Part shown: piece by piece, positions 1 to 64,000 of the stretch | Layout: each line of letters opens with the position of its first letter | Numbering within the stretch: position 1 is the stretch's first letter | Source of the DNA: Crocinitomix algicola | Lineage (GTDB): Bacteria; Bacteroidota; Bacteroidia; Flavobacteriales_D; Crocinitomicaceae | Direction of reading: 5' to 3' | Assembly: GCF_001661595.2 (NCBI RefSeq) | Contig: NZ_LYPF02000004.1 | Span: 1-64,000 of the forward strand | DNA length: 64,000 nt | Translations under genes and position numbers: made by a program | Notes under the pieces: generated by a model | What the model was told of the DNA's origin: nothing | What the model saw: only the letters and a program-made list of their open reading frames with translations | Database searches by the model: none

Positions 1-3000
1 CCACCTTCGGCAACGTCAGGAATACCGTCGTTGTCGTCGTCACCATCGACATTGTCACAAACACCATCTTCATCATTATCTCCAACAACATTAATAGTAA
101 TTTCATCAAAACTAGGAGGGCAAGACCCGTTAGAAACCGTCCACCTAAAGGTATTTGATCCAAGTGTTAAACCTGTTACATCCGACGCGAAATTTGTTGG
201 GTCAGTAACAGTACCTCCACCGGTAATTACTGTCCATAAACCTGTACCCACGGCTGGATCATTTCCTGCTAAAGTTGCATCGCCATCAGAAATGCAAATC
301 TCTTGGTCAATACCTGCATTTGCAGTCGTAGGTTCTTCGTCAACATTAATAGTTACTTCGTCAAAACTTGAAGTACATACACCGTTATCAATTGTCCATC
401 TAAACGTATTGGCACCAACAGTTAATCCGGTTACTCCAGAATTGAAAGCAGAAGGATCCGTAATTGTACCTCCACCTGCAATAACAGTCCAAGTACCAGT
501 TCCTACAGCCGGATTGTTTCCCGCTAAGGTAGCAGTTCCAGGATCAGCACAAACAGTTTGATCTCCACCAGCGTCTGCTGTTGAAGGACTTGCATCAACA
601 TTAATTGTAATTTCGTCAAAGCTAGGTGTACAAGCACCGTTGGCAATTGTCCATCTAAAAGTATTAGCACCAACAGTCAAACCAGTTACTCCTGAATTGA
701 AAGCAGCAGGGTCAGTAACAGTTGCTCCACCTGCAATAACAGTCCAAGTACCAGTTCCTACAGCCGGATTGTTTCCAGCTAAGGTAGCAGTTCCAGGATC
801 AGCACAAACCGTTTGGTCAATACCTGCATTTGCAGTTGTAGGTTCTTCGTCAACATTAATAGTTACTTCGTCAAAACTTGAAGTACATACACCGTTATCA
901 ATTGTCCATCTAAACGTATTGGCACCAACAGTTAATCCGGTTACTCCAGAATTGAAAGCAGAAGGATCCGTAATTGTACCTCCACCTGCAATAACAGTCC
1001 AAGTACCAGTTCCTACAGCTGGATTGTTACCAGCTAAGGTAGCAGTTCCAGGATCAGCACAAACAGTTTGATCTCCACCAGCGTCTGCTGTTGAAGGACT
1101 TGCATCTACATTAATTGTAATTTCGTCAAAGCTAGGTGTACAAGCACCGTTGGCAATTGTCCATCTAAAAGTATTAGCACCAACAGTCAAACCAGTTACT
1201 CCTGAATTGAAAGCAGCAGGGTCAGTAACAGTTGCTCCACCTGAAATTACAGTCCAAGTACCAGTTCCTACAGCAGGATTGTTTCCAGCTAAGGTAGCAG
1301 TTCCAGGATCAGCACATACTGTTTGGTCAACTCCGGCATTTGCGGCAGTTGGATTTAGAGCGACATTAATTACAACAGTATCCGTATAAGTCGTCGCACA
1401 TGGCGTGTTAGCGATACTCCAAACAAAAATGTTGTCACCAGTACCGAGTCCTGTTACGCTTGTTGTTGGATTCGTATTATCATCTATTGTACCTGTTCCA
1501 GAAATTAATGTCCAAACACCTGTGCCTGAAAGAGGGGGGTTACCAGCTAGGTTTGTTGAAGGATCGTCTTCACATAAATTTTGGTCCGCACCAGCATCTG
1601 GAGTAGTAGGCTCTCCTTCGTAGGTGGTAATTGTTATTACGATAGTGTCATTGCAGCCCTCTATTGTTTCTTCGATAGCATAATATGTTCCTGCTCCGTC
1701 AGCGGTAGTCACAACATCAAAAGCGTTATCATAGAAGATATAATCGGGGCTATAAGGTAAGTCCGAAAATTCTTGTTCAAAACAAAATTGAGTAATTGTA
1801 GTGTCATTTGGAAGTGTACAACCTGATGTGTTGATTGGGGTGGTGGTTGTTCCTGGAATTGGGCAGCCGTCAGCGTCGAAAACGCCTGGGTTACTTCCGT
1901 TGTTGTAGGTGTTCCCTGAAGTTGGTCCAGTACCCGCAATAAAGGCCCTGTTATTTACTTCGTCATCACAAGCAAGAATTACGCAGTTTTCAGTGATAAC
2001 CGTTGAAAAGGTAAATTTTGTACTATCAGCACCACTTGGGCTATTCAAAACTTCACCGCCGTCTGTCGCATCCGCTCCGGTTCCTATTCTTACTATTACA
2101 GCTCTATTCACCGGATCATATTCTGCTTGATCATCACCGTATGCATCTGTTTTAACACCACTATTCGGTCCATGAATTATTTCAATTGAACCTGGGACAA
2201 AACTTATATTGCCTTCTAATGTATCTGTAACATAAGAGTCGATAGATGGATCAGAACCAATATTTATGGCTTTAACGGTGTATTTTAAGGTGTCTCCAGG
2301 CATGGCATCCCCACCATTTAAATCTTCAACGGTAACAGCAGCTCTAATATCTGGTTCGTAAACATCAATTGCGAGAGTTACTACTTGACTTAAAATAGTT
2401 TCTCCTCCCGTTGTTACTCGGATATCCGCAGATGTAGCCGAGTTTCCAATATAAGCAAAACCTGAATTGTCAGGACGGAATATATCTGAATCGATACTGA
2501 TGTTATTTTCAATTAAAGGATCTTGCGAGGTACTAACGACTCCTGCTTCTGTAATGGAGAAGTTAAAAACATCGTTACTTGGGTTAGTCGCATTCGAAAT
2601 ATTGACAAAACCAGCTCCGCCATCAAATTGAAGTTGGTCTCCTATAAATCCACGATCACCGTCATAAGCAAAAACACCGATATCAAAATTTACAGCACCA
2701 GTCGGCGGTGTTAAAAAGCCATCTACAGTGATGTCCACTGAGGATGCTCCGGCTACATTCGCAATTCCATCATAAACGGTTAGGTTTTTCATTGTTTCCA
2801 AGTCGTTTTTGTAAACAACAACTATATTCCAACCGGCGAAATTGTTCGTTCCATTGGTTTTGGCGTACATGTCCGCGACTGTTATTTTAGATTGCAGGGG
2901 AGCAGACTGAATGAGTTCAGTGATGTTGGCACGACAATGATATGAATTATAACCTGTAGTGTTGTCAATAAGAGTATCCGTTGTAACAGTTGTATAGGCT

Positions 3001-3410
3001 CCTCCATTGATTCCTATTTTTATTTCATCTCTACCGGCATACAAAGGATCTGCTGCGCGAATGTTTGCTCCCCAGTATATCTCAGCGAACAGCACTTCAC
3101 TACAAGGATCAAGTTGTAAACTGTCTGCACTTGAGGAAAAAGTACTTATATCTCCATCAATATCAATATAATTAGTTCCGTGGTCATTGTTTTGACTCCA
3201 AACCGCGGTTGTTGGAGGTGTTTGTGTGGCTAAAGAACCACAAAACAGGAAACCTCCACCTGTTCCGTTACATTCTAATATTGTGTTGGTTACGAATGTG
3301 ATTCCACCTTTTTGCGTAGCATTAAATCGCTGCTGAAATGGTACAGCAATTTGGCTGAATGAGAAATTTGTAATAAATGCTAACAGATAGACAAGTAATC
3401 CTTTTTTCAT
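1..3410 (-). CDS. Large T9SS-type surface protein with tandem repeats (partial, C-terminus outside window)
   Basis: Reading the minus strand from an ATG at 3410-3408 gives an open frame that reaches the left edge, so at least 1136 residues are encoded and the C-terminus is missing. Residues 1-20 (MKKGLLVYLLAFITNFSFSQ) form a signal peptide. An N-terminal region of about 450 residues is followed by a DUF11-like segment (ITVEDLNGGDAMPGDTLKYT-type, about residues 380-480). Next come Ig/PKD-like repeats of about 85 residues, each with a motif like DQTVCADPGTATLAGNNP. The last visible codons carry a thrombospondin type-3, Asp-rich calcium-binding stretch (DNDEDGVCDNVDGDDDNDG). This architecture is known from gliding or adhesin proteins of Bacteroidota exported by T9SS. 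The C-terminal sorting domain would lie beyond the window. The exact ligand cannot be told. Confidence 0.9.
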   Translation of the reverse strand, partial: MKKGLLVYLLAFITNFSFSQIAVPFQQRFNATQKGGITFVTNTILECNGTGGGFLFCGSLATQTPPTTAVWSQNNDHGTNYIDIDGDISTFSSSADSLQLDPCSEVLFAEIYWGANIRAADPLYAGRDEIKIGINGGAYTTVTTDTLIDNTTGYNSYHCRANITELIQSAPLQSKITVADMYAKTNGTNNFAGWNIVVVYKNDLETMKNLTVYDGIANVAGASSVDITVDGFLTPPTGAVNFDIGVFAYDGDRGFIGDQLQFDGGAGFVNISNATNPSNDVFNFSITEAGVVSTSQDPLIENNISIDSDIFRPDNSGFAYIGNSATSADIRVTTGGETILSQVVTLAIDVYEPDIRAAVTVEDLNGGDAMPGDTLKYTVKAINIGSDPSIDSYVTDTLEGNISFVPGSIEIIHGPNSGVKTDAYGDDQAEYDPVNRAVIVRIGTGADATDGGEVLNSPSGADSTKFTFSTVITENCVILACDDEVNNRAFIAGTGPTSGNTYNNGSNPGVFDADGCPIPGTTTTPINTSGCTLPNDTTITQFCFEQEFSDLPYSPDYIFYDNAFDVVTTADGAGTYYAIEETIEGCNDTIVITITTYEGEPTTPDAGADQNLCEDDPSTNLAGNPPLSGTGVWTLISGTGTIDDNTNPTTSVTGLGTGDNIFVWSIANTPCATTYTDTVVINVALNPTAANAGVDQTVCADPGTATLAGNNPAVGTGTWTVISGGATVTDPAAFNSGVTGLTVGANTFRWTIANGACTPSFDEITINVDASPSTADAGGDQTVCADPGTATLAGNNPAVGTGTWTVIAGGGTITDPSAFNSGVTGLTVGANTFRWTIDNGVCTSSFDEVTINVDEEPTTANAGIDQTVCADPGTATLAGNNPAVGTGTWTVIAGGATVTDPAAFNSGVTGLTVGANTFRWTIANGACTPSFDEITINVDASPSTADAGGDQTVCADPGTATLAGNNPAVGTGTWTVIAGGGTITDPSAFNSGVTGLTVGANTFRWTIDNGVCTSSFDEVTINVDEEPTTANAGIDQEICISDGDATLAGNDPAVGTGLWTVITGGGTVTDPTNFASDVTGLTLGSNTFRWTVSNGSCPPSFDEITINVVGDNDEDGVCDNVDGDDDNDGIPDVAEG
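49..1581 (-). repeat. Tandem 255-bp coding repeats with a 510-bp higher-order period
   Basis: The word tggtcaa/tgatctc recurs at 304, 559, 814, 1069 and 1324, exactly 255 bp apart. The units at 304 and 814 are nearly identical to each other, as are those at 559 and 1069, so an A-B dimer of 510 bp has been duplicated. Flanking units at about 49 and 1324 are more diverged. Each unit encodes one 85-residue Ig/PKD-like module of the surface protein. The near identity implies recent duplication or gene conversion. Confidence 0.9.
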
Positions 3411-3419
3411 ATGTTAGTT

Positions 3420-3776
3420 TTAAAGTGAAAATTCAGTTTTGAAAAGCTTGTTTTCAGATTTAACTGTGACCATAAATTGTTGGCTAGGGTAATTCTGTAA
3501 AGATTTTATTGTCAATGTTTTAAACACGATACCTTTAAGTATTTCTACTTCTTCAGAAATAATTTCTTGACCCATTGCATCAGTGATGATCAACAAGGCT
3601 TGCTGGTTTGCGACTTCGCGATTTAGCGTGAATTGGATCTCGCTACCTCCTTCAGTAATATTTACGAATAATGGAGTTTGCTTTGCAGTGTCTTGTTGTG
3701 TATTGCTGGATTGACTAAATACAGTTCCAGTTAGACATAAGAACAAAACTAGAAAGTTCATTATTTTTAAGCGCAT
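3420..3776 (-). CDS. Small secreted protein resembling a stand-alone sorting-domain fold
   Basis: This is a 118-residue protein if the ATG at 3776 is used. An upstream in-frame ATG at 3851 would put 25 hydrophobic residues before the signal peptide and is less likely. Residues about 6-21 (MNFLVLFLCLTGTVFSQ) form a signal peptide ending in FSQ. The mature part is about 97 residues of predicted beta structure with the phrases LLIITDAMGQEIISEEV and KSENKLFKTEFSL. These echo the final strands of type A T9SS C-terminal domains (DxxGxxV...F.VxV...K.xF), but no cargo domain precedes it. It lies 9 bp upstream of the giant surface protein gene on the same strand and may be co-transcribed. Function is unknown. 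Confidence 0.7.
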   Translation of the reverse strand: MRLKIMNFLVLFLCLTGTVFSQSSNTQQDTAKQTPLFVNITEGGSEIQFTLNREVANQQALLIITDAMGQEIISEEVEILKGIVFKTLTIKSLQNYPSQQFMVTVKSENKLFKTEFSL

Positions 3777-4304
3777 ATCAATAAATTTAATGAAAATTAA
3801 GGTTAGTATTTCGTATTTATAACTAAGACAAAGTTTTAAAATAATACTCATAACTCTGAATTTTTGTTAATTTTTTTCGATAAAGCTGTTTTTAAATTGG
3901 ACGAAATGTCTGAAGTAGATCCGATTGGAGTTAAACTTGCTTTTGTGTTCTCAATAATGTTTTTGAATTTTATACTGCGTTAAGTTTTTGTTAGTTAGGG
4001 GGGTAAATGATTTTAAGAAAGGCTTTGAGGTTATGTTCATTATTCTTTGACTTTAATGGTATTCTTGTTTAGACTGATATTTGCGCTTAGTGGTGATTCG
4101 ATGAATGGCAATTTTACATCGACCAAAATCAATCTTTTATCGATAAGGAAAATATTCCGAATTTAGCAACTCTACCGTTCGTTGAACAGATCTTGCACTT
4201 CCTTAAATATTCACAATCCTTTCATTAGAATCTGCTAGGGCTATCTAAAGTTCGCTTATATTTGGAGGATCAGGACCGTAATAATTAATATCGTATTATT
4301 TTGT
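3777..4304. other. Intergenic region between divergent genes
   Basis: This stretch of about 530 bp lies between the divergently oriented small secreted protein and the LytS-type kinase. I see no coding frame with a credible start, no tRNA and no strong hairpin. The last 65 bp are open in the kinase frame and probably encode its signal peptide. Confidence 0.5.
4257..4264 (+). promoter_or_regulatory. Possible TAnnTTTG promoter element before the sensor kinase
   Basis: TATATTTG matches the Bacteroidota minus-7 consensus TAnnTTTG and is followed by GGAGG. No clear TTG minus-33 element is seen at the usual distance. It also lies inside the open frame that encodes the likely signal peptide, so it would force translation to start at or after about 4270. 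Confidence 0.3.
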
Positions 4305-7142
4305 TTGTCGTTCGCATTGCAAAAAGCCTATGCCTCCATCAATACTATGTATCATTTTACAATTGGTGAGGAGGAATTGGCAAATCTTGATATTTATTCC
4401 ATTTATTATGATGAAGAACAAGAACAAATTTATATTGGAACTAATTCGGGTTTATACACCTATTCTCAGAGCACTATCCATAAGTTGACTTTGCCAAAAG
4501 AACGAGTAGGGAATTCGTATTTCGACCTGAAGGTTGATGGTAATGGTGATTTATTTTGTAAAAACCTTAACGGGCAAGTTTTTCAAATTTTCAGAGATAG
4601 TTTGAGTATAGTATACACTTTACCGGAGGAGTACCTTTCAGAACAGTTTGGCTATTATTTTGATTCGAAAAACAACCTGTGGTGTTATGCAAATCGACTA
4701 GTGAAGGTCAATCGAAAAAACGTAAAAAACTCAAAAGTTTATGATTTTAGTTATCTCGTTTCAATTTCCGAAGTGGGTGATAATGAGTATGTTTTAGGAA
4801 TGACTGATACGACGCTGGGAAACACGCAATCCCCTGAAGGTGTTGATTTTAAGTATACAATTTTAAAAACCGTTACACCTGCAATTCGGACTAAGAATAA
4901 TGACTTTATATTTTACAGGTATTATGGGGAGCCACGCAGAACTTTTGTGAAAATGTTCAGCAAAGACGGCGTATATAAGAATGAATTGAAGATAGATGGG
5001 TTGCATTCAATTGAAAAAGTTAATGATACACTTTTTACTATGAATGGTGTGCGCAGTGGGGTTTCATTTTTACGTTATGAAAACGACAGCACCACAATCT
5101 CACGTCGTTATTTTTCAGATAAGTTTATTTCTGCAGCACATCTTTCTAAAAATGGAACTTTATTTCTAGGTACGTTTAAGAAAGGGCTTATTGTGGTGCC
5201 AAATAAATCCATTGAAGGCGTGATTTTAAACGAGTTGGGAATGGATCTTATGTACGATTATTCTGGACAATTATTTGTTCGTGATCGATCGGGTGTATTA
5301 ATGGCATATCAATTTAATAAGGATAATCAGCGAATAGAAAAAGAATCAGTGGTGGCGTCACGAAGAATACATATCTCTCAGTATAAGGTGGATGGTCAAG
5401 ATTTTCCGGGATTATTTTTCTTGTTGAGTGCTACTAGGGACGCTGTAGACCTAGGAGCAGGCTATATTGGAATAGTAACAAAAGATGGAATAAGTGCCTT
5501 CAATGCATATGATCGAAAGGAAAAGGGGTTGGCATGTTTTAATTTAGACGAAAATAACTCTCCTTTCACCAATAAAAGACTCTTTCACATCGCAGCTGAC
5601 TCCATTGGAAGAAATTTATACGTGAGTGGGTCAAAAGGTTTATACACCAGCGGTTACGACACAGTTAATTTTGATGAGATTAAATTAAATGAAAAAAGTC
5701 TGGATATAGCAGACATTAAGTTTAGTTCGGGTTACTTGTTTTGTGGCACGTATACAAAGGGTGTGGTGATCATTAAAGATAACGAGCCTTTAGTCATTAT
5801 TGATAAGACAAATGGGTTATTGGAAAATAGGGTTCTACAGGTTGATGTACAGGATAGTAAACTTTATGTTTTATCCTCCGGAGGACTTCAAGTATTCGAC
5901 ATGAAAGAACAAGAATTTATCGATAATGAAACCCTAAACCTAGTAGGAAATTCGATTACAAAATTTGATATTTGGAAAGATAAATTGGCCTTTTTTGAAC
6001 GAAACTCATTCTATACCATGGAGCTTGGTAACCTGGATGGATCTTCGTATTGTTCGCGTGTTTATCTTGATTCAGTTCGTGTCAATAATACACGAATTGA
6101 TACGTCAAAAAAATCGTTTCGCCACAATGAAAACTCGTTGTCTTTTTATGTAGACTTTCGAAACGCTAAAACGCTTCACAATGTAAGTATTCAATACATG
6201 TTAGAAGGATTCTTAAACCGATGGAATACCTTGGGTGTCAAGCAACATAAAATTGAGTTTTTATCGCTATCCCCAGGTGATTATTCCTTGAAGATTAGGG
6301 CGAAAAATGGAACTTCACTTTCCACTCCTTTAATTTACCGTTTTACAATACGGGCTCCATTTTGGCAAAGGTGGTGGTTTTACCTTTCAATTATTGTGAT
6401 TTCAATTGGTGTTGTGAGTTGGCTGTTTTATTCTAAGTTAAAACAAGAGCGAATTCGTACCACCCAAGAAATAAAATTAGAACGGAGTAATCGAATTGCA
6501 ACAAGTGCACAACTTAAAGCAATTCGTGCACAAATGAATCCTCATTTTATATTCAATGCTATTAATTCAATTCAGCATCTTGTATTGGAAAATGAAAAAA
6601 TAAAATCTTATGATTATCTCGAGTCATTTTCTAGTTTAGTTCGAATGATGCTTGATTTTTCTGAGCGTGAATTCATATTGTTAGAAGAAGAAGTGGATTT
6701 TCTTAAATTGTATTTAGAGTTGGAGTCACTTCGTTTTAATGAGAATTTTAACTACACATTATCGGTTGAAGATAGTCTCATGACTAAGACAGTTCCTTCT
6801 TTAATTGTTCAGCCCTTCATTGAGAATGCTATTAAGCATGGTGTTTTGCATAAAGATGGAGAAAAAATGATTGCAGTGAGGTTTGCAAAATACGATAAAG
6901 ATCGAATTTTATGTGAAATTGAAGATAATGGAGTGGGACGAGAAAAAGTTAAAGAAATTATGGAAAGACGGGGTTCGCGGCATTCGTCTTTTGCTACTAA
7001 TGCCATTAAGAATAGATTAAAAATGCTGAATGAACATATTGGGATAGACGGCGAATTCAAAATCATCGATTTATATGATGAAAAAGGGAAGGCAAAAGGT
7101 ACTTGTGTAAAAGTGTTGCTTCCAATAATTATAAGGGAATAG
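4305..7142 (+). CDS. Beta-propeller / Y_Y_Y sensor histidine kinase, LytS type
   Basis: This is a one-component-sized sensor of at least 945 residues. Residues about 20-590 contain repeated propeller blades (phrases such as IYIGTNSGLYTY, LFLGTFKKGL, LFCGTYTKGV). A Y_Y_Y domain follows at about 595-680, then a membrane segment at about 690-710 (WWFYLSIIVISIGVVSWLF). The His_kinase (LytS) motif has QMNPHFIFNAINSIQH, and a HATPase domain has FIENAIKHG and EDNGVGRE. The TTG at 4305 is the only common start codon in the frame, but it would cut the signal peptide (..IINIVLFCLSFALQKAYA). The frame stays open to 4239, so initiation at a rare codon upstream is likely. The LytTR regulator follows 2 bp downstream, forming a two-component pair. 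The ligand is unknown. Confidence 0.9.
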   Translation: MSFALQKAYASINTMYHFTIGEEELANLDIYSIYYDEEQEQIYIGTNSGLYTYSQSTIHKLTLPKERVGNSYFDLKVDGNGDLFCKNLNGQVFQIFRDSLSIVYTLPEEYLSEQFGYYFDSKNNLWCYANRLVKVNRKNVKNSKVYDFSYLVSISEVGDNEYVLGMTDTTLGNTQSPEGVDFKYTILKTVTPAIRTKNNDFIFYRYYGEPRRTFVKMFSKDGVYKNELKIDGLHSIEKVNDTLFTMNGVRSGVSFLRYENDSTTISRRYFSDKFISAAHLSKNGTLFLGTFKKGLIVVPNKSIEGVILNELGMDLMYDYSGQLFVRDRSGVLMAYQFNKDNQRIEKESVVASRRIHISQYKVDGQDFPGLFFLLSATRDAVDLGAGYIGIVTKDGISAFNAYDRKEKGLACFNLDENNSPFTNKRLFHIAADSIGRNLYVSGSKGLYTSGYDTVNFDEIKLNEKSLDIADIKFSSGYLFCGTYTKGVVIIKDNEPLVIIDKTNGLLENRVLQVDVQDSKLYVLSSGGLQVFDMKEQEFIDNETLNLVGNSITKFDIWKDKLAFFERNSFYTMELGNLDGSSYCSRVYLDSVRVNNTRIDTSKKSFRHNENSLSFYVDFRNAKTLHNVSIQYMLEGFLNRWNTLGVKQHKIEFLSLSPGDYSLKIRAKNGTSLSTPLIYRFTIRAPFWQRWWFYLSIIVISIGVVSWLFYSKLKQERIRTTQEIKLERSNRIATSAQLKAIRAQMNPHFIFNAINSIQHLVLENEKIKSYDYLESFSSLVRMMLDFSEREFILLEEEVDFLKLYLELESLRFNENFNYTLSVEDSLMTKTVPSLIVQPFIENAIKHGVLHKDGEKMIAVRFAKYDKDRILCEIEDNGVGREKVKEIMERRGSRHSSFATNAIKNRLKMLNEHIGIDGEFKIIDLYDEKGKAKGTCVKVLLPIIIRE

Positions 7143-7144
7143 AT

Positions 7145-7897
7145 ATGGAGAAAATTAAGGCAATTATTGTGGATGACGAGTTGGCGGCTCGCAAGATAAT
7201 GGTTAATTTGTTAGAATTGTCACATCCTGAAATTGAGGTGTTGGAAACCTTTGATAATCTACTTGAAGCTGTTTCAGCAATTAAAAAAGAGGTTCCTGAT
7301 ATTGTTTTTCTAGATGTAGAAATGCCCCAATATTCTGGTTACGAAATCGTGAATTTTTTTGACGAGATTAATTTTCAAATTGTATTTGTAACGGCTTATG
7401 ATAAATATGCTATAAAGGCTTTTGAAGTGAATGCTGTAGACTATTTGTTGAAACCGATAAAGCGAGAAAGATTAGCAGAAGCTGTTGAAAGGATAAAATC
7501 GAATATCGAGGAGCAAGTTGCCTTAGCTGATTATACGAATATGCTAGATGATATTCGAAATGAAGATTCTCCTAAAATTGTTCTGAGTGAACTTGGAAAA
7601 AAAGAATGGGTGAAAACAAGAGATATCATTGCTGTAGAAGCAAGAGGAGCATACGCTACTATTTTTTTGAAAGATGGGCGAACGACAATGGTAAGTAAGA
7701 ATATTGGTACCATTGAAAAAAGTTTGCAAATAGACCCTTTATTCTTTCGAAGCCATAAATCATGGATCATAAATATGACGGAAGTTTTTACTTATAAAAT
7801 ACCGGAAGAAACAATTGTTCTCAAGAATGGTATTTCGGTAAAGTTGTCAAGATTTAAAAAAGCTGAATTTAAATTAAAATTAAAAGAATTACTCTAG
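7145..7897 (+). CDS. LytTR-family response regulator
   Basis: A 250-residue regulator. The receiver domain spans residues 1-120, with acidic pocket residues in IIVDDE, phosphoacceptor Asp57 in FLDVEMP and the conserved Lys in LLKPIKRER. A LytTR DNA-binding domain covers about residues 145-248 (VEARGAYATIFLKDGR, FFRSHKSWIINM). The ATG at 7145 is preferred over one at 7103, which lies inside the kinase gene and adds residues with no receiver homology. Placed 2 bp after the LytS-type kinase, it is its cognate partner. Target genes cannot be deduced. Confidence 0.93.
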   Translation: MEKIKAIIVDDELAARKIMVNLLELSHPEIEVLETFDNLLEAVSAIKKEVPDIVFLDVEMPQYSGYEIVNFFDEINFQIVFVTAYDKYAIKAFEVNAVDYLLKPIKRERLAEAVERIKSNIEEQVALADYTNMLDDIRNEDSPKIVLSELGKKEWVKTRDIIAVEARGAYATIFLKDGRTTMVSKNIGTIEKSLQIDPLFFRSHKSWIINMTEVFTYKIPEETIVLKNGISVKLSRFKKAEFKLKLKELL

Positions 7898-8037
7898 TTG
7901 CTTTTTGAAGAGTGGTTAACATTCATTCAAATTGAATAAGTAGAAGTGGTCCGAACAACGATTTGTAATTCTGAATGGAGCATTTAAAAGGTTAATTTTT
8001 ATCGCTAAATTAATATATTTATGCTAATTTAGAATAT

Positions 8038-8457
8038 ATGACTGTTAATTCTTGTCCAAATTGTCAATCTGAACGCTACGTTAAAAGTGGTGTGATAAAG
8101 AATCGTCAACGTTATAGGTGTAAGGATTGTAATTACTATTTTACCGTGAATAAAGTCGGAAAAAAAATAGATGATTACTACGTAAATAAAGCGTTACAAT
8201 TGTATTTGGAGGGGTTGACTTATCGTGAAATAGAACGAATCCTCGGCGTGTCACATGTAAGTGTGTTGAATTGGGTGAAAAAGTATAAAATCAAACGTCC
8301 CAATAACTCCAATTATCATCCGACTTATCAGATTTTAAACGCGTCAGAATTAGCTGTTTTTTTTGCAAATAGTGAAAATATCAAAGGGTCTGGCGTGGTT
8401 GTTACGGAGCTAGGAGACAAATATATGCTTATAAAATGGGAGCGTTTTAGAGATTAG
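8038..8457 (+). CDS. InsA-like zinc-ribbon/HTH DNA-binding protein, likely regulator
   Basis: A 139-residue protein. It begins with a four-Cys zinc ribbon (CPNCQSERYVKSG...YRCKDCNYYF, residues 6-40), as found in the N-terminal protein of IS1-type transposons. A helix-turn-helix follows (GLTYREIERILGVSHVSVLNW, about residues 60-80). The C-terminal 50 residues are not transposase-like. There is no InsB-type catalytic frame, no terminal inverted repeat and no target duplication, so this is not an insertion sequence. It sits directly before the porin/symporter genes of the acetate locus, in the same orientation. I infer a domesticated transposase-derived regulator of that locus. Confidence 0.75.
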   Translation: MTVNSCPNCQSERYVKSGVIKNRQRYRCKDCNYYFTVNKVGKKIDDYYVNKALQLYLEGLTYREIERILGVSHVSVLNWVKKYKIKRPNNSNYHPTYQILNASELAVFFANSENIKGSGVVVTELGDKYMLIKWERFRD

Positions 8458-8568
8458 ATATAGCAAATTAGCAAAAAAGTATACTTCTTTATTTTTCATT
8501 CGTCTTTTTTTAGACTTTAGTAGAGCGCACTAGGTTCAATTTATTATTAATTAAAACCTATTACAACT

Positions 8569-9807
8569 ATGAAAACCAGTCTACTAAAGCTAGGAATAGT
8601 TTTGCTAATTTTTACGGGATTTTTTAGGTCAAGTTTTGGTCAAGGAATTACAAATCCTTATCAAGATGGGATGAAAGTAAAGCTCAGTGAAGACGGCATG
8701 AAATATTTTCGTGTGATTTCTTGGGCACAAATGCAGGGCGTCTACAACGACAACGTTGCAGCAAATACATCGCCCGTAAACCTTAATCTTCGAAGAGCTA
8801 GAGTCTTGATGTATTCTCAGCTTACCAAAAAATTCTTAATTCTCACCCATTTTGGATTAAACAGTTTAAACGCTACTACGATGAGTCCAACAGGGAAAGG
8901 GAGTGGCTCACAGTTATTTTTCCACGACGTTTGGGCACAATATTCCATTGGAGACAATCACGCCGTAGGAGGTGGATTACATTATTTTAATGGAATATCA
9001 AGACTAAACAATCAAAGTACTCTAAATATGATGACCATGGACAATAATCGACAATCATGGTCAACACTTGGATTAACTGATCAATTTGCGCGTCATTTAG
9101 GAGCCTTTGCAAAGGGAGCTTTTGGACGTTTACAATATCGAATAGCCGTGAACGATGTAGCGACCAATAATCTAGATGAACGTGATCCAGCAGTAACAAA
9201 TGGTGCTGTATATGGAGGAAATAGAATGCTAGGCTCCAAAGACGCAGGCTTTGCTTTCTCAGGGTATTTTGATTATCATTTTTTGGATAAAGAATCTAAT
9301 TTTTTACCCTATAAAGTTGGCTCCTATCTTGGTGCAAAGAAAATTCTCAATGTTGGAGCTGGATTTTTTATCCATCCTAATGGTGCCGTAATAGCAACGG
9401 ATACAATCGGAGGAATAACTGGTCAAAATGTGACTTTATTCGCAGGAGATGTATTCTTTGAGATGCCAATTGGTACAAACGGCAGTGCTTTTACTGCATA
9501 TGCGACTTATCAATATAATAATTATGGCGAGAATTATCTATACAGCGCTTATGGAACAGGAAGCATGATCTATTCGCACCTTGGTTATGTAATTCCTGGG
9601 GACAAATCAAAAACCCGTTTTCAACCTTATGTGTCTTTTGCAAATAATACCTATGATGCATCCAACGACGCTCGAACAATTTTTGGAGGGGGTATAAATG
9701 CTTATTTCACAGGACACCAATCGAAATTAACGCTTGATTATAAAAACCAACAGTTCGGAGCTAGCCAAGCAAATGTGGTAACGCTTCAAGCAATGATATT
9801 TCTTTAA
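8569..9807 (+). CDS. Outer-membrane porin of the monocarboxylate uptake locus
   Basis: A 412-residue protein with a signal peptide (MKTSLLKLGIVLLIFTGFFRSSFGQ) and alternating hydrophobic/aromatic strands through to a C-terminal aromatic-rich strand ending VVTLQAMIFL. This is typical of a 14-18 strand beta-barrel in the outer membrane. An N-terminal phrase YFRVISWAQMQGVYND and a Gly/Tyr-rich C-terminal half fit porins of the phosphate-selective/DcaP-like superfamily. It stands 10 bp before the symporter small subunit, so I infer that it admits short-chain carboxylates to the periplasm. Exact substrate specificity is unproven. Confidence 0.8.
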   Translation: MKTSLLKLGIVLLIFTGFFRSSFGQGITNPYQDGMKVKLSEDGMKYFRVISWAQMQGVYNDNVAANTSPVNLNLRRARVLMYSQLTKKFLILTHFGLNSLNATTMSPTGKGSGSQLFFHDVWAQYSIGDNHAVGGGLHYFNGISRLNNQSTLNMMTMDNNRQSWSTLGLTDQFARHLGAFAKGAFGRLQYRIAVNDVATNNLDERDPAVTNGAVYGGNRMLGSKDAGFAFSGYFDYHFLDKESNFLPYKVGSYLGAKKILNVGAGFFIHPNGAVIATDTIGGITGQNVTLFAGDVFFEMPIGTNGSAFTAYATYQYNNYGENYLYSAYGTGSMIYSHLGYVIPGDKSKTRFQPYVSFANNTYDASNDARTIFGGGINAYFTGHQSKLTLDYKNQQFGASQANVVTLQAMIFL

Positions 9808-9817
9808 AAATAAAATT

Positions 9818-10087
9818 ATGAACGATTTAAATCAAAAAAATAATGCAAAGGCCTATTGGAAAGAGAACCTCCGATACCTTTTAATCTTAATGAGCATCTG
9901 GTTTTTAGTTTCCTGTGTTTTTGGAATCCTTCTAAAAGATGTCTTAAACGAATTCCGACTGGGTGGATTTAAACTCGGGTTTTGGTTCGCACAACAAGGA
10001 TCAATTTATGTATTTGTTGTTTTAATTTTTGTCTATGTACGCTTAATGAATAAGCTGGACAAAAAGTATGGATATGATGAAGAATAA
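9818..10087 (+). CDS. DUF4212 small subunit of a sodium:solute symporter
   Basis: An 89-residue protein with two membrane segments (about residues 20-42 and 58-78) and the family hallmark AYWKENLRYLL near the N-terminus. In the DUF4212 family this small subunit is always found next to a large SSS-family symporter, as here (41 bp upstream of it). The spacer is A-rich with two copies of AAGAATTAAAAAA, giving no strong stem. It probably assembles with the next protein in the inner membrane. Confidence 0.93.
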   Translation: MNDLNQKNNAKAYWKENLRYLLILMSIWFLVSCVFGILLKDVLNEFRLGGFKLGFWFAQQGSIYVFVVLIFVYVRLMNKLDKKYGYDEE

Positions 10088-10128
10088 GAATTGAAAAGAA
10101 TTAAAAAAAGAATTAAAAAACAGTTATT

Positions 10129-11907
10129 ATGAGTGTACAAGTATGGACATGGCTCCTCGTTGGAGTAACATTCGCTCTTTATTTTGGAATTGCAATATGG
10201 GCTAGAGCAGGTTCAACAAAAGAATTTTATGTTGCAGGCGGTGGGGTATCGCCTTTAGCAAATGGTATGGCAACAGCTGCAGATTGGATGAGCGCAGCTT
10301 CATTTATTTCCATGGCAGGAATTATTTCATTCGTTGGATATGACGGATCAGTTTACCTTATGGGTTGGACAGGGGGATACGTTTTATTAGCTTTATTATT
10401 GGCACCTTATTTACGGAAATTCGGAAAATTCACCGTTCCAGATTTTATTGGTGATCGCTATTATTCTAATGTGGCTAGGACAGTAGCTGTCATCTGCGCA
10501 TTAATCGTCTCATTCACTTACGTTGCAGGACAAATGCGAGGTGTCGGGATCGTGTTTTCTCAATTTTTGGAAGTGGACATCAATTTGGGTGTAATTATCG
10601 GAATGACAGTTGTGTTAATTTTTGCTTTTCTGGGTGGTATGAAAGGAATAACCTATACACAAGTAGTGCAATATTGTGTGTTGATTTTTGCTTTCATGGT
10701 TCCTGCAATTTTTATTTCTTTCCAAATGACTGGAAATCCTGTTCCTCAGTTGGGCATGGGCGGAGAGACTTCAGATGGAGTTTATTTATTGGATAAGCTG
10801 GATGCGCTTCACACGGAACTAGGATTTAAAGAGTACACTTCCGGCTCTAAATCTACATGGGACGTTTTTGCGATTACATTGGCTTTAATGGTAGGAACTG
10901 CAGGGTTACCACATGTAATTGTGCGATTTTTTACGGTACCAAAAGTTAAAGATGCACGTAAGTCTGCGGGATTAGCGTTATTGTTTATTGCAATTTTATA
11001 TACTGCTGCACCTGCTGTCTCAGTTTTTGCGCGAACAAATCTTATTGAAACCGTAAGTGATCAAAAATATACAGATATGCCTGAATGGTTTACGAATTGG
11101 GAAAACACAGGTCTCATTGCTTGGGCTGATAAAAATGGAGATGGAAAAATACAATATGTAGCGGGATCAGCGTTGGATGGTAAGAAACCATTATTTGAAG
11201 AAGGTCGAGGTAAATTTGGAGAGCGTTTAATTTCAAATGCGGGGCCGGATGTAAACGAATTGTATGTTGATCGAGATATTATGGTGTTGGCCAACCCTGA
11301 AATTGCAAAATTACCAAACTGGGTTATTGCTTTGGTTGCAGCAGGTGGTCTTGCAGCAGCATTATCAACAGCAGCTGGTTTATTATTGGTGATTTCAACT
11401 TCTGTTTCTCACGATTTAATAAAAAAACAACTTAAACCGAATATTTCAGAAAAAGGAGAGTTATTAGCGGCACGAATTGCTATTCTTGTTGCAATTATCA
11501 TTGCTGGATTGTTCGGAATCTATCCTCCTGGGTTTGTCGCCGCCGTAGTTGCATTGGCTTTCGGGTTGGCAGCAGCTTCCTTTTTTCCAGCTATCATTCT
11601 CGGCATTTTTGATAAACGCATGAATAAAGAAGGGGCAATCGCAGGTATGGTAGTCGGTATAGTTTTGATGCTCTTTTATATGATTGTGTATAAGACAGGC
11701 TTAATAGGTGTTATGGATCCATTGCCGCAAGAGGATTGGTGGTTTGGAACGTCTCCAGAAGGGTTTGGAACTATTGCAATGGTCGTTAATTTTGTGGTAT
11801 CATTTGTGGTATCCAGATTAACCCCTGCTCCACCAGCAAATGTACAAGACATTGTTGAGAACATTAGAATTCCGAGCGGAGCAGGTGAAGCTGCTGCCGG
11901 ACATTAA
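10129..11907 (+). CDS. Sodium:solute symporter (acetate/monocarboxylate permease, ActP-like)
   Basis: This is a 592-residue SSS-family permease with about 13 membrane segments. Conserved pieces include FYVAGGGVSPLANGMATAADWMSAASF near residues 32-58 (the sodium-binding core of the family), GTAGLPHVIVRFFTV at about 256-270, and AALSTAAGLLLVISTS at about 410-425. A soluble insertion at about 300-385 contains DKNGDGKIQYV, characteristic of the subfamily that pairs with DUF4212. Neighbouring acetyl- and propionyl-CoA synthetases make acetate or propionate the most likely substrate. A strong terminator follows. Confidence 0.92.
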   Translation: MSVQVWTWLLVGVTFALYFGIAIWARAGSTKEFYVAGGGVSPLANGMATAADWMSAASFISMAGIISFVGYDGSVYLMGWTGGYVLLALLLAPYLRKFGKFTVPDFIGDRYYSNVARTVAVICALIVSFTYVAGQMRGVGIVFSQFLEVDINLGVIIGMTVVLIFAFLGGMKGITYTQVVQYCVLIFAFMVPAIFISFQMTGNPVPQLGMGGETSDGVYLLDKLDALHTELGFKEYTSGSKSTWDVFAITLALMVGTAGLPHVIVRFFTVPKVKDARKSAGLALLFIAILYTAAPAVSVFARTNLIETVSDQKYTDMPEWFTNWENTGLIAWADKNGDGKIQYVAGSALDGKKPLFEEGRGKFGERLISNAGPDVNELYVDRDIMVLANPEIAKLPNWVIALVAAGGLAAALSTAAGLLLVISTSVSHDLIKKQLKPNISEKGELLAARIAILVAIIIAGLFGIYPPGFVAAVVALAFGLAAASFFPAIILGIFDKRMNKEGAIAGMVVGIVLMLFYMIVYKTGLIGVMDPLPQEDWWFGTSPEGFGTIAMVVNFVVSFVVSRLTPAPPANVQDIVENIRIPSGAGEAAAGH

Positions 11908-11918
11908 TATTTAATAAT

Positions 11919-11957
11919 CACAGCAATAGGGCGTCGATCTTATTGCTGTGTTTTTTA
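11919..11957 (+). terminator. Rho-independent terminator after the symporter
   Basis: The perfect 10-bp stem CACAGCAATA / TATTGCTGTG encloses a 12-base loop and is followed by TTTTTT. It separates the porin/symporter transcript from the sensor-kinase/CoA-ligase transcript. Confidence 0.9.
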
Positions 11958-11967
11958 TCTTAGAGAA

Positions 11968-12162
11968 ATGAAGAAAAGACATGAACAAAAATTGGTGATA
12001 TTAGGCGTCGCGTTATTTATGCTGTTTAATATTCCGCTTGTTCAAATATTTGAAGGAACGGGCGTTTTGTTCGGTTTTCCTGTGATTTATTTTTCCATTT
12101 TCTCCATTTGGATTTTGGCGGTATTAATCACTTATATTATCATAAAAAGGCATTATGAATAA
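11968..12162 (+). CDS. Small two-helix membrane protein preceding the symporter-kinase fusion
   Basis: A 64-residue protein with a basic N-terminus (MKKRHEQK) and two membrane helices (about residues 9-28 and 35-58) ending in basic IIIKRHYE. It overlaps the start of the symporter-kinase gene by 8 bp, so the two are translationally coupled. Proteins of this size accompany SSS-type sensors and symporters in many bacteria (DUF3311-like). By analogy with the DUF4212/symporter pair it may be an accessory subunit of the sensor. Family assignment is tentative. Confidence 0.75.
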   Translation: MKKRHEQKLVILGVALFMLFNIPLVQIFEGTGVLFGFPVIYFSIFSIWILAVLITYIIIKRHYE

Positions 12163-14851
12163 TTACGGGTTAATCACCATCATTTTTGCCTATTTGGCTT
12201 TGCTTTTTTTGCTCGTTTATTGGTTCAATAAAAATGAGCGATCAAGGTGGATTAATAACCCTTATGTTTATACATTATCACTAGCCGTTTATTGCACCGC
12301 CTGGACTTATTATGGAAGTGTTGGTATTGCTGCGGATTCAGGATTGAAGTTTTTACCAATTTATCTAGGCCCCGTAATTGCTATTCCATTTTGGATAGTA
12401 ATTATGCGAAAAATAATACGAATTGCAAGGCAAAATAAAATTACGTCCATTGCCGATTTTATCTCACTACGGTATGGAAGAAATCGATTGTTAGGTGCAA
12501 TTGTAACTGTCGTTTGTTTTATTGCTACTGTTCCATATATTGCATTGCAATTAAAAGCAATTTCAGAAACGTTTAAAGTCATGACTGTTAATTCAACAGT
12601 AAAGACAAATTCTATTTTTAATGATTCTACATTTTATATTGCTATTATTTTAGCTCTATTTGTTACTTTTTTTAGCACACAAAAAACGGATGCTTCTACA
12701 AAAAACAAAGGAATTATTGCGTCTGTGGCTGTTGAAGCAGTTTTGAAATTAGTCTTTTTTCTAGCGATAGGCATTTATGTTACTTTTTATTTGTTTGATG
12801 GTACTACCGATATCTATCAGCAGGTTTCAAAACTTGATGATTTTGATAAATTGATTGAATTTGGTGGGTTAGAAGGAGGTATTGATTGGTTTTTCTTAGT
12901 GTTGCTTTCCTTTTTTGCTATATTTTTATTACCTCGTCAATTTCACGTTTCAGTTGTCGAAAATGTACGTGAAAAACATCTGAAAAAAGCAATTTGGTTG
13001 TTTCCTCTCTATTTATTTCTATTCAATCTATTTGTAATTTTTATTGGATGGGGAGGTAAAGTTATTTTTGGAAATACAGAAAATTCAGATTATTACAGTC
13101 TACTTCTGCCACTAGAAAATGGTCATGTCTTTATGGCTTTATTAGTCTTTTTGGGTGGATTTTCAGCTGTGATTTCTATGGTCGTAATCTCCACAATTGC
13201 TTTGTCAAATATGGTTAGTAATAACTTAATTATTCCTTATGGTTTCCTCGATAAATTAGTCAAAGGTAATCCTCAAGGGAATGAGAATTATATAAAAATG
13301 ATTCGTAGAATTTCAATTTTTACAATCATAATTCTTGCTTATATCTTTTATGCTAATTTTTCGATACAAATGTCGCTGTATTCAATCGGTTTAATTGCAT
13401 TTGTGGTAATTGCATTATTAGCACCATCCTTTTTTATTGGATTGTTTTGGAATAGGGGCTCGTCTAAGGGAACCATTGCAGGAATTGTTGTCGGATTCCT
13501 CGTTATTCTGTACACGTTAATCATTCCATTTATTATTAAAGCCTATGGAGGATCGGTTGATTTCGTTAATGAAGGATTGTTTGGTCTTCAACAGTTAAGG
13601 CCGCATGCATTGTTTGGGATTGACTTTCTATCGCCTCCATCTCATGCTTTTTTCTGGAGTTTATTCCTCAACACGATGGTTTATTTGTGGGTTTCTGTGT
13701 CCACCAAAGGGAATTATAGAGAGCGGAATTATGCTGAAATTTTCGTTGATCCAAAAGTAGCTTCTAGTCTTGACGATAACGCCTATGTTTGGAAAGGCGA
13801 AGCTTATGTTTCTGATATAAAAAATATCCTTGTAAAATTCCTAGGTGAGCAACGCACCGAACGTGCGTTAACGTTGTTTTTTAGGAAGTATGATCTTCCT
13901 GAAAACACTGAGTTTGCAGATGCACGACTGATAAATTTCTCTGAAAAATTATTGACGGGTACAATTGGAGGAGCATCAGCTAAAATATTAATAGCGAGTG
14001 CGGTTAAGGAAGAGGAGGTTAGTTTGACCGAAGTTTTAAAAATCTTGGAGGAATCAAAAGAAACAATCGCAAGAAATAAACTACTCAAAGATAAGTCAAG
14101 AGAATTGACAGAATTGACTGGACAATTAAAGAATGCAAATTCAGAGTTAATTTTAAAGGATAAACAAAAAGATGAATTTTTAGACACTGTTGCACATGAG
14201 TTAAAAACACCCATTACCGGAATTCGTGGTGCAGCAGAGTTACTATTGGACGATGCGGATGAAATGCCACCTGCTGTAAGGGATCAGTTTTTAAAAAATA
14301 TCCTCCAAGATTCAGATCGATTTGCCCGGTTGATCCATAATATTTTAGATTTTGAAAAATTATCTGAAGACCGAGAAGAGTTACATGTTAAGCGATTAAA
14401 TTTTAAAGATACGCTGTTCCATGTTGTGGGGTCGGTTCGACAATACGCCGCTTCTAATAATGTGACTATAGAAGTTACAACTCAGCGCGATGCCCATTTG
14501 TTTTACGATGAAGATCGTATAATTCAAGTGTTGACCAACCTGATTTCTAATGGTATTAAGCATGCTAATAAGGAGAATGGAATGGTTTGGGTACAGTATC
14601 GTATCCTAAAGAAAAAACTATTAGTAAGCGTATCCGATAACGGACCAGGTGTACCGGATGAGGATGTTGCATTTATATTTGATAAGTTCTATCAATCGAA
14701 AAATCAAAATCGTATTAAACCACAAGGAAGTGGGTTAGGGTTAGCGATTACTAAAAGAATTATTGAAAGACACGGGGGCTTCATTGATGTAAAAAAAGAA
14801 CAAAAAGGTGGAGCAAATTTTTATTTCGAAATACCGATAAGCCAAATTTAG
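12155..14851 (+). CDS. Sodium:solute symporter-histidine kinase fusion (CbrA-like sensor)
   Basis: This is an 898-residue hybrid. Residues about 1-500 form an SSS-type domain with about 13 helices (YTLSLAVYCTAWTYYGSVG near 46-64). A linker region at about 530-620 is STAC-like. A HisKA domain has phosphoacceptor His681 in DTVAHELKTPITG, and a HATPase domain has NLISNGIKHAN, DNGPGVPDE and GSGLGLAITKRI. Such fusions (CbrA and relatives) couple nutrient sensing or transport to phosphorelay. The receiver gene follows 2 bp later, and the CoA ligases lie downstream. I infer that it senses acetate or a related carboxylate and controls this locus. Confidence 0.93.
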   Translation: MNNYGLITIIFAYLALLFLLVYWFNKNERSRWINNPYVYTLSLAVYCTAWTYYGSVGIAADSGLKFLPIYLGPVIAIPFWIVIMRKIIRIARQNKITSIADFISLRYGRNRLLGAIVTVVCFIATVPYIALQLKAISETFKVMTVNSTVKTNSIFNDSTFYIAIILALFVTFFSTQKTDASTKNKGIIASVAVEAVLKLVFFLAIGIYVTFYLFDGTTDIYQQVSKLDDFDKLIEFGGLEGGIDWFFLVLLSFFAIFLLPRQFHVSVVENVREKHLKKAIWLFPLYLFLFNLFVIFIGWGGKVIFGNTENSDYYSLLLPLENGHVFMALLVFLGGFSAVISMVVISTIALSNMVSNNLIIPYGFLDKLVKGNPQGNENYIKMIRRISIFTIIILAYIFYANFSIQMSLYSIGLIAFVVIALLAPSFFIGLFWNRGSSKGTIAGIVVGFLVILYTLIIPFIIKAYGGSVDFVNEGLFGLQQLRPHALFGIDFLSPPSHAFFWSLFLNTMVYLWVSVSTKGNYRERNYAEIFVDPKVASSLDDNAYVWKGEAYVSDIKNILVKFLGEQRTERALTLFFRKYDLPENTEFADARLINFSEKLLTGTIGGASAKILIASAVKEEEVSLTEVLKILEESKETIARNKLLKDKSRELTELTGQLKNANSELILKDKQKDEFLDTVAHELKTPITGIRGAAELLLDDADEMPPAVRDQFLKNILQDSDRFARLIHNILDFEKLSEDREELHVKRLNFKDTLFHVVGSVRQYAASNNVTIEVTTQRDAHLFYDEDRIIQVLTNLISNGIKHANKENGMVWVQYRILKKKLLVSVSDNGPGVPDEDVAFIFDKFYQSKNQNRIKPQGSGLGLAITKRIIERHGGFIDVKKEQKGGANFYFEIPISQI

Positions 14852-14853
14852 AG

Positions 14854-15219
14854 ATGAGTAAAAAAATATTAATTGTTGATGATGAACCAAACATTGTAAT
14901 GACCCTTGAATATGCTTTTAAAAAGCAGTCTTTCGAGGTGTTTATTGCGCGTGACGGTAGCGAAGCGAAAGAAATTATGGAAAAATTGACTCCAGACGCG
15001 ATACTCTTGGATATTATGATGCCGCAAGTGGATGGATATCAAACTTTGGAATGGATTAAAAGCAAAGAACATCTATGCAACTCAAAAGTTGTATTTCTTA
15101 CCGCAAAGAACAAGAATTCGGACATAGAAAAAGGACTTGAATTGGGAGTGGATAAATACCTAACCAAACCTTTTTCAGTAAAAAAAATTGTAAATGAAAT
15201 TATAGAATTGCTGGCTTGA
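14854..15219 (+). CDS. Stand-alone response regulator receiver (CheY-like)
   Basis: A 121-residue single receiver domain with acidic residues in LIVDDEP, phosphoacceptor Asp53 in AILLDIMMP, a switch Thr in FLTAK and the conserved Lys in YLTKPF. There is no output domain, so it must act by protein-protein contact or pass phosphate on. It begins 2 bp after the symporter-kinase stop codon and is its obvious partner. Confidence 0.93.
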   Translation: MSKKILIVDDEPNIVMTLEYAFKKQSFEVFIARDGSEAKEIMEKLTPDAILLDIMMPQVDGYQTLEWIKSKEHLCNSKVVFLTAKNKNSDIEKGLELGVDKYLTKPFSVKKIVNEIIELLA

Positions 15220-15275
15220 TGACACTAGTGCGCCATTTTTCGTTGTCAGGTCAGCATTCTTAAAAATTAATTAAG

Positions 15276-15500
15276 ATGAAGTTTAGTTTTGGACCACGTT
15301 TTTCTGATTATTTCATACTAGTCTATGCTGTAATCACACTTTATATAAGATTTAAACTCGAGCAAGAGGTTGAAATAACAACGCTTAATTCGTTGTTGAT
15401 TGGGGCATTTTTTGTCATAATTATCTATGTCATGATAAAAGTAAAAGTTCTAAACCCGAATTGGTTCGGATTATTCAATTCAAAAAAATCTGAGCAATGA
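15276..15500 (+). CDS. Small membrane protein in the acetate-activation operon
   Basis: A 74-residue protein with two predicted membrane helices (about residues 10-26 and 38-58) and a basic C-terminus (LFNSKKSEQ). It overlaps the start of the next CoA ligase gene by 4 bp (ATGA), which indicates translational coupling. I do not recognise the family. Its position between the receiver and the ligases suggests a role in substrate handling. Confidence 0.7.
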   Translation: MKFSFGPRFSDYFILVYAVITLYIRFKLEQEVEITTLNSLLIGAFFVIIIYVMIKVKVLNPNWFGLFNSKKSEQ

Positions 15501-17368
15501 AATACAAAGAATTATACAACGAAAGTATTACAAATCCTGCTGAGTTTTGGAAGCGTCAAGCAAATCAATTAAAATGGCACAAACATCCCAAAAAAATTAT
15601 CACACCTACTGAAACGTGGAATAATTGGTTTGAAGACGGTAAATTGAATATGAGTTATCTCTGTATCGATTACCATATAGAAAATGGACGAGGGAATGAT
15701 ATTGCAATTTATTATGATTCTCCAGTTACAAAATCTAAACAAAAAATAACTTATACAGAGTTGTTATATGAAGTTGGGACACTTGCTGATAGCCTTTTAA
15801 AACTTGGCATTAGGAAAGGGGATACGGTAATTATTTATATGCCCATGATTCCTCAAGCAATCTACGCGATGCTTGCTTGTGCTAGAATTGGAGCAATACA
15901 TTCTGTTGTTTTCGGAGGGTTTGCACCCAATGAACTGGCAATTAGAATTGATGATTGTAAACCTAAATTAATTATTACAGCCTCTCACGGTATTGAGGTC
16001 GATCGCGTGATACCATATAAACCTTTTGTTGATGAAGCGATTCATCTCGCCGAGCATAAAGTGGATAATGTCATCATTTATAATCGACAAAATGGGCTCG
16101 AATATAGCATGAATGAGATTGACTTGGATTATGAAACTCTCGTAAATGATTCTGAAGTTATTGAAGCTAAACCTGTCAAATCTACACATCCACTTTACAT
16201 TTTATATACATCGGGTACAACAGGTACGCCGAAAGGGGTGATTAGAGATACCGGAGGATATGCAACCGCCTTAAAGTTTAGCATGAAATATGTTTATGGT
16301 GTGAAACCAGGAGAAACCTTTTGGGCAGCCAGCGATGTCGGTTGGGTGGTTGGTCACTCTTTTATCGTTTATGGTCCTTTACTAAATGGTAATTCCACAG
16401 TCTTGTTTGAGGGTAAACCCATTCGTACGCCAGATGCCTCAACGTTTTGGAGAATTATATCAGAGTATAATGTTGTGTCCATGTTTACCGCACCAACAGC
16501 CATTCGTGCCATACGAAAAGAAGACCCATTAGGTAGCTTTATAAAGCAATATGATTTATCGAAGTTAAGGCATCAATTTTTGGCTGGAGAACGCTGTGAT
16601 GCTTCGACATTAAACTGGTTAGAAAATCAATTAAAAATTCCAGTAATTGATCATTGGTGGCAAACCGAATCAGGTTGGCCAATGTTGGCCAATTTTGCAG
16701 GAATAGATTTATTTTCAGTTAAACCTGGTTCAGCTGGCAAACCAGTTTGTGGATATCGAATTGAAATCTTGAATAATGAGGGTGAAAACTTAGGACCAAA
16801 TGAGGAAGGATTAGTGGCTGTTAAACTTCCTTTACCGCCAGGAAATTTAATGAACTTGTGGAGAAATCCGAAACGTTTTAATGCATCTTATTTGAATCGG
16901 TTTCCAGGTTATTATTTCACAGGGGATGGAGGGTATAAAGATGAAGATGGATATGTGTTTATTACCGGTAGAGTTGATGATATTATCAATGTAGCTGGCC
17001 ATCGTCTGTCAACCGCTGAAATGGAAGAAATTGTGGCGAGTCATCCAAAAGTGGCCGAATGTGCAGTATTTGGAGTGCATTGTGATATTAAAGGTCAAAA
17101 GCCACTTGGACTTATTGTTTTGTCGTCGAGTTTTGAAGGTGATGAGGAAGAAGTTAAAAAACAAATAATTCAGTCGGTTAGAAATAAAATAGGTGCGGTA
17201 GCGTCTTTTAAAGAAGTTAAAATTGTTAAGCGTTTACCTAAAACAAGATCGGGTAAAATATTGCGTAAATTATTGCGACAAATTGCCGATCATCAATCTT
17301 ATAAAATTCCATCAACAATTGATGATGTAACTATAATTAAAGAATTAGAACAATATTTCGTAAATTAA
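15497..17368 (+). CDS. prpE: Propionyl-CoA synthetase / ACSS3-like AMP-forming CoA ligase
   Basis: A 623-residue ANL-superfamily enzyme that joins a short-chain carboxylate to CoA through an acyl-AMP. The N-terminal ACAS domain has the P-loop ILYTSGTTGTPKGV (about 231-244). The core motif is HWWQTESGWP (about 388-397), whose Gly-Trp-Pro form is typical of PrpE/ACSS3 rather than Acs. The hinge region has TGRVDDIINVAGHRLS, and the catalytic lysine is Lys587 in PKTRSGKIL. In Acs and PrpE this lysine is the site of inhibitory acetylation. It lies 6 bp before acs. Propionate is the inferred preferred substrate. Confidence 0.85.
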   Translation: MKYKELYNESITNPAEFWKRQANQLKWHKHPKKIITPTETWNNWFEDGKLNMSYLCIDYHIENGRGNDIAIYYDSPVTKSKQKITYTELLYEVGTLADSLLKLGIRKGDTVIIYMPMIPQAIYAMLACARIGAIHSVVFGGFAPNELAIRIDDCKPKLIITASHGIEVDRVIPYKPFVDEAIHLAEHKVDNVIIYNRQNGLEYSMNEIDLDYETLVNDSEVIEAKPVKSTHPLYILYTSGTTGTPKGVIRDTGGYATALKFSMKYVYGVKPGETFWAASDVGWVVGHSFIVYGPLLNGNSTVLFEGKPIRTPDASTFWRIISEYNVVSMFTAPTAIRAIRKEDPLGSFIKQYDLSKLRHQFLAGERCDASTLNWLENQLKIPVIDHWWQTESGWPMLANFAGIDLFSVKPGSAGKPVCGYRIEILNNEGENLGPNEEGLVAVKLPLPPGNLMNLWRNPKRFNASYLNRFPGYYFTGDGGYKDEDGYVFITGRVDDIINVAGHRLSTAEMEEIVASHPKVAECAVFGVHCDIKGQKPLGLIVLSSSFEGDEEEVKKQIIQSVRNKIGAVASFKEVKIVKRLPKTRSGKILRKLLRQIADHQSYKIPSTIDDVTIIKELEQYFVN

Positions 17369-17374
17369 AAAGCT

Positions 17375-19282
17375 ATGAGTAATTATCACATAAAAAATCT
17401 AGAAGAATACTTTAAAATTCATCGAAAATCGGTTAGAGAACCGGAATTATTTTGGGAAGAGATAGCAGAAGAACATTTTGTATGGCGTAAGAGGTGGGAT
17501 AACGTATTGTCTTGGGATTTTAATACACCCGAAGTTAAATGGTTTGAAGGAGCAAAATTAAATATAACTGAAAACTGTATTGATCGTCACATCAGAACGA
17601 AAGGTGATAAAACAGCTATTTTATTTGAACCGAATGATCCTAATTCTCCAGCAGAACATATCACTTATAATCGTTTATACGAACGGGTAAATCAATTTGC
17701 AAATGTTCTTAAATCCAAAGGAATTAAGAAAGGAGATCGCGTTTGTGTTTACCTTCCAATGATTCCAGAATTGGCTATTGCTGTACTTGCTTGTGCTAGA
17801 ATAGGAGCGATTCACTCGGTCGTTTTTGCAGGTTTTTCATCGAGTGCCTTGGCAACAAGAATTAAAGATAGTGATTGTAAAATGGTCATCACTTCCGATG
17901 GTTCATATCGTGGAGCAAAAACAATTGATTTGAAATCCATAGTTGATGATGCTTTAAATGATTGTCCTGGAGTTGAAAGCGTTTTAATTGTTAAGCGAAT
18001 TAATTCATCTATTGACTTAAAAGAGGGAAGAGATGAATGGATTGAACCATTATTAGAAGCTGCCTCCAAAGAGTGTGAGCCGGAAATAATGGATGCTGAA
18101 GATCCTTTGTTTATTCTGTATACTTCAGGGTCAACTGGTACTCCAAAAGGAATGGTACATACAACCGCGGGCTATATGATTTATAGTGCTTTTACTTTTA
18201 AAAATGTATTTCAATATCGAGAAAACGATGTCTATTGGTGTACAGCTGATATAGGTTGGATAACAGGTCATAGCTATATCGTTTATGGTCCTTTAGCCAA
18301 TGGTGCAACAACAGTGATGTTTGAAGGTGTACCAAGTTATCCTGATTGCGGTAGATTTTGGGAAATTGTTGAAAAACATAAGGTAAATCAATTTTATACC
18401 GCGCCAACTGCCATTCGTGCTTTAGCTAAGGAGAAGTTGAGTTTTATTGAAAATCATGATCTTTCTTCTTTAAAAGTTTTAGGTTCTGTAGGAGAACCTA
18501 TTAATGAAGAAGCTTGGCATTGGTATAATGATAATGTAGGTAAACGTAAAAGTCCTATCGTTGATACTTGGTGGCAAACTGAAACCGGTGGAATAATGAT
18601 CTCTCCAATTCCTTATGTCACTCCTACAATTCCAACCTATGCGAGTTTACCTTTACCAGGCATTCAACCTACGTTAATGGATGAAAATGGAGATGAAATC
18701 AGCGGTAATCAAGTTGATGGTAGGTTGTGTATTAAGTTTCCATGGCCGGGGATGGCACGGACAATTTGGGGGAATCATCAACGATATAAAGAGACTTATT
18801 TTTCAGCTTTCCCGGGTAAATATTTTTCTGGTGATGGAGCCTTGAGAGATGCCGTAGGTTATTATCGTATTACGGGTAGGGTAGATGATGTCGTGATTGT
18901 TTCTGGTCATAATTTAGGCACGGCTCCCATTGAGGACGCCATAAATGAGCATCCGGCAGTTGCAGAATCAGCAATTGTTGGTTTTCCACACGATATTAAA
19001 GGAAATGCATTGTATGGATTTGTAACCTTGAAAGAAACGGGTGAAGGAAGGAAGCATGAGAATTTAAGACAAGAAATAAATCAAATTATAACAGAACATA
19101 TTGGCCCGATAGCAAAGTTGGATAAAATTCAATTTACCTCAGGATTACCTAAAACACGATCGGGTAAAATTATGCGTAGAATTCTACGAAAAATTGCGGG
19201 GAATGACATGGGGAACCTCGGAGATACTTCAACCTTGCTGAATCCAGAGGTTGTACAGGATATAATTGACAATCGAATTTAA
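17375..19282 (+). CDS. acs: Acetyl-CoA synthetase
   Basis: A 635-residue AMP-forming acetate-CoA ligase, close to the usual 630-660 residues. It shows the P-loop ILYTSGSTGTPKGM, the acetate-pocket motif DTWWQTETGGIM, the hinge GRVDDVVIVSGHNLGTAPIE and the catalytic Lys598 in LPKTRSGKIM. A typical N-terminal ACAS domain (FWEEIAEEHFVWRKRWD) is present. It is the last gene of the operon and ends before a terminator. Together with the symporter and sensor kinase it forms an acetate scavenging route into acetyl-CoA. Confidence 0.95.
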   Translation: MSNYHIKNLEEYFKIHRKSVREPELFWEEIAEEHFVWRKRWDNVLSWDFNTPEVKWFEGAKLNITENCIDRHIRTKGDKTAILFEPNDPNSPAEHITYNRLYERVNQFANVLKSKGIKKGDRVCVYLPMIPELAIAVLACARIGAIHSVVFAGFSSSALATRIKDSDCKMVITSDGSYRGAKTIDLKSIVDDALNDCPGVESVLIVKRINSSIDLKEGRDEWIEPLLEAASKECEPEIMDAEDPLFILYTSGSTGTPKGMVHTTAGYMIYSAFTFKNVFQYRENDVYWCTADIGWITGHSYIVYGPLANGATTVMFEGVPSYPDCGRFWEIVEKHKVNQFYTAPTAIRALAKEKLSFIENHDLSSLKVLGSVGEPINEEAWHWYNDNVGKRKSPIVDTWWQTETGGIMISPIPYVTPTIPTYASLPLPGIQPTLMDENGDEISGNQVDGRLCIKFPWPGMARTIWGNHQRYKETYFSAFPGKYFSGDGALRDAVGYYRITGRVDDVVIVSGHNLGTAPIEDAINEHPAVAESAIVGFPHDIKGNALYGFVTLKETGEGRKHENLRQEINQIITEHIGPIAKLDKIQFTSGLPKTRSGKIMRRILRKIAGNDMGNLGDTSTLLNPEVVQDIIDNRI

Positions 19283-19304
19283 TTGTTAATTATGGTTTAA
19301 GTCT

Positions 19305-19343
19305 AAAAGATGAGAGGTTTATTTTTTTCCTCTCATCTTTTTT
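19305..19343. terminator. Bidirectional terminator between acs and a convergent gene
   Basis: AAAAGATGAGAGG pairs with CCTCTCATCTTTT across an 11-base loop and continues in TTTTTT. The stem lies between the acs stop and the stop of the minus-strand membrane protein, so it can serve both, though the T tract is stronger for the plus strand. Confidence 0.88.
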
Positions 19344-19344
19344 A

Positions 19345-19752
19345 TTAAAGAGCAACAATCCCCAGAAGAACCATCAATCCAAAAGAAATAAAAGTATAAG
19401 TTAAACAACGTTTTGAAAGTTCCTTTTCTAAGACAAGTTCCTCCAATAAACCCGGGTATGCATTTTTATCAAAAAACGTGAAGGGATCAACCCACCAATT
19501 TCGATTTGGCGCTAAAGGATTACTATAGGCGTTTTTATCAAATAGCCATTTTTGCTTTGATTTTAATTTTGAACTGAATCGGTTGAGGTAGGTATAATAT
19601 AAGATGAAAAACACAGGTGTTCCCAAGAGCATATAGACGATAAAAATTCCTGAATTTTCTTTAATGTATCCGGTTAAACCAAGGGTAAAAAATAAGGAAT
19701 GAAGACTGTAAAAATATAGATTAACTGCTCTTTTTTGCCCAATAATTCCCAT
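19345..19752 (-). CDS. Uncharacterised membrane protein
   Basis: A 135-residue protein from the ATG at 19752. An upstream ATG at 19845 lies inside the preceding SRPBCC gene and is disfavoured. There are three likely membrane helices (about residues 15-30, 38-60 and 112-132). A polar stretch contains two similar FDKNAY phrases, each followed by P (LFDKNAYSNPLAPN and FFDKNAYPGLL). It starts one base after the stop of the SRPBCC gene, so both form an operon. I do not recognise the family. Confidence 0.75.
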   Translation of the reverse strand: MGIIGQKRAVNLYFYSLHSLFFTLGLTGYIKENSGIFIVYMLLGTPVFFILYYTYLNRFSSKLKSKQKWLFDKNAYSNPLAPNRNWWVDPFTFFDKNAYPGLLEELVLEKELSKRCLTYTFISFGLMVLLGIVAL

Positions 19753-19753
19753 T

Positions 19754-20164
19754 CTAGTTGGTTTCGACGTAGGTTTTAAAATTTTCAAGTATAGCTTGCC
19801 AACCCGCACGTTGTTGTTCATCAGTATTCGTGCCTTCCGCGTCAAAAGTTTCTACGATGAGCACTTGATTATCTTTTTCAAAAAATTCAACATTAACTTG
19901 TCGATTATCTAAAAGTTGAAATTTAATCAGTTTTAGGGGTGATATTTCTGTATAAATGCCCTCAAAATCAAAGCCCATTGTTCCATCTTTAGCCTCCATC
20001 CGCCAATTAAATTTTTCGCCAACAATAAGGGAGTTAGTAGCTTTTGGACAATGCCAAGACGGGGACGCAAAATTCCAATGTACAATGTGTGATGGTTTGG
20101 TCCAAAACGCCCAAACTTTTTCTATATCCGCTTTTACGTTTATTGATACTTCAATTTTTTTCAT
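19754..20164 (-). CDS. SRPBCC / AHSA1-type protein
   Basis: A 136-residue START-like fold protein. It opens with MKKIEVSINVKADIEKVWAF, has the typical WNFASPSWHCP and IGEKFNWRMEAKDG-type segments, and ends with GWQAILENFKTYVE, the long C-terminal helix. The ATG at 20164 begins the conserved domain; the ATG at 20194 adds ten residues without support. AHSA1-like proteins bind hydrophobic ligands or modulate enzymes. The ligand here is unknown. Confidence 0.88.
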   Translation of the reverse strand: MKKIEVSINVKADIEKVWAFWTKPSHIVHWNFASPSWHCPKATNSLIVGEKFNWRMEAKDGTMGFDFEGIYTEISPLKLIKFQLLDNRQVNVEFFEKDNQVLIVETFDAEGTNTDEQQRAGWQAILENFKTYVETN

Positions 20165-20333
20165 GAGGCTAATGGTTTGATGAACAATATACATAAAAGG
20201 TATTATCCTGGAGCAGTACAGTTTTGTTAAATGAAATCAATTACCACTTTAAAGGTATTGTTCAAACCCCTTCAAATGGATAATTTTGCACTCGAATAAC
20301 TACTTATATTAATTTAGATTAAATAAAAATAAG

Positions 20334-22118
20334 ATGAAAAAGATAAAAATATTCGTCGTTTCAATGGCGCTCTCTTCGGCAAATTTTTTGCAAGCGCAGT
20401 GGTTTGAGCCAGAACCTATTTCAGGTGATTCCCTTGTGTTTGGAAACCTAGACTGGGGTGATTATGATCAGGATGGAGACCAAGATTTATTGACTATGGG
20501 AGCCATTGTCGGGGGTGACCAAAAAACCGTTCTTTATCGCAATGATGGTGGATCATTTACTGAGGTTGAAACTCCGTTTTTAAGAGCTCAGAACGGAAGT
20601 TGCAATTTCTTTGATTATGATAATGACAATGATTTAGATGTTCTCGTTACTGGATTTTCTTCTGCTGAGGGTGGGGCAATAACAAGAACGTACAGGAATG
20701 ATGGAGGAATTTTTACGGAAATTGATCTAAAATTAAAAAATGCCATGTTTTCAACAGTTGTTTTCGCTGATGTAGACAAAGATGGGTATCAAGATATTTT
20801 AATGACGGGTTGGATTGAGGGCGCGGCGCCTGGTGAAGTTCTCTATTATCGTAATGTTGTTGATTCTTTTGCTTTGGACACTTCATTTTTGTTCCCAGCA
20901 TTGAATTTTGGGGCCCTAGATGTAACGGATTTGGATCATGATGGAAATATTGATCTTATTATTGCAGGTTCGGATGATACTTGGAGTCAATACACAGGTC
21001 ATTTTGAATATGATTTGGCAGAAAAGACATTCGTTGAAAAAGAAACTGAATTGGAAGGAATTAGTGATGCATGGGTAAAGTTCTTTGATTATAATGACGA
21101 TGGTTACGATGATTTATTATTATATGGATTGGGGAACGATTATGAGAAACGTCTATTAATTTATGAAAATGACGGTGAAGACCTTAACCTTGTTCAATCT
21201 TTAGATTCGCTATCTTCCAGTACTGCTAAGAACCCGGTGATTACGGGTGATATTGATAATGATGGAGATAATGATATCATTGTTGGAGGTGTGAATGAAG
21301 ATTGGGATTATACAATGATGGCTTACTTGAATCACGAGAATGTTTACGCTTATTCGCCAGAGGTTGGTTTGCCTGAATGGGGAAGTAATACGAGTTTAGC
21401 TTTTTGTGATGTTGATGGGGATTTAGATTTAGATTTTTCGTTTACTGGAAGAGATAATGTAACAATTGACGAGGTTGCTGTGCATTTATTCAAGAATGAA
21501 TATGCTGCTGTAAATACTCCTCCAAATGCTCCAGAACTAGTTAATCATGTCGTTGAAGATAGTGCGGTTACTTTAAGTTGGAGTAGAGCTGTTGATAATG
21601 AAACCCGCGAATTGGGACTAACTTATAATTTAGGCTTGTATTATAGTTCAGAATCAGAATGGATTATACCTCCACACGCCCTTTTAAGCGGTGAAAGAAT
21701 GGTGACAAAAAGAGGGAATATGTTACAAGATACTTCAATCGTATTTGAAGATTTAGATTTTGGAACATATGAATGGCGAATTCAAACCATTGATAATTCT
21801 TTTGTTCCTTCTGATTTTATTGTAAAAACTTTTGAAATCACTGATGGTCCTTATGCTAGTCTAACAGAAGAAGTCATTGATCCATTGGTTTGTGCTCCAG
21901 TTCCGTTTCAGAATTCTTTCCGACTAATCAACACGGGATCTGAAACAATTAATCATATCGCTATTTATGATGTGGCAGGAAAGCTTGTTTCTTCTTTTGA
22001 CGTACTAAGTTCAAATGCAGAATTAAATATTGCTACTGAAGAATGGCAGAGTGGTTTGTACTTCGTGCGATTCAATGTTGGAAACAATGTTTTGAATCAA
22101 AAAATAATGAAGAATTAA
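20334..22118 (+). CDS. FG-GAP/VCBS repeat secreted protein with T9SS sorting domain
   Basis: This 594-residue protein has a signal peptide (MKKIKIFVVSMALSSANFLQAQ). Residues about 30-400 hold six or more FG-GAP/VCBS repeats with calcium-binding loops (DYDQDGDQD, DYDNDNDLD, DVDKDGYQD, DLDHDGNID, DIDNDGDND), predicted to form an integrin-like beta-propeller. A fibronectin-like segment follows (about 405-510), then a C-terminal type A sorting domain (IAIYDVAGKLVSSF ... GLYFVRFNVGNNVLNQKIMKN). It is therefore exported by T9SS and either released or anchored on the surface. No partner is encoded beside it. Confidence 0.92.
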   Translation: MKKIKIFVVSMALSSANFLQAQWFEPEPISGDSLVFGNLDWGDYDQDGDQDLLTMGAIVGGDQKTVLYRNDGGSFTEVETPFLRAQNGSCNFFDYDNDNDLDVLVTGFSSAEGGAITRTYRNDGGIFTEIDLKLKNAMFSTVVFADVDKDGYQDILMTGWIEGAAPGEVLYYRNVVDSFALDTSFLFPALNFGALDVTDLDHDGNIDLIIAGSDDTWSQYTGHFEYDLAEKTFVEKETELEGISDAWVKFFDYNDDGYDDLLLYGLGNDYEKRLLIYENDGEDLNLVQSLDSLSSSTAKNPVITGDIDNDGDNDIIVGGVNEDWDYTMMAYLNHENVYAYSPEVGLPEWGSNTSLAFCDVDGDLDLDFSFTGRDNVTIDEVAVHLFKNEYAAVNTPPNAPELVNHVVEDSAVTLSWSRAVDNETRELGLTYNLGLYYSSESEWIIPPHALLSGERMVTKRGNMLQDTSIVFEDLDFGTYEWRIQTIDNSFVPSDFIVKTFEITDGPYASLTEEVIDPLVCAPVPFQNSFRLINTGSETINHIAIYDVAGKLVSSFDVLSSNAELNIATEEWQSGLYFVRFNVGNNVLNQKIMKN

Positions 22119-22170
22119 TTTTATGAAATAATAAATTGATGTAGATAAATTATAACATAAAATTGTAGCG

Positions 22171-22205
22171 ATAGCGTCCAATAATTTTTGGACGCTATTT
22201 TTTTA
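22171..22205. terminator. Terminator shared by convergent genes
   Basis: ATAGCGTCCAA pairs perfectly with TTGGACGCTAT around a 6-base loop, followed by a run of T. It lies between the FG-GAP gene and the stop of the minus-strand quinone reductase. Confidence 0.92.
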
Positions 22206-22781
22206 TTTTAAGTTCTTACCTAAATCGGTTACTTTTTGCAACCATTTTGCCCTAAATCTATCTTTTGAGTTTTTAATGGTCGCTATATAAGTCACTTTTA
22301 CGGGTTTAATGCCGCAGAATTTGAGAGTTCCCTTTTTGAATTGATTGATGGTTGGATTTCCCATAAATAATTTATTATACCAATAAGGCGTATCTGAAGT
22401 TATAATTATTCTAGCCGTCTTATTTTTCAAAAGTCCTTTAGGAAAAGGACTACCCTTCACATAATCAAATGTAAGACCTGGCAAGAAAACACGGTCAATA
22501 AAACCTTTCATAAGGGCTGGGTATCCATACCACCACATTGGAAACACCCAAACAAGATGATCAGCTTCTTTTATTTTTTCAAGTGAATCAACTAAGTCCG
22601 GTTCATGGTTTGTTCTTTTTCGATAGCCATATGCGAGATTCGGGTTGAATTTTAAATCAGCGATATTGATTTGTCTTACTTCCGCTCCGGCTTTCTTTGC
22701 ACCATTGATATACGCATCAGCTAAAGCATAATTGTAGCTTTCCTTATCTGGATGTCCGTTGATGATGAGGATCTTTTTCAT
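22203..22781 (-). CDS. NAD(P)H:quinone reductase / flavodoxin-like fold protein
   Basis: A 192-residue member of the flavodoxin_2 family (NQO/KefF-like). It begins with MKKILIINGHPDKESYNYAL, the flavin-phosphate loop, and has HLVWVFPMWWYGYPALMKGF (residues about 75-94), the FMN isoalloxazine motif of the family. It probably reduces quinones or azo compounds with NAD(P)H, bound to FMN in the cytoplasm. The upstream region contains a small palindrome GGACAAATGTCC at 22827-22838 that could be an operator. Confidence 0.9.
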   Translation of the reverse strand: MKKILIINGHPDKESYNYALADAYINGAKKAGAEVRQINIADLKFNPNLAYGYRKRTNHEPDLVDSLEKIKEADHLVWVFPMWWYGYPALMKGFIDRVFLPGLTFDYVKGSPFPKGLLKNKTARIIITSDTPYWYNKLFMGNPTINQFKKGTLKFCGIKPVKVTYIATIKNSKDRFRAKWLQKVTDLGKNLK

Positions 22782-22888
22782 TCTTTTTTTTAGGCAAATT
22801 TCAATACAATACCATTCTTATCACAGGACAAATGTCCTTTAATGAAGAGTGGTTAATAAATGCAACAAAGTTTCATATACTAAGTGTT

Positions 22889-22903
22889 TTGCTATATTTG
22901 CAA
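22889..22903 (+). promoter_or_regulatory. Promoter overlapped by a Zur/Fur-like inverted repeat
   Basis: TATATTTG (22893-22900) matches the TAnnTTTG promoter element and is embedded in the inverted repeat TTGC-TATATTT-GCAA. AT-rich TTGCA-type palindromes are typical of Fur-family operators. A repressor bound here would cover the promoter of the ABC/DUF3299 genes that start at 22949. The assignment to Zur is inference from the downstream genes. Confidence 0.4.
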
Positions 22904-22948
22904 CATAGATACAATTAATAAGAATGTGAACCGAACGCTTTTAACACT

Positions 22949-23581
22949 ATGATAATTGGAAAAAACCTCAGTTATTCATACTCTCAGACGCAAATGCTAC
23001 AATTTCCAAATTTAAAAGTAGATGCTGGACAAACATTATTAATTAGTGGTGATTCGGGTTGTGGTAAAACAACTTTATTGCATCTATTAGCAGGACTGCG
23101 AACACCCTATAAAGGAGAGGTCTTAATTGATAATGAACAATTATCGGAAATGTCTTCAGCAAAATTAGATCAATTTAGAGGAGAACAAATTGGCGTTATT
23201 TTTCAGCAATCTTTTTTTATTCCCTCCATCAATGTTTTTGATAATTTAAATTTATCTCCTTTTGGTAAAAAAAATAGAAAAATAGATGAGGTGACGGAGA
23301 AATTGGGGATATCAGAATTACTGAATTATTATCCTAATCAGCTTAGCCAAGGACAACAGCAAAGGTGCTCAATTGCCCGAGCACTAATTAATAACCCTAA
23401 AGTAGTACTGGCTGATGAACCGACAAGTGCACTTGATGACAAGAATTGTTCCATGGTAGCAGAATTATTAATCAATGCGGCTAAAAATCAGAATGCTGCC
23501 TTGATTATAGTAAGTCACGACTATCGTCTCAAAAAAAAAATTGATCAAAAAATCATTCTAAAGCCAATAGATACAATTTAA
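22949..23581 (+). CDS. ABC transporter ATPase, LolD/MacB type
   Basis: A 210-residue ATPase with Walker A GDSGCGKTT (residues 34-42), a Q-loop (GVIFQQSF), signature LSQGQQQRCSIARAL, Walker B VVLADEPTSALDD and a switch His in IIVSHD. It belongs to the MacB/LolD group that drives mechanotransmission rather than classical import. The permease follows after 1 bp. Together with the DUF3299 gene this matches gene clusters reported as zinc-responsive in Pseudomonas (PA4064-PA4066 type). Confidence 0.93.
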   Translation: MIIGKNLSYSYSQTQMLQFPNLKVDAGQTLLISGDSGCGKTTLLHLLAGLRTPYKGEVLIDNEQLSEMSSAKLDQFRGEQIGVIFQQSFFIPSINVFDNLNLSPFGKKNRKIDEVTEKLGISELLNYYPNQLSQGQQQRCSIARALINNPKVVLADEPTSALDDKNCSMVAELLINAAKNQNAALIIVSHDYRLKKKIDQKIILKPIDTI

Positions 23582-23582
23582 T

Positions 23583-24749
23583 ATGTGGTTAAAAATTGCT
23601 TGGAAGAATATAATTCACAAACCGCTTAACTCGATTCTTTGCAGCAGTCTTGTCCTATTTGGGGTTAGTATTATTTCTTTATTAATACTGTTGCAACGTC
23701 AATTAGAACATAAGTTTGAACAAAACTTAAATGAAATAGACATTGTAATAGGGGCAAAAGGAAGTCCATTACAACTTGTATTATCCGCTATTTATCACGT
23801 AGACGCACCTACCGGAAACATTCCAATCAATGAAGTAGAACAGCTATTGAAAGATCCAATGATTGAAGAAGCGATTCCTTTGGCGTATGGAGATACGTAT
23901 AAAGGGTATCGAGTGTTGGGAACCGACTTATCTTACCTAGAGCATTATGACGGAGAGTTGGAAAATGGGAAGTTATTTAACAAACCAATGGAAGCCATTA
24001 TAGGATTTGAAATAGCTCAAAAGACAGGTTTAAATGTGGGAGATACTTTTGTTGGAACGCATGGAGATGTAGAACAAGGCCATGTGCATGATGAGCATCC
24101 TTATACCGTCTGTGGAGTATTAAAACCGAACAATTCAGTTTTAGATTATATAATTCTAACGAATATTCAAAGTGTATGGAACGTGCACCAAGGGCATCAT
24201 CATGCGCAACAAGAAATTACCGCGGTATTGTTAAAATGTAAATCGAAGATTGCAGTCCTTAGCTTACCTCGAATGATAAATCGCACAACAACCATGCAGG
24301 CAGTAATACCGGGGTTAGAGATTAATCGGTTATTAAATATGATTGGCATAGGAACAACGACTTTAAAATTGATTGCTTTAGGTATTATTTTAATGGCAGC
24401 GCTCAGTGTTTTTTTTGTTATGCTTGGTCGGTTAAATGAAAGACAGCATGAACTTGCTTTAATGCGAGTTGTTGGCTTTCGCCCAATTCAATTATTTGGA
24501 CTATTGCTTGTTGAAGGTATTTTGCTGGTAGTAATTGGTTTTGTTGCAGGAATTGGTTTGTCTAGAATTGGAGTATATATTTTAAACAATAGTTCTGCCT
24601 CCGATTTTCACCTTTATTTAACTTATCAGTTGGCTGGTGAAGAATTGATTTTGTTCGGTATAACCATGGTCGTTGGGATAGTTGCTGCTTTTATACCAGC
24701 CGTTAAAGTTATGCGGATGAATGTTTCAAGAATTTTGATGGAAAAATGA
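23583..24749 (+). CDS. FtsX/MacB-like ABC permease with His-rich extracytoplasmic domain
   Basis: A 388-residue permease with one N-terminal helix (about 15-38), a large periplasmic MacB-core domain, and three C-terminal helices (about 265-290, 310-335 and 355-380) in the FtsX arrangement. The periplasmic part carries two His clusters, GDVEQGHVHDEHP (about residues 158-170) and VHQGHHH (about 203-209), which suggests metal contact. The stop overlaps the next start (ATGA). Zinc involvement is inferred from the histidines and the neighbours. Confidence 0.9.
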   Translation: MWLKIAWKNIIHKPLNSILCSSLVLFGVSIISLLILLQRQLEHKFEQNLNEIDIVIGAKGSPLQLVLSAIYHVDAPTGNIPINEVEQLLKDPMIEEAIPLAYGDTYKGYRVLGTDLSYLEHYDGELENGKLFNKPMEAIIGFEIAQKTGLNVGDTFVGTHGDVEQGHVHDEHPYTVCGVLKPNNSVLDYIILTNIQSVWNVHQGHHHAQQEITAVLLKCKSKIAVLSLPRMINRTTTMQAVIPGLEINRLLNMIGIGTTTLKLIALGIILMAALSVFFVMLGRLNERQHELALMRVVGFRPIQLFGLLLVEGILLVVIGFVAGIGLSRIGVYILNNSSASDFHLYLTYQLAGEELILFGITMVVGIVAAFIPAVKVMRMNVSRILMEK

Positions 24750-25420
24750 GAAATTGGGTTTTTATACTAATATTTTGTTGCGTTGGTTTGGGTGGTATTT
24801 GGATTTTGATATACCCCAAATATGAAAATGGAGCAGTAGTAGATAATGCTTTAAAGGCTCCATCATTTGAACAAAAATCGAATGTCAAAAATCGGAATAA
24901 AAACAAATTCGAGACTGATTATTTTGTGAATGATTCTGTTTATGAATGGAGTGATCAAAAGGTGGATTGGGTCGCTATTGACTTGTATGAAAATTATGAA
25001 AACACCTTGGAAAACATAGAAAAGAAGCAATTCAATTCAAAAAAAACACATAAAATAACTTGGGCAGAATTAATGGATATTGATTATCGATTACGCCATT
25101 TCAGGTATAAACAAATAGATATGTTTGCTCCAGTTTTTGGATCGAAATTAAAGTCGCTTGACAATCAAGAGGTGATTATTGAAGGTTTTGTAATTCCGAT
25201 TGATGAAGATGGCGAAGTTGTGGCCTTGTCTGCAAACTCTTATGCTGCTTGCTTTTTTTGTGGTAACGCAAGTCCGGCGTCAGTGATTAGCATGTATATG
25301 AAAGATAAAGAGGATAGTTTTGAATTGGACGATTTTAGAAAATTTAAAGGTAGATTGAAGCTAAATCATAACGATCCAGATCAATTTTACTACATTTTAG
25401 AAAATGCTGAAGAATTATAA
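24746..25420 (+). CDS. DUF3299-containing exported protein
   Basis: A 224-residue protein with an N-terminal membrane anchor or signal (about residues 4-24). Its C-terminal DUF3299 domain (about residues 105-224) contains EGFVIPIDEDGEVVALSANS and a CxxC pair in AACFFCGNASPAS. DUF3299 proteins occur beside MacB-like ABC transporters in zinc-regulated operons of other phyla. The CxxC could bind metal or form a disulphide. It is translationally coupled to the permease. Confidence 0.88.
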   Translation: MRNWVFILIFCCVGLGGIWILIYPKYENGAVVDNALKAPSFEQKSNVKNRNKNKFETDYFVNDSVYEWSDQKVDWVAIDLYENYENTLENIEKKQFNSKKTHKITWAELMDIDYRLRHFRYKQIDMFAPVFGSKLKSLDNQEVIIEGFVIPIDEDGEVVALSANSYAACFFCGNASPASVISMYMKDKEDSFELDDFRKFKGRLKLNHNDPDQFYYILENAEEL

Positions 25421-25438
25421 ATTAGAATACGTAATTGA

Positions 25439-26383
25439 ATGAATAACTTAAAATTGAATTTAATCAAACTCACTGGTGCGATAGCATTATCATGCAATTT
25501 TCAAATCTTTGCACAGCAACATTCTCCAAGTCAAGAAATACAGGAAGAAAGTTTGGATTTTTTTGTCATAGGGGATTGGGGGTACGCAGACTCTAATCAA
25601 CGGAATGTCGCAGGAGCAATGGCGAAGAATGCAAATGGAAACAGTATCAATTTTATTGTGAGTGTAGGTGATAATTTTTATCCAAACGGAGTTAGAAGTG
25701 TAAGGGATAAGCAATGGATAACTACTTTTGAAAATGTTTATAATCACCCCAGCCTCCAGGTGAATTGGTATACAGCTCTAGGTAATCACGACTATATGGG
25801 CAAGGCCAAGGCTCAATTGAAATACAATGAAAGAAATGAACGTTGGAAAACAACTGAGCGATATTTTAGTTTTACTCAGATCATTCCAGGATCTACTGAT
25901 TCGGTTCTTTTTGTCGTAATTGATACCAATCCATATGATAAATCGCTCAATCGCTTTACAAGTGGTTTGTGGTTACAAAATAAAAATGCTCAGCTCGAAT
26001 GGTTCGAAGAAACTTTAGCGGCGTCAACTGTTAAATGGAAAATTGTTATCGGTCATCATCCATTATATACAACAGGGTTTAGAAGAGGAAAAATGGCGCC
26101 AATTAGAAATATTTTCTACCCATATTTTGAGAAATACGGTGTAGATGTATATTTAGCAGGCCACGATCATGATTTACAATATCAAAAACCGGAGGGTAAA
26201 ACCCATTATTTTGTGAGTGGAGGTGGTTCGGAGTTTAGAGGGGTTACGCGTGATTCTACTATCACTAAATTTGCAGCTGCCAGTTTGGGATTTATGCGTT
26301 TGAATTTAAAAGAAGATTCGCTAAATGTGCGTTTTTTTAATGAAAATAACCAGGAGCTTTACCAAACTATAATTCTCAAATAA
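25439..26383 (+). CDS. Secreted metallophosphoesterase, tartrate-resistant (purple) acid phosphatase type
   Basis: A 314-residue enzyme with a signal peptide (ending about FQIFAQQ). The metal-ligand blocks of the calcineurin-like fold are all present in order: GDWGYAD, VGDNFYPNGV, LGNHDYMG, IGHHPLYTTG and LAGHDHDLQY. The spacing and the FYPNGV block match ACP5/TRAP-type enzymes with a di-iron or iron-zinc centre. It lies 18 bp after the DUF3299 gene and is probably in the same transcript. It likely releases phosphate from esters in the periplasm or outside the cell. Confidence 0.93.
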   Translation: MNNLKLNLIKLTGAIALSCNFQIFAQQHSPSQEIQEESLDFFVIGDWGYADSNQRNVAGAMAKNANGNSINFIVSVGDNFYPNGVRSVRDKQWITTFENVYNHPSLQVNWYTALGNHDYMGKAKAQLKYNERNERWKTTERYFSFTQIIPGSTDSVLFVVIDTNPYDKSLNRFTSGLWLQNKNAQLEWFEETLAASTVKWKIVIGHHPLYTTGFRRGKMAPIRNIFYPYFEKYGVDVYLAGHDHDLQYQKPEGKTHYFVSGGGSEFRGVTRDSTITKFAAASLGFMRLNLKEDSLNVRFFNENNQELYQTIILK

Positions 26384-26406
26384 ATACATCGTAAAACATT
26401 GATTAT

Positions 26407-26970
26407 CTACTTGTAAACACTTTTTCTTATTCGACTTAAATGCCGAGGTGATATTCCTAAATATGAAGAAAGGTAGTTTAAAGGTATCTGTTGGAGGTAT
26501 TCAGGGTGTTTTTCTAAAAGATTCGCGTAACGGGTTTCAGCGGTTTCTCGCTGAAGCATAAAAATTCTTTTTTCCATGGTTATATATTCCTGTTCGGCCA
26601 TAACCTTTAAAAAACGTGTCCAATTATGACTTGTTTTCTCAAGTTGATTTAATGTTTCTCTCGAAATTACAATCAACTTGGATTCCGTTAACGCCTCCAA
26701 ACATTCTTCAGAAGGAGAGGCAGTTAAGTAGGAGGAATAGGCACTAAGAAACTCATTCGCAAACCGAAAACAATAGGTTACCTCCTCACCAGTTGACGAG
26801 TAATAATAAGATCGAAAGACGCCAGTTTCAATAAAGGCTACTTCATGACTTGTTTGTCCTTCTTTGATAAAAAAGTCTCCTTTTTTTAAAACTTTGATTT
26901 CAGCTAATTCGTCCAGTAAATCAATTTCTGAAGAACTTAAAATATTGAAGGAGTTGAGGTAGTTTTTCAT
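26407..26970 (-). CDS. Crp/Fnr-family transcriptional regulator
   Basis: A 187-residue protein with an N-terminal cyclic-nucleotide-binding beta-roll (VLKKGDFFIKEGQTSHEVAFIETG-type, residues about 28-60). A dimer helix follows, then a C-terminal HTH (YLSSYLGISPRHLSRIRK, about 167-184). It lacks the Cys residues of Fnr and the full cAMP-binding set of Crp, as is usual for the short Bacteroidota members. Convergent with the phosphatase gene. Its regulon is unknown. Confidence 0.92.
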   Translation of the reverse strand: MKNYLNSFNILSSSEIDLLDELAEIKVLKKGDFFIKEGQTSHEVAFIETGVFRSYYYSSTGEEVTYCFRFANEFLSAYSSYLTASPSEECLEALTESKLIVISRETLNQLEKTSHNWTRFLKVMAEQEYITMEKRIFMLQRETAETRYANLLEKHPEYLQQIPLNYLSSYLGISPRHLSRIRKSVYK

Positions 26971-27034
26971 GACATTTTACCGTTTGAAGTATAAAGTAAA
27001 TAAGAAAATAACGAATTGTAACCATCACCTTCTT

Positions 27035-28000
27035 TTATTTAATCCTAAGCGGCAAATTTTGCTGAAATCGCACAGCTTGGTTGTTCAAGAGGGCGGGAGA
27101 CCATAAATTATTCCGTTCATAAAAGTCGTAGATTGCTTGGTCAATTATAGGTGAGATAGATCGAATAATTTGTACGTCAGTTATTTTTCCGCTTTTATCA
27201 AAAGTCAACGAATAATAGCTGGTTCCTTGTATATTATTTGCTTTAATTTCGGGTCTTGTAGTATGGACATATTCAACTAAATCATTCATCATGTCCTGCA
27301 GGTCTTTTTCTTTTATTGGTGGTTGATCAACGTGCAGATAAATTTCATCGGCTAATTTTTGAGTACTATCATTCGAATTTTCTGGTGGAAAAATTAAATT
27401 CATCACTAATTTGTTATTGACCGAAAGGTTAAGTGACAGGTGATGGTAGAGTTGATTATACTGTAATAAAGCTAAAGAAGTAGGAGGTGAATTTTTAATA
27501 TGATTTGAATTGTATTTGGCTGTTAATCTCCCGTTTTTATCATAACTAAAATGATTAAAATAGTCTGTCAAATCATTTTTCCAATCTTCAATAGTTCCAT
27601 TATAGGTGCACCCTTCCTCGTAAAAAGGGATTTCTATTCTTCCCTGTGAAAAGAATCCTATTTCACCTTGGTTTAAGTGCCATTGACCATTATGATACAT
27701 CAAAAATGCGAGTGCTTCACTTTTTTGCTCAGCTCGTTCGATGCTAAAGGCTGATGGGCATATTACATTAAAATCGTTAACAACGGTTAAATAATCGCCA
27801 TTCTTAATCCCAGATTTGTGATGGTGAAGCACATCGACTATGTATACTTTAAAATCATTTTCAGTATGACTTGTTATTTTGACATGAGCAATAAGATTCG
27901 ATTTTAACAAAAGTTCATCCATTGAATAGGGAGCAGCTTCTGACCAAGCTGAAATTCGAATCAGGCAGGTTAACACGAATACGATGAGTGACTTTTTCAT
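27035..28000 (-). CDS. Secreted protein with C-terminal TonB-like domain
   Basis: A 321-residue protein with a signal peptide (about residues 1-22). The last 65 residues (YYSLTFDKSGKITDVQIIRS ... WSPALLNNQAVRFQQNLPLRI) match the TonB C-terminal fold. The central part (about 25-240) is unrecognised and contains several Cys residues. There is no N-terminal proline-rich TonB shaft, so it is not a classical energy transducer. First-strand neighbours are all secreted proteins with 3-bp gaps, suggesting one transcript from 31174 down to 27035. Confidence 0.8.
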   Translation of the reverse strand: MKKSLIVFVLTCLIRISAWSEAAPYSMDELLLKSNLIAHVKITSHTENDFKVYIVDVLHHHKSGIKNGDYLTVVNDFNVICPSAFSIERAEQKSEALAFLMYHNGQWHLNQGEIGFFSQGRIEIPFYEEGCTYNGTIEDWKNDLTDYFNHFSYDKNGRLTAKYNSNHIKNSPPTSLALLQYNQLYHHLSLNLSVNNKLVMNLIFPPENSNDSTQKLADEIYLHVDQPPIKEKDLQDMMNDLVEYVHTTRPEIKANNIQGTSYYSLTFDKSGKITDVQIIRSISPIIDQAIYDFYERNNLWSPALLNNQAVRFQQNLPLRIK

Positions 28001-28003
28001 GAC

Positions 28004-28672
28004 TTATTCGCACCATTTATCGTACCAAACCCACTTGTTATTAACTTTTATCCGGAAAAGCTTCTTTTTAATTTTGATGGGGTATTGAATCGTTTTTTCA
28101 GGAAGAAAGATGGTGTGATTTGGATAGAATTGAGGATAAACCAGGTAGTCTTTGGTGAGAGTTGTTGCAGGTAGTGTAAAATTGGCATAGGTTTTAAAAT
28201 CCATTGGGATGTTCAAAGATTCTACGTACGCATTTAGAGTTTGATCTGGAGCTAATTTAAATGTTGTAAACCCGTCGGCATCTGCAGTTTTAGTTGATAC
28301 TAAACCAGTATCCGATAAAATTTGATATGTTATTTTTAATTTTTCGTTTGGTATTATTGGATTGAGCACTAACAGGCGAGACAATGAATCCATACTGTTT
28401 TGCTCGATGATTTTCATTTTTTTGAATTCACTATTAATGGTTTGATAATGTAACGTGATTTGAGTTTTATCAAGTTCATACTTTCCAATACCAATTTGAT
28501 CACCAACATCGTCCCAATATTGATGGACAAAAGTCCCATCATCATAAAAACGATATATTTCGGCAAATTCTGCAATGAACTCGACATCTATTTTGTAAAT
28601 ACCATTAAGTTTTTGTTGCGTAAAACCAATCAAAACAAAAAAGGAAGAGATAAATGCAAGGAATAATTTCAT
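28004..28672 (-). CDS. Secreted protein, carboxypeptidase-regulatory-like beta domain
   Basis: A 222-residue protein with a signal peptide (MKLFLAFISSFFVLIGFTQQ). The N-terminal half resembles small lipocalin-like reporters (NGIYKIDVEF ... YRFYDDGTFVHQYW). The C-terminal half has TKTADADGFTTFKLAPDQTL, a phrase typical of the CarboxypepD_reg-like fold. No catalytic residues are evident. It is 3 bp from each neighbour in a run of secreted proteins. Confidence 0.7.
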   Translation of the reverse strand: MKLFLAFISSFFVLIGFTQQKLNGIYKIDVEFIAEFAEIYRFYDDGTFVHQYWDDVGDQIGIGKYELDKTQITLHYQTINSEFKKMKIIEQNSMDSLSRLLVLNPIIPNEKLKITYQILSDTGLVSTKTADADGFTTFKLAPDQTLNAYVESLNIPMDFKTYANFTLPATTLTKDYLVYPQFYPNHTIFLPEKTIQYPIKIKKKLFRIKVNNKWVWYDKWCE

Positions 28673-28675
28673 AAT

Positions 28676-30064
28676 CTATTGGCTTAAATTTTTCATCCAT
28701 TCGAGTGTAACCTGAGCAATACCTTCATGATATTTTTCATGGAGTGCTCTCCCATATTGATTCGCATTTAAAGTTTGTATATTCTCCTCCATCGAATTAA
28801 ACCTAACAAATCCATGGTCTGCGCCTTTGATTAATTGAGCAGAAGCCTTTCCAGGTGAGGATAAATTAACAATTCTCTCTATTTGATAAATATGATCTGC
28901 ATGAAGGGCTTGTATGTCAAATTCGCCATGGAGAGCCAAAACATAGGATTTTACATTTGACCATATTTTTGCTAGAGCCAAGTCTTGTATTGTTGTCCAA
29001 TACGTATAATGTCGATCTATAAATAAATTGTTCTCAAAATCAGCTAATGTTCCCTCATTTTCCAATAATGCTTTAAATTTTGGTTGCTCGAGTATTTCAA
29101 TTGGACTTTTCTTTTCAATAAACAATGCGTACCAAAATGGAATTAAAGTTCGGATTTCTCGTTCTACTTCAACATCTCGGCGCCCAAAAATATCACCTTG
29201 TACACGAGTTAAATCTTGCATGTATTCAAACCAAGTATTGACAACTGTACCGTAAGTTATGACTCCTTTTGGTTCGAATTCGGAAGCAATTACAGGAGCG
29301 ATTATCCCTCCAATAGAATGACCAAAAATGAATATTTGATCAGGATCAATGCGAGGGTCTTGAGTAAGTCTTAGATAACCTTGTCTAAAGACTTCAACTT
29401 CTTCAGAAAAATTTAGTTCCATACAACCTTTATCGCACTGGCTATCTCCAATATTAGGTTTTTCTACACGATAAACGGCATAACCATTTTTCACCCAGTC
29501 ATCAATTAACTTTCGAATGGTGATATTTGGAGACATTGAAAAATCAATGGATTGACAAGTGTATCCTTGTATATAAAATATTACTGGAGGTTTTTCAACT
29601 CCCGTAGGCATGTGTAAAATAGACCTGAGCTTATTACCTTCGTAATTAACTTCTTCATAGTAAACGTCAGCATAATCTGATGTTTCAAGCGGTTTTGCAA
29701 TGGCCTTACCTTTGGTTGTTTTTAATTTTCCATTTCGTAGATATTCAATCGAAAGTTGTTCTTCGGCGCGAAGATTACTTAGGGCAAAATGCAAGTCTTG
29801 GATGGTTTCAATAGATATTTGATTAATGTTAACTATAATATCATTGGTTTTTAGTCCTAGTTTTTCTGCAGATCCACCAGGTAATACTTCCAATACAAGT
29901 ATCCCTTCATTGGTATTGAGATTATTCGATAAAGCTATGGAATCGTTATTCACTTGCAGGGAAATTCCTAAAGCTGCCTTTCGTTTAAGAGGGGTCGTTT
30001 GACTATATCCAATTGTTGCGTGAAATAAAAGGAGAAAGAAAAAAATATACTTAAAACGGGTCAT
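28676..30064 (-). CDS. Secreted alpha/beta hydrolase with N-terminal PDZ domain
   Basis: A 462-residue protein. A signal peptide (ending GYSQ) is followed by a PDZ domain at about residues 30-115 (LEVLPGGSAEKLGLKTNDIIVNI). The C-terminal alpha/beta-hydrolase domain has the nucleophile elbow FGHSIGG (about residue 247) and a late His in KGADHGFVRF (about 421). The Asp of the triad is probably in LHGEFDIQALH. The substrate is likely a peptide or ester in the periplasm. The PDZ-hydrolase combination is unusual outside Bacteroidota. Confidence 0.87.
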   Translation of the reverse strand: MTRFKYIFFFLLLFHATIGYSQTTPLKRKAALGISLQVNNDSIALSNNLNTNEGILVLEVLPGGSAEKLGLKTNDIIVNINQISIETIQDLHFALSNLRAEEQLSIEYLRNGKLKTTKGKAIAKPLETSDYADVYYEEVNYEGNKLRSILHMPTGVEKPPVIFYIQGYTCQSIDFSMSPNITIRKLIDDWVKNGYAVYRVEKPNIGDSQCDKGCMELNFSEEVEVFRQGYLRLTQDPRIDPDQIFIFGHSIGGIIAPVIASEFEPKGVITYGTVVNTWFEYMQDLTRVQGDIFGRRDVEVEREIRTLIPFWYALFIEKKSPIEILEQPKFKALLENEGTLADFENNLFIDRHYTYWTTIQDLALAKIWSNVKSYVLALHGEFDIQALHADHIYQIERIVNLSSPGKASAQLIKGADHGFVRFNSMEENIQTLNANQYGRALHEKYHEGIAQVTLEWMKNLSQ

Positions 30065-30067
30065 AAT

Positions 30068-31174
30068 TTAAGATTTACGGTTCGGAAATTCATAATGTTG
30101 TTGAGTAATCTCTTCTTGGATTTCGGTTAACCTTGGGAGGAATGTTGAAGGACAATATTCAACACATTTATCTAAAGTTTTTCTAGCTTTATTGGGTTCG
30201 TTAAGATAGTAATGCGCTATTGCTTTATACAATAAAAGGCCAAAATCATTTTTATGGATTGATAAGCCTTTATCCATTAGTTTGATGGTCGTTTGATCTT
30301 TACCTAGTTTTAAAAAAGTTGCTCCCATATAATGTCCTTCATCAGCAGTAAACGGTAATTTGAAAATTTCATCCATGCATTTCTTAAGTTCTTCTGTTTT
30401 TTGAAGTTTATCGAGTAATTCGACTTTTGTGCTAAGGTTTTGAAAATTTTTATCGGCTCCAAATCCTCCGAATCCACCTTGAATGGAGCGGTTGACCCAA
30501 ATTAAAGCCTCTTCCAAATTTGTGTTATTATCAAGACACCATCTTGCTGCATCATTCCATGCTTGCCAACGATACGTGTTTTCCCCGTTTAAATCGTGTC
30601 TAAACTTTGCGACACACGTTCTATTCAAATCCACAACCACTCTAAACGGTATTGTTCGATCTGCCCATTGGAGGGTCAGCGTAATTTCCTGGTTTTTTCT
30701 GTTTTTAAAAGCGTAAATGAGATGTTCGTTGAAAACATCAGATAAAGTGTCTTTCACTGTTACCCGTAAGGCTACATCCCGACCTAAATCGACGTAATAA
30801 CTTCCCCATAAATTATTTTGCTTCGTGAATATTAGGGTATGTTCATGTTCGTTTGGTAGGATATGAAACCCATATTTGCCTGCTGTTAAGGGGTGGCCTT
30901 CTATAACGACATCGGTATCAAATTCGATAGTAGTGTTTTCGTTGGCACCTGCTCTCCATGGTATTGGATTTCCGTTTTGAGGAATGATGTCATTATTATT
31001 CCAAACATCTCTTCCTCTTGCTGACGGACTGTGGTATTGAATATCAATGTGTGTGACGCCAACCTGAACACCCATTTGAGCAGCTGGACTAGCAGAAGGA
31101 ATTTCGAGCGAATGAAACTGTGCTTTTGAATCAAAAAGGGTAAATAAGATGATAACAAGGATCAAAAATCTCAT
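30068..31174 (-). CDS. DUF2911 protein with TPR-like C-terminus
   Basis: A 368-residue secreted protein with a signal peptide (about residues 1-18). The DUF2911 domain (about 20-185) has the family phrases DIQYHSPSARGRDVW, PWRAGANENTTIEF and LTAGKYGFHILP. The C-terminal part (about 190-350) carries helical pairs consistent with tetratricopeptide repeats (ALIWVNRSIQGG, AIAHYYLNEPNKARKTLDKC). DUF2911 has no known biochemical role. It heads the secreted-protein transcript. Confidence 0.9.
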   Translation of the reverse strand: MRFLILVIILFTLFDSKAQFHSLEIPSASPAAQMGVQVGVTHIDIQYHSPSARGRDVWNNNDIIPQNGNPIPWRAGANENTTIEFDTDVVIEGHPLTAGKYGFHILPNEHEHTLIFTKQNNLWGSYYVDLGRDVALRVTVKDTLSDVFNEHLIYAFKNRKNQEITLTLQWADRTIPFRVVVDLNRTCVAKFRHDLNGENTYRWQAWNDAARWCLDNNTNLEEALIWVNRSIQGGFGGFGADKNFQNLSTKVELLDKLQKTEELKKCMDEIFKLPFTADEGHYMGATFLKLGKDQTTIKLMDKGLSIHKNDFGLLLYKAIAHYYLNEPNKARKTLDKCVEYCPSTFLPRLTEIQEEITQQHYEFPNRKS

Positions 31175-31230
31175 AAAACTGTTTTTGACAAAATTAGGTG
31201 CTCATCTCTTTTTGCTAAGGGTAAAAATTG

Positions 31231-32103
31231 CTATTTAAAGGTGGATTTGTATTTTTTTATAGCACGTTTTAGATTTTTAGGGTCTGAAAAGCCAATCAAA
31301 TCATTGGTTTCGATGTACGAATAACCACGATTGATCAATTGTATTGCCTTTTGTAGTTTTAAGCGAAGGACATATTGATAAGGAGATTGTCCAAAAACAT
31401 CTTTAAAATTTCTTAAGAAATGATATTTTGAGAGGCAACTAATACGGGCTAAATCATCGAGATTAAACTTTTCTGTTTGATGATCGTGAATATAATCTTT
31501 GGACAATAAAAGTCTACGGTATAGCTCTTCGCTCGTCGATTTTCGACTTGGTTTTAGTTTTCTCAAATCATTATTCACAACAATCTGATCAGCGACTAAT
31601 ACATCAGCTAGTCTCAAGTAAAATCCTAATAACTCATTCCCTGAAAATGATGAATTATATTTTATTGACTGAAGGAGTGATGCAAGAAATTTCCCTGTTG
31701 GATTATTTTTAAGTCGATTTATTTTAGGGGTGAAGTATGGTTTAAGAGTCTGGGGTTGACCATCCAATATTTCATCGTTAGTCAAAGTAAGGCGTTCAAA
31801 TGCACCAGATATGAGTTCAATAGGAGGGTAGATACAAACTCCTTTTGTATTTTCAACGGTATCAACAGTTGTCGTTAAATCTTCATTTTGATTAACGATA
31901 ATAAATTCGTTCGACTTCACACTATATTTCTTGCCAGATATTGTGTATTGTTCGGTACCAGCTTCAACTATTTTAATAGAAAGACTTGATTTTAATTGTT
32001 TGCGATAAAAGGTGTTAAGTGAAGACACTAATAACTGACTTTGGCTAAAACCGGCTACGGGAGAATTTTGAATATTTCGAATATGATTTTTGTCTGCATT
32101 CAT
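31231..32103 (-). CDS. AraC-family transcriptional regulator
   Basis: This encodes 290 residues from the ATG at 32103. An ATG at 32172 would add 23 unconserved residues. The N-terminal cupin-like ligand domain spans about 1-150 (SGKKYSVKSNEFIIVNQNEDL). The C-terminal pair of HTH motifs is typical of AraC: FNLDDLARISCLSKYHFLRNFK, with PYQYVLRLKLQKAIQLI after it. The recognition helix in the second HTH reads GFSDPKNLKRAIKKY. It lies 57 bp upstream of the secreted-protein genes and may control them. The strong hairpin at 32264-32296 insulates it from the island. Confidence 0.9.
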   Translation of the reverse strand: MNADKNHIRNIQNSPVAGFSQSQLLVSSLNTFYRKQLKSSLSIKIVEAGTEQYTISGKKYSVKSNEFIIVNQNEDLTTTVDTVENTKGVCIYPPIELISGAFERLTLTNDEILDGQPQTLKPYFTPKINRLKNNPTGKFLASLLQSIKYNSSFSGNELLGFYLRLADVLVADQIVVNNDLRKLKPSRKSTSEELYRRLLLSKDYIHDHQTEKFNLDDLARISCLSKYHFLRNFKDVFGQSPYQYVLRLKLQKAIQLINRGYSYIETNDLIGFSDPKNLKRAIKKYKSTFK

Positions 32104-32263
32104 TATCAGAAAGATATGAAATAGAGCGAAAAAACTTAAGGTATTGTGTTTTGAGGTGTAATACCTGTTCAAATTAGGGAATTTGGTGGTTGAGCGGAAG
32201 GAGTTACAACGCTACTGAACGAAAGAATAGCATTCAAATAAAGAAGCTTCAATTATATCCAAT

Positions 32264-32296
32264 AAAAAAACCAAGTGCATCGCACTTGGTTTTTTT
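32264..32296. terminator. Strong bidirectional terminator at the host side of the left island end
   Basis: AAAAAAACCAAGTGC pairs with GCACTTGGTTTTTTT over a 3-base loop. It is host sequence just outside the island. In the empty chromosome it would follow the tRNA-Ser transcript on the minus strand and precede araC. Confidence 0.93.
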
Positions 32297-32305
32297 CGCG
32301 GAGAG

Positions 32306-32313
32306 AAGGGGAC
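32306..32313. other. Left attachment core (attL)
   Basis: AAGGGGAC is preceded by host sequence GCGGAGAG and followed by the displaced recombinase 3' end. It is the left copy of the 8-bp crossover core inferred from the two junctions. Confidence 0.82.
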
Positions 32314-32417
32314 TGTTATCGAACTCTTTTTTCTTTGAAAACCGGAGTGAATTCACGAAGGTTATAGAGGATTTAGAACGTTTGAAAGAATTACGTCAGG
32401 AGTTAAGAAGTAAATAA
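32307..32417 (+). pseudogene. Displaced native 3' end of the island serine recombinase
   Basis: From AGG GGA (the attachment core) the plus-strand frame reads RG and then 34 more residues to a TAA at 32417: LLSNSFFFENRSEF, followed by a charged helix TKVIEDLERLKELRQELRSK. The recombinase at the other end reads KVKRG up to the same core, in the same phase. This piece is therefore the original C-terminus, separated by integration. It has no start or promoter of its own here. Confidence 0.85.
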
Positions 32418-32427
32418 CGTAACGACA

Positions 32428-33222
32428 TCACTTGCTTAATTTCAATATTCTAATAGCTCCTTGTATAACTAGACCAAAAACAATTGTTCCGATTATTAAG
32501 TCAGGTTTGTTTGAATTCAACCAATTCACTAAAACTCCTGCTAATATGACCCCTAAGTTTATTATCACGTCATTTGAAGTAAAGATCATGCTTGCTTTCA
32601 TGTGAGCCTCATCTTTACTTTTCGACTTTTGAAGCAAGAACAAACATACGCCGTTTGCTAATAGCGCGAAAATCGAAACAATTATCATTGTGGAGAAGTC
32701 AGGTAATTTTTCTGCTCCAAAAAACCTTCTTAATACCTCTATAAATCCAATAAGGGCAAGAGTAATCTGGAAATATCCAGCAAGTTTGGCAACAAGCTTT
32801 TTTCTTACTAACGTTCCGCCAACTGCAAACAGACTGATTCCATATACCAAACTATCTGCAAGCATATCTAAACTGTCAGCAATAAGTCCCAATGATTTCG
32901 AAATGAATCCAGTTGTTAATTCAATTAGAAAAAAGGCGAAATTTATTCCGAGTACTGTCCAGAGTAACTTCTTCTGGTTTTCATTTTCTTGAAAATCCTT
33001 TCTACCGGTCTCCTCAGTTGAAATTCTTTTTCCTCCCAAATTCAATTCGAGTACTGATTTTTCAATTTCGTGATATGCTCCACTGTGAAAAACAGTTAGT
33101 TTTCTGTTTGAAAGGTCAAATTCTAAATTAGCAATACTTGAAATTTCGTCAAGCTTCATCCGAATTAAATTTTCTTCGGAAAGGCAGTCCATTTTGGAAA
33201 TTTCAAATACTGTTTTGTTCAT
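32428..33222 (-). CDS. CDF-like cation transporter with N-terminal HMA-like domain
   Basis: This 264-residue protein has an N-terminal ferredoxin-like domain of about 75 residues (EISKMDCLSEENLIRMKL), with only one of the two usual metal-binding Cys. Six transmembrane helices follow, with the cation-diffusion-facilitator motifs GLIADSLDMLADSLVYG (helix 2) and MIFTSNDVIINLGV (helix 5). There is no large cytoplasmic C-terminal domain. It is the last gene of the Czc-like run and probably exports zinc, cobalt or cadmium across the inner membrane. Confidence 0.88.
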   Translation of the reverse strand: MNKTVFEISKMDCLSEENLIRMKLDEISSIANLEFDLSNRKLTVFHSGAYHEIEKSVLELNLGGKRISTEETGRKDFQENENQKKLLWTVLGINFAFFLIELTTGFISKSLGLIADSLDMLADSLVYGISLFAVGGTLVRKKLVAKLAGYFQITLALIGFIEVLRRFFGAEKLPDFSTMIIVSIFALLANGVCLFLLQKSKSKDEAHMKASMIFTSNDVIINLGVILAGVLVNWLNSNKPDLIIGTIVFGLVIQGAIRILKLSK

Positions 33223-33349
33223 TTATGGGCTTTTTACAATACTATAAATTGATTTGGCATACTTCTACAACTCTCTGTTTAGATGAATTTAATGTTTTCT
33301 TACGTTTTGGCAAATGCTAATATTACTACACTTCATACTTATCAGTTTA

Positions 33350-34198
33350 TTATTCGACAGTGCAAGCCGTATTCAAAACTTCGAATTGAATGGTTTCTCT
33401 CCAAATATTCCAATTACTTAGTTCATTTTGAACAGCTGGTAACGTGCTATTGTCTATTTGATTAACTACAATGTGTGATGAGAATACGTATTTACTTTCA
33501 TCTAATGACCAAATATGAGTGTAATGTAGCGAATGAACGACCGGTAACTTTAATAGCGATTCCTCAATTTTTTTCAGATCTATATTAACTGGTGTTGCTT
33601 GGGCAAGAATTTTAAAACAACGTTTAAACTTTTTCGCCATGATGTAACTAATGAATAATGCAATGCCAATTGAAAGTGCTGAGTCAATCCAAAATAAGGG
33701 ATAGTAATACATCACAATACTACCAATTAAGACTGCTACCCAACCAAAAACATCTTCAAGTAAATGCCATGAAATTGTTTGTTCATTCAAGCTTTTACCT
33801 CCTATTACCTTCCATGCACCAATGGAATTGACCAGGATTCCCAATATGGCTAGATAAATCATTCCCTGAACATCAACTGTTTCAGGATTGATAAGGCGTT
33901 TAATCGCTTCAAAAATGATGATGGATGAACCGATCAGTAAAATAATGCAGTTGATGAACGCACTAAAAATGGAAAGTCTACGGTATCCGTAAGTAAACTT
34001 CTGATTAGCCTGTCGATCTGATTTTTTCTCAAGATACCATGAAGTTCCTAGAGCAATTGTATCTCCAAAATCATGGATGGCATCTGAAATGATAGCGACA
34101 GAATTCGTAAGGATCCCACCAATCAATTCTATGATGGTGAATGATAGGTTTAAAAAAAATGCAATACTGATATTTTTTGAAGCATGATGATGATCCAT
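33350..34198 (-). CDS. czcD: Cation diffusion facilitator (CzcD-like)
   Basis: This 282-residue CDF transporter begins with a His-rich MDHHHAS. It has six helices with the zinc site in IISDAIHDFGDTIALG (HDxxD in helix 2) and in SWHLLEDVFGWVAVL (HxxxD in helix 5). A C-terminal cytoplasmic dimer domain spans about residues 205-280. It exports Zn(II) or a similar ion by proton antiport. A promoter element lies directly upstream, so it can be expressed apart from the efflux pump. Confidence 0.93.
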   Translation of the reverse strand: MDHHHASKNISIAFFLNLSFTIIELIGGILTNSVAIISDAIHDFGDTIALGTSWYLEKKSDRQANQKFTYGYRRLSIFSAFINCIILLIGSSIIIFEAIKRLINPETVDVQGMIYLAILGILVNSIGAWKVIGGKSLNEQTISWHLLEDVFGWVAVLIGSIVMYYYPLFWIDSALSIGIALFISYIMAKKFKRCFKILAQATPVNIDLKKIEESLLKLPVVHSLHYTHIWSLDESKYVFSSHIVVNQIDNSTLPAVQNELSNWNIWRETIQFEVLNTACTVE

Positions 34199-34223
34199 TT
34201 CGTTTTGATTTTAGTATTCAATA

Positions 34224-34231
34224 CAAAGGTA
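34224..34231 (-). promoter_or_regulatory. Promoter element TACCTTTG before czcD
   Basis: On the minus strand TACCTTTGTATTG matches TAnnTTTG and lies 26-33 bases before the czcD ATG. The same TACCTTTGTAT word stands before the His-rich gene that opens the Czc operon (41687-41694), which suggests related control. Confidence 0.5.
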
Positions 34232-34249
34232 AAGTGTTGGGAATGCAAG

Positions 34250-34680
34250 CTAGTTGCAATTTGCACAATAGCCTTGCAAAACAAGGTTGGCTCCTTTAAC
34301 ATGAAACCCCGTTGGTAAATCGAACTGTTTAGGCCTTAATGCATCCATACAAAAAGTTTCTTTACAATTTAAACAATGGAAATGATAGTGTTGGAAGCTT
34401 GCTGAGCAATCACAATTCTCTACACAAAGTCCATATTTGCCCCCCCCGTTCCGTCTTCAATTTTGTGAATTAATCCTTTCTGCTCGAATGTGACTAGGGT
34501 TCTAAATAAGGTGCTTTTGTCTGCGGTTTCAAGATGTAATTCTAATTCATTCAATGATGCACAATTATTTTCTTCTACAAAATACTTTAGAACCAAAATG
34601 CGCACAGCAGTCGGTCTAATTTTACATTGTTCAAGACGATCAACTAAGCCAATATTTCTTTTGTTTCCTTCTATATCCAT
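34250..34680 (-). pseudogene. Fur/Zur-family regulator, frameshifted in a G8 tract
   Basis: The first frame encodes 86 residues with a winged-helix domain (CKIRPTAVRILVLKYF, DKSTLFRTLVTFEQKGLI) and stops soon after a run of eight G (34440-34447). Two G fewer, or one more, would restore a frame reading YGLCVENCDCSASFQHYHFHC, then LNCKETFCMDALRPKQF and, near the TAG at 34250, LQGYCANCN. This is a full Fur dimerisation domain with the CxxC zinc sites. The intact protein would have about 140 residues. The defect may be a real inactivation, phase variation in the poly-G tract or a sequencing error. Its place inside the Czc operon implies metal-responsive control. Confidence 0.85.
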
Positions 34681-35276
34681 CTTCGAACTTTTTTCTTGTA
34701 TTCAATATAACCTTGTCCGTGAATGCTTTCAAGGTACTCTTCTTCTAATCGCGTTTGAATTTGAAGAATAAAATAGCAAAGCACAAAAAGTGTTAGAGTT
34801 ATTGCATTTGGAGCGATAAGAAAGGTGCCTAAATAAATGAGCAACACGCCAAGGAAAACTGGATTTCTTGACAGTTTGAAAATTCCTTCATGTACTAATG
34901 TAGTCTTCTCCTCATAATCAATTCCTATTCGCCATGAATTTGACATCTGATACTGAGCAATAATAGTCCAGATCAATGAGGCGATTAAAATTCCGGCACC
35001 CGTCCATTTAAGTTCTTCGAAATGAAGATAAGAGAGCGGACCTAAAAATTCTGAATAAATGTCTTCAAAAAAAGAGAACAGTACAATTACAGTTACACTA
35101 ATAGCTGTCATGATTTTGAATACAAATCCAATATAGTCATGAGCATTTCCAGACCTACTAAATACAAACGGATTTTGTCCTGTCTTTTTCCACTGCACAT
35201 AACTTCTGATGACGAATACTTGAAAAAAGTACACCATCATAAAAGCGGGCAGAAATATTTGAAATAATGTCATCAT
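34671..35276 (-). CDS. Isoprenylcysteine carboxyl-methyltransferase-like membrane protein (CzcN-like)
   Basis: A 201-residue protein with five to six helices and the ICMT/PEMT signature LVHEGIFKLSRNPVFLGVLL (about residues 127-146). It ends with a typical ERLEEEYLESIHGQGYIEY-like helix (RLEEEYLESIHGQGYIEYKK). CzcN and NccN of Cupriavidus heavy-metal operons belong to this family, which fits the location. The end overlaps the fur-like gene by 10 bp. The substrate is unknown. Confidence 0.85.
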   Translation of the reverse strand: MMTLFQIFLPAFMMVYFFQVFVIRSYVQWKKTGQNPFVFSRSGNAHDYIGFVFKIMTAISVTVIVLFSFFEDIYSEFLGPLSYLHFEELKWTGAGILIASLIWTIIAQYQMSNSWRIGIDYEEKTTLVHEGIFKLSRNPVFLGVLLIYLGTFLIAPNAITLTLFVLCYFILQIQTRLEEEYLESIHGQGYIEYKKKVRRWI

Positions 35277-35324
35277 CTAAATCTAAAACACGGTCAGAGG
35301 GTAATCCCCTGACCTTTTGTGTAA

Positions 35325-35495
35325 TTAATGATCGTGTTCGTCATGATCATGGTCGCTATGGTCATGGTCGTGATCATGATCTTCATGACTTTCTTCTGTT
35401 TGCGTATTTTCTTCACCTCCACCGCATGATGGTAAAGTTGCTACACCAAAAGTTAAAACTGCCATAAGGGCAATTGTTTGAAATTTAATTTTCAT
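35325..35495 (-). CDS. Small His/Asp-rich lipoprotein
   Basis: This is a 56-residue protein from the ATG at 35495; the upstream ATG at 35528 adds residues before the signal peptide. The signal peptide ends in a lipobox (LPSCGGG). The mature part is almost only Glu, Asp and His (ESHEDHDHDHDHSDHDHDEH), a metal-chelating tail. It is placed between the efflux adaptor and the CzcN-like gene and probably buffers zinc or copper at the periplasmic face of a membrane. Confidence 0.88.
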   Translation of the reverse strand: MKIKFQTIALMAVLTFGVATLPSCGGGEENTQTEESHEDHDHDHDHSDHDHDEHDH

Positions 35496-35529
35496 ACTGT
35501 TGTTATTTATTGATTTTAGATTATACATG

Positions 35530-36711
35530 TTAATGGTTGTGTTCAGCTTCTCCTTTTTTCATTTCAGCCATCAGGCTGTAAGCATTATTCCATGCAATTA
35601 CAGTCCCTTCACTTAATGGTTCAAAAAGTTTGATTTCAACCCACCCTTCATCTTTCACACCTATAGCTATTTCAATTGGTTCAAATGCCCATTCCTCAAC
35701 TTCTTTCTCAGCTTTGAAAATGTAGTATTGCTCACCTTCTCTCACAATGGCCTCTTCAGGCAAAGCATAACTCAAGTAATCTTCTACTATGATTCTTCCT
35801 CTAACGTACATACCAGGTATCAAATGCCCTTCTTTATTGTCAATTTCGGCATGAATATGAACCGCTTTTGGATCATTTTCAAAGCTTTGACCTACAGAAT
35901 ATATGGTAGCCGACAACAATTTATCCGGTAAAGATTCAACTGAGAACTGAACTTTTTGCCCTTCTTTAACTTTGTGCACGTCTGATTCAAACACCATCAG
36001 ATCAGCATGAACATGCTCATTGTTGATGATTTCAAACATACTCGTTTCAGGATTGACATATTGACCAACCTTAACCTCTACCAGACTAATATAACCGCTA
36101 ATGGGGCTTCGGAGCGCAACGGTCTGTGACACTTTATTTTCCTGAAGACTTGAAACACTTATTCCGATTAATTGAAGTTGTGCTTCTAAACCATTCACCA
36201 CACCAACTTTTGAATTATAGTCGGCTTTGAGTTTTTGAAAATCCTTGCCGCTTGTGACCTTACCTTCATAGAGTTTTGACTGGCGTTCATACTCTTGTTC
36301 AAGAAACTGAAGATCATTCCAATTAGTTATGTATTCTGTCTGCAATTGAATAAGATTTGGGTGGGCTAAATAGGCTAATACTTGTCCTTTTTTTACCTTT
36401 TCGCCTTCAATTACTTTTATGCTTTTGACGTTGGCGCCTATAACCGCGGTAACTTCAGCTTGGTTTTGTGGTGGTACTTCTAATTCACCATTGGCTTCAA
36501 CATAGGTGCCAAGATTTCTTTGGGGTATGGTGTCAACCTTGATTCCCAGTGCATTGAATTGATCTTCTGAAAAGTGAATTTCGTCTCCATGCTCTTCTTC
36601 ACCGTGTCCATGATCGTGATCATGTTCATCTTCATGTCCGACATTTTCACTACCACCACATGCTGCCAGTAGTAAGATGAAAATTGTATAATATATAATG
36701 TTCTTTTTCAT
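35530..36711 (-). CDS. czcB: RND efflux periplasmic adaptor (CzcB-like lipoprotein)
   Basis: This 393-residue adaptor has a lipobox (LLLAACGGS), followed by a His-rich segment (HEDEHDHDHGHGEEEHGDE, about residues 26-44). Next come the lipoyl/biotin-like halves, with VEGEKVKKGQVLAYL-type and SPISGYISLVEVKVGQYV segments, and a coiled hairpin (about 125-175). Beta-barrel and membrane-proximal domains end at KKGEAEHNH. It links the inner-membrane pump to the outer membrane channel. It starts 11 bp after the pump-channel fusion gene. Confidence 0.93.
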   Translation of the reverse strand: MKKNIIYYTIFILLLAACGGSENVGHEDEHDHDHGHGEEEHGDEIHFSEDQFNALGIKVDTIPQRNLGTYVEANGELEVPPQNQAEVTAVIGANVKSIKVIEGEKVKKGQVLAYLAHPNLIQLQTEYITNWNDLQFLEQEYERQSKLYEGKVTSGKDFQKLKADYNSKVGVVNGLEAQLQLIGISVSSLQENKVSQTVALRSPISGYISLVEVKVGQYVNPETSMFEIINNEHVHADLMVFESDVHKVKEGQKVQFSVESLPDKLLSATIYSVGQSFENDPKAVHIHAEIDNKEGHLIPGMYVRGRIIVEDYLSYALPEEAIVREGEQYYIFKAEKEVEEWAFEPIEIAIGVKDEGWVEIKLFEPLSEGTVIAWNNAYSLMAEMKKGEAEHNH

Positions 36712-36722
36712 GTCTGATATTT

Positions 36723-39700
36723 TTATTGTCCCAACAAATAAGCCATGCAGATGGCCGCTTCATTGTAATTTTTTATTGCAATTATGTAGTCTTTTTTTAC
36801 TTGAATTCCGCGTTCAAGAATTTGGATATAGTTGATAAAATCAATGTTACCACTTTCATAACTCTGTTGTGCATTACTGATCATCAAATCAGCTTGGGGC
36901 AATCCTGTCTCCTCATAATAAGAGAGGTTTTGCATTTCTCTTAGTAGTTGCTGTAACTGAATTTGATATTGATTGTTTATTGAAATGAAATAACCGTCAG
37001 AATTGATTTGAGCATTCTCCATTTCAATTTTGGCCATTTTGATGTTTGATCTGTATGAACCAAAGAACAACGGAATAGTAACACCAAATTCAACTCCTGA
37101 GAATCGATCACCAATTGTACCAATAGAGCCTGATTGCGTTGGCGTACCAATAAGTGATTGATTGAAATACCCTATTGACAGATCAGGCAGTATTCGAGCT
37201 TTGTTGGTTTTGATTTCTGCGTTTGCTATTTCTACGTGTTGATTTGTATAGGCTAAAAAAGGATTGTTGGCCAATAGAGAACTGTCCTGTAAATAAGCCA
37301 TTTCCATCTTAACCAATTCATCAGGCATAAAACTCAAACCGGTTGAATCATTGAGTAAAATACTGATCTCTCTTTGCTGAATTAGAATATCCGCCTTTAG
37401 GATGCTTAGCGAATTTCTGATTTCTAAAAGTTTGGATTCAGCAGTTACTTTTTCCAGAAGATTTGTTGCTTCTACTTCATATCTGAGCTGAGCTGCTTCA
37501 ACAAATCGTGCCATCAATGAATCTTCATAAACCAATAGCTTTTTATATTCATTACGGTAGGTAAGTTGGTTCCATTCTTTTCTAATCAACCACTTTAGTT
37601 TATTTCGTACTACTTCCAACTCTAGCTCTGAACCAACGATTTCTTCCTTCGCTAAATTCCATTGAGCGGTATACACAGTAGGAAATTCAAAATCTTGAGA
37701 TAGGCTAAAACCAAAATCTCTTTCAGCACTATTGTATTGCCCATACTGTCCATTGAAATTGGTTTTTCCAGGATTGAATGCTCCCTTTTTATTCTGTTGA
37801 CTCAATTTGATTTGATTTTCGGCCAACTTTACGTCATTGTTGTTTTGAAAGCCTATTTCAATGGCTTGGTCAACATCAGTGATGACACTATCAGTTTGAC
37901 TGTTTCCATGAAAAGGCATCATGAATAATCCAGTAATGATTAATACCGTAGCCAGACTACTATTAAGTTTAAGATTCTTGCGATTACTCATTTGTTCTGT
38001 CCATTTATAAAGTATAGGTAATACAAATAGTGTAAGGAAAGTTGCTGTGATCATTCCTCCGATTACAACTGTGGCCAATGGTTGTTGAACCTCGGCTCCA
38101 GCAGAGGTAGATATGGCCATAGGTAAAAAGCCAAGGATATCAGTTAAAGCAGTTAAGAGAATTGGTCTGATTCTTCGTTTTGCACCTAATTTGATTCGTT
38201 CATTTAAATCGTTTACTCCTTCATCTTTTAGCTCATTCCACCCACTGATGAGCACTAATCCGTTCAACACAGCTACGCCGAATAATACGATAAAGCCTAC
38301 ACCAGCTGAAATACTGAATGGCATTCCACGCATCCACAAAAAGAACACACCTCCAATTGCAGCTAAAGGAATTGCCATATAGATCATTAATGATTGTTTG
38401 AATGATTTTAGAGCAAAAAGTATTAAAATGAAGATCAGTCCTAAAGCAATGGGAACGACTATTTGTAGCCTTGCACTTGCTCGTTCTAAGTTCTCAAATG
38501 CGCCACCATATCGGATATAATACCCAGGAGGTAGGGTTAATTCCTTATCGAGCTTTTGCTTAATCTCTTCAACCAAAGATTTAACGTCTCTTCCTCTCAC
38601 GTTGATTCCAACATACGACCTTCTGTTAGTATTATCTCTACTGATTTGCATTGGCCCTGATTGATAGCTGATATCTGCTATTTCTTTCATTGGAATTTGA
38701 GATCCATTAGAAGTGGTCACATAAAGGTTATTGATGTCATCTATACTTTGCCTGTGTTCTTCATCTAATCTCACAACAAGATCAAATCTCTTTTCCCCTT
38801 CAAAGATTACTCCTGCTGTTCCTCCGGCAAAAGCGGTTTGTATGAGACTATTCAATTCATTGATTTGTAATCCGTATTGAGCCACTTTAGCTCTATTGTA
38901 ATGAACTGTGATCTGAGGTAGGCCACTCGTGGCTTCTACTTTCATATCTCCAATTCCATCAATACCGGCTATGATCTTACCTATTTCTTCTACTTTTTCT
39001 GAAAGGATATCAAGGTCATCACCGTACAGTTTAATTGCAACATCTTCTCGAACCCCTGTAATTAGCTCATTGAATCGCATTTCAATAGGCTGTGTAAACT
39101 CATAATTCACACCGGGTACTTCTTCCAATCGTTCTTTCATCATGTCAATCAATTCTGACTTTGATCTACCGGTTTCCCATTCGTCTTCAGGATGAAGGAT
39201 CACAAAGACATCAGCAATATCCATGGGCATTGGGTCCGTTGGAACATCAGCCACACCAATTCTGCTGTAAATGTGTTTCACTTCAGGGAATTCATCCATG
39301 ACGATCTGTTCTATCTTGGTGGTTGTTTCGATAGTTTCAGATAATGAAGAACCTGGTTTTAGTATGGCATGGAATGCAATGTCACCCTCATCCAATTGAG
39401 GGATAAATTCACCACCCATTTTACTGAAAGTGAATACTGTAAACGCAAGTAGAGCTATAGCTCCTAATACCACCCATCTGCCAACTTTAAGAACACCAGT
39501 TAAGGCCTTTTCATAGATTCGCTCAAAAAACTCAACTAGTTTGTCTCCCCATGATTTTTTCTTGGTTCCTGCTCTTAAAAACCATGCTGACATCATTGGC
39601 ACATATGTAAGACAGAGGATCATTACACCAATCATGGCAAACATGAATGTTAGTGCCATAGGTTTGAACATCTTACCTTCAACACCTTGTAAAGCCAGAA

Positions 39701-41087
39701 TTGGAATAAACACAATTAGAATGATCAACTGTCCAAAAAAGGCAGAATTCATCATCTTACTAGCAGACTTCTCAGCTATTTCATCACGTTCTTCCGCTTT
39801 TATTTTTTGACCTTTTAAGAGCTTGCCATGCATTAAGAAAACTGTACCCTCAACTATAATTACGGCTCCATCCACAATGATCCCAAAATCAATGGCACCT
39901 AAACTCATAAGGTTTGCCCATACCCCAAAAGCGTGCATGAGTATAAATGCGAATAAGAGGGATAATGGAATGGTTGAAGCTACAATCAATCCACCTCTCC
40001 AGTTACCCAACAGAAATACCAGAACAAAGATCACGATCAATGCTCCTTCAATTAGATTTTGACTTACGGTACCAGTAGTTTTGGCAATTAAATCACTTCT
40101 ATCTAAAAATGGCTCAATATGGACCCCTTCGGGAAGAGATTTTTGGATTTCATCCACTCGCTCTTTTACAGCCTTAATTACATCATTTGAATTGGCTCCT
40201 TTCAGCATTAGTATCATCCCTCCAACAGCTTCCCCTTCACCATCTTTGGTGAATGCGCCGTACTTGATGGCTTTTCCAAAATGAACAGTTGCCACATCCT
40301 TAATCGTGATTGGAATTCCATTGACATTCTTGATGACGATATGCTCAATATCTTCAAGTGTTCTGGCTAATCCTTCTCCTCTAATGAAATTGGCGTAATG
40401 ATCCTTTTCAATATATGCTCCACCAGTATTTTGATTATTAGCTTCTAAGGCACTGAATACTTCAAGCATGGTTACATCCATTCGCCTAAGCTTGTCAGGA
40501 TCAACAGCAACTTCGTATTGCTTAACGTCACCACCAAAAGCATTGACTTCTACGACACCTGGCACCATTGACATTTGTCGTTTGACGATCCAATCCTGAA
40601 CGGTTCTTAGGTCAGCTGGCGAGTAATCATCTTTGTATTCTTCATCAACTTCAAGGGTATATTGATAGATTTCACCCAAGCCTGTTGAGATTGGCCCCAT
40701 CTCAGGTTCACCAAATTCAGAAGGAATGTCATTCTTTACTTCATTTAGCTTTTCAGACACCAATTGCCTTGGTAAATAGGTGCCCATATTATCCTCAAAG
40801 ACAATGGTGACCACAGAGAGGCCAAATCTTGAAATAGACCTGATTTCAACTACACCCGGCAGGTTAGACATAGCAATTTCTACTGGATAAGTCACAAACT
40901 GCTCAATGTCTTCTGTTCCCAAGTTCGGCGCTTGAGTGATGACTTGTACCTGATTATTAGTGATGTCAGGAACGGCATCAAGTGGTACTTTGGTCATACT
41001 CCAAATTCCACCTACTATTAACGCAACCGTCATCAGGCCGATTAATAGCTTATTCTTTATTGAAAAATTTATTATTCGATTGATCAT
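36723..41087 (-). CDS. czcA: Heavy-metal RND pump fused to a TolC-like outer-membrane channel (CzcA-CzcC fusion)
   Basis: A 1454-residue fusion. Residues 1 to about 1030 form a complete HME-RND pump, with the proton-relay motif FGIIVDGAVIIVEG near residue 400, porter domains and C-terminal helices ending VLPILYKWTEQM. A hydrophobic signal-like segment follows (LATVLIITGLFMMPFHGNSQ, about 1045-1065). Residues about 1070-1454 form an outer membrane efflux protein (DVDQAIEIGFQNNNDVKLAE ... YNEAAICMAYLLGQ). The fused arrangement recurs in Bacteroidota; how the channel part reaches the outer membrane, perhaps after cleavage, is unknown. It probably exports Zn, Co or Cd. Confidence 0.93.
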   Translation of the reverse strand: MINRIINFSIKNKLLIGLMTVALIVGGIWSMTKVPLDAVPDITNNQVQVITQAPNLGTEDIEQFVTYPVEIAMSNLPGVVEIRSISRFGLSVVTIVFEDNMGTYLPRQLVSEKLNEVKNDIPSEFGEPEMGPISTGLGEIYQYTLEVDEEYKDDYSPADLRTVQDWIVKRQMSMVPGVVEVNAFGGDVKQYEVAVDPDKLRRMDVTMLEVFSALEANNQNTGGAYIEKDHYANFIRGEGLARTLEDIEHIVIKNVNGIPITIKDVATVHFGKAIKYGAFTKDGEGEAVGGMILMLKGANSNDVIKAVKERVDEIQKSLPEGVHIEPFLDRSDLIAKTTGTVSQNLIEGALIVIFVLVFLLGNWRGGLIVASTIPLSLLFAFILMHAFGVWANLMSLGAIDFGIIVDGAVIIVEGTVFLMHGKLLKGQKIKAEERDEIAEKSASKMMNSAFFGQLIILIVFIPILALQGVEGKMFKPMALTFMFAMIGVMILCLTYVPMMSAWFLRAGTKKKSWGDKLVEFFERIYEKALTGVLKVGRWVVLGAIALLAFTVFTFSKMGGEFIPQLDEGDIAFHAILKPGSSLSETIETTTKIEQIVMDEFPEVKHIYSRIGVADVPTDPMPMDIADVFVILHPEDEWETGRSKSELIDMMKERLEEVPGVNYEFTQPIEMRFNELITGVREDVAIKLYGDDLDILSEKVEEIGKIIAGIDGIGDMKVEATSGLPQITVHYNRAKVAQYGLQINELNSLIQTAFAGGTAGVIFEGEKRFDLVVRLDEEHRQSIDDINNLYVTTSNGSQIPMKEIADISYQSGPMQISRDNTNRRSYVGINVRGRDVKSLVEEIKQKLDKELTLPPGYYIRYGGAFENLERASARLQIVVPIALGLIFILILFALKSFKQSLMIYMAIPLAAIGGVFFLWMRGMPFSISAGVGFIVLFGVAVLNGLVLISGWNELKDEGVNDLNERIKLGAKRRIRPILLTALTDILGFLPMAISTSAGAEVQQPLATVVIGGMITATFLTLFVLPILYKWTEQMSNRKNLKLNSSLATVLIITGLFMMPFHGNSQTDSVITDVDQAIEIGFQNNNDVKLAENQIKLSQQNKKGAFNPGKTNFNGQYGQYNSAERDFGFSLSQDFEFPTVYTAQWNLAKEEIVGSELELEVVRNKLKWLIRKEWNQLTYRNEYKKLLVYEDSLMARFVEAAQLRYEVEATNLLEKVTAESKLLEIRNSLSILKADILIQQREISILLNDSTGLSFMPDELVKMEMAYLQDSSLLANNPFLAYTNQHVEIANAEIKTNKARILPDLSIGYFNQSLIGTPTQSGSIGTIGDRFSGVEFGVTIPLFFGSYRSNIKMAKIEMENAQINSDGYFISINNQYQIQLQQLLREMQNLSYYEETGLPQADLMISNAQQSYESGNIDFINYIQILERGIQVKKDYIIAIKNYNEAAICMAYLLGQ

Positions 41088-41090
41088 AAG

Positions 41091-41208
41091 ATTTTATTCT
41101 TGTTCAACATGATCCTGCTGAAGCGCAGGAAATAACCTTAACATCCAATGTTGATCAGCACTGAACGTTCTAACAAAGTTCACTAAGAACTCTTAGCAAG
41201 AATAAAAT
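41091..41208 (-). promoter_or_regulatory. Inverted repeat sequestering the start region of the Czc pump gene
   Basis: On the transcribed strand ATTTTATTCTTG lies in the last codons of the upstream gene, and CAAGAATAAAAT lies 3 bases before the czcA ATG. The 12-bp arms are perfectly complementary. Between them are smaller helices (CAACAT/ATGTTG and CCTGC/GCAGG). Pairing would mask the ribosome-binding region of czcA and could couple its translation to passage of ribosomes through the upstream gene. The regulatory role is inferred from structure only. Confidence 0.55.
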
Positions 41209-41675
41209 GGAGGTCCCCTTTGAGGTAAAGTAAAAAGATAGGCTTGACTGTCAAATCGAATAGGTGGCCCATTGACACGATTTGAAGTAGTCGATATTTT
41301 TTGACCAATTAGTTCATATTCTAAGAAGATGGTAAAATCTGAAGTTTGGTCATTATCTTGTTGCAGTGAATTTTTAAACTGAACATTTTCTTGACTTACT
41401 GTATGCTCAGCATGACATCCGGAGCCATGATGCTCCAAATCACTAAATAGACAAACTAAGTAGTCCATCCATCCCTCGTCAAAATGATCCCCATGTGAAA
41501 CATGGTCATGCCCATCTAATGCCAAATCATCATGATCATGCTGGTGGTGTTCATGATTGTGTTCATGCTTTTCTTCAATACCATTACAATTGACCTCGCA
41601 GTGAGGGATCAAAGAATGCCCATACCCTAATAAATAGGTAAAAAGCAATGTGACTGATATGACAGATTTCAACAT
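41193..41675 (-). CDS. Small secreted His/Cys-rich protein leading the Czc operon
   Basis: This is a 160-residue protein from the ATG at 41675; the ATG at 41705 is disfavoured because it precedes the signal peptide. A signal segment (MLKSVISVTLLFTYLLGYGH) is followed by a cysteine pair (PHCEVNCNG) and a His/Asp cluster (EKHEHNHEHHQHDHDD, about residues 35-50). The C-terminus ends RGPPFYSC. The composition points to periplasmic or envelope metal binding. It resembles the HYC_CC_PP protein that opens the Cus-like operon in size, export and proline-rich end. It precedes czcA by 105 bp. Confidence 0.8.
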   Translation of the reverse strand: MLKSVISVTLLFTYLLGYGHSLIPHCEVNCNGIEEKHEHNHEHHQHDHDDLALDGHDHVSHGDHFDEGWMDYLVCLFSDLEHHGSGCHAEHTVSQENVQFKNSLQQDNDQTSDFTIFLEYELIGQKISTTSNRVNGPPIRFDSQAYLFTLPQRGPPFYSC

Positions 41676-41686
41676 ATTCACTGATA

Positions 41687-41694
41687 CAAAGGTA
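41687..41694 (-). promoter_or_regulatory. Promoter element TACCTTTG for the Czc operon
   Basis: The minus-strand sequence TACCTTTGTATC fits the Bacteroidota minus-7 element and is 11 bases from the ATG at 41675, giving a very short leader. No good TTG minus-33 box at the standard distance is visible. Confidence 0.5.
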
Positions 41695-41751
41695 GAAATT
41701 ATCAATTAATAGAATTCTGGATTAATCAAAATGTGAATTAAATAAACTATT

Positions 41752-42771
41752 TCACTCAAAAGGATTTGAAAAGGCAGGGTTAGTAATGAATTCGTAATCT
41801 GTCAAACATTCCAAAAAGCGGATTAAATCTTTCCGCTCTCTTTTTGATAACTGAAACGGTTTGATTTTTTCACTTTTATTAAGATGAGACTTACCTCCAC
41901 TCTCATAATGCATAATAACCTCTTCCAGTGTTGCTATGCTTCCATCATGCATATAAGGAGCTGTTAATGCAATATTTCTTAATGTAGGAACTTTGAATAT
42001 TGCTCGATCCGCCTCTATTTTTGTTGCACGTTGTCTTCCTGAATCAGCATAAACTTCATATAGTCCATTATTTTGAACGCTAAAGTCCGTAAAATTGAAT
42101 CCTGAATGACATTCAACACAATTGAGTTCATTGAAAAATAAATTCATTCCGCGTTTTTCGGAACGATTCATTACATTATTTTTCTGATAAACCTGTTGAT
42201 CATACTTTGAATTTCCACTGATCAGTGTCCGTTCAAATGAGGAGATAGCACGTGTAATAACATAAGGATCAGGCAGACGCTCATAGGCTTCCACACTCAT
42301 TCTAACATAAAGACTATCTTTTTTTAGCTTTTCAGCAATATCGACTATATTAGAATTGAACTCAGCATGCTCTTGAATCGGAACAAGGACTTGCATTTCC
42401 AGTGTTTTTAAAAAACCGTCAAACAAAAGTGTTGGATTATATCCCACATTGGCTAGTGTTGGGGCGTTTCGCATACCCAAGCGGCCTTCTACTCCAGGAC
42501 TTATCACTTTATTGTCAGCAAAGGCAAGTGTCTGATTGTGGCAACTTGCACATGAAACAGTACTGTCCACAGACAGAATAGGATCATAAAAAAGCATTCT
42601 TCCCAGTTCAACACGAGTTTGAGTTAATGCATTTCCTTCAGGGAATTCGAGTTCGGGAAATCCTACTGGAATATCAACTTCATAAACTGAAATAGGGTTT
42701 TTAGTAGCATTAAATGCCACAAAAAAACCACTTAAAAGGACTAAAGACCCTATAATCAACACTCCTCTCAT
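41752..42771 (-). CDS. Di-heme cytochrome c peroxidase family protein (MauG/CcpA-like)
   Basis: A 339-residue exported protein with an N-terminal anchor (about residues 4-22). It has two CxxCH haem sites, SCASCHNQ (about residues 76-83) and NCVECHSG (about 208-215), plus the family block TLRNIALTAPYMHDGS (about 261-276). It is the final gene of the Cus-like operon. It may reduce hydrogen peroxide or, as MauG and MbnH do, oxidise a protein residue. Compare the paralogue at 52764. Confidence 0.93.
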   Translation of the reverse strand: MRGVLIIGSLVLLSGFFVAFNATKNPISVYEVDIPVGFPELEFPEGNALTQTRVELGRMLFYDPILSVDSTVSCASCHNQTLAFADNKVISPGVEGRLGMRNAPTLANVGYNPTLLFDGFLKTLEMQVLVPIQEHAEFNSNIVDIAEKLKKDSLYVRMSVEAYERLPDPYVITRAISSFERTLISGNSKYDQQVYQKNNVMNRSEKRGMNLFFNELNCVECHSGFNFTDFSVQNNGLYEVYADSGRQRATKIEADRAIFKVPTLRNIALTAPYMHDGSIATLEEVIMHYESGGKSHLNKSEKIKPFQLSKRERKDLIRFLECLTDYEFITNPAFSNPFE

Positions 42772-42772
42772 C

Positions 42773-43552
42773 TTATTTATTAATAATTATAATTGGCAAA
42801 TGCATTTCGTTTAGGCTTTTCAAATTGACTTTGCACTGCTCCTCGGTAATAATTAAATCGCCTCCCCTTAAATTAGCAAAATCTTCAACACCTTTCAATC
42901 GACAATCCGAATTGAAGATTGATATACTCGTTTTTCGAAAACCATTTTGCGTGATTACCCTTTTCATATTTTCGATACTGATTTTAGAATTCTCACGAGT
43001 TTCATTGGTATCAATAAATACCAAATTGAGATTAAAATCAATAGTATCAATCAAGTTATTAACCAATGAGACACATTGCGGTAGTAATGTATGGAAGTCG
43101 GAAGATAACACAACATCTTCAATGTTTTTGACCTTGAATTCATTACCTACGATTAATTTTACAGGGGTAAATTCGCATAAAAAATCAAGAATATCCGTGT
43201 TGTCCACTTCAAACATTTTTCGATCCGTAATAACAAGGGTATCTACGTTATGTGTATTTTCTGTTGACCGTTCTTCCTGATCATAAAGAAGATATGCTTT
43301 TCGCGCAGCCACTTTTTCTGCTCGAATCTCCATAAGCAAATGATCCATGACTAGACGGGCCTCGTTCATATCTCGTTTGGCTTGTGGGTGACTATCTCTT
43401 ACCGTTCTGCCTAAACTTTCCCAATTTTGGGGAGCTGTAACAAAATGATACAAGGTAATCTCCAACTGGAGTATTTGTGCCATTTGAATGGCTGCTTGAA
43501 TGATGATTTCATTATTTGTCGATTTACTAATCAACACCGCTATTCTTTTCAT
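42773..43552 (-). CDS. Universal stress protein-like protein, divergent
   Basis: A 259-residue two-module protein. It starts MKRIAVLISKSTNNEIIIQAAI, as Usp domains do. A second module begins around residue 135 (VKNIEDVVLSSDFHTLLPQC). The ATP-binding G-x2-G-x9-G(S/T) motif is not clear, so nucleotide binding is doubtful. It overlaps the adaptor gene by 4 bp and is followed by the peroxidase gene after 1 bp. Its role in metal stress is inferred only from the operon. Confidence 0.7.
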   Translation of the reverse strand: MKRIAVLISKSTNNEIIIQAAIQMAQILQLEITLYHFVTAPQNWESLGRTVRDSHPQAKRDMNEARLVMDHLLMEIRAEKVAARKAYLLYDQEERSTENTHNVDTLVITDRKMFEVDNTDILDFLCEFTPVKLIVGNEFKVKNIEDVVLSSDFHTLLPQCVSLVNNLIDTIDFNLNLVFIDTNETRENSKISIENMKRVITQNGFRKTSISIFNSDCRLKGVEDFANLRGGDLIITEEQCKVNLKSLNEMHLPIIIINK

Positions 43553-45288
43553 GATCCTAATTTTTCAATGGTTGATCCACATCCTAGCATTCGATCTCCG
43601 AAGTAAGGATTTTTAATTTTTTCTTCGGTACTAATCCATGTTGCACCTACTCCACCATTTGCCATTGGACAACGCTGTAAAAAGTAGGTATTGTCTCCTA
43701 AATCAAAAGAGCGAATTAGGTTTTCGACTGCTTTAGATACTGGATCAAACGCTTTTCTTTGATTGTCTAATGATTCACTCATCAATTGATCTTTATGAGC
43801 TTTTATGTTATCCACCTGTTCTATGAGAAAGGTTTTTGGTTCACCTTTGATTAAGTCTTTTTGGATATTTTTAAGTGATTCATACATCTTTTGTGCAGCA
43901 CCTTTTACATTCAATGGCTTGCTTTCAATCAATGCATTTTTCATTGTTAAGTAATCATCCACCAAAAAGGTTAACTGCTGTTCCAACACAATGGGAATAT
44001 TCTCACTAAATTCAACTTGCCCATTACCATCAGCCTGATTTTCGTTATTTGATGTGATTTTTCGATTCATCATACTCGATTGATTGTTCAATTGTGCCGC
44101 TGCATCAATTACAAAAGCACCATTTGTAACAACTTCGTCACCTAAATAAAGACCATCAATAACTACATATTCTTCTCCCACAGCTTCACCAATCTCAACT
44201 TCTCTATATTCAAAAGAGGGAATATCTGTGTCTTGAACTTTTACATATACGATTGATCGAGTTCCTGTCCAGAGCACAGCTGTTTTAGGAACAAGTAAAG
44301 GAGAAGATTCAAAAGCTAAGTCGCTTTTAGAGGTATTTACCTCTCCGTCAATAAACATTTCTGGTTTTAACTTTCCGCTAGAATTTTCAACATTTGCTCG
44401 AATTTCTATTGTCCTTGTAGTTGGATCAACAATCGGATTAATGAATGAAACTTGAGTCTCAAATCGTTCATTTGGGTAAGCCTCTGGAACGAAAGCGATT
44501 TTACCTCCTTCTCGAATATTAGATATATCACTTTCATACACATCAAACACAGCCCATAGTGACGATAAGTTTGTTATCTCAAACAGTGCATCCCCTGCTT
44601 TTAAATGATCACCAACAACGACTTTTTTATTGGTTACAACTCCTGTATGGGATGCATAAATCACGAAGTTTTCTTGAATTTGTTTTGAGGTTATAACGTG
44701 ATCAATTTGATCTTCTGTTATTTTCCAATAACGCAGTTTGTTTTTTGCTGCTTCAACGAATGCAGGATTAGAATTCTTTAGTTTTTCAGCTTCTAATAAT
44801 TCTTGCTGAGCTGTGATTAATTCGGGGGAGTAAATCACTGCGATTTTTTGTCCCTTTCTTATTTCTTCTCCTGTATAACTGACAAATAAGCGTTCAATTC
44901 GTCCAGAAAACTGTGTGACCAAATTCGTGGTATACTCCTCATTTGAAACGAGCTTTCCAGAAATTTTCAATGAATTATTCACACTGAATTGATCGGAAAC
45001 TACTGCTGTTTGAATGTTCGATAATTTCACCGCTTCATCCGTCATTTCAAGCACTAAACTACTCTCGTTGGATTGATCTGATTGGGGGATTAAATCCATT
45101 CCACAAATGGGACAATCTCCAGGTTCGTTTTTTCGAATCTGTGGGTGCATAGAACATGTCCAAATTTCTGAGGTATGCTCATGTTCAGAGTGGTCAGTTT
45201 CGAGAGTTTCTTGTGGATGGTAAAAGAAAATCCACCCTAAAAGAATTCCCCCTCCTAATAAAGCTATATTGATCAAATAATGTTTCAT
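43549..45288 (-). CDS. cusB: Copper/silver efflux adaptor (CusB-like) with metal-binding domains
   Basis: This is a 579-residue RND adaptor anchored by an N-terminal helix. A heavy-metal-binding domain at about residues 43-68 reads WTCSMHPQIRKNEPGDCPIC. Standard barrel-sandwich and beta-barrel segments follow (IEIRANVENSSGKLKPEMF). The C-terminal DUF3347 domain (about 435-570) contains FLQRCPMANGG and ends near LGCGSTIEKL. Met/Cys-rich domains like these transfer Cu(I) to CusA. It overlaps genes on both sides by 4 bp. Confidence 0.93.
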   Translation of the reverse strand: MKHYLINIALLGGGILLGWIFFYHPQETLETDHSEHEHTSEIWTCSMHPQIRKNEPGDCPICGMDLIPQSDQSNESSLVLEMTDEAVKLSNIQTAVVSDQFSVNNSLKISGKLVSNEEYTTNLVTQFSGRIERLFVSYTGEEIRKGQKIAVIYSPELITAQQELLEAEKLKNSNPAFVEAAKNKLRYWKITEDQIDHVITSKQIQENFVIYASHTGVVTNKKVVVGDHLKAGDALFEITNLSSLWAVFDVYESDISNIREGGKIAFVPEAYPNERFETQVSFINPIVDPTTRTIEIRANVENSSGKLKPEMFIDGEVNTSKSDLAFESSPLLVPKTAVLWTGTRSIVYVKVQDTDIPSFEYREVEIGEAVGEEYVVIDGLYLGDEVVTNGAFVIDAAAQLNNQSSMMNRKITSNNENQADGNGQVEFSENIPIVLEQQLTFLVDDYLTMKNALIESKPLNVKGAAQKMYESLKNIQKDLIKGEPKTFLIEQVDNIKAHKDQLMSESLDNQRKAFDPVSKAVENLIRSFDLGDNTYFLQRCPMANGGVGATWISTEEKIKNPYFGDRMLGCGSTIEKLGS

Positions 45289-46010
45289 AAACTAAATGTT
45301 AGCATAGTGATCGCCATAACAATCATGATGGCATTCTCTATAAATGTAGCCTCTGTCATAGGTAGTTTTAAAGCCGTTCCAAGACAGGCGCATCTGATTG
45401 TTTTTTTGCTCAACAAGGTTTGAGTGACACCAATGGTTGTAATTCCTAAAACGATAATTGTGGCGATAAGCGCAATCGGAATTTGAAAACGCATCAGAAA
45501 TGCTATCCCAAGTGCTGTTTCTATAAAAGGATAAATCCAAGCATAAATCGGTAATCGTTTTGCTAACGGATCATACATTCTAAAAGAGTCAGGAAACCCT
45601 TTTAGATCAAGTAGCTTAAAAAAACTAAAGACAATGTAAAAAAGTCCCATAAAATCAAGCATTACTTCTCCGATAGTCCAATTTTTGTAATGCATAAGAT
45701 TACTACTCACTGTGATATAGAGTAAAATTAAGAGAAGCGGCTTCAGTTGCTGAATCTTACTTTTTTCTTGGGTTTCGAATTCAGAAGTCGCACGAGCTGT
45801 TTTTTGAACTTCTTCTGAAATTTTATACTTTTCAGATAGTGCGGATTGAAGCTGCTCAAGAGGAATGTGAGTGCTCATTGAAATCGAGGCTTCACCCGAT
45901 TCCAGATTTATCTGGACATCTTCTACTTGGTTTATATTTATTAATGACTGTTCTACAGATGCCTTACATCCGTTACATGTCATTCCTTCTATTTTATATG
46001 TATGTTTCAT
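45285..46010 (-). CDS. HMA metal-chaperone domain fused to MauE/DoxX-like membrane protein
   Basis: A 241-residue fusion. Residues 1-70 form a heavy-metal-associated domain with the copper site GMTCNGCKASVE. After a polar linker, four helices (about residues 92-235) match the MauE/DoxX-type family, including a CACLG pair near residue 207. MauE proteins support disulphide and redox maturation of periplasmic enzymes. Combining copper binding with this membrane part suggests copper delivery or redox handling during efflux. This is inference. Confidence 0.85.
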   Translation of the reverse strand: MKHTYKIEGMTCNGCKASVEQSLININQVEDVQINLESGEASISMSTHIPLEQLQSALSEKYKISEEVQKTARATSEFETQEKSKIQQLKPLLLILLYITVSSNLMHYKNWTIGEVMLDFMGLFYIVFSFFKLLDLKGFPDSFRMYDPLAKRLPIYAWIYPFIETALGIAFLMRFQIPIALIATIIVLGITTIGVTQTLLSKKTIRCACLGTALKLPMTEATFIENAIMIVMAITMLTFSL

Positions 46011-46021
46011 TTGTTGTTTGA

Positions 46022-47269
46022 TTAAAAATTTGTGAGACGCTCGATATTTGCAACTGCAATATGAGCTCTCAACATGGATATTATCTTCTGTTTTTTAAAT
46101 AGCAGTAATTCTTGTTCCAATGAGATTAAATCATCAAAAACAGAATGATCAGCTGTGTAGTTTGCCTTCAAAATTTCAAATGCTTGTTTCGCAATTGCAA
46201 TTTGTTTATTAGACACTTCAAACGAAAGCAGTGTATTTTCGTATGTGCTTTTGAATACTGCTAACTCACTGGTTAATTGATTTACTAGCGCAGTTTTTTC
46301 GTAGGCCAGTACTTCTTGATTTAAAGCTTCAACCTTTCTGGTGTTATGATAAGTATTTCGATAAATTGGAATACGTAGCATTACTTTTGGAATGAAAATA
46401 TCTCTACCATTACCTGCGGGATTAGCATCTGTTCGTTGTCCGACAAGCGCATAGTCTAATCCGATTCCAATTGAAGGAGAATTACTGGTTTTATTCACAA
46501 TCAGTCGATTCTCTGAAGCTTCTGTTTGCGCCTGCAATAGTTTGGCTAACGGATGATGTTTCTCTATTCTTTCCTGAAATAGCGCTAAGTCAAAATACAA
46601 TTCGGGTAAAGTCAACGTATCCTCAGAGCTGATTTCAAAATTCGTGATGGATTGGTTTGTAATTTCATTGATACGCGCAATAGCCATTGCTTCATCATTT
46701 TTGATTTGCATTATATCATTCTTTATGGTTTCCATTTTCATTTGGATTCTCAATACATCAGTCATTGCTCCCTGTCCCGTTTCCATTTTTATAAGACTCA
46801 GTGTCTCTAATGATTTTAGGAGTTTGATTTCTTCCTCCAATAAGTCTTGCGTTTCATAGAGATAGAGCAGTTCATAATAGTTGATCTTCACACGATAAAA
46901 AAGATCAAGCTTTAAAGCTGAAATTTTTTCGTATTCCTGTTTGGACATAGAGATAAGTACATCTTCCTCAGCATCAAGTGCTCCAAACCACGGAAACATT
47001 TGGCTAGCACTAACCATAAGGATTTGTGGCCCTAAACGTGTTTCAGGTTGTAAAATCGGAATTCCAACACCTATTGTTGGTTGATCCAATTGTCGCGCAT
47101 TTTTTGTTTGAATTACAGCTGCCTCGTACCTTTTTTCCAAGGCTCTTAGTTTAGGATTTTGAGCTGTTGCTAATGCAAGTAACGAATCCAATGATTGGGC
47201 AAAGCAATCTTGTTTTTGGACACCAATCAACAAGACGACTAAAACGATTATATTTTGCTTAATATTCAT
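46022..47269 (-). CDS. TolC-family outer membrane efflux protein (CusC-like)
   Basis: A 415-residue channel protein with a signal peptide (ending DCFAQ). It has two repeats of the OEP fold with long coiled helices (LALATAQNPKLRALEKRYEA; LQAQTEASENRLIVNKT) and strands with PSIGIGLDYALVG. It is separate from its pump, unlike the fused Czc set. It lies between cusA (2 bp) and the HMA-MauE gene (11 bp). Confidence 0.93.
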   Translation of the reverse strand: MNIKQNIIVLVVLLIGVQKQDCFAQSLDSLLALATAQNPKLRALEKRYEAAVIQTKNARQLDQPTIGVGIPILQPETRLGPQILMVSASQMFPWFGALDAEEDVLISMSKQEYEKISALKLDLFYRVKINYYELLYLYETQDLLEEEIKLLKSLETLSLIKMETGQGAMTDVLRIQMKMETIKNDIMQIKNDEAMAIARINEITNQSITNFEISSEDTLTLPELYFDLALFQERIEKHHPLAKLLQAQTEASENRLIVNKTSNSPSIGIGLDYALVGQRTDANPAGNGRDIFIPKVMLRIPIYRNTYHNTRKVEALNQEVLAYEKTALVNQLTSELAVFKSTYENTLLSFEVSNKQIAIAKQAFEILKANYTADHSVFDDLISLEQELLLFKKQKIISMLRAHIAVANIERLTNF

Positions 47270-47271
47270 GT

Positions 47272-50200
47272 TTAACTGGTTTTAAGTAAGTTGTTCGATT
47301 TCAATTTGAGATCAATCTGCTTCCAAATACAATACAGTACGGGCACTGTAAACATGGTAATGAGGTTGAATACCATGCCTCCAAAGGAAGGAATGGCCAT
47401 AGGAAGCATAATGTCAGCTCCCTTTCCTGTAGAAGTAAGTACAGGAAGTAATGCTAAAATTGTTGTTGCCGTCGTCATCATGGCGGGCTTTACTCGTCTC
47501 AATCCTCCCTGCACTACAGCATCTTCAATAGCTTTGACGTTATTCGGTTGGTTTTTCTTGAAGCTGTCTTTGAGAAAAGTTGCCACAAGTACACCGTCAT
47601 CAGTGGCAATACCAAATAAGGCGAGAAATCCTACCCAAACGGCTACACTTAAATGTATTGTATGAATTTGAAATAAGTCCCGCATATTTGTTCCGAAAAG
47701 ACTAAAATTCATGAACCATTCTTGACCGTATAGCCAAATCATAATGAAACCTCCTGCAAATGCCACAAATACACCAGAAAACACAAAAAGGGAAGTAAGT
47801 ACAGACTTAAATTGGAAATAGAGGATTAAAAATATGATCAGTAATGCAATCGGTAAAACAACACTGAGTCGCTTGTTTGAACGAACCTGTTGTTCGTAAT
47901 TTCCTGCAAATTCATAAGTAATTCCGCTTGGAACAATTAACGTTCCATCATTTATTTTATCCTGTAGGTATGCTTCTGCATTTTGAACCACTTCAACCTC
48001 CGAAAAATCTGCTACTCTATCAAAAAGTACATAACCCAATAAAAAGTTGTTCTCACTCTTTATTGCTTGTGCGCCTTGTTCATATTCTACATCTACTAAC
48101 TCTTCTAATGGAATTTGCGTGCCATCTGGAGAAGCGATATAAATGGACTTGATTCGTTCTGGATCATTTCTAAGTTCCATAGGATAACGGACACGAATTC
48201 CGAAACGTTCTCTTCCTTCCACCGTAGTACCAACATGCTTTCCACCTATTGCAGTTTGCAGTTGACGTTGAACGTCGACAATTGTTAGCCCATAGCGACT
48301 GATTTTTTCGCGTTTTATGGCCAACATCAAATAAGGTTTTCCTACGATTCGTTCTGCAAAGACAGCTTCTGTCTTTACGCCTTTTACTTCTTTTAAATGT
48401 GTTTCTAATTGAAATCCAAAAGCTTCTATATCCTCCAAGTTTGTTCCCCTCACTTTTATCCCCATTGGCGCACGCATTCCTGTTTGTAGCATGACAAGTC
48501 TTGTCTCAATCGGTTGTAGTTTTGGTGCAGAAGTAACACCAGGAATTTTTGCTGCGTTTATGATTTCATTCCAGATATCATCAGGAGATTTGATATGTTC
48601 ACGCCATTGTCTGAAATACTGTCCGTTATCATCAGGGATAAGATTGCCTGAATTATCATAAACAAAAGCACCTTCATAATCTGTTTTAAACCGAATTTTT
48701 TGTCCATTTTCATCTTGGATATATTCAGATTTATATGAAATTATGTGTTCATACATGGACATTGGAGCAGGGTCTAATGCACTTTCAACCCGCCCTGCTT
48801 TTCCAACTACCATTTCCACTTCTGGAATTGTGTTAATTGACAAATCGAGTAGACGAATGTTACTTTCATTCATTTCCATACCAGCGTGTGGCATAGCTGT
48901 AGGCATCAATAAAAACGATCCTTCATTTAGCGAAGGCATAAACTCTTTTTCGGTCGATTTGAAAATCGTAAATCCTGTGTAAAGCAGTAAAACAATCACC
49001 CCTAGAAAAACGTACTTGATACGCAATAAAAACCGCAATATCTTTTCGTAAAAATGGATCACACCATAAAAAGAACCAATTAAAAGAATAATGATTAAGA
49101 GTACGAAAATGAAATTTATAAATATGCTTTGTGCAACACCAAGCGGCATCCAAATAGATGCGAGTAACCAGGTTACGAGTAGTGCATAAACCCCATTTTT
49201 GATGTAGCCGAATTTCTTAAGCCAAGGTTCTTGTTTATTTTCTTGAAAATAAGCGTTTAAACCACCACCAAGGGCTACAACAATACCAAGCATACCAAGA
49301 AATGAAAATTGGCCGAATAGTAATATACTTCCAAAAATGAATAGCAGCCCGTTGACCAAATACTTAAAAATTCGTGGTTTGCTTTTTATTTTAAATAACT
49401 GTTCCGCTATTGGCGGAATTACAGTAATAGCGAGAAGTACAGCAGCTAAGAGCGCAAAAGACTTCGTATAAGCAAGCGGTATAAACAATTTACCCTCTGC
49501 CGCTTGCATAGTAAATACAGGTAAAAAACTAACAATCGTTGTTGCGATAGCCGTAATTACGGCAGAAACAACATCAGTGGTTGCTTTATAAATGGTTGTA
49601 CTGATGGTTTGTGTTGGTGGTGCAACAGCTAATTGAGCAGTCATGCTTTCGGTTAAAACAATTCCCATATCCACCATTGTTCCAACAGCAATGGCGATAC
49701 CTGATAATGCCACAATGTTCGCATCAATACCGAAATACTTCATGGCAATAAAACACATCAATACAGCAACGGGCAATGATCCTGCAATGAGTAAAGAAGA
49801 TTTGAAATGAAGTAACAGCAATAACACAACAATGATGGTGATTAAAACTTCAAGTGTCAGGGCTTCTTCTAATGTTCCGATCGTTTCATGAATTAATTGT
49901 GAGCGATCATAAAAAGGAATAATCTTTACATGAGAAATGCGACCATCCGCTAATTCTTTTTGAGGTAATCCTACAGCAATTTCCTCCATTTTTTGTTTGA
50001 TATTCTGAATCACCTCCATAGGGTTAGCCCCGTATCGTGCAACGACAACTCCTCCTACTGCTGGAGCTCCAGATTTATCCAGAATTCCTCGACGTGGAGC
50101 TGGTCCCAGATGAACATGAGCAATGTCTTGAATACGAATGGGTGTATTATTAACCACCTTTACAACACTTTTTTCAATGTCTTCAACCTTTTTAACATAC

Positions 50201-50958
50201 CCCAAACCTCTAACAAAATATTCAGCTAGATTGATTTCAACAGTTTGCGCACCAACATCCAAATTAGAGGCTTCAGCGGCTCTTACAACTTCATTTATAG
50301 TAATGCCATAGTTTTTCATTTTTTCAGGCCGTACATCAATCTGGTACTCTTGTACAAAACCGCCAATAGAAGCTACTTCTGATACACCTTCTGCTGATTG
50401 TAATCCATAACGAACATAGAAATCTTGTATCGTTCTTAATTCATGTAAATCCCACCCTCCAGTTGTTTTTCCATGTTCATCTTGCCCCTCAAGGGTATAC
50501 CAAAAAACTTGACCTAGGGCTGTAGCATCAGGGCCTAGTGATGGGGTAACTCCTTCAGGAAGAAGATCAGATGGAAGTGAATTAAGTTTTTCAATGATTC
50601 GACTTCTGCTCCAATAGAAATCTATATCATCATCAAAAATTAGATAAATACTTGAAAAACCGAACATGGAATTACTCCGAACACTTTTAACTCCTGAAAT
50701 TCCTAAAAGTGCCGAGGTTAAAGGGTAAGTAATTTGATCTTCTACATCTTGTGGAGAACGTCCTGCCCATTCGGTATAGATTATTTGCTGATTCTCTCCA
50801 ATGTCTGGAATAGCATCAACAGGAACAGGATCACTTGGTAAATAAGACAAATTGAAATTGAAGGGAGAAACAACAATTCCCCAACACACAAATAAAATGA
50901 CCATTATCCATGCGACTAGCTTATTGTCAAGAAAAAATTTTACGATACGATTTAACAT
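47272..50958 (-). CDS. cusA: Copper/silver RND efflux pump (CusA-like)
   Basis: A 1228-residue HME-RND transporter with the relay motif ALSGIAIAVGTMVDMGIVLTE (about residues 420-440). The C-terminal half contains LFGIATDDGVLVATFLKDSF. Compared with E. coli CusA (about 1047 residues) it has an extra membrane-rich insertion at about 530-660. Met-rich porter positions (ALDPAPMSMYEH, SAPKLQPIETRLVMLQTGMR) fit monovalent copper or silver transport. The start codon is directly preceded by a long inverted repeat. Confidence 0.94.
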   Translation of the reverse strand: MLNRIVKFFLDNKLVAWIMVILFVCWGIVVSPFNFNLSYLPSDPVPVDAIPDIGENQQIIYTEWAGRSPQDVEDQITYPLTSALLGISGVKSVRSNSMFGFSSIYLIFDDDIDFYWSRSRIIEKLNSLPSDLLPEGVTPSLGPDATALGQVFWYTLEGQDEHGKTTGGWDLHELRTIQDFYVRYGLQSAEGVSEVASIGGFVQEYQIDVRPEKMKNYGITINEVVRAAEASNLDVGAQTVEINLAEYFVRGLGYVKKVEDIEKSVVKVVNNTPIRIQDIAHVHLGPAPRRGILDKSGAPAVGGVVVARYGANPMEVIQNIKQKMEEIAVGLPQKELADGRISHVKIIPFYDRSQLIHETIGTLEEALTLEVLITIIVVLLLLLHFKSSLLIAGSLPVAVLMCFIAMKYFGIDANIVALSGIAIAVGTMVDMGIVLTESMTAQLAVAPPTQTISTTIYKATTDVVSAVITAIATTIVSFLPVFTMQAAEGKLFIPLAYTKSFALLAAVLLAITVIPPIAEQLFKIKSKPRIFKYLVNGLLFIFGSILLFGQFSFLGMLGIVVALGGGLNAYFQENKQEPWLKKFGYIKNGVYALLVTWLLASIWMPLGVAQSIFINFIFVLLIIILLIGSFYGVIHFYEKILRFLLRIKYVFLGVIVLLLYTGFTIFKSTEKEFMPSLNEGSFLLMPTAMPHAGMEMNESNIRLLDLSINTIPEVEMVVGKAGRVESALDPAPMSMYEHIISYKSEYIQDENGQKIRFKTDYEGAFVYDNSGNLIPDDNGQYFRQWREHIKSPDDIWNEIINAAKIPGVTSAPKLQPIETRLVMLQTGMRAPMGIKVRGTNLEDIEAFGFQLETHLKEVKGVKTEAVFAERIVGKPYLMLAIKREKISRYGLTIVDVQRQLQTAIGGKHVGTTVEGRERFGIRVRYPMELRNDPERIKSIYIASPDGTQIPLEELVDVEYEQGAQAIKSENNFLLGYVLFDRVADFSEVEVVQNAEAYLQDKINDGTLIVPSGITYEFAGNYEQQVRSNKRLSVVLPIALLIIFLILYFQFKSVLTSLFVFSGVFVAFAGGFIMIWLYGQEWFMNFSLFGTNMRDLFQIHTIHLSVAVWVGFLALFGIATDDGVLVATFLKDSFKKNQPNNVKAIEDAVVQGGLRRVKPAMMTTATTILALLPVLTSTGKGADIMLPMAIPSFGGMVFNLITMFTVPVLYCIWKQIDLKLKSNNLLKTS

Positions 50959-51037
50959 TTTTCATTTTTAGAATGGAATAAAACACAGAATGCTCTAGTC
51001 TAAAAAGACCTAGAGCTTACTATTCTAAAAATGAAAA
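50959..51037 (-). promoter_or_regulatory. Nested inverted repeat filling the gap before cusA
   Basis: The whole 79-bp gap between the HYC_CC_PP stop and the cusA ATG folds on itself. The outer arms TTTTCATTTTTAGAAT and ATTCTAAAAATGAAAA (16 bp, perfect) begin and end exactly at the two genes. Inside, GCTCTAGGTCT pairs with AGACTAGAGC (one bulge). The right arm abuts the cusA ATG and would hide its ribosome-binding region. There is no T tract after the stem, so it is not a simple terminator. Confidence 0.75.
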
Positions 51038-51508
51038 TCAAATACGGAATACCTGTTGCAAAACGGTTATGTCTTGCCTCAGTAAGGGTGGTTTGTATGC
51101 CCTATAATTGGAAACAAATTTTGTTGGGTTAAACAATTGAAAATCAATCGCAGCATAAATAAGAATGGCTTGAATTTCATTCAAGTCAGTGTAATTCACA
51201 GTGGCTTGTTTTGTTGCGTCTTCCGAATCAAAATTTAATTGTTCGTCATGACAACAATTGTTTTGACAAAACCCATTTCCTTCCTTACTTTCTTGCTCGG
51301 CAAGATATTTTTTTTGGTGACAAGGCGGTAATTTTTCGAATTCTTCAGCGCTCAAGACATCCTTCTCCATATCGCATTTTTCCGCTTCAAATAAACCAAT
51401 GCTTTTTATCTCATCTCCACAGAAATGGACTTCTAGGGAAAAACCTATTGTTGAAACCAGTAACAATGGAATCAATAAAAAGGGTGCTATGGAACGCAAA
51501 ATTTTCAT
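51038..51508 (-). CDS. HYC_CC_PP-family small secreted protein
   Basis: A 156-residue protein with a signal peptide (MKILRSIAPFLLIPLLLVSTIG). The family hallmarks are visible: VHFCGDEI near residue 28, a CC pair in CQNNCCHDE near 80-88, and a C-terminal YKPPLLRQD. Such proteins are common beside copper and heavy-metal efflux genes in Bacteroidota. Their function is unknown but the Cys and His content suggests metal binding. It is the first gene of the Cus-like operon and diverges from the MbnP-like gene. Confidence 0.85.
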   Translation of the reverse strand: MKILRSIAPFLLIPLLLVSTIGFSLEVHFCGDEIKSIGLFEAEKCDMEKDVLSAEEFEKLPPCHQKKYLAEQESKEGNGFCQNNCCHDEQLNFDSEDATKQATVNYTDLNEIQAILIYAAIDFQLFNPTKFVSNYRAYKPPLLRQDITVLQQVFRI

Positions 51509-51801
51509 TTGAACTTATATACAAAATTAATGAAAAATAGTCAGACAGGAAAAATCAATGATTACAGCAACTATAAAAATTCATTAGAAAATTACAATTT
51601 ATAAGTGTTGTTTCGGTTCAAAAAAAGGTAAGCCAAACTAAGCATGAAGCAACGCAATCCAATATCTGCAAGGGTTGTAGTAGTTTTGAGATATAAGTCT
51701 TCAAGTTATTAAACATTATCTTTAGTGAATCGACAATCTAAAATTTGGATCAATACCCTTTCTGGTTTTATATTAGCGTTAAGAAAACGTAAATTAAGAC
51801 T

Positions 51802-52758
51802 ATGAAAAAACTGATACTTAGTGCATTTAGCAGTTTATTACTTTTAACAGGAATTGCTCAAACCGACGTTACACTTAAGATTAATCACAAACTTGGAGTG
51901 GACGATTTTGCATTGGATGTTGTAAGTGCCAACAATTTAGGACATGAATTCAAAGCTTCTCGATTAGAATATTATGTAACACGAATAACTATTCTACATG
52001 ATGGAGGAACAGAAACGAATGTTCCAGATGCAATAGTTGCGCTTGTACGTCCAGAGGACGAAATTTCTACTTCAATCGAATTAGGAAATTTTGATGTAAC
52101 TGATATCGAAGGGGTTAAGTTTCATATAGGTGTTTATGCTCCGTTAAATAACGAAGACCCATCTATTTGGGATGTCTCTCATCCGCTTGGACCAAAATCA
52201 CCTTCTATGCACTGGGGATGGGCATCAGGATACCGATTTATTGCGTATGAAGGTTTTGGAGGAGATGACCTTTCACAGAATTTTCAATTGCATGGTTTAG
52301 GAAACGAAAACTATTTTGAAGTAGAATCAGATGTTGAAGTTACCGACGAAGCAGGTTCATTAGTGATGAGTTTAAACGGTAACTATGCGGCAGGACTAAA
52401 TGATATTTCGTTAACAGGAGGTACTATTTCTCATGGATCAACAGGAGAAGCAAAAAAAGTATTGGAAAATTGGAGAGATGTTGTTTTTGGTCTATATACG
52501 GTTGGTTTGGAAGAAGAAAATGCATTGTCTTGGTCTTTATTCCCCAATCCTTCAAATGGTCAGATACAATTGAATTTTGCTGATGTAGAAAAGGTAAAAA
52601 CAATTAACATTCTAAATCCCCTTGGAGAATTGGTACAAACGACTTCGGTTACCAATACACAAATGAATATTGAGCTGTTAAATGCTGGTGTTTATATAGT
52701 CGCTGTGTTAAATCAAGAGGGAGAAACAGTAGCTACCGAAAGAGTAATTATAAAGTAA
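51802..52758 (+). CDS. MbnP-like copper protein with T9SS sorting domain
   Basis: A 318-residue protein with a signal peptide (ending LTGIAQ). An MbnP-type domain spans about residues 20-235, with FKASRLEYYVTRITIL, VKFHIGVYAPLNN and the signature MHWGWASGYRFIAYEG. A C-terminal type A sorting domain covers about 245-318 (LFPNPSNGQIQLN ... GVYIVAVLNQEGE). In methanotrophs MbnP gains a copper site when MbnH oxidises a Trp to kynurenine. The Trp residues of the MHWGW motif are candidates here. The partner gene follows 5 bp later. Confidence 0.87.
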   Translation: MKKLILSAFSSLLLLTGIAQTDVTLKINHKLGVDDFALDVVSANNLGHEFKASRLEYYVTRITILHDGGTETNVPDAIVALVRPEDEISTSIELGNFDVTDIEGVKFHIGVYAPLNNEDPSIWDVSHPLGPKSPSMHWGWASGYRFIAYEGFGGDDLSQNFQLHGLGNENYFEVESDVEVTDEAGSLVMSLNGNYAAGLNDISLTGGTISHGSTGEAKKVLENWRDVVFGLYTVGLEEENALSWSLFPNPSNGQIQLNFADVEKVKTINILNPLGELVQTTSVTNTQMNIELLNAGVYIVAVLNQEGETVATERVIIK

Positions 52759-52763
52759 GAGGG

Positions 52764-53858
52764 ATGAAAATGAAGCGTGGAATAATTGCCTTAAGTGCTA
52801 TAATAATTTTGGCATCTTGTAAAAAAGATCCGCCTGTAGAACCTTACGTGGCAGAATATGATGACACTCCTTATAGTTTGAAGTATCAGAATAATACATT
52901 GCCTGCTCCAAACTTACCATCTGACAACCCTTTGACAGTGCAAAAGGTAGAGTTAGGGCGTATGTTATTCTATGAAAAAACACTTTCCAAAGATGGCTCA
53001 ATGGCTTGTGCTACGTGTCATATACAAGAAGATGGCTTTTCTGATCCCGATCAATTCTCCATTGGTGTAGAAGGATTACCAGGCGCTCGTCAGGCAATGG
53101 CTGTTATTAATCTGGCTTGGAATGAAAACGGATTCTTTTGGGATGGACGTGCAGAACTGTTAAGACATCAATCTGTATTGCCAATTCAAGACCCGCTTGA
53201 AATGAATGAGACATTGGAAAATGTAATTACAAAATTAAGTCTACAACAAAACTATAAAGATCAGTTTACACGTGCATTTGGTAATGAAACCATAAACGAG
53301 CAAAGGATTTCACATGCACTTGAGGCGTTTATGTTTTCAATGGTTTCGGATGACTCAAAGTATGATCGCTATCTTGAAGGAACAGCTACCTTGACTGATG
53401 CAGAAGAACGTGGACGACAGTTGTTTTTTGCAGAGTATAATGAATTTTTCCCAGAGACATCTGGAGCTGATTGCGCACATTGTCACTCTGGTACTAATTT
53501 TGAAAACGATCAATACATGAATAATGGTTTGGATTCGGATATGGATTTCACTGATCTGGGGCGTTATGATGTAACTGAAAATGATGCCGATAAAGCTAAG
53601 TTTAAGGTAACAACCTTAAGAAATATTGCTTTAACTGCACCATACATGCATGACGGACGTTTCAATACATTAGAAGAAGTAATCAATCATTACAATAGCG
53701 AATTACATTCGTCTTCTACACTTGACCCGGCCTTGGCAAGTACAATGGGAACAGGGTTGATGTTAGACGAAGGAGACATTGCTGATTTGATCGCATTTTT
53801 GCATACGCTTACAGATGATCGATTCTTAACGAATCCGGAGTACAAATCGCCTTTTTAA
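52764..53858 (+). CDS. MbnH-like di-heme peroxidase family lipoprotein
   Basis: A 364-residue protein with a lipobox (IIILASCKKD). The haem sites are ACATCHIQ (about residues 87-94) and DCAHCHSG (about 237-244). Conserved family blocks include WDGRAELLRHQS and TLRNIALTAPYMHDGR. Pairing with an MbnP-like gene points to the MbnH branch of the MauG superfamily, which uses a bis-Fe(IV) state to oxidise Trp in its partner. A terminator follows, so the two genes form one transcript. Confidence 0.9.
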   Translation: MKMKRGIIALSAIIILASCKKDPPVEPYVAEYDDTPYSLKYQNNTLPAPNLPSDNPLTVQKVELGRMLFYEKTLSKDGSMACATCHIQEDGFSDPDQFSIGVEGLPGARQAMAVINLAWNENGFFWDGRAELLRHQSVLPIQDPLEMNETLENVITKLSLQQNYKDQFTRAFGNETINEQRISHALEAFMFSMVSDDSKYDRYLEGTATLTDAEERGRQLFFAEYNEFFPETSGADCAHCHSGTNFENDQYMNNGLDSDMDFTDLGRYDVTENDADKAKFKVTTLRNIALTAPYMHDGRFNTLEEVINHYNSELHSSSTLDPALASTMGTGLMLDEGDIADLIAFLHTLTDDRFLTNPEYKSPF

Positions 53859-53880
53859 TAGAGTAATTTAAAAACTGTGA

Positions 53881-53911
53881 AAGGGTTGACTAATCGGTCA
53901 ACCCTTTTTTG
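53881..53911 (+). terminator. Terminator after the MbnP/MbnH-like pair
   Basis: AAGGGTTGAC pairs with GTCAACCCTT across 6 bases and runs into TTTTTT. Confidence 0.93.
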
Positions 53912-53926
53912 TATTCAAATGTATTG

Positions 53927-54232
53927 TTAGTCGTCCTGTAAGAAATGGGAATCAGATGTAAATGTGAATTTTTGATTCCTGTAATTTAGGTTGATTTTAT
54001 CCGCGTCAGATGATTCCAATAGACCTTTTAATGTTGCTTTTAAAGTAGAATTGCAAGTTATGAAGGCAATTTGCACAGCATTTTCTAAAACATCCAAATC
54101 CGCAAGTTCTGGATTACTATTTAGGGCTGTTTCGCAGCACTCTTCCATCATTACCTTTTGTAATGGAAGCTGGTCTAACTGTGGGTGGCGTTTTACAATT
54201 CTATCGAATAATTCATCTACCGTTATTTTCAT
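53927..54232 (-). CDS. Hypothetical acidic cytoplasmic protein
   Basis: This 101-residue protein begins MKITVDELFDRIVKRHPQL and has a mostly helical N-terminal half with a CC pair (MMEECCETAL). The C-terminus is beta-rich (INLNYRNQKFTFTSDSHFL). No signal or membrane segment is present. A promoter element lies 40-48 bp upstream. It is convergent with the MbnH-like gene. I do not recognise the family. Confidence 0.65.
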   Translation of the reverse strand: MKITVDELFDRIVKRHPQLDQLPLQKVMMEECCETALNSNPELADLDVLENAVQIAFITCNSTLKATLKGLLESSDADKINLNYRNQKFTFTSDSHFLQDD

Positions 54233-54272
54233 AAGTGTTTGATCTAAATTTGTAATGGGTTAAATTCAAACT

Positions 54273-54280
54273 CAAAGGTA
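54273..54280 (-). promoter_or_regulatory. Promoter element TACCTTTG
   Basis: On the minus strand TTTACCTTTGAG contains the TAnnTTTG element, 41-48 bases before the ATG at 54232. A TTG box at the usual distance is not obvious. Confidence 0.4.
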
Positions 54281-54359
54281 AATGTTTTTCGAATATTCCC
54301 CCTTTCTAATTAACTTAGATTGGATAAGTATAGCAATATAAAAAAGGAATGTGTTATTT

Positions 54360-55217
54360 TTAAAGACTTCTAAACCCTTCAATCCGCTCCAAACAAATCT
54401 CCTCTGTCAATTTCAAAAAAGCTTCTGTCTCTTGCTTCCAAAACTCAATCTTATCCATATCCACAGGAAATTCCCTTTCATTACGGTAACGCCCTCCGAT
54501 ATACGCATAGTTCAATTGGTCAAACAACTTTTTATGTTCCTCATTATCATAATGAAAAACGCCTTTCAGCCGTTTATGAAAGCGCACGCACCTGTCACGC
54601 AGAGCAAACAGGTTATGTTCATGTGGATTATAATGACTAAACACCATTTCAATTGCGGTGTAACACATTTCAATCGTTTGTTGCAATTCAAATGAAGCCT
54701 TACCTAAAAAGCCATGTCCTAATGTGTCTTCAACACCTATGAAAAACTGCTTAGCAACACCAAACCATTCTTCAAAATCCGCTTCGGCAATCTCACGTCT
54801 TCGAGTTGGCGATAAACCTTTAAATGAAGCAAAATCATAACGCCCTGAATTAAACAGTTCAATTCCTTCTTTTTTAATATCGGAATAGAAATATTGGTTT
54901 TCTTCCAATGCTTTATTCACAACTCCAATGGTAACAACTAGTGTTTGCACCACAATTTCCATTTCCTTAAATGCACCACGTAATTTTGAAACTACCTGCT
55001 TTTTACGTGTTCCGTCTTCCGTAACAATCAAAATATCGAAATCACTTTTCTTTCCCTGCTCCGCTCCACGTTCGGTTTTGAAATCACCACGGGCATAACT
55101 TCCAAAAAGTAGAATAATGTCCACACGGTGAGTGTCCATTATTTTTTGGGTGATTTGCTCCAAATCGGCAATGCGCTCTGGTGGAAGATGGGATAGTATT
55201 TGGGTTAGGTTGTTCAT
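54360..55217 (-). CDS. MNT-HEPN fusion protein (nucleotidyltransferase plus HEPN)
   Basis: A 285-residue fusion. The N-terminal minimal nucleotidyltransferase domain has LLFGSYARGDF and SDFDILIV (about residues 36-75) with the catalytic Gly-Ser and Asp-x-Asp. The C-terminal HEPN domain (about 150-275) has helices with FELQQTIEMCYTAIEMV and the R-x4-H motif RCVRFH, the RNase motif of active HEPN toxins. Split MNT and HEPN proteins form toxin-antitoxin pairs in which MNT AMPylates HEPN; here both are in one chain. It diverges from the GHKL-nuclease gene. Confidence 0.87.
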   Translation of the reverse strand: MNNLTQILSHLPPERIADLEQITQKIMDTHRVDIILLFGSYARGDFKTERGAEQGKKSDFDILIVTEDGTRKKQVVSKLRGAFKEMEIVVQTLVVTIGVVNKALEENQYFYSDIKKEGIELFNSGRYDFASFKGLSPTRRREIAEADFEEWFGVAKQFFIGVEDTLGHGFLGKASFELQQTIEMCYTAIEMVFSHYNPHEHNLFALRDRCVRFHKRLKGVFHYDNEEHKKLFDQLNYAYIGGRYRNEREFPVDMDKIEFWKQETEAFLKLTEEICLERIEGFRSL

Positions 55218-55359
55218 TTTTTAGAACTTAAAATTAAGAATTTCTAAAGACTAATTTTTAAAGTGCGACAAGATTAATTATGAATGAAAGAATAATTTTC
55301 TTCAATTCTTATGATTAAATTTAAGGTTATTCAACCCAGCACATTAAAAATAAAAGTAA

Positions 55360-57387
55360 ATGTCGAAAAAGAATACAGATAAGATTGGTATAGACCTGAA
55401 GGGTAGAGTAAAACGTTTAAAACTAGCCGAGCGGAACATGTTGCTTCCTGTTTTTGAAGCTATTGTAAATTCAATTCATGCAATTGAGGATGCAAAAATT
55501 AATGATGGAGAGATTAAAATTCATATAGAACGAAGTCCACAAACTTCACTAGAGTTGGAAAGTACTTCAACTCTTCCTGATATTATAGGATTTACAATTG
55601 AGGACAATGGAATAGGATTTAATTATGACAATTACGAATCATTTAAGAGAGAATATTCCACCCACAAAGCTAATCGTGGGGGATTAGGAATTGGACGTTT
55701 TATGTGGCTGAAAACTTTTACCAATGTGAAAGTAAATAGTGTTTTTTGTGATGATAAAGTAACCTATGAAAGGCATTTTAATTTCAATGTCCGTTCTGAA
55801 GATGGGATTGAAAATCATTCTCTTAAAGCTTTAGAGTTTGATTCAAAGCATAGAACAATTGTAAAACTTATAGGCTATAAAGAGCCATACAAAAGTAAAT
55901 GTCCTAAAAAAGTTGTGACAATTGGGGATAGGATAGTCGAGCATTGCCTAATTTATTTTCTGCATGGAGATTGCCCCCAAATAGTTTTAAGTGATGGTAT
56001 AACAGAATTAAATTTGAACAATCATTTTAGCAAACTAACAGCTGGCAACAAATACACAGAAAAGTTTCAGTTGCATAAAAATCAATTCAAAATCACTTTA
56101 TTAAAATGGTTCGAGCATGAAGAATTTACACATCACAAGGTTTCTTTGTGCGCCAACCACAGGGAGGTGGAAAGTTTTAATGTAAATAAAGTATTTCCCG
56201 ATGTAAGTGGAAAGATAAATGATGAAAAAACGGGAAAAGATTATCTTATTGTTTGCTATGCCGAAGGAAAATATTTTGATGAAAACATTAATGATGAAAG
56301 GACTGCTATTGAATTTGGTAATGATAGACTAACTGATGAAGGCTTGATTAAATTAAACGATCTATATCAAGCCATTGCCCCTTCAATAAGGAAGCATTTT
56401 TCAGAGGAAGTCAAAAAATTTAAAGAGCAAAAGAATACAAGAATATCAAATTTTATCAATGAAGTTGCACCTCAATATCGAATACTGAACAAATATAACA
56501 ACTCCTTTGATGATGTCGTCGTTACCGAAAACACATCAGAGCAGGATTTAGACCTTAAATTATACAAGAAATATCAGGATGTTGAGTATAGTTTTAGAAA
56601 AGAAGCTGTCGATATTCTTAATACCGATTCGGAAGATTCAGATGAGTTAAAGTCCAAGTATAGCAAAGTGCTAGAAGAACTCTCTGATCTTAGCAAATCA
56701 AAGTTGGCACAATATGTAGTTCATAGAAAGTATATTTTAGATTTATTTCAAAAATCACTGTCACTAAATGACAACGATAAATATGAACTTGAAGATACTG
56801 TTCACAGTATAATTTATCCAACCAAGAAAGACTCTAATCAAATTGATTACGATAATCAAAATTTGTGGATAATTGACGAACGTTTAAGTTTTCATACTTT
56901 TCTATCTTCTGATAAACCTCTGAACGCTATTGACGAATTTGAAAATGATAGCCTAGACCGCCCAGACCTGATGATATTTAACAATCCTGTTTCTTATATC
57001 GAGGGAGATGAAGCACCTTTTAATTCAGTAGTTTTGGTTGAATTCAAACGTCCAATGAGAAAAGGTTATAATCAAGATGATGATAATCCCATAACCCAAC
57101 TTTACAATTATGTTAGAGAAATCAAAAAAGGTAAAAAGTTAAAGGCTGACGGAAGACCTTATGATATCAATGATAGTACCAGATTCTACTGCTATCTTAT
57201 TTGTGATATCAATGATAAAATAAAACAATATGCAGATGATGCAGCTTTGGAAAAAACTTATGATGGGCTTGGTTATTATGGATATAACAAATCCATAAAT
57301 TGTATAATTGACATAATTCCTTTTTCACAAGTCCTCTCAAATGCAAGAAAGAGAAATAAAATCCTCTTTCATAAGTTAGGTATTTGA
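55360..57387 (+). CDS. GHKL ATPase fused to a PD-(D/E)XK-like nuclease domain
   Basis: A 675-residue protein. The N-terminal HATPase_c_3-type domain has an N-box (VFEAIVNSIHAIEDA), EDNGIGF and RGGLGIGRFMWL, all needed to bind ATP. A middle region (about residues 190-470) contains a probable transducer and helices. The C-terminal 160 residues contain RPDLMIF, VVLVEFKRP and, 20 residues later, QLYNYV, a D...ExK...Q pattern of PD-(D/E)XK nucleases. ATP-driven clamp plus nuclease resembles MutL- or MORC-like DNA-acting machines. A role in phage defence is inference from its place in the island. Confidence 0.8.
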   Translation: MSKKNTDKIGIDLKGRVKRLKLAERNMLLPVFEAIVNSIHAIEDAKINDGEIKIHIERSPQTSLELESTSTLPDIIGFTIEDNGIGFNYDNYESFKREYSTHKANRGGLGIGRFMWLKTFTNVKVNSVFCDDKVTYERHFNFNVRSEDGIENHSLKALEFDSKHRTIVKLIGYKEPYKSKCPKKVVTIGDRIVEHCLIYFLHGDCPQIVLSDGITELNLNNHFSKLTAGNKYTEKFQLHKNQFKITLLKWFEHEEFTHHKVSLCANHREVESFNVNKVFPDVSGKINDEKTGKDYLIVCYAEGKYFDENINDERTAIEFGNDRLTDEGLIKLNDLYQAIAPSIRKHFSEEVKKFKEQKNTRISNFINEVAPQYRILNKYNNSFDDVVVTENTSEQDLDLKLYKKYQDVEYSFRKEAVDILNTDSEDSDELKSKYSKVLEELSDLSKSKLAQYVVHRKYILDLFQKSLSLNDNDKYELEDTVHSIIYPTKKDSNQIDYDNQNLWIIDERLSFHTFLSSDKPLNAIDEFENDSLDRPDLMIFNNPVSYIEGDEAPFNSVVLVEFKRPMRKGYNQDDDNPITQLYNYVREIKKGKKLKADGRPYDINDSTRFYCYLICDINDKIKQYADDAALEKTYDGLGYYGYNKSINCIIDIIPFSQVLSNARKRNKILFHKLGI

Positions 57388-57414
57388 TAAATATTAATTT
57401 CTTACTTTAGTACC

Positions 57415-57575
57415 TCCTAAATACAAGTATCAAAAAATGCAATTACAAAGAAACTTCTCGGTGGGTTGGTGCGCATAACTGGAAACGGCGCGGACATACT
57501 TGTATGTTAGGACACCTGTGCCTACCGAGATTTTTGTAATAACTGCGGATTATCCGCTTCCTAAAAAACAAGTAT
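57415..57575 (+). ncRNA. Structured intergenic element flanked by near-direct repeats
   Basis: ATTACAAA (57442-57449) pairs with TTTGTAAT (57533-57540), and TCTCGGTGGG (57456-57465) pairs with CCTACCGAGA (57521-57530, one G-U). The enclosed 55 bases hold three smaller hairpins, including ACATA-CTTG-TATGT and GCGC...GCGC, so a cruciform or multi-branch RNA is possible. A further hairpin GCGGATTATCCGC follows at 57545-57557. The whole is flanked by TCCTAAATACAAGTAT (57415-57430) and TCCTAAAAAACAAGTAT (57559-57575). It may be a small RNA, a regulatory leader or a miniature mobile element. Confidence 0.5.
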
Positions 57576-57576
57576 T

Positions 57577-57879
57577 ATGTTGAATTCGAAAAGCCTCAAT
57601 GGTTTTATGGTAAATCATTGTACCACACTCATTCCTGAACCTAATTCCGATTTATTTTTTATTAAAGTTCCTGTGACTTCTTACAATGAGGTAGGCATAA
57701 TCAGAACAAACCTTCTTTCAGCTATTGATTTAATTGCACGTTATATTGAAACGTGCAACTGTTCCCAAAGAAGCGAGATAACCCATACGATAAATACACT
57801 GGTTCAATTGTCGCGCAGTTTTGAATTAGAAGAAGAATTGGACGGATTAACAGAAATTTTGAAAAACCGTCCCAGTTAA
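57577..57879 (+). CDS. Small hypothetical protein
   Basis: This 100-residue protein starts MLNSKSLNGFMVNHCTTLIP and has a helical C-terminal half (IDLIARYIETCNC, THTINTLVQLSRSFELEEEL). No signal or membrane segment is present. It begins 2 bp after the second flanking repeat of the structured element, which could serve as its 5' leader. No family is recognised. Confidence 0.6.
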   Translation: MLNSKSLNGFMVNHCTTLIPEPNSDLFFIKVPVTSYNEVGIIRTNLLSAIDLIARYIETCNCSQRSEITHTINTLVQLSRSFELEEELDGLTEILKNRPS

Positions 57880-58076
57880 GAACGGTTAAGTACCGATCAT
57901 TACGAACCAATAAGGCAAAGTTGATTGATTTGGAAAAGGAAATTTTATCTAAAAAAGCTTAATAAGCCTTTTTCAAGTAAAAAAATAGTCATACAAAAGT
58001 ATTCGGGAATATATGTAAAACATGTGGGAGCATATTGATTTTACTGGGGTTTCAGTATTTTAAAATTTGATTTTCA

Positions 58077-58220
58077 GTAACGAATCGTAATTTTCCGTAA
58101 CAAAACATAACGTTTGGTAACATAGCGTAACGAAAATTATGCTTTGAACCGAATAAAACACAGTTAGATTAATTTTTCAGTAACAAACAGTAACAACAAC
58201 CTGAATTTGAGTAACGTTAC
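58077..58220. repeat. Helically phased GTAAC repeat array
   Basis: GTAAC or a close variant (GTAAT, ATAAC) starts at 58077, 58087, 58097, 58107, 58117 and 58127, exactly 10 bp apart. Two more copies are at 58180 and 58190, and a palindromic pair GTAACGTTAC is at 58211-58220. All copies of the first group face one side of the helix. The surrounding 57880-58267 stretch otherwise holds no gene. Phased iterons like these occur at replication origins and at operators for oligomeric DNA-binding proteins. Confidence 0.7.
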
Positions 58221-58267
58221 CAAAAAACAATAATTGAGTTATAAATCACGTTGAATTAATAAAGGAT

Positions 58268-58744
58268 ATGATGAGAGAGAAAATGTGTACCATTTGTAAG
58301 GAGCCCTTTACTTATAAGAACAAATCAAAGCAATATTGTTCCAATGCCTGCAAGCAACAAGCCCTGCGGAATCGGCAAAAAGTAAAATTAAAGCAGTCGG
58401 CTCACTCTACGGAAGAGTTAAATGGAAAGTATAACGTTGAACTCATTAACCGTATGTTCAATACTTGCATTAAACAAACCGAAGCCATGTGCAAAGGAAT
58501 ATCTATTCATTACTCCATCATCATTTTTATGAAGGAAATGATTCAGTCGTTAAAGTTAAACGCTCCTGTTGATTCGAAATTGAAAAAACAATTGGAGCGA
58601 ATGAAGGGAATAATGACAACGCTCTATAAATATTCAAAAAACAACCAATGTGAATACGGTTATGTTTGTTTTGATCAGCTTACTTCGGATAAGACATTGA
58701 ATGCTATAAAACAAATCAAGCGTCATTTGCAAAGTCGCGTTTAA
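58268..58744 (+). CDS. Small zinc-finger protein of mobile elements
   Basis: A 158-residue protein with an N-terminal treble-clef-like finger (CTICKEPFTYKNKSKQYC, then SNACKQQALRNRQ), followed by a basic stretch and a helical C-terminal region. It may bind DNA. It starts 47 bp after the phased GTAAC repeats and is the best candidate to recognise them. No precise family name can be given. Confidence 0.65.
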   Translation: MMREKMCTICKEPFTYKNKSKQYCSNACKQQALRNRQKVKLKQSAHSTEELNGKYNVELINRMFNTCIKQTEAMCKGISIHYSIIIFMKEMIQSLKLNAPVDSKLKKQLERMKGIMTTLYKYSKNNQCEYGYVCFDQLTSDKTLNAIKQIKRHLQSRV

Positions 58745-58800
58745 AAATGGTTTAGTTGATCGAGAACACAATTTAACTTGACTCGTCTCGTTATTTTATT

Positions 58801-58817
58801 TACTTTAGGGTATAGTA
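58801..58817 (+). promoter_or_regulatory. Inverted repeat TACT-N9-AGTA before the MerR-like gene
   Basis: TACTTTAGGGTATAGTA lies 14-30 bp before the ATG at 58831, with AT-rich flanks TTATTTTA and AATAA that extend the symmetry. Its form and place fit an autoregulatory operator of a MerR-type protein. Confidence 0.4.
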
Positions 58818-58830
58818 AAATAAGTGAATC

Positions 58831-59646
58831 ATGAACAAAGAGGAAATAAAAGCACCTGAAACACCTTATACTGATGTAGTGACCTTCTTAAAAAATAAGC
58901 AGTTTGAACTGGCGAATATGGGAGTGAGTTACAAAAATGCCTATGATTGGAGAACGTCAGGTTTGTACTTACAGGATAAGCAGCGAAAATATCGCATGAA
59001 GTACAGTCCAATAGAATATATCTGGTTATTGCTAGTTAAAGAAATACGAGAGTTTGGATTATCATTTGATGCGATTAAAAATGTCAAATCATTCCTAATG
59101 ATGCCAGTAGATGTGAGTGCATTATTGTTAACTATGAAAGAGAAAGATTCGCATCCAGAAATAATAGATGCCAAACCAGAAGACCTTGGCATAATGAAAG
59201 GTTCAAAGGAAGAGATTGAAAGAACAGTTGAGAAACTAGGAGAGCACATTGTAGATTCCATTTTCACCTCTATGCTTGTCTCTACTCTACTAAAAGAAAA
59301 CACATATTATCTGAGAATAACAAAAGAAGGAAACTGCACCTTTGAATCGGATGATGATTTATTACTTCCTGTTATTAACGAATCATATTTAACCATTCCG
59401 TTAGCCAACTTAGTTAAAGACTTTTTAGAGAAGGAACAAATAGATGCTTACAATTTAGAAGAAGAGGAGGAGGAAGATAAAATCACCCAAGAATTTGAAT
59501 TGGATGATATACTGAATAGAAAACCATCCGCACAGTTACAAAAAGAGATTGATCAGTTATTAAAAGAACTTGAAGCCAATCACATTCAATACACTTCAAG
59601 AGATGGTAAGAAAATCAATATTGGCTATGATTCGGAAGAAGCATAA
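58831..59646 (+). CDS. MerR-like DNA-binding protein
   Basis: A 271-residue protein. Residues about 25-90 look like a MerR winged helix (YDWRTSGLYLQDKQRKYRMK, then SPIEYIWLLLVKEIREFG and LSFDAIKNVKSFLM). The rest is helical and acidic (EEEEEEDKITQEFELDD near 215-231). No metal-binding Cys set is present. It sits between the zinc-finger gene and the recombinase gene. I infer a regulator of excision or of island maintenance. Confidence 0.7.
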   Translation: MNKEEIKAPETPYTDVVTFLKNKQFELANMGVSYKNAYDWRTSGLYLQDKQRKYRMKYSPIEYIWLLLVKEIREFGLSFDAIKNVKSFLMMPVDVSALLLTMKEKDSHPEIIDAKPEDLGIMKGSKEEIERTVEKLGEHIVDSIFTSMLVSTLLKENTYYLRITKEGNCTFESDDDLLLPVINESYLTIPLANLVKDFLEKEQIDAYNLEEEEEEDKITQEFELDDILNRKPSAQLQKEIDQLLKELEANHIQYTSRDGKKINIGYDSEEA

Positions 59647-59696
59647 TTTCAATTAGAACGACAGTAAAAATTACAAGATAAGATTAAGTAAACCGA

Positions 59697-59846
59697 ATGA
59701 TAAGTTTGAAGAAGTGCAGGGATTTGTTGGGCAAGAAAGGCGAACACTTGACCGATCAGCAAGTGATGCAAATTGCAAAAGAATTACAACGACTGGCTCG
59801 GATCAATATCAAGATCATTCAGGAACAAAAAAACAAGAAGAAATGA
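59697..59846 (+). CDS. Small ORF translationally coupled to the recombinase
   Basis: A 49-residue helical, basic protein starting MISLKKCRDLLGKKGEHLTD and ending IIQEQKNKKK. Its stop overlaps the recombinase start (ATGA). It contains TDQQVMQIAKELQRLARI, a HTH-like or coiled segment. Short ORFs just before serine recombinases are common in Bacteroidota. It might be a directionality or regulatory factor. Confidence 0.65.
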   Translation: MISLKKCRDLLGKKGEHLTDQQVMQIAKELQRLARINIKIIQEQKNKKK

Positions 59847-61513
59847 AGAAAGTGACCATTATGTGCAGAGTAAGTTCAGACGAACAAGCCAAGGGGTATA
59901 GTTTGGACGATCAATTTGACCGCCTTTCAGATTATTGTAAACGTTGGGGCTATGAAGTCGTTCATGTGATTCGTGAAGATCATTCCGCTAAGTCGTTTGA
60001 TCGTCCAGAGTGGAAAGCGTGGATGAAAAAAGTCAAAAGCAAAGAACTAGACACCGACGAATTACTGGTCACTTCATGGGACAGGTTTTCACGTGATTTA
60101 ACCGACGGATTAAATGTGGTGCGTGATCTGATGAAAAGAGGAATCACGCCACAAGCCATTGAACAACCTGTTGATTTAAATATTCCCGATCAGTGGCTCA
60201 TGCTTGCTGTTTATATGGCTGCACCTGATGTGGACAATCAAAAACGTTCCATTAAAATTAGAAGGGGAGTGAGACAAGGATTAAAAAACGGCTATTGGCC
60301 AAGAAAGCCCTTCTTCGGGTATATCTCCGCACGCAATGAAGAAGGGAAACACATCATTATTCCTGATCTTGTTAAAGCCCCCATTGTTAGAGAGATATTT
60401 GAGGAAGTAGCCAAAGGAACACCACAAAACGAAATTAGAGCAGATTTAGCAGAAAGAGGTATTAAGGTGTCACGTAATAACATGAGCAAAATGTTAAAGC
60501 GATTAATTTACATGGGAAAAATTGTTGTTCCTGCCTTAGAAAAAGAACCCATGCAAATTGTAGAAGGACGGCACGAACCCATAATCAGTGAAACGTTGTT
60601 TTATGAAGTACAGCAAACATTACAAGGAAACAGAAAAGCGAGAGGAAAAGCCATCCCCAAGTATGCCAAACTTCGTGACGACTTTCATTTACGCGGTGTA
60701 CTCAATTGCAATGAGTGCGGAAACACAATGACAGCAAGTTTTTCAAAAGGAAAACTGGGCAAACGATATGGGTATTATCATTGCAATCATTGTAAAAAAC
60801 AAAGGGTATCAGCAATCAAAGTACACGCAGCTTTTGATGAACTATTAAAGTCCATTCAAATCGAACCTGAAATCATGACACTCTACAATGCTTTTTTAGA
60901 AGATGAAATGAAAACTTCAGAAGTGGATAACAAAGCTGAACTGAATAAACTTAAAATTCAATTGGATCAAATCGAAAATCGACTGATTAAATCGCAAGAC
61001 TTAATGTTAGACGGAAAACTTGATCCTGACGAATACGTGAGCATAAAAGCACGATATAAGAAGCAAAAAAAGGACATCAAAGATAAAATAGCCAATTTCA
61101 AGGCTTCTAAGCGCGAATTAACGGAACTAATACAAAACGGGTTGCATTTACTTGAGAACATACGGGAAACCTACGTTACAGGCAGCATTCATCTCAAACA
61201 TAAGATTGTGGGTTCGATATTTATGGAACAGCTCAGTTTTGACGGAAAAAAATGTCGAACCCCAAAACTCAATAAGATATTTGATCTCTTTCCCAACATA
61301 GACAAGGGATTGGGAAAAGTAAAAAGGGGACAACTGAATGAAATTTTCCAGTTATCCCCTTCTGCGGAGAGAGGGAGATTCGAACTCCCGATACCCTTTC
61401 GAGTATACACGCGTTCCAGGCGTGCGCATTCGACCACTCTGCCACCTCTCCAGTTATCTTATAGCGCGCGTTTTATAAAGTTTACACGCTTTCCAGTTTC
61501 GCATTATTCTTAA
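59843..61513 (+). CDS. Serine recombinase (site-specific integrase) with host-derived C-terminus
   Basis: The coding frame from the ATG at 59843 encodes 556 residues. The resolvase domain has catalytic Ser11 in MCRVSSDEQ, LVTSWDRFSRD and MAAPDVDNQKRS. A recombinase domain follows (GYWPRKPFFGY), then a zinc ribbon (CNECGNTMTASF, YYHCNHCKK), a coiled-coil insertion (about 350-430) and a C-terminal region. The first 496 residues are native. Residues 497-556 are translated from host DNA, including the tRNA-Ser antisense strand (AERGRFELPIPFRVYTRS). The original end lies at 32313-32417. The native protein would have 530 residues. Confidence 0.93.
   Translation: MKKVTIMCRVSSDEQAKGYSLDDQFDRLSDYCKRWGYEVVHVIREDHSAKSFDRPEWKAWMKKVKSKELDTDELLVTSWDRFSRDLTDGLNVVRDLMKRGITPQAIEQPVDLNIPDQWLMLAVYMAAPDVDNQKRSIKIRRGVRQGLKNGYWPRKPFFGYISARNEEGKHIIIPDLVKAPIVREIFEEVAKGTPQNEIRADLAERGIKVSRNNMSKMLKRLIYMGKIVVPALEKEPMQIVEGRHEPIISETLFYEVQQTLQGNRKARGKAIPKYAKLRDDFHLRGVLNCNECGNTMTASFSKGKLGKRYGYYHCNHCKKQRVSAIKVHAAFDELLKSIQIEPEIMTLYNAFLEDEMKTSEVDNKAELNKLKIQLDQIENRLIKSQDLMLDGKLDPDEYVSIKARYKKQKKDIKDKIANFKASKRELTELIQNGLHLLENIRETYVTGSIHLKHKIVGSIFMEQLSFDGKKCRTPKLNKIFDLFPNIDKGLGKVKRGQLNEIFQLSPSAERGRFELPIPFRVYTRSRRAHSTTLPPLQLSYSARFIKFTRFPVSHYS
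61322..61363 (-). terminator. Terminator of tRNA-Ser, overlapping the right attachment core
   Basis: On the minus strand GGGGATAACTG pairs with CAGTTGTCCCC (one mismatch) and is followed by TTTTTAC. The second arm includes the AAGGGGAC core. In the empty site the arm would extend to AGAAGGGGAC, pairing with GTTATCCCCTTCT. Confidence 0.8.
61324..61331. other. Right attachment core (attR)
   Basis: AAGGGGAC is preceded by recombinase codons (..GTA AAA) and followed by host AACTGAATG. It is the partner of the copy at 32306-32313. Confidence 0.82.
61365..61451 (-). tRNA. tRNA-Ser(GGA)
   Basis: The 87-nt gene starts GGAGAGGTGGCAGAGTGGTC and has the anticodon loop CTGGAAC (GGA). It has a long variable arm typical of tRNA-Ser, a T-loop GTTCGAATC and the acceptor end TCTCTCC with discriminator G. 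CCA is not encoded. The recombinase frame runs antisense through it. Confidence 0.95.
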
Positions 61514-61619
61514 TGCGCCTGCAAATATAGTTATTCCTTACCATTCAAAAAAATTATACGATGCTTTGCATCAATTGGAATCATTTTTGTTTATTTCACG
61601 TGAACCATTAAATTTAAAT

Positions 61620-62306
61620 ATGAAAAAATTACTTTTTTTAAGTGGATGTTTAGTAACATTGTTGAGCGCGTGTAATAAAGAGGATTCTGTAGATGTCAAT
61701 CAAGACAAAATTTACTGTGATTATGAATTGTTTTATAATGAGAATGAAGATAAGACACATGCAGTGGCACGTTTTCGTTTTGGAGGGCCAACAGGAACAA
61801 TACTAGAATTAACTGATTCAACAGGCGCGAATGTGCGTTATAATGAGGATTTGTTGACTTATAATTCGTGGTATCGAGGACACCATAAAGAATTTGCAGG
61901 ACGTGTTGAGGGAGGAACTTTTACCTACACAAACACCGAAGGTACAGTTTTTATTAACGAGGTTCCATTAGGTGAGGTTATTGCATTTCCTGATGATTTT
62001 GATACGATACAGAAATCAATTGCGGAAACACTAGTTTGGGAAGGATCTGTATTAAATGAAAATCAGCATGTGGGATTATTTGTTGGTTCTTGGTCGTGGG
62101 GGGATGATGCTTTATTCGTACAAACGACAGATGGTGCATCGGATATTGTTATGGGTGTTTCACAAAAGGACGATTTAGAATTAGGCACTTCTACAGTTTA
62201 TATGGACCGTTCAACAGCTTTGGACATAGCAGAAGGAACGTCTGAAGGCGGAAGGATTCGATACCGCTATCGTTGTGAAAATGCTGTTGTAACTGTAGTA
62301 GAATAA
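61620..62306 (+). CDS. Hypothetical lipoprotein
   Basis: A 228-residue protein with a lipobox (LVTLLSACNKED). The mature part is beta-rich and acidic, with the phrases ARFRFGGPTGTILELTD and YRGHHKEFAGRVEGG. The start at 61620 begins the signal peptide; an ATG at 61566 would precede it by 18 odd residues and is disfavoured. No family is recognised. It is outside the island. Confidence 0.8.
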   Translation: MKKLLFLSGCLVTLLSACNKEDSVDVNQDKIYCDYELFYNENEDKTHAVARFRFGGPTGTILELTDSTGANVRYNEDLLTYNSWYRGHHKEFAGRVEGGTFTYTNTEGTVFINEVPLGEVIAFPDDFDTIQKSIAETLVWEGSVLNENQHVGLFVGSWSWGDDALFVQTTDGASDIVMGVSQKDDLELGTSTVYMDRSTALDIAEGTSEGGRIRYRYRCENAVVTVVE

Positions 62307-62321
62307 ACAGTGTTTAGACAT

Positions 62322-62351
62322 TAAAAAAGGCGCTCGGAGGCGCCTTTTTTT
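62322..62351. terminator. Bidirectional terminator between convergent genes
   Basis: AAAAAAGGCGC pairs with GCGCCTTTTTT around a 6-base loop, between the lipoprotein gene and the oxygenase gene. Confidence 0.93.
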
Positions 62352-63315
62352 ATTTTTTTCTTAATCCTAATTCGATTAATCTTTCAGTCAAAAACTCGCC
62401 TGCTGTCATGTCGTCATAAGCCTTTGGCTGAGAATCAGAAACGCAACTTTCTAGACACGTTAAATCCATATCAGACCGGGGATGCAAAAAGAATGGCGTT
62501 GAAAATCGGGGTTTCGTCCAAGACGCTTCATCAGGAGTTATAACTTGATGTTGTGTTGAGCGAAGACGATTATTCGTTAATCGCGCTAACATGTCTCCAA
62601 TGTTAATTACAATTTCATCGGGCTCTGGATCAACAGAAATCCATTTTCCGTCCAAAGATTGAGCTTGTAAGCCTTTAGCGCTTCCTCCCATTAAAAGAGT
62701 AATTAAATTAATGTCACCATGCGCAGCAGCTCTAACCGCTCCTTCTGGAATTTGCGTCTTATCTTCTACAGGATAATAATGTAATAACCTTAATATACTA
62801 TTTCCATTATGAATTTTATCATCGAAATAATTCTCCTCTAAATTCAAATATAACGCGATTGCTTTTAACAAGTTTCGACCGGTATTTTCGAATGTGGCGT
62901 ATACTTCTTTTCCAACAGCCTCGAATTCGACAATTTCTTCGGGCCAAATATTATCTGGATACTCTTCCTTAATGGGATCGTTATCTTTAACTGTTTGACC
63001 GATATGGTAAAACTCTTTTAGGTCCGGCACAGATTTTCCTTTTGCACTTTCTTTGTTCTTGGAAATATAGCCACGTTGTCCGTGTAAAGCTTCGTTTTCA
63101 TACCGTTTTTTAACGTCATCCGATAAATCAAAAAAACGCTTAGAAACATCAAATAATTTATTTCTAAGTTCTACGGTAACTCCATGGTTTTTAACAATGG
63201 CAAATCCCATATTAGAAAAAGAATCCCCAAAATCTTTAATGAACTTTGCTCTAGTAGCGTCATCACCTTCACTAAAGTCAAGATAATCGACGTGTGCTAT
63301 ATTGTTTTGATCCAT
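62350..63315 (-). CDS. Isopenicillin N synthase-like 2-oxoglutarate/Fe(II) oxygenase
   Basis: A 321-residue member of the IPNS/DIOX family. Residues about 1-130 match the N-terminal DIOX_N part (MGFAIVKNHGV). The iron ligands are His and Asp in AHGDINLITLL and a later His in RSTQHQVITP, followed by RFSTPFFLHP. It probably hydroxylates or oxidises a small molecule. The substrate is unknown. It starts 2 bp after the clpX stop codon, which makes co-transcription likely. Confidence 0.92.
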   Translation of the reverse strand: MDQNNIAHVDYLDFSEGDDATRAKFIKDFGDSFSNMGFAIVKNHGVTVELRNKLFDVSKRFFDLSDDVKKRYENEALHGQRGYISKNKESAKGKSVPDLKEFYHIGQTVKDNDPIKEEYPDNIWPEEIVEFEAVGKEVYATFENTGRNLLKAIALYLNLEENYFDDKIHNGNSILRLLHYYPVEDKTQIPEGAVRAAAHGDINLITLLMGGSAKGLQAQSLDGKWISVDPEPDEIVINIGDMLARLTNNRLRSTQHQVITPDEASWTKPRFSTPFFLHPRSDMDLTCLESCVSDSQPKAYDDMTAGEFLTERLIELGLRKK

Positions 63316-63317
63316 GA

Positions 63318-64000
63318 TTATGCAATTTTTAATTTGGCCATCTTAGACCCTGCGAATTTTGATTCGGCATAGGCTAAGTCAACTCTAAATTCTTTTTGAT
63401 TCGCTTGCGATGGAATATCGAACATGGCATCATTAAGAATGGCCTCGCAGATTGATCTTAAACCTCTTGCTCCAAGTTTATATTCTAAGGCTTTTTGAAC
63501 GATAAAGTCCAAAACTTCAGCATCAAATTTCAATTCAACGCCATCTAAATCAAACAAGTGAATGTATTGTTTTACCAAAGCATTTTTCGGCTCCGTTAAG
63601 ATTCTGCGCAATGCTTTTTCATCCAACGGATTTAGGTAAGATAAAACAGGCATTCGACCAATCAGTTCTGGAATTAATCCAAACTCTTTAATGTCCGATG
63701 GTATGATGTATTGCAATAGGCTTTCACTATCAGGCTTAACCAAATCTTTTGATGCAAAACCAATCATATTGGTGTTGACACGACGGCCTATAATTTTCTC
63801 TATACCATCAAATGCACCTCCTGCGATAAAGAGAATATTTTTTGTATTCACTTTAATCATTTTTTGTTCAGGATGCTTTCTACCGCCTTGAGGTGGCACA
63901 TTTACTTCAGTACCCTCCAAAAGTTTTAGCATGGCTTGTTGAACCCCTTCACCGGAAACATCGCGCGTAATGGACGGATTGTCTGATTTACGCGCGATTT
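63318..64000 (-). CDS. clpX: ATP-dependent protease ATPase subunit ClpX (3' part)
   Basis: The minus-strand frame is open to the right edge and covers the C-terminal 227 residues. It contains [20 protein letters not shown], then [35 protein letters not shown] (sensor/arginine region) and [11 protein letters not shown] (sensor 2). The N-terminal zinc domain and Walker motifs lie outside the window. ClpX unfolds proteins for ClpP. Confidence 0.96.

Follow-up and report, generated by a model that had tools for sequence, protein, structure and literature searches.

A conserved hairpin between an HYC_CC_PP leader gene and cusA in Crocinitomix algicola, predicted to open with a ribosome at the leader stop codon, points to a likely copper-sensing switch

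The gap between a gene of the HYC_CC_PP family and the efflux pump gene cusA in Crocinitomix algicola encodes an RNA hairpin that is present in single copy, flush with the upstream stop codon, conserved in structure at related loci, and predicted to be opened by a ribosome at that stop codon but not by one on the upstream PP. In silico, masking of the cusA start and its opening by a ribosome on the upstream gene are well supported. We think it probable that HYC_CC_PP is an exported leader resembling CutF and CruR, a metal-sensing nascent chain whose pause at its own stop codon opens the stem that masks cusA. The arrangement is likely to be a copper-sensing switch; switches of this type are so far known mainly from other groups of bacteria. 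The window referred to below is the whole 64,000-nt stretch of DNA that was analysed; its relevant features are the following:

51038..51508, minus strand: HYC_CC_PP leader gene, 156 aa, with a hydrophobic N-terminus and conserved H/C residues (NCBIfam NF047658; alignment with 17 relatives)
51251..51256, minus strand: codons for CC (residues 85-86), a motif that lies 70 residues ahead of the stop and is invariant in 18 of 18 aligned sequences
51041..51097, minus strand: codons of the C-terminal tail, Y138 to I156 (Y.PP....DI.VL.Q.FRI), the proposed arrest segment (column information and synonymous codon variation)
51038..51040, minus strand: hyc stop codon TGA, within the extended stem (fold) and the proposed A-site codon of an arrested ribosome (stem-onset statistics)
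51022..51037, minus strand: 5' arm of the outer stem, abutting the hyc stop (inverted-repeat match)
50987..51021, minus strand: inner hairpin, with arms 51010-51021 and 50987-50998 (sequence and fold)
50959..50974, minus strand: 3' arm of the outer stem, A-rich, abutting the cusA ATG and likely the initiation region
47272..50958, minus strand: cusA, a CusA/CzcA-family RND efflux pump of 1228 aa with its ATG at 50956-50958 (TIGR00914, 763.5 bits, cut-off 701)
46022..47269, minus strand: outer-membrane efflux protein (OEP) of the same cluster (PF02321)
45285..46010, minus strand: HMA-MauE fusion protein of the same cluster (PF00403 and PF07291)
43549..45288, minus strand: CusB-like membrane fusion protein with HMBD and DUF3347 domains (PF16576, PF19335, PF11827)

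The leader product scores 65.4 bits against NCBIfam NF047658 (cut-off 28) and belongs to that family, and the start position of cusA is kept among relatives. Read along the minus strand, the hyc stop (51038-51040) is followed by a 79-nt gap (50959-51037) and then by the cusA ATG (50956-50958). The gap opens with TTTTCATTTTTAGAAT right after the TGA stop and closes with its exact reverse complement right before the ATG, a perfect 16-nt inverted repeat flush with both genes, inside which lies a second pair of arms (12 nt, 83% complementary). The earlier note had described this as a 79-bp nested hairpin with perfect 16-bp outer arms from stop to ATG and an inner stem within, and its coordinates (50959-51037) proved exact. 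The outer arms lie at 50959-50974 and 51022-51037; the note understated the extent of the stem, since pairing in the predicted fold runs past 16 bp, through the hyc stop and the first cusA codons. The minus-strand RNA folds at -30.7 kcal/mol (z -4.6); dinucleotide shuffles average -16.9 (sd 3.0), and none of 200 comes as low. The window has 11 same-strand ORF pairs separated by 45-200 nt, and at -17.7 the stop/start duplex of hyc-cusA is much stronger than that of any other (-8.9 for the next). A search of the 3.7-Mb genome gives a single match to the hairpin, and exact copies of the arm sequence are confined to the hyc-cusA locus; thus the hairpin is not a repeated element.

HYC_CC_PP is present in 91 of the 296 Bacteroidota genomes sampled. 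The cusA search covered 59 genomes, the own genome included, and a purpose-built HYC profile run on the fetched loci yielded 162 HYC ORFs, 148 of them distinct. In a first group of 17 loci (L002-L018), most pair a post-stop arm with an arm before the ATG of cusA, and the arm sequences differ from locus to locus. Pairing was assessed with an arm-swap test, in which the 5' segment around the stop was hybridised in silico with the segment at the downstream start, taken either from its own or from other loci. The test took 122 of the 148 distinct ORFs (gap of 50-200 nt, downstream start assignable), among which near relatives are not independent observations and the downstream starts, for which either cusA homology or the first ATG served as the guide, are in some cases wrong. 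At the 54 HYC-cusA loci, own arms pair at -13.64 kcal/mol compared with -6.79 (sd 0.36) when permuted, a value reached in 0 of 5000 permutations, and at 37 of the 54 the own pairing falls within the best 5% of its swaps. The signal remains when coding bases are removed (-9.76 vs -4.24; 0/5000). HYC leaders with other downstream genes (n = 68) give a weaker signal than the cusA set, -9.34 vs -5.98 (sd 0.27; 0/5000). Under permutation within GC-matched blocks, the HYC-cusA loci still stand at -13.64 vs -8.64 and the other leaders at -9.34 vs -6.92, both with 0/5000.

The controls for this test required some care. Earlier control sets of other gene pairs also gave a signal (n = 80, 0/5000; n = 68, 0/5000) because they held duplicate HYC loci, PP/RGPP leaders and GC-rich antisense ORFs; once those pairs were removed and permutation was GC-matched, the control signal was gone and the HYC signal persisted. 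In the GC-matched swap test, 54 ORF pairs without a leader showed no signal (-7.75 vs -7.60; 1520/5000). Two controls with shifted arms likewise showed none (4889/5000 and 999/5000). The earlier note had tied its proposal to covariation of the arms among relatives, and the arms do co-vary across loci, both in the swap tests (0/5000) and in a flavobacterial clade alignment, A4, where 10 of 25 pairs carry two-sided changes with pairing kept and 0 of 500 shuffles reach as high a count. Only 1 of the 13 pairs of the outer-stem helices in A4 is changed on both sides, most such changes falling in two inner hairpins, so covariation of the outer stem is carried mainly by the swap test. Between the arms, the pre-cusA gaps of one flavobacterial clade (L055-L084) hold two more inner hairpins that carry two-sided changes. 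Column-based consensus folding of the nearest relatives (alignment A2) missed the outer stem, since the register of the arms shifts from one species to the next, which is why the arm-swap test was used. The mid-gap region in relatives is more stable than its shuffles (mean z -2.4; z < -2 in 30 of 54), and a few HYC-cusA loci (L076, L080, L128 and L177) are essentially without a stop/start duplex. The hairpin is conserved as a structure, not as a sequence, in HYC-cusA loci.

An arrested ribosome covers approximately 11 nt beyond a stop codon in its A site, and this footprint was used to model opening of the stem. For the window, the predicted unpaired probability of the cusA start is 0.19 in free RNA, in keeping with the masking that the earlier note had claimed, 0.17 with a ribosome on PP, and 0.52 with the stop codon in the A site. 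Over the start region (-16 to +4) of the 54 HYC-cusA loci the mean values are 0.32, 0.31 and 0.50, respectively, and with the ribosome at the stop 24 of the 54 loci gain more than 0.2 in unpaired probability, while none shows a fall. The ORF-pair control stays nearly level (0.46 free, 0.47 on PP, 0.49 at the stop), with a rise in 3 of 54. The gate would therefore be predicted to respond to a pause at the stop but not to one on PP. As to what might open the stem, the earlier note had offered three candidates, namely upstream translation, a ligand and an RNA-binding protein; the first agrees with the change from 0.19 to 0.52 for a ribosome at the hyc stop, whereas a ligand-binding RNA or an RNA-binding protein fits poorly because the arm sequence is not conserved.

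A helix of at least 8 bp is found at 41 of the 54 HYC-cusA loci, the other 13 lacking an uninterrupted 8-bp helix, and in 34 of those 41 the strongest helix begins between -3 and +5 nt from the end of the stop codon, compared with 30% when arms are swapped; helices of at least 10 bp occur at 23 of 54 loci compared with 9%. With other downstream genes, helix onset lies in the same interval in 31 of 56 cases (27% swapped). A second leader family serves as a check on this onset. The window contains a His-rich leader at 41193-41705 (minus strand) that ends in RGPPFYSC and precedes a czcA-type pump gene (36723-41087, minus strand); the 105-nt gap between them holds a start-masking stem of 12 perfect bp, in which the last leader codons pair with the region before the czcA-type start. 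The 1454-aa ORF of this pump matches the RND family over residues 1-1037 and TolC over residues 1119-1411, and pump and outer-membrane channel seem, from these matches, to be fused in it. Of 28 distinct RGPP leaders, 10 have no helix reaching 8 bp; in 16 of the other 18 the helix onset lies between -3 and +5 nt from the end of the RGPP codons, i.e. before the stop codon (41% swapped). The swap test on 17 RGPP loci, a number that includes one whose leader was wrongly picked (L192), gave -10.71 vs -8.16 (sd 0.66; 1/5000). RGPP is reported as an experimentally shown arrest motif (PMC12992588), which makes the stall site of this family predictable, and its 5' arm starts where the A-site codon of the stalled ribosome ends. 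Applied to HYC leaders, in which the stem begins right after the stop, this rule suggests that the stop codon should occupy the A site when they stall.

The earlier note did not recognise that the upstream protein itself looks like the sensor, with a tail conserved to the stop and a fixed distance between CC and the stop. At 44 of the 54 HYC-cusA loci this distance is 69-71 residues, and over 147 leaders it averages 71.1 with an sd of 2.6, compared with an sd of 10.0 for the distance from HYC to CC (128 leaders). A fixed length across weakly conserved sequence is what a ruler from sensor to ribosome would need. In the last 30 columns of 55 right-aligned cusA-linked leaders, the best conserved are PP at -17/-16, the last three residues, and Q/E at -5: P at -16 carries 3.3 bits, the final F/Y, L/R and I carry 3.2-3.3, and Q/E at -5 carries 3.1. 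The last residue is I in 44 of the 55, and 9 of the 55 have no PP in their last 27 residues. The tail codons vary synonymously, so selection acts on the peptide. The conserved tail could instead serve the mature HYC protein, for which the AlphaFold2 model (mean pLDDT 57.9) is too poor to judge the role of the tail.

We suspect that these elements operate together as follows. In free RNA, the sequence after the hyc stop would pair before and partly through the cusA start codon, and cusA would be poorly initiated. HYC_CC_PP, whose hydrophobic N-terminus is seen in the alignment, would be synthesised as a leader for export whose CC motif binds metal; once the ribosome stood at the hyc stop, approximately 70 residues would separate CC from the peptidyl-transferase centre, so that it would sit just beyond the translocon. 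Metal on CC would prolong a pause in which the stop codon occupies the A site, the tail Y.PP....DI.VL.Q.F[RL]I holding the ribosome, and the paused ribosome, covering the first ~11 nt past the stop, would pull the 5' arm from the stem and free the cusA start. We infer export, arrest and metal binding, with copper as the ligand that switches cusA on; for cusA, copper-on would be the sensible direction.

The strongest alternative is plain translational coupling, in which cusA is off unless hyc is translated, any terminating ribosome opens the stem, and HYC_CC_PP is an ordinary periplasmic copper-binding protein that neither pauses nor senses. The stem and its covariation require nothing more than this, and since a merely terminating ribosome would also open the stem briefly, the stem alone is no proof of a pause. 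However, coupling leaves unexplained why the tail is conserved as peptide right up to the stop, why the CC-to-stop distance is constant over poorly conserved sequence, and why the stem begins at a different place in RGPP leaders, and we therefore regard it as rather unlikely to be the whole account. A transcriptional switch, in which arrest or release at the end of hyc chooses between Rho- or hairpin-dependent termination and read-through, appears quite improbable: CruR does act through Rho (PMC9426467; also the discussion of PMC9973294) and the inner hairpin is stable, but a terminator scan of the gap found no terminator-like site, and a terminator does not need the conserved pairing of stop-proximal with start-proximal arms. 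We disfavour as very improbable a ligand- or protein-binding RNA element of the riboswitch or RNA-thermometer kind, in favour of which stands the structured 5' region ahead of a metal gene; the hairpin has no Rfam match at gathering score (the best, a plant microRNA family with E 0.33, is far below it), and its arms vary in sequence and slide in register between relatives. Chance, a small repeated element or a transposon end, brought to mind by the perfect 16-bp inverted repeats that the ends of mobile elements also carry, is hardly credible, being refuted by the swap test for a structure that is single copy, flush with both genes and kept with other sequences.

A metal-sensing nascent chain that pauses at its stop codon would have several precedents. 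Nascent-chain arrest near a stop codon, coupled to downstream mRNA structure as we propose for HYC, is known from SecM-secA and TnaC. These differ from HYC in peptide, signal and target. Both are named in the discussion of the CutF paper (PMC9973294). CutF of Rhodobacter capsulatus is described there as a nascent exported copper sensor, slowed translation of which opens a stem over the cutO start. HYC_CC_PP resembles it in being small, presumably exported and metal-binding, with a conserved, proline-containing C-terminus, and directly upstream of a copper gene, and in both systems an intergenic stem masks the downstream start region (PMC9973294). They differ in motif, HYC/CC as opposed to CxxxC (PMC9973294), and in the placement of the stem, which in HYC starts at the stop codon and would imply a pause there, not on PP. 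The same paper reports many CutF-like proteins in Bacteroidota, with CusA-type (ACR_tran) proteins among the downstream genes, and an overlap of its list with HYC is thus possible (PMC9973294).

Formal membership in these classes was also considered. Four HYC proteins match neither DUF2946 nor any other Pfam family up to E 10. The published CutF-like filter calls for PP within the last 15 residues and a length below 150 aa (PMC9973294); the HYC protein of the window, at 156 aa with PP at -17/-16, falls outside it, and our re-implementation (PP and length) passes 1 of 55 cusA-linked and 22 of 93 other leaders. An intergenic stem over the downstream start, another CutF-like criterion, is present in HYC-cusA. 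CruR of Bordetella pertussis is described as carrying CXXC and RAPP, acting via Rho and reducing how strongly a TonB-dependent transporter is expressed, and it has a length constancy like that of the HYC CC-to-stop segment (PMC9426467); HYC tails lack RAPP and the HYC target here is an exporter. The upstream ORFs uDF_NAP-stop and uA_NSP-stop are likewise from Bacteroidota and have conserved residues that end at the stop, which toeprints place in the A site; their last residue is proline, and they serve as export monitors ahead of secDF or secA (PMC10987492). HYC tails, in contrast, end mostly in F/Y-L/R-I and precede metal genes, and a C-terminal proline is absent among the residues listed for the 55 cusA-linked leaders. 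RAPP/RGPP peptides are, like HYC, small secreted leaders that regulate downstream genes (PMC12992588), a class that the 41193-41705 leader (RGPPFYSC) would fit, while neither motif was found in HYC tails, whether in the alignment or in the profile-found ORFs. Copper-related RAPP/RGPP leaders are reported absent from Bacteroidota in that source (PMC12992588), and HYC_CC_PP may fill their role in this phylum. With no DUF2946, a PP position and length that mostly fall outside the filter, no RAPP/RGPP and no terminal proline, HYC would work like CutF and is not filed as a member of its class. A literature search by family name and by copper, nascent-chain, arrest and Bacteroidota terms gave no HYC_CC_PP paper among the matches listed.

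More tentatively, we propose a phylum-wide class of termination-arrest metal sensors in Bacteroidota. In these, the HYC_CC_PP nascent chain would read periplasmic copper through a CC approximately 70 residues from the peptidyl-transferase centre, arrest through its F/Y-[LR]-I tail while the stop codon occupies the A site, and thereby open the covarying stem, which begins exactly at the end of that codon and hides the start of a copper efflux pump or a TonB receptor; the sister RGPP/His-rich leaders would control czcA-type pumps in the same way, except that their stem begins just past RGPP. If this is true, the rule that the 5' arm starts right after the stalled A-site codon would allow stall sites to be read from genome sequence, and HYC_CC_PP, a widespread family annotated by motifs only, would gain a function as a co-translational metal sensor gating efflux and uptake genes. 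It would also extend the CutF/CruR principle to Bacteroidota with another protein family, another arrest signature and a stall at the stop codon.

Genes downstream of HYC leaders not linked to cusA are mostly metal genes; for 93 such leaders, Pfam matches of the downstream proteins include TonB plug (28), HMA (22), ACR_tran (10), HMBD (6) and OEP (5). The own genome holds two further HYC genes besides the copy in the window: one (L032) precedes a cusA paralogue and has its own stem, and the other (L039; 1418-4156 on contig C24) precedes a TonB-type receptor across a gap of 57 nt with a weak stem (-5.8). At two loci (L010 and L072) HYC and cusA are separated by a thioredoxin-like gene, ahead of which the outer stem is weak or absent. 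In family f17 (L040-L054 and similar), many HYC leaders have another tail (...YHQYIFY[SA]) with the stem kept, and precede genes with secreted-type N-termini, many of them probably TonB-plug proteins. HMA proteins resembling the 45285-46010 product directly follow HYC leaders in other genomes (L060, L067). Divergent from hyc-cusA, at 51802-53858 on the plus strand of the window, lie genes for an MbnP-domain protein with a T9SS sorting tail and then a MauG-type di-haem cytochrome c peroxidase, which suggests a copper-linked neighbourhood.

Follow-up and report, generated by a model that had tools for sequence, protein, structure and literature searches.

The island and its insertion target

The window analysed here is the whole stretch of 64,000 nucleotides at the start of a Crocinitomix algicola contig (NZ_LYPF02000004.1, positions 1 to 64,000). 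It carries a 29-kb metal-resistance island, which is very probably an integrative element whose own large serine recombinase placed it in a tRNA-Ser gene, at the 3' end. The island and its borders comprise:

32301..61366, no strand assigned: whole island, 29,066 bp, with cargo mainly for CusA/CzcA-type metal efflux
61364..61451, minus strand: tRNA-Ser (GGA), the insertion target, kept intact (ARAGORN)
32264..32296, no strand assigned: probable host terminator of tRNA-Ser, moved 29 kb by the insertion (fold -18.9 kcal/mol, z -5.5)

The cargo at 36723-50958 includes two CusA/CzcA-type metal efflux RND pumps, one of them apparently fused to an outer-membrane efflux protein in a single 1454-aa frame, and a HlyD/CusB-type protein with a heavy-metal-binding domain. 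At 54360-57387, a HEPN-nucleotidyltransferase protein (weak PADLOC match to PDC-S09) is encoded beside a 675-aa protein with a weak HATPase match. These two are possibly a defence pair.

The left flank of the island is best read as the displaced host terminator of tRNA-Ser. Two genus relatives (G001 and G003) have empty tRNA-Ser sites, where the host terminator directly adjoins the tRNA and the hairpin found at the right end of the island is missing. The empty site in G001 is the orthologous locus, with the same oxygenase-like gene and clpX as neighbours, and the terminator adjoining its tRNA is of the same type as that at 32264..32296. The attB predicted for the window is similar to both empty sites.

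The recombinase gene in the integrated form

From its start at 59843 the recombinase frame stays open past the island edge, up to a TAA at 61511-61513, and is partly antisense to the tRNA-Ser (GGA) gene at 61364-61451. The resulting 556-aa protein and its neighbourhood are divided as follows:

59843..61366, plus strand: element-coded part of the large serine recombinase, 508 codons (Pfam PF00239, PF07508 and PF13408; frame and length)
61367..61513, plus strand: host-coded extension of the recombinase frame, 48 residues and stop, antisense to tRNA-Ser and the DNA beyond
58268..59646, plus strand: two small uncharacterised ORFs that precede the recombinase; L166 and L168 have similar ORFs beside their recombinases

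Resolvase, Recombinase and zinc-ribbon domains were matched above the Pfam cut-off, and S11, R9, R81 and R84, the catalytic serine and arginines, are invariant among 13 recombinase homologues. The two small ORFs may be considered candidates for an accessory or directionality factor. An AlphaFold2 model of modest quality (mean pLDDT 68, pTM 0.31), made for the host-tailed 556-aa form only, contains confidently folded domains that end at about residues 480-490. Confidence is low past residue 480, which places the swapped part outside these domains, and the host-coded extension is predicted to be unstructured (pLDDT about 25-30).

Crossover core and attachment sites

The attachment sites were assigned as follows, the slash in GCG/GAG marking the predicted point of exchange:

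61364..61371, plus strand: attR core GCGGAGAG, predicted crossover GCG/GAG at 61366/61367
32298..32305, plus strand: attL core GCGGAGAG, predicted crossover at 32300/32301
61342..61391, no strand assigned: attR, P half-site (element) and B' half-site (tRNA; TCGAAC at +14)
32276..32325, no strand assigned: attL, B half-site (host terminator side) and P' half-site (AAGGGGACTGTTATCGAAC; TCGAAC at +19)

A first-pass annotation of this DNA had placed the core at AAGGGGAC, copies of which begin at 61324 and 32306 (61324-61331 and 32306-32313) in the same codon phase as the tail frame ending at 32417. We rejected this assignment. The right-hand copy sits in the hairpin at 61322-61363, which has counterparts in homologues at differing tRNA and tmRNA targets, and AAGGGGAC is missing from the empty tRNA-Ser sites. 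Homologous recombinases of genus relatives lie at tRNA-Ser genes of differing anticodon, each with a hairpin such as AAGGGGACAACTG...CAGTTATCCCCTTC between recombinase and tRNA. Since this hairpin is missing from the empty sites and present in each relative, it is element-borne, and the repeat common to both ends is GCGGAGAG. Judged from these comparisons, GCGGAGAG is the real core, with one copy in the tRNA-Ser 3' end and the other at the left border of the island, and AAGGGGAC is part of a repeated half-site motif, a predicted binding site of the recombinase, that moves with the element. That the crossover nevertheless takes place at AAGGGGAC, giving a joined protein of 530 aa, is hardly credible: the motif does occur at both island ends in the same phase, but its right copy is element DNA kept in relatives at different tRNAs, it forms one arm of a hairpin with compensatory changes, and the TCGAAC offsets fit the 5-bp rule with GCG/GAG as the centre.

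This rule refers to serine integrases, in which the ZD motif lies 5 bp farther out in attP than in attB (PMC3783163). In the window, TCGAAC is found at +19 in P' vs +14 in B', a 5-bp shift of the zinc-ribbon motif that applies to the P'/B' side only. Furthermore, the two attP arms around GCG/GAG share AGAAGGGGA in mirror image, and 13 of 25 positions match (shuffle p about 0.01).

The detached 3' end and the predicted joined protein

At the left end of the island the frame interrupted at the core continues:

32301..32417, plus strand: detached recombinase 3' end, 38-residue tail and TAA, in frame across the core

The tail reads ERRGLLSNSFFFENRSEFTKVIEDLERLKELRQELRSK, and joining across GCG/GAG gives ...IFQLSPSA-ERRGLLSNSFFFENRSEFTKVIEDLERLKELRQELRSK followed by the stop. 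The predicted excised form would thereby comprise 546 aa (508 + 38), compared to the integrated form of 556 aa whose last 48 residues are host-coded. The new core shortens the host-coded part, for which 60 residues had been given, to 48. The 530-aa join was correct arithmetic for a crossover at AAGGGGAC, but with GCGGAGAG the excised-form protein has 546 aa. The tail of 34 residues after RG was right in sequence and phase, a few residues at the join excepted, but the full tail has 38. Because both repeats are in the same codon phase, the correction leaves the tail sequence unchanged. The central proposal of the first-pass annotation, that the integrated and excised forms would encode different C-termini, is supported by the frame and the att anatomy as well as by the tailed homologues described below.

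The native tail ends in ELRSK, without an ssrA-like ending, and the ends of other tails vary. We also considered whether the left end encodes a small ORF of its own, and rejected this for want of a conserved start codon after the core. A search of phage, plasmid and IMG/VR sets for a recombinase with an intact attP gave no close relative, the best full-length matches being below about 30% identity.

A probable replacement terminator built from a half-site

Between the recombinase domains and the core lies the hairpin mentioned above:

61322..61363, minus strand: element-borne hairpin and T-run, predicted intrinsic terminator for tRNA-Ser (terminator scan, fold, compensatory changes)

On the tRNA strand the hairpin folds with -24.6 kcal/mol (z -6.3) and is followed by the T-run. 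In the comparison of homologues, which have counterparts between recombinase and core whatever the tRNA or tmRNA target, 17 cells were changed on both sides vs a shuffled mean of 5.8. The core-proximal arm is the P half-site of attP, and the recombinase frame reads through the whole hairpin. The element thus appears to supply a new terminator-like structure, with the P half-site as one arm, that would replace the displaced terminator of the tRNA. Elements of this type may shield the tRNA that they enter by forming its terminator out of an att half-site.

Homologues and naturally joined copies

In 28 of 28 homologues, found on genome contigs that mostly derive from metagenome assemblies, the recombinase frame is open through the island edge; none has a stop codon before the edge, and natural ends at or before residue 496 are thus not seen. 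The host-coded tails of these homologues vary with the target, which may be tRNA-Ser, Leu, Ala, Phe, Arg or Glu or tmRNA. The window shares the codon boundary of the crossover with 24 of the 28. Three rumen Bacteroidales homologues (L064-L066) are off the codon phase, and L054 is without the TCGAA motif. One Bacteroidetes MAG contains three closely similar recombinases (L058, L059 and L060) at three targets (one tmRNA-like, tRNA-Arg and tRNA-Glu), and their predicted central dinucleotides differ, GG vs AG.

Homologues joined in frame to a tail were detected in three genomes (G125, G154 and G479). In G125, a member of the same family, the first recombinase (rec1, 778974-780575, 533 aa) continues past the core, enters the left end of the following element and terminates in the tail ESEGDLSNFLEDDLKLITNCYYCFATTI. 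A second copy, rec3, is identical to rec1 over 505 residues, with 1 nucleotide difference in 1515 (99.9% identical DNA), and runs into attB-like sequence at the contig end, where the contig stops and the target is only partly visible. A third remnant in this genome has yet another tail, and G154 and G479 contain shorter joined remnants. One recombinase with different C-termini occurs in nature, in a tandem array and not as an observed circle.

Arrays of units of about 90 bp to several kb were found in G154 (L275, L277), G209 (L240/L249), G479 (L283) and G002:C126 (L133/L152). Their units start with the core, left end and tail, often end in a terminator and are mostly without a recombinase. We regard them as cassette-like or accretion arrays, as expected at tRNA and tmRNA genes. 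Two units without recombinase at L133:1257-7560 each carry a single large secreted-protein-like gene, one of them split into two ORFs. Miniature units with about 170-230 bp between cores (L149:2104-2271, L151:15374-15542, L157:3463-3638 and L025:1058-1284) have a T-arm-like hairpin (GGGATCACTGCGTGATCCC type) at the start and a terminator at the end. At G004:C171 (L136:2922-3050), a recombinase-type hairpin, core and tail are joined in an attP-like manner, but there is no recombinase upstream; the gene before the hairpin resembles the cation transporter of the window at 32428-33222.

Conservation of the tail as protein

About 60 left ends of related elements with an in-frame tail were found in Bacteroidota, namely in Crocinitomix, other members of the family, Winogradskyella, Psychroserpens, Patiriisocius, Polaribacter-like genomes and one Bacteroidales genome. 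The motif used for listing them requires the first eight codons, and therefore the coding test was run on the sequence past the P' site. Within Crocinitomix alone, the pN/pS of the tail is only about 0.58, which is too weak to decide, so divergent tails were compared instead, with one spurious sequence left out of the final comparison. Past the P' site these tails, which share 56% nucleotide identity, reach a BLOSUM value per codon of 1.83 in frame vs -0.08 and -0.34 in the other frames, and random scatter of the same number of differences reached 0.70 at most. Two other groupings of tails gave the same in-frame result, which makes three separate comparisons in all. The differences are commonest at third positions, and an insertion of 11 codons, present in the tail of the window, keeps the frame. 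A motif of the type G-x-x-S-N-x-x-x-E/D-E/D-L and the spacing of leucines are conserved, and the conservation extends about 12 codons past the half-site of 24-25 bp. Tail length ranges from 17 to 49 aa, and the part beyond the motif may be unconstrained. As far as the substitution pattern tells, the tail is real coding sequence that is conserved as protein. Its conservation, although it is not encoded with the recombinase when the element is integrated, points to selection in the joined state.

Alternatively it might be that the tail frame is a by-product of constraint on the DNA of the att site or promoter, the missing stop codon being neutral. The first eight codons do overlap the P' site, pN/pS is only moderately below 1, and units without recombinase retain the left end; with many such tailed units, part of the DNA conservation could serve the att function. 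Such constraint would, however, not be expected to act about 12 codons past the half-site, in a protein-like manner in one frame only and in three comparisons, nor to concentrate differences at third positions, keep the indel in frame and conserve the crossover phase across targets. We consider this explanation improbable.

A recombinase gene probably split by integration

The explanation we favour, and hold to be very probable, is a recombinase gene which is split by integration and is whole only on the circle or beside another island. The direct evidence consists of the att anatomy, the preservation of the frame, the protein-level conservation of the tail and the natural full-length joined copy in a relative. 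The model puts attP within the recombinase gene, at the boundary of codons 508 and 509. On the circular form, with the predicted junction 61366/32301 (CCCCTTCTGCG joined to GAGAGAAGGGGACTG), the gene would be whole and end in the conserved 38-residue tail. Integration by attP x attB would cut it at GCG/GAG. The coding sequence of the tail would remain behind at the opposite island end (attL), and the integrated recombinase would gain an accidental C-terminus from the antisense strand of the tRNA. A second element with the same kind of left end, arriving at the same tRNA, would give the older recombinase its tail back.

The sequence data suggest that the tail is functional, most likely as an appended helix that aids integration-competent synapsis or stabilises the protein, and that the integrated enzyme would be weakened or locked. 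Most likely the tail would assist when the circle integrates and would then be lost; the tail swap could in this way control integration vs excision. More tentatively, the tail might act as a sensor of the integration state. To be competent, the recombinase gene would have to adjoin a left end, either on the circle or through a neighbouring unit of an array, and integration would disarm the enzyme by removing the tail. The tail would serve non-autonomous units as a movable 3' exon with which they re-arm a recombinase already present. At tRNA and tmRNA genes this would amount to an integron-like cassette system driven by a serine recombinase. We regard this as possible, short of likely.

A rather unlikely alternative is that the swap acts via stability, the host-coded tail marking the integrated recombinase for degradation or its mRNA colliding with the tRNA transcript, and the native tail having no specific role in synapsis. 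The predicted lack of structure in the host tail, a frame that lies antisense to a tRNA gene whose transcription is required, and the related C-terminal degradation switch in phage BPs (PMC4557955) are in line with this, but the protein-level conservation of the native tail is left unexplained and the tail of the window is without an ssrA-like ending. Unlikely, too, is a normally working integrated recombinase whose C-terminus past about residue 490 is irrelevant, with tails persisting only as circles need a stop codon. The confidently folded domains end near 480-490, and DsiB of Dehalococcoides is already of the expected length before its att site (McMurdie et al., PMC3146451); a mere stop codon, however, would not conserve the G-x-x-S-N-x-x-x-E/D-E/D-L type motif and the leucine spacing. 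If the tail of the split gene controls activity, the directionality of a serine integrase would be hard-wired in gene structure, apart from the known directionality factors. Database entries for such integrated recombinases have C-termini of host origin, and tools cloned from these entries would thus come without the tail.

Comparison with known systems

The island shares the domain order, the partly palindromic attP and the 5-bp shift of the ZD motif with the large serine integrases of A118/LI, Bxb1 and phiC31, but its relatives target the 3' ends of tRNA and tmRNA genes. The location of attP inside the recombinase gene sets it apart from these model phages, too. Enzymes of this class recombine attP with attB, and a directionality factor is required for excision. 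Integron cassettes depend on a tyrosine integrase and attC, whereas here a serine recombinase is used and units are bounded by core and P'. Similarity to the SCC recombinase CcrB (NCBIfam NF047343) is limited to 105.5 bits, far below the family cut-off of 900 bits; the target is different, and no CcrA-like partner is evident among the ORFs adjoining the recombinase of the window. In the integration-dependent immunity of mycobacteriophage BPs (PMC4557955), attP likewise lies inside a gene and integration alters the C-terminus and, in BPs, activity. That gene encodes a repressor whose viral form has a degradation tag, in contrast to a recombinase whose excised form has a conserved tail.

A close parallel are the ssrA islands of Dehalococcoides, where the frame of DsiB, a CcrB-like serine recombinase, has no stop codon before the att site; its authors suggested that the protein might reach full length only in the circular form or with a second island alongside (McMurdie et al. 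2011, PMC3146451). Among the papers searched, no later test of this suggestion was found. Both systems have a serine recombinase whose 3' end overlaps the att site without a stop inside the element, an RNA gene as target, and tandem islands of which many are without recombinase. The hosts here are Bacteroidota, several tRNAs are used besides tmRNA, and the core is at the acceptor-stem end of tRNA-Ser, unlike the T-loop crossover in the tmRNA of Dehalococcoides. DsiB furthermore belongs to a six-gene integration module with a second small serine recombinase, whereas no DsiA/RecF/ParB/Mom module was seen beside the recombinase of the window (Pfam, neighbouring ORFs); this check covered the ORFs neighbouring it in the window, other relatives being only partly annotated. 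The idea itself was thus already proposed in 2011 for DsiB. New are the conservation of the tail as protein and the naturally joined copies and, compared to the DsiB report, a predicted terminator made from a half-site. They turn the earlier speculation into a testable pattern, in which a gene has its last, exon-like piece kept at the opposite end of the element, and this piece appears to be under selection in many lineages.
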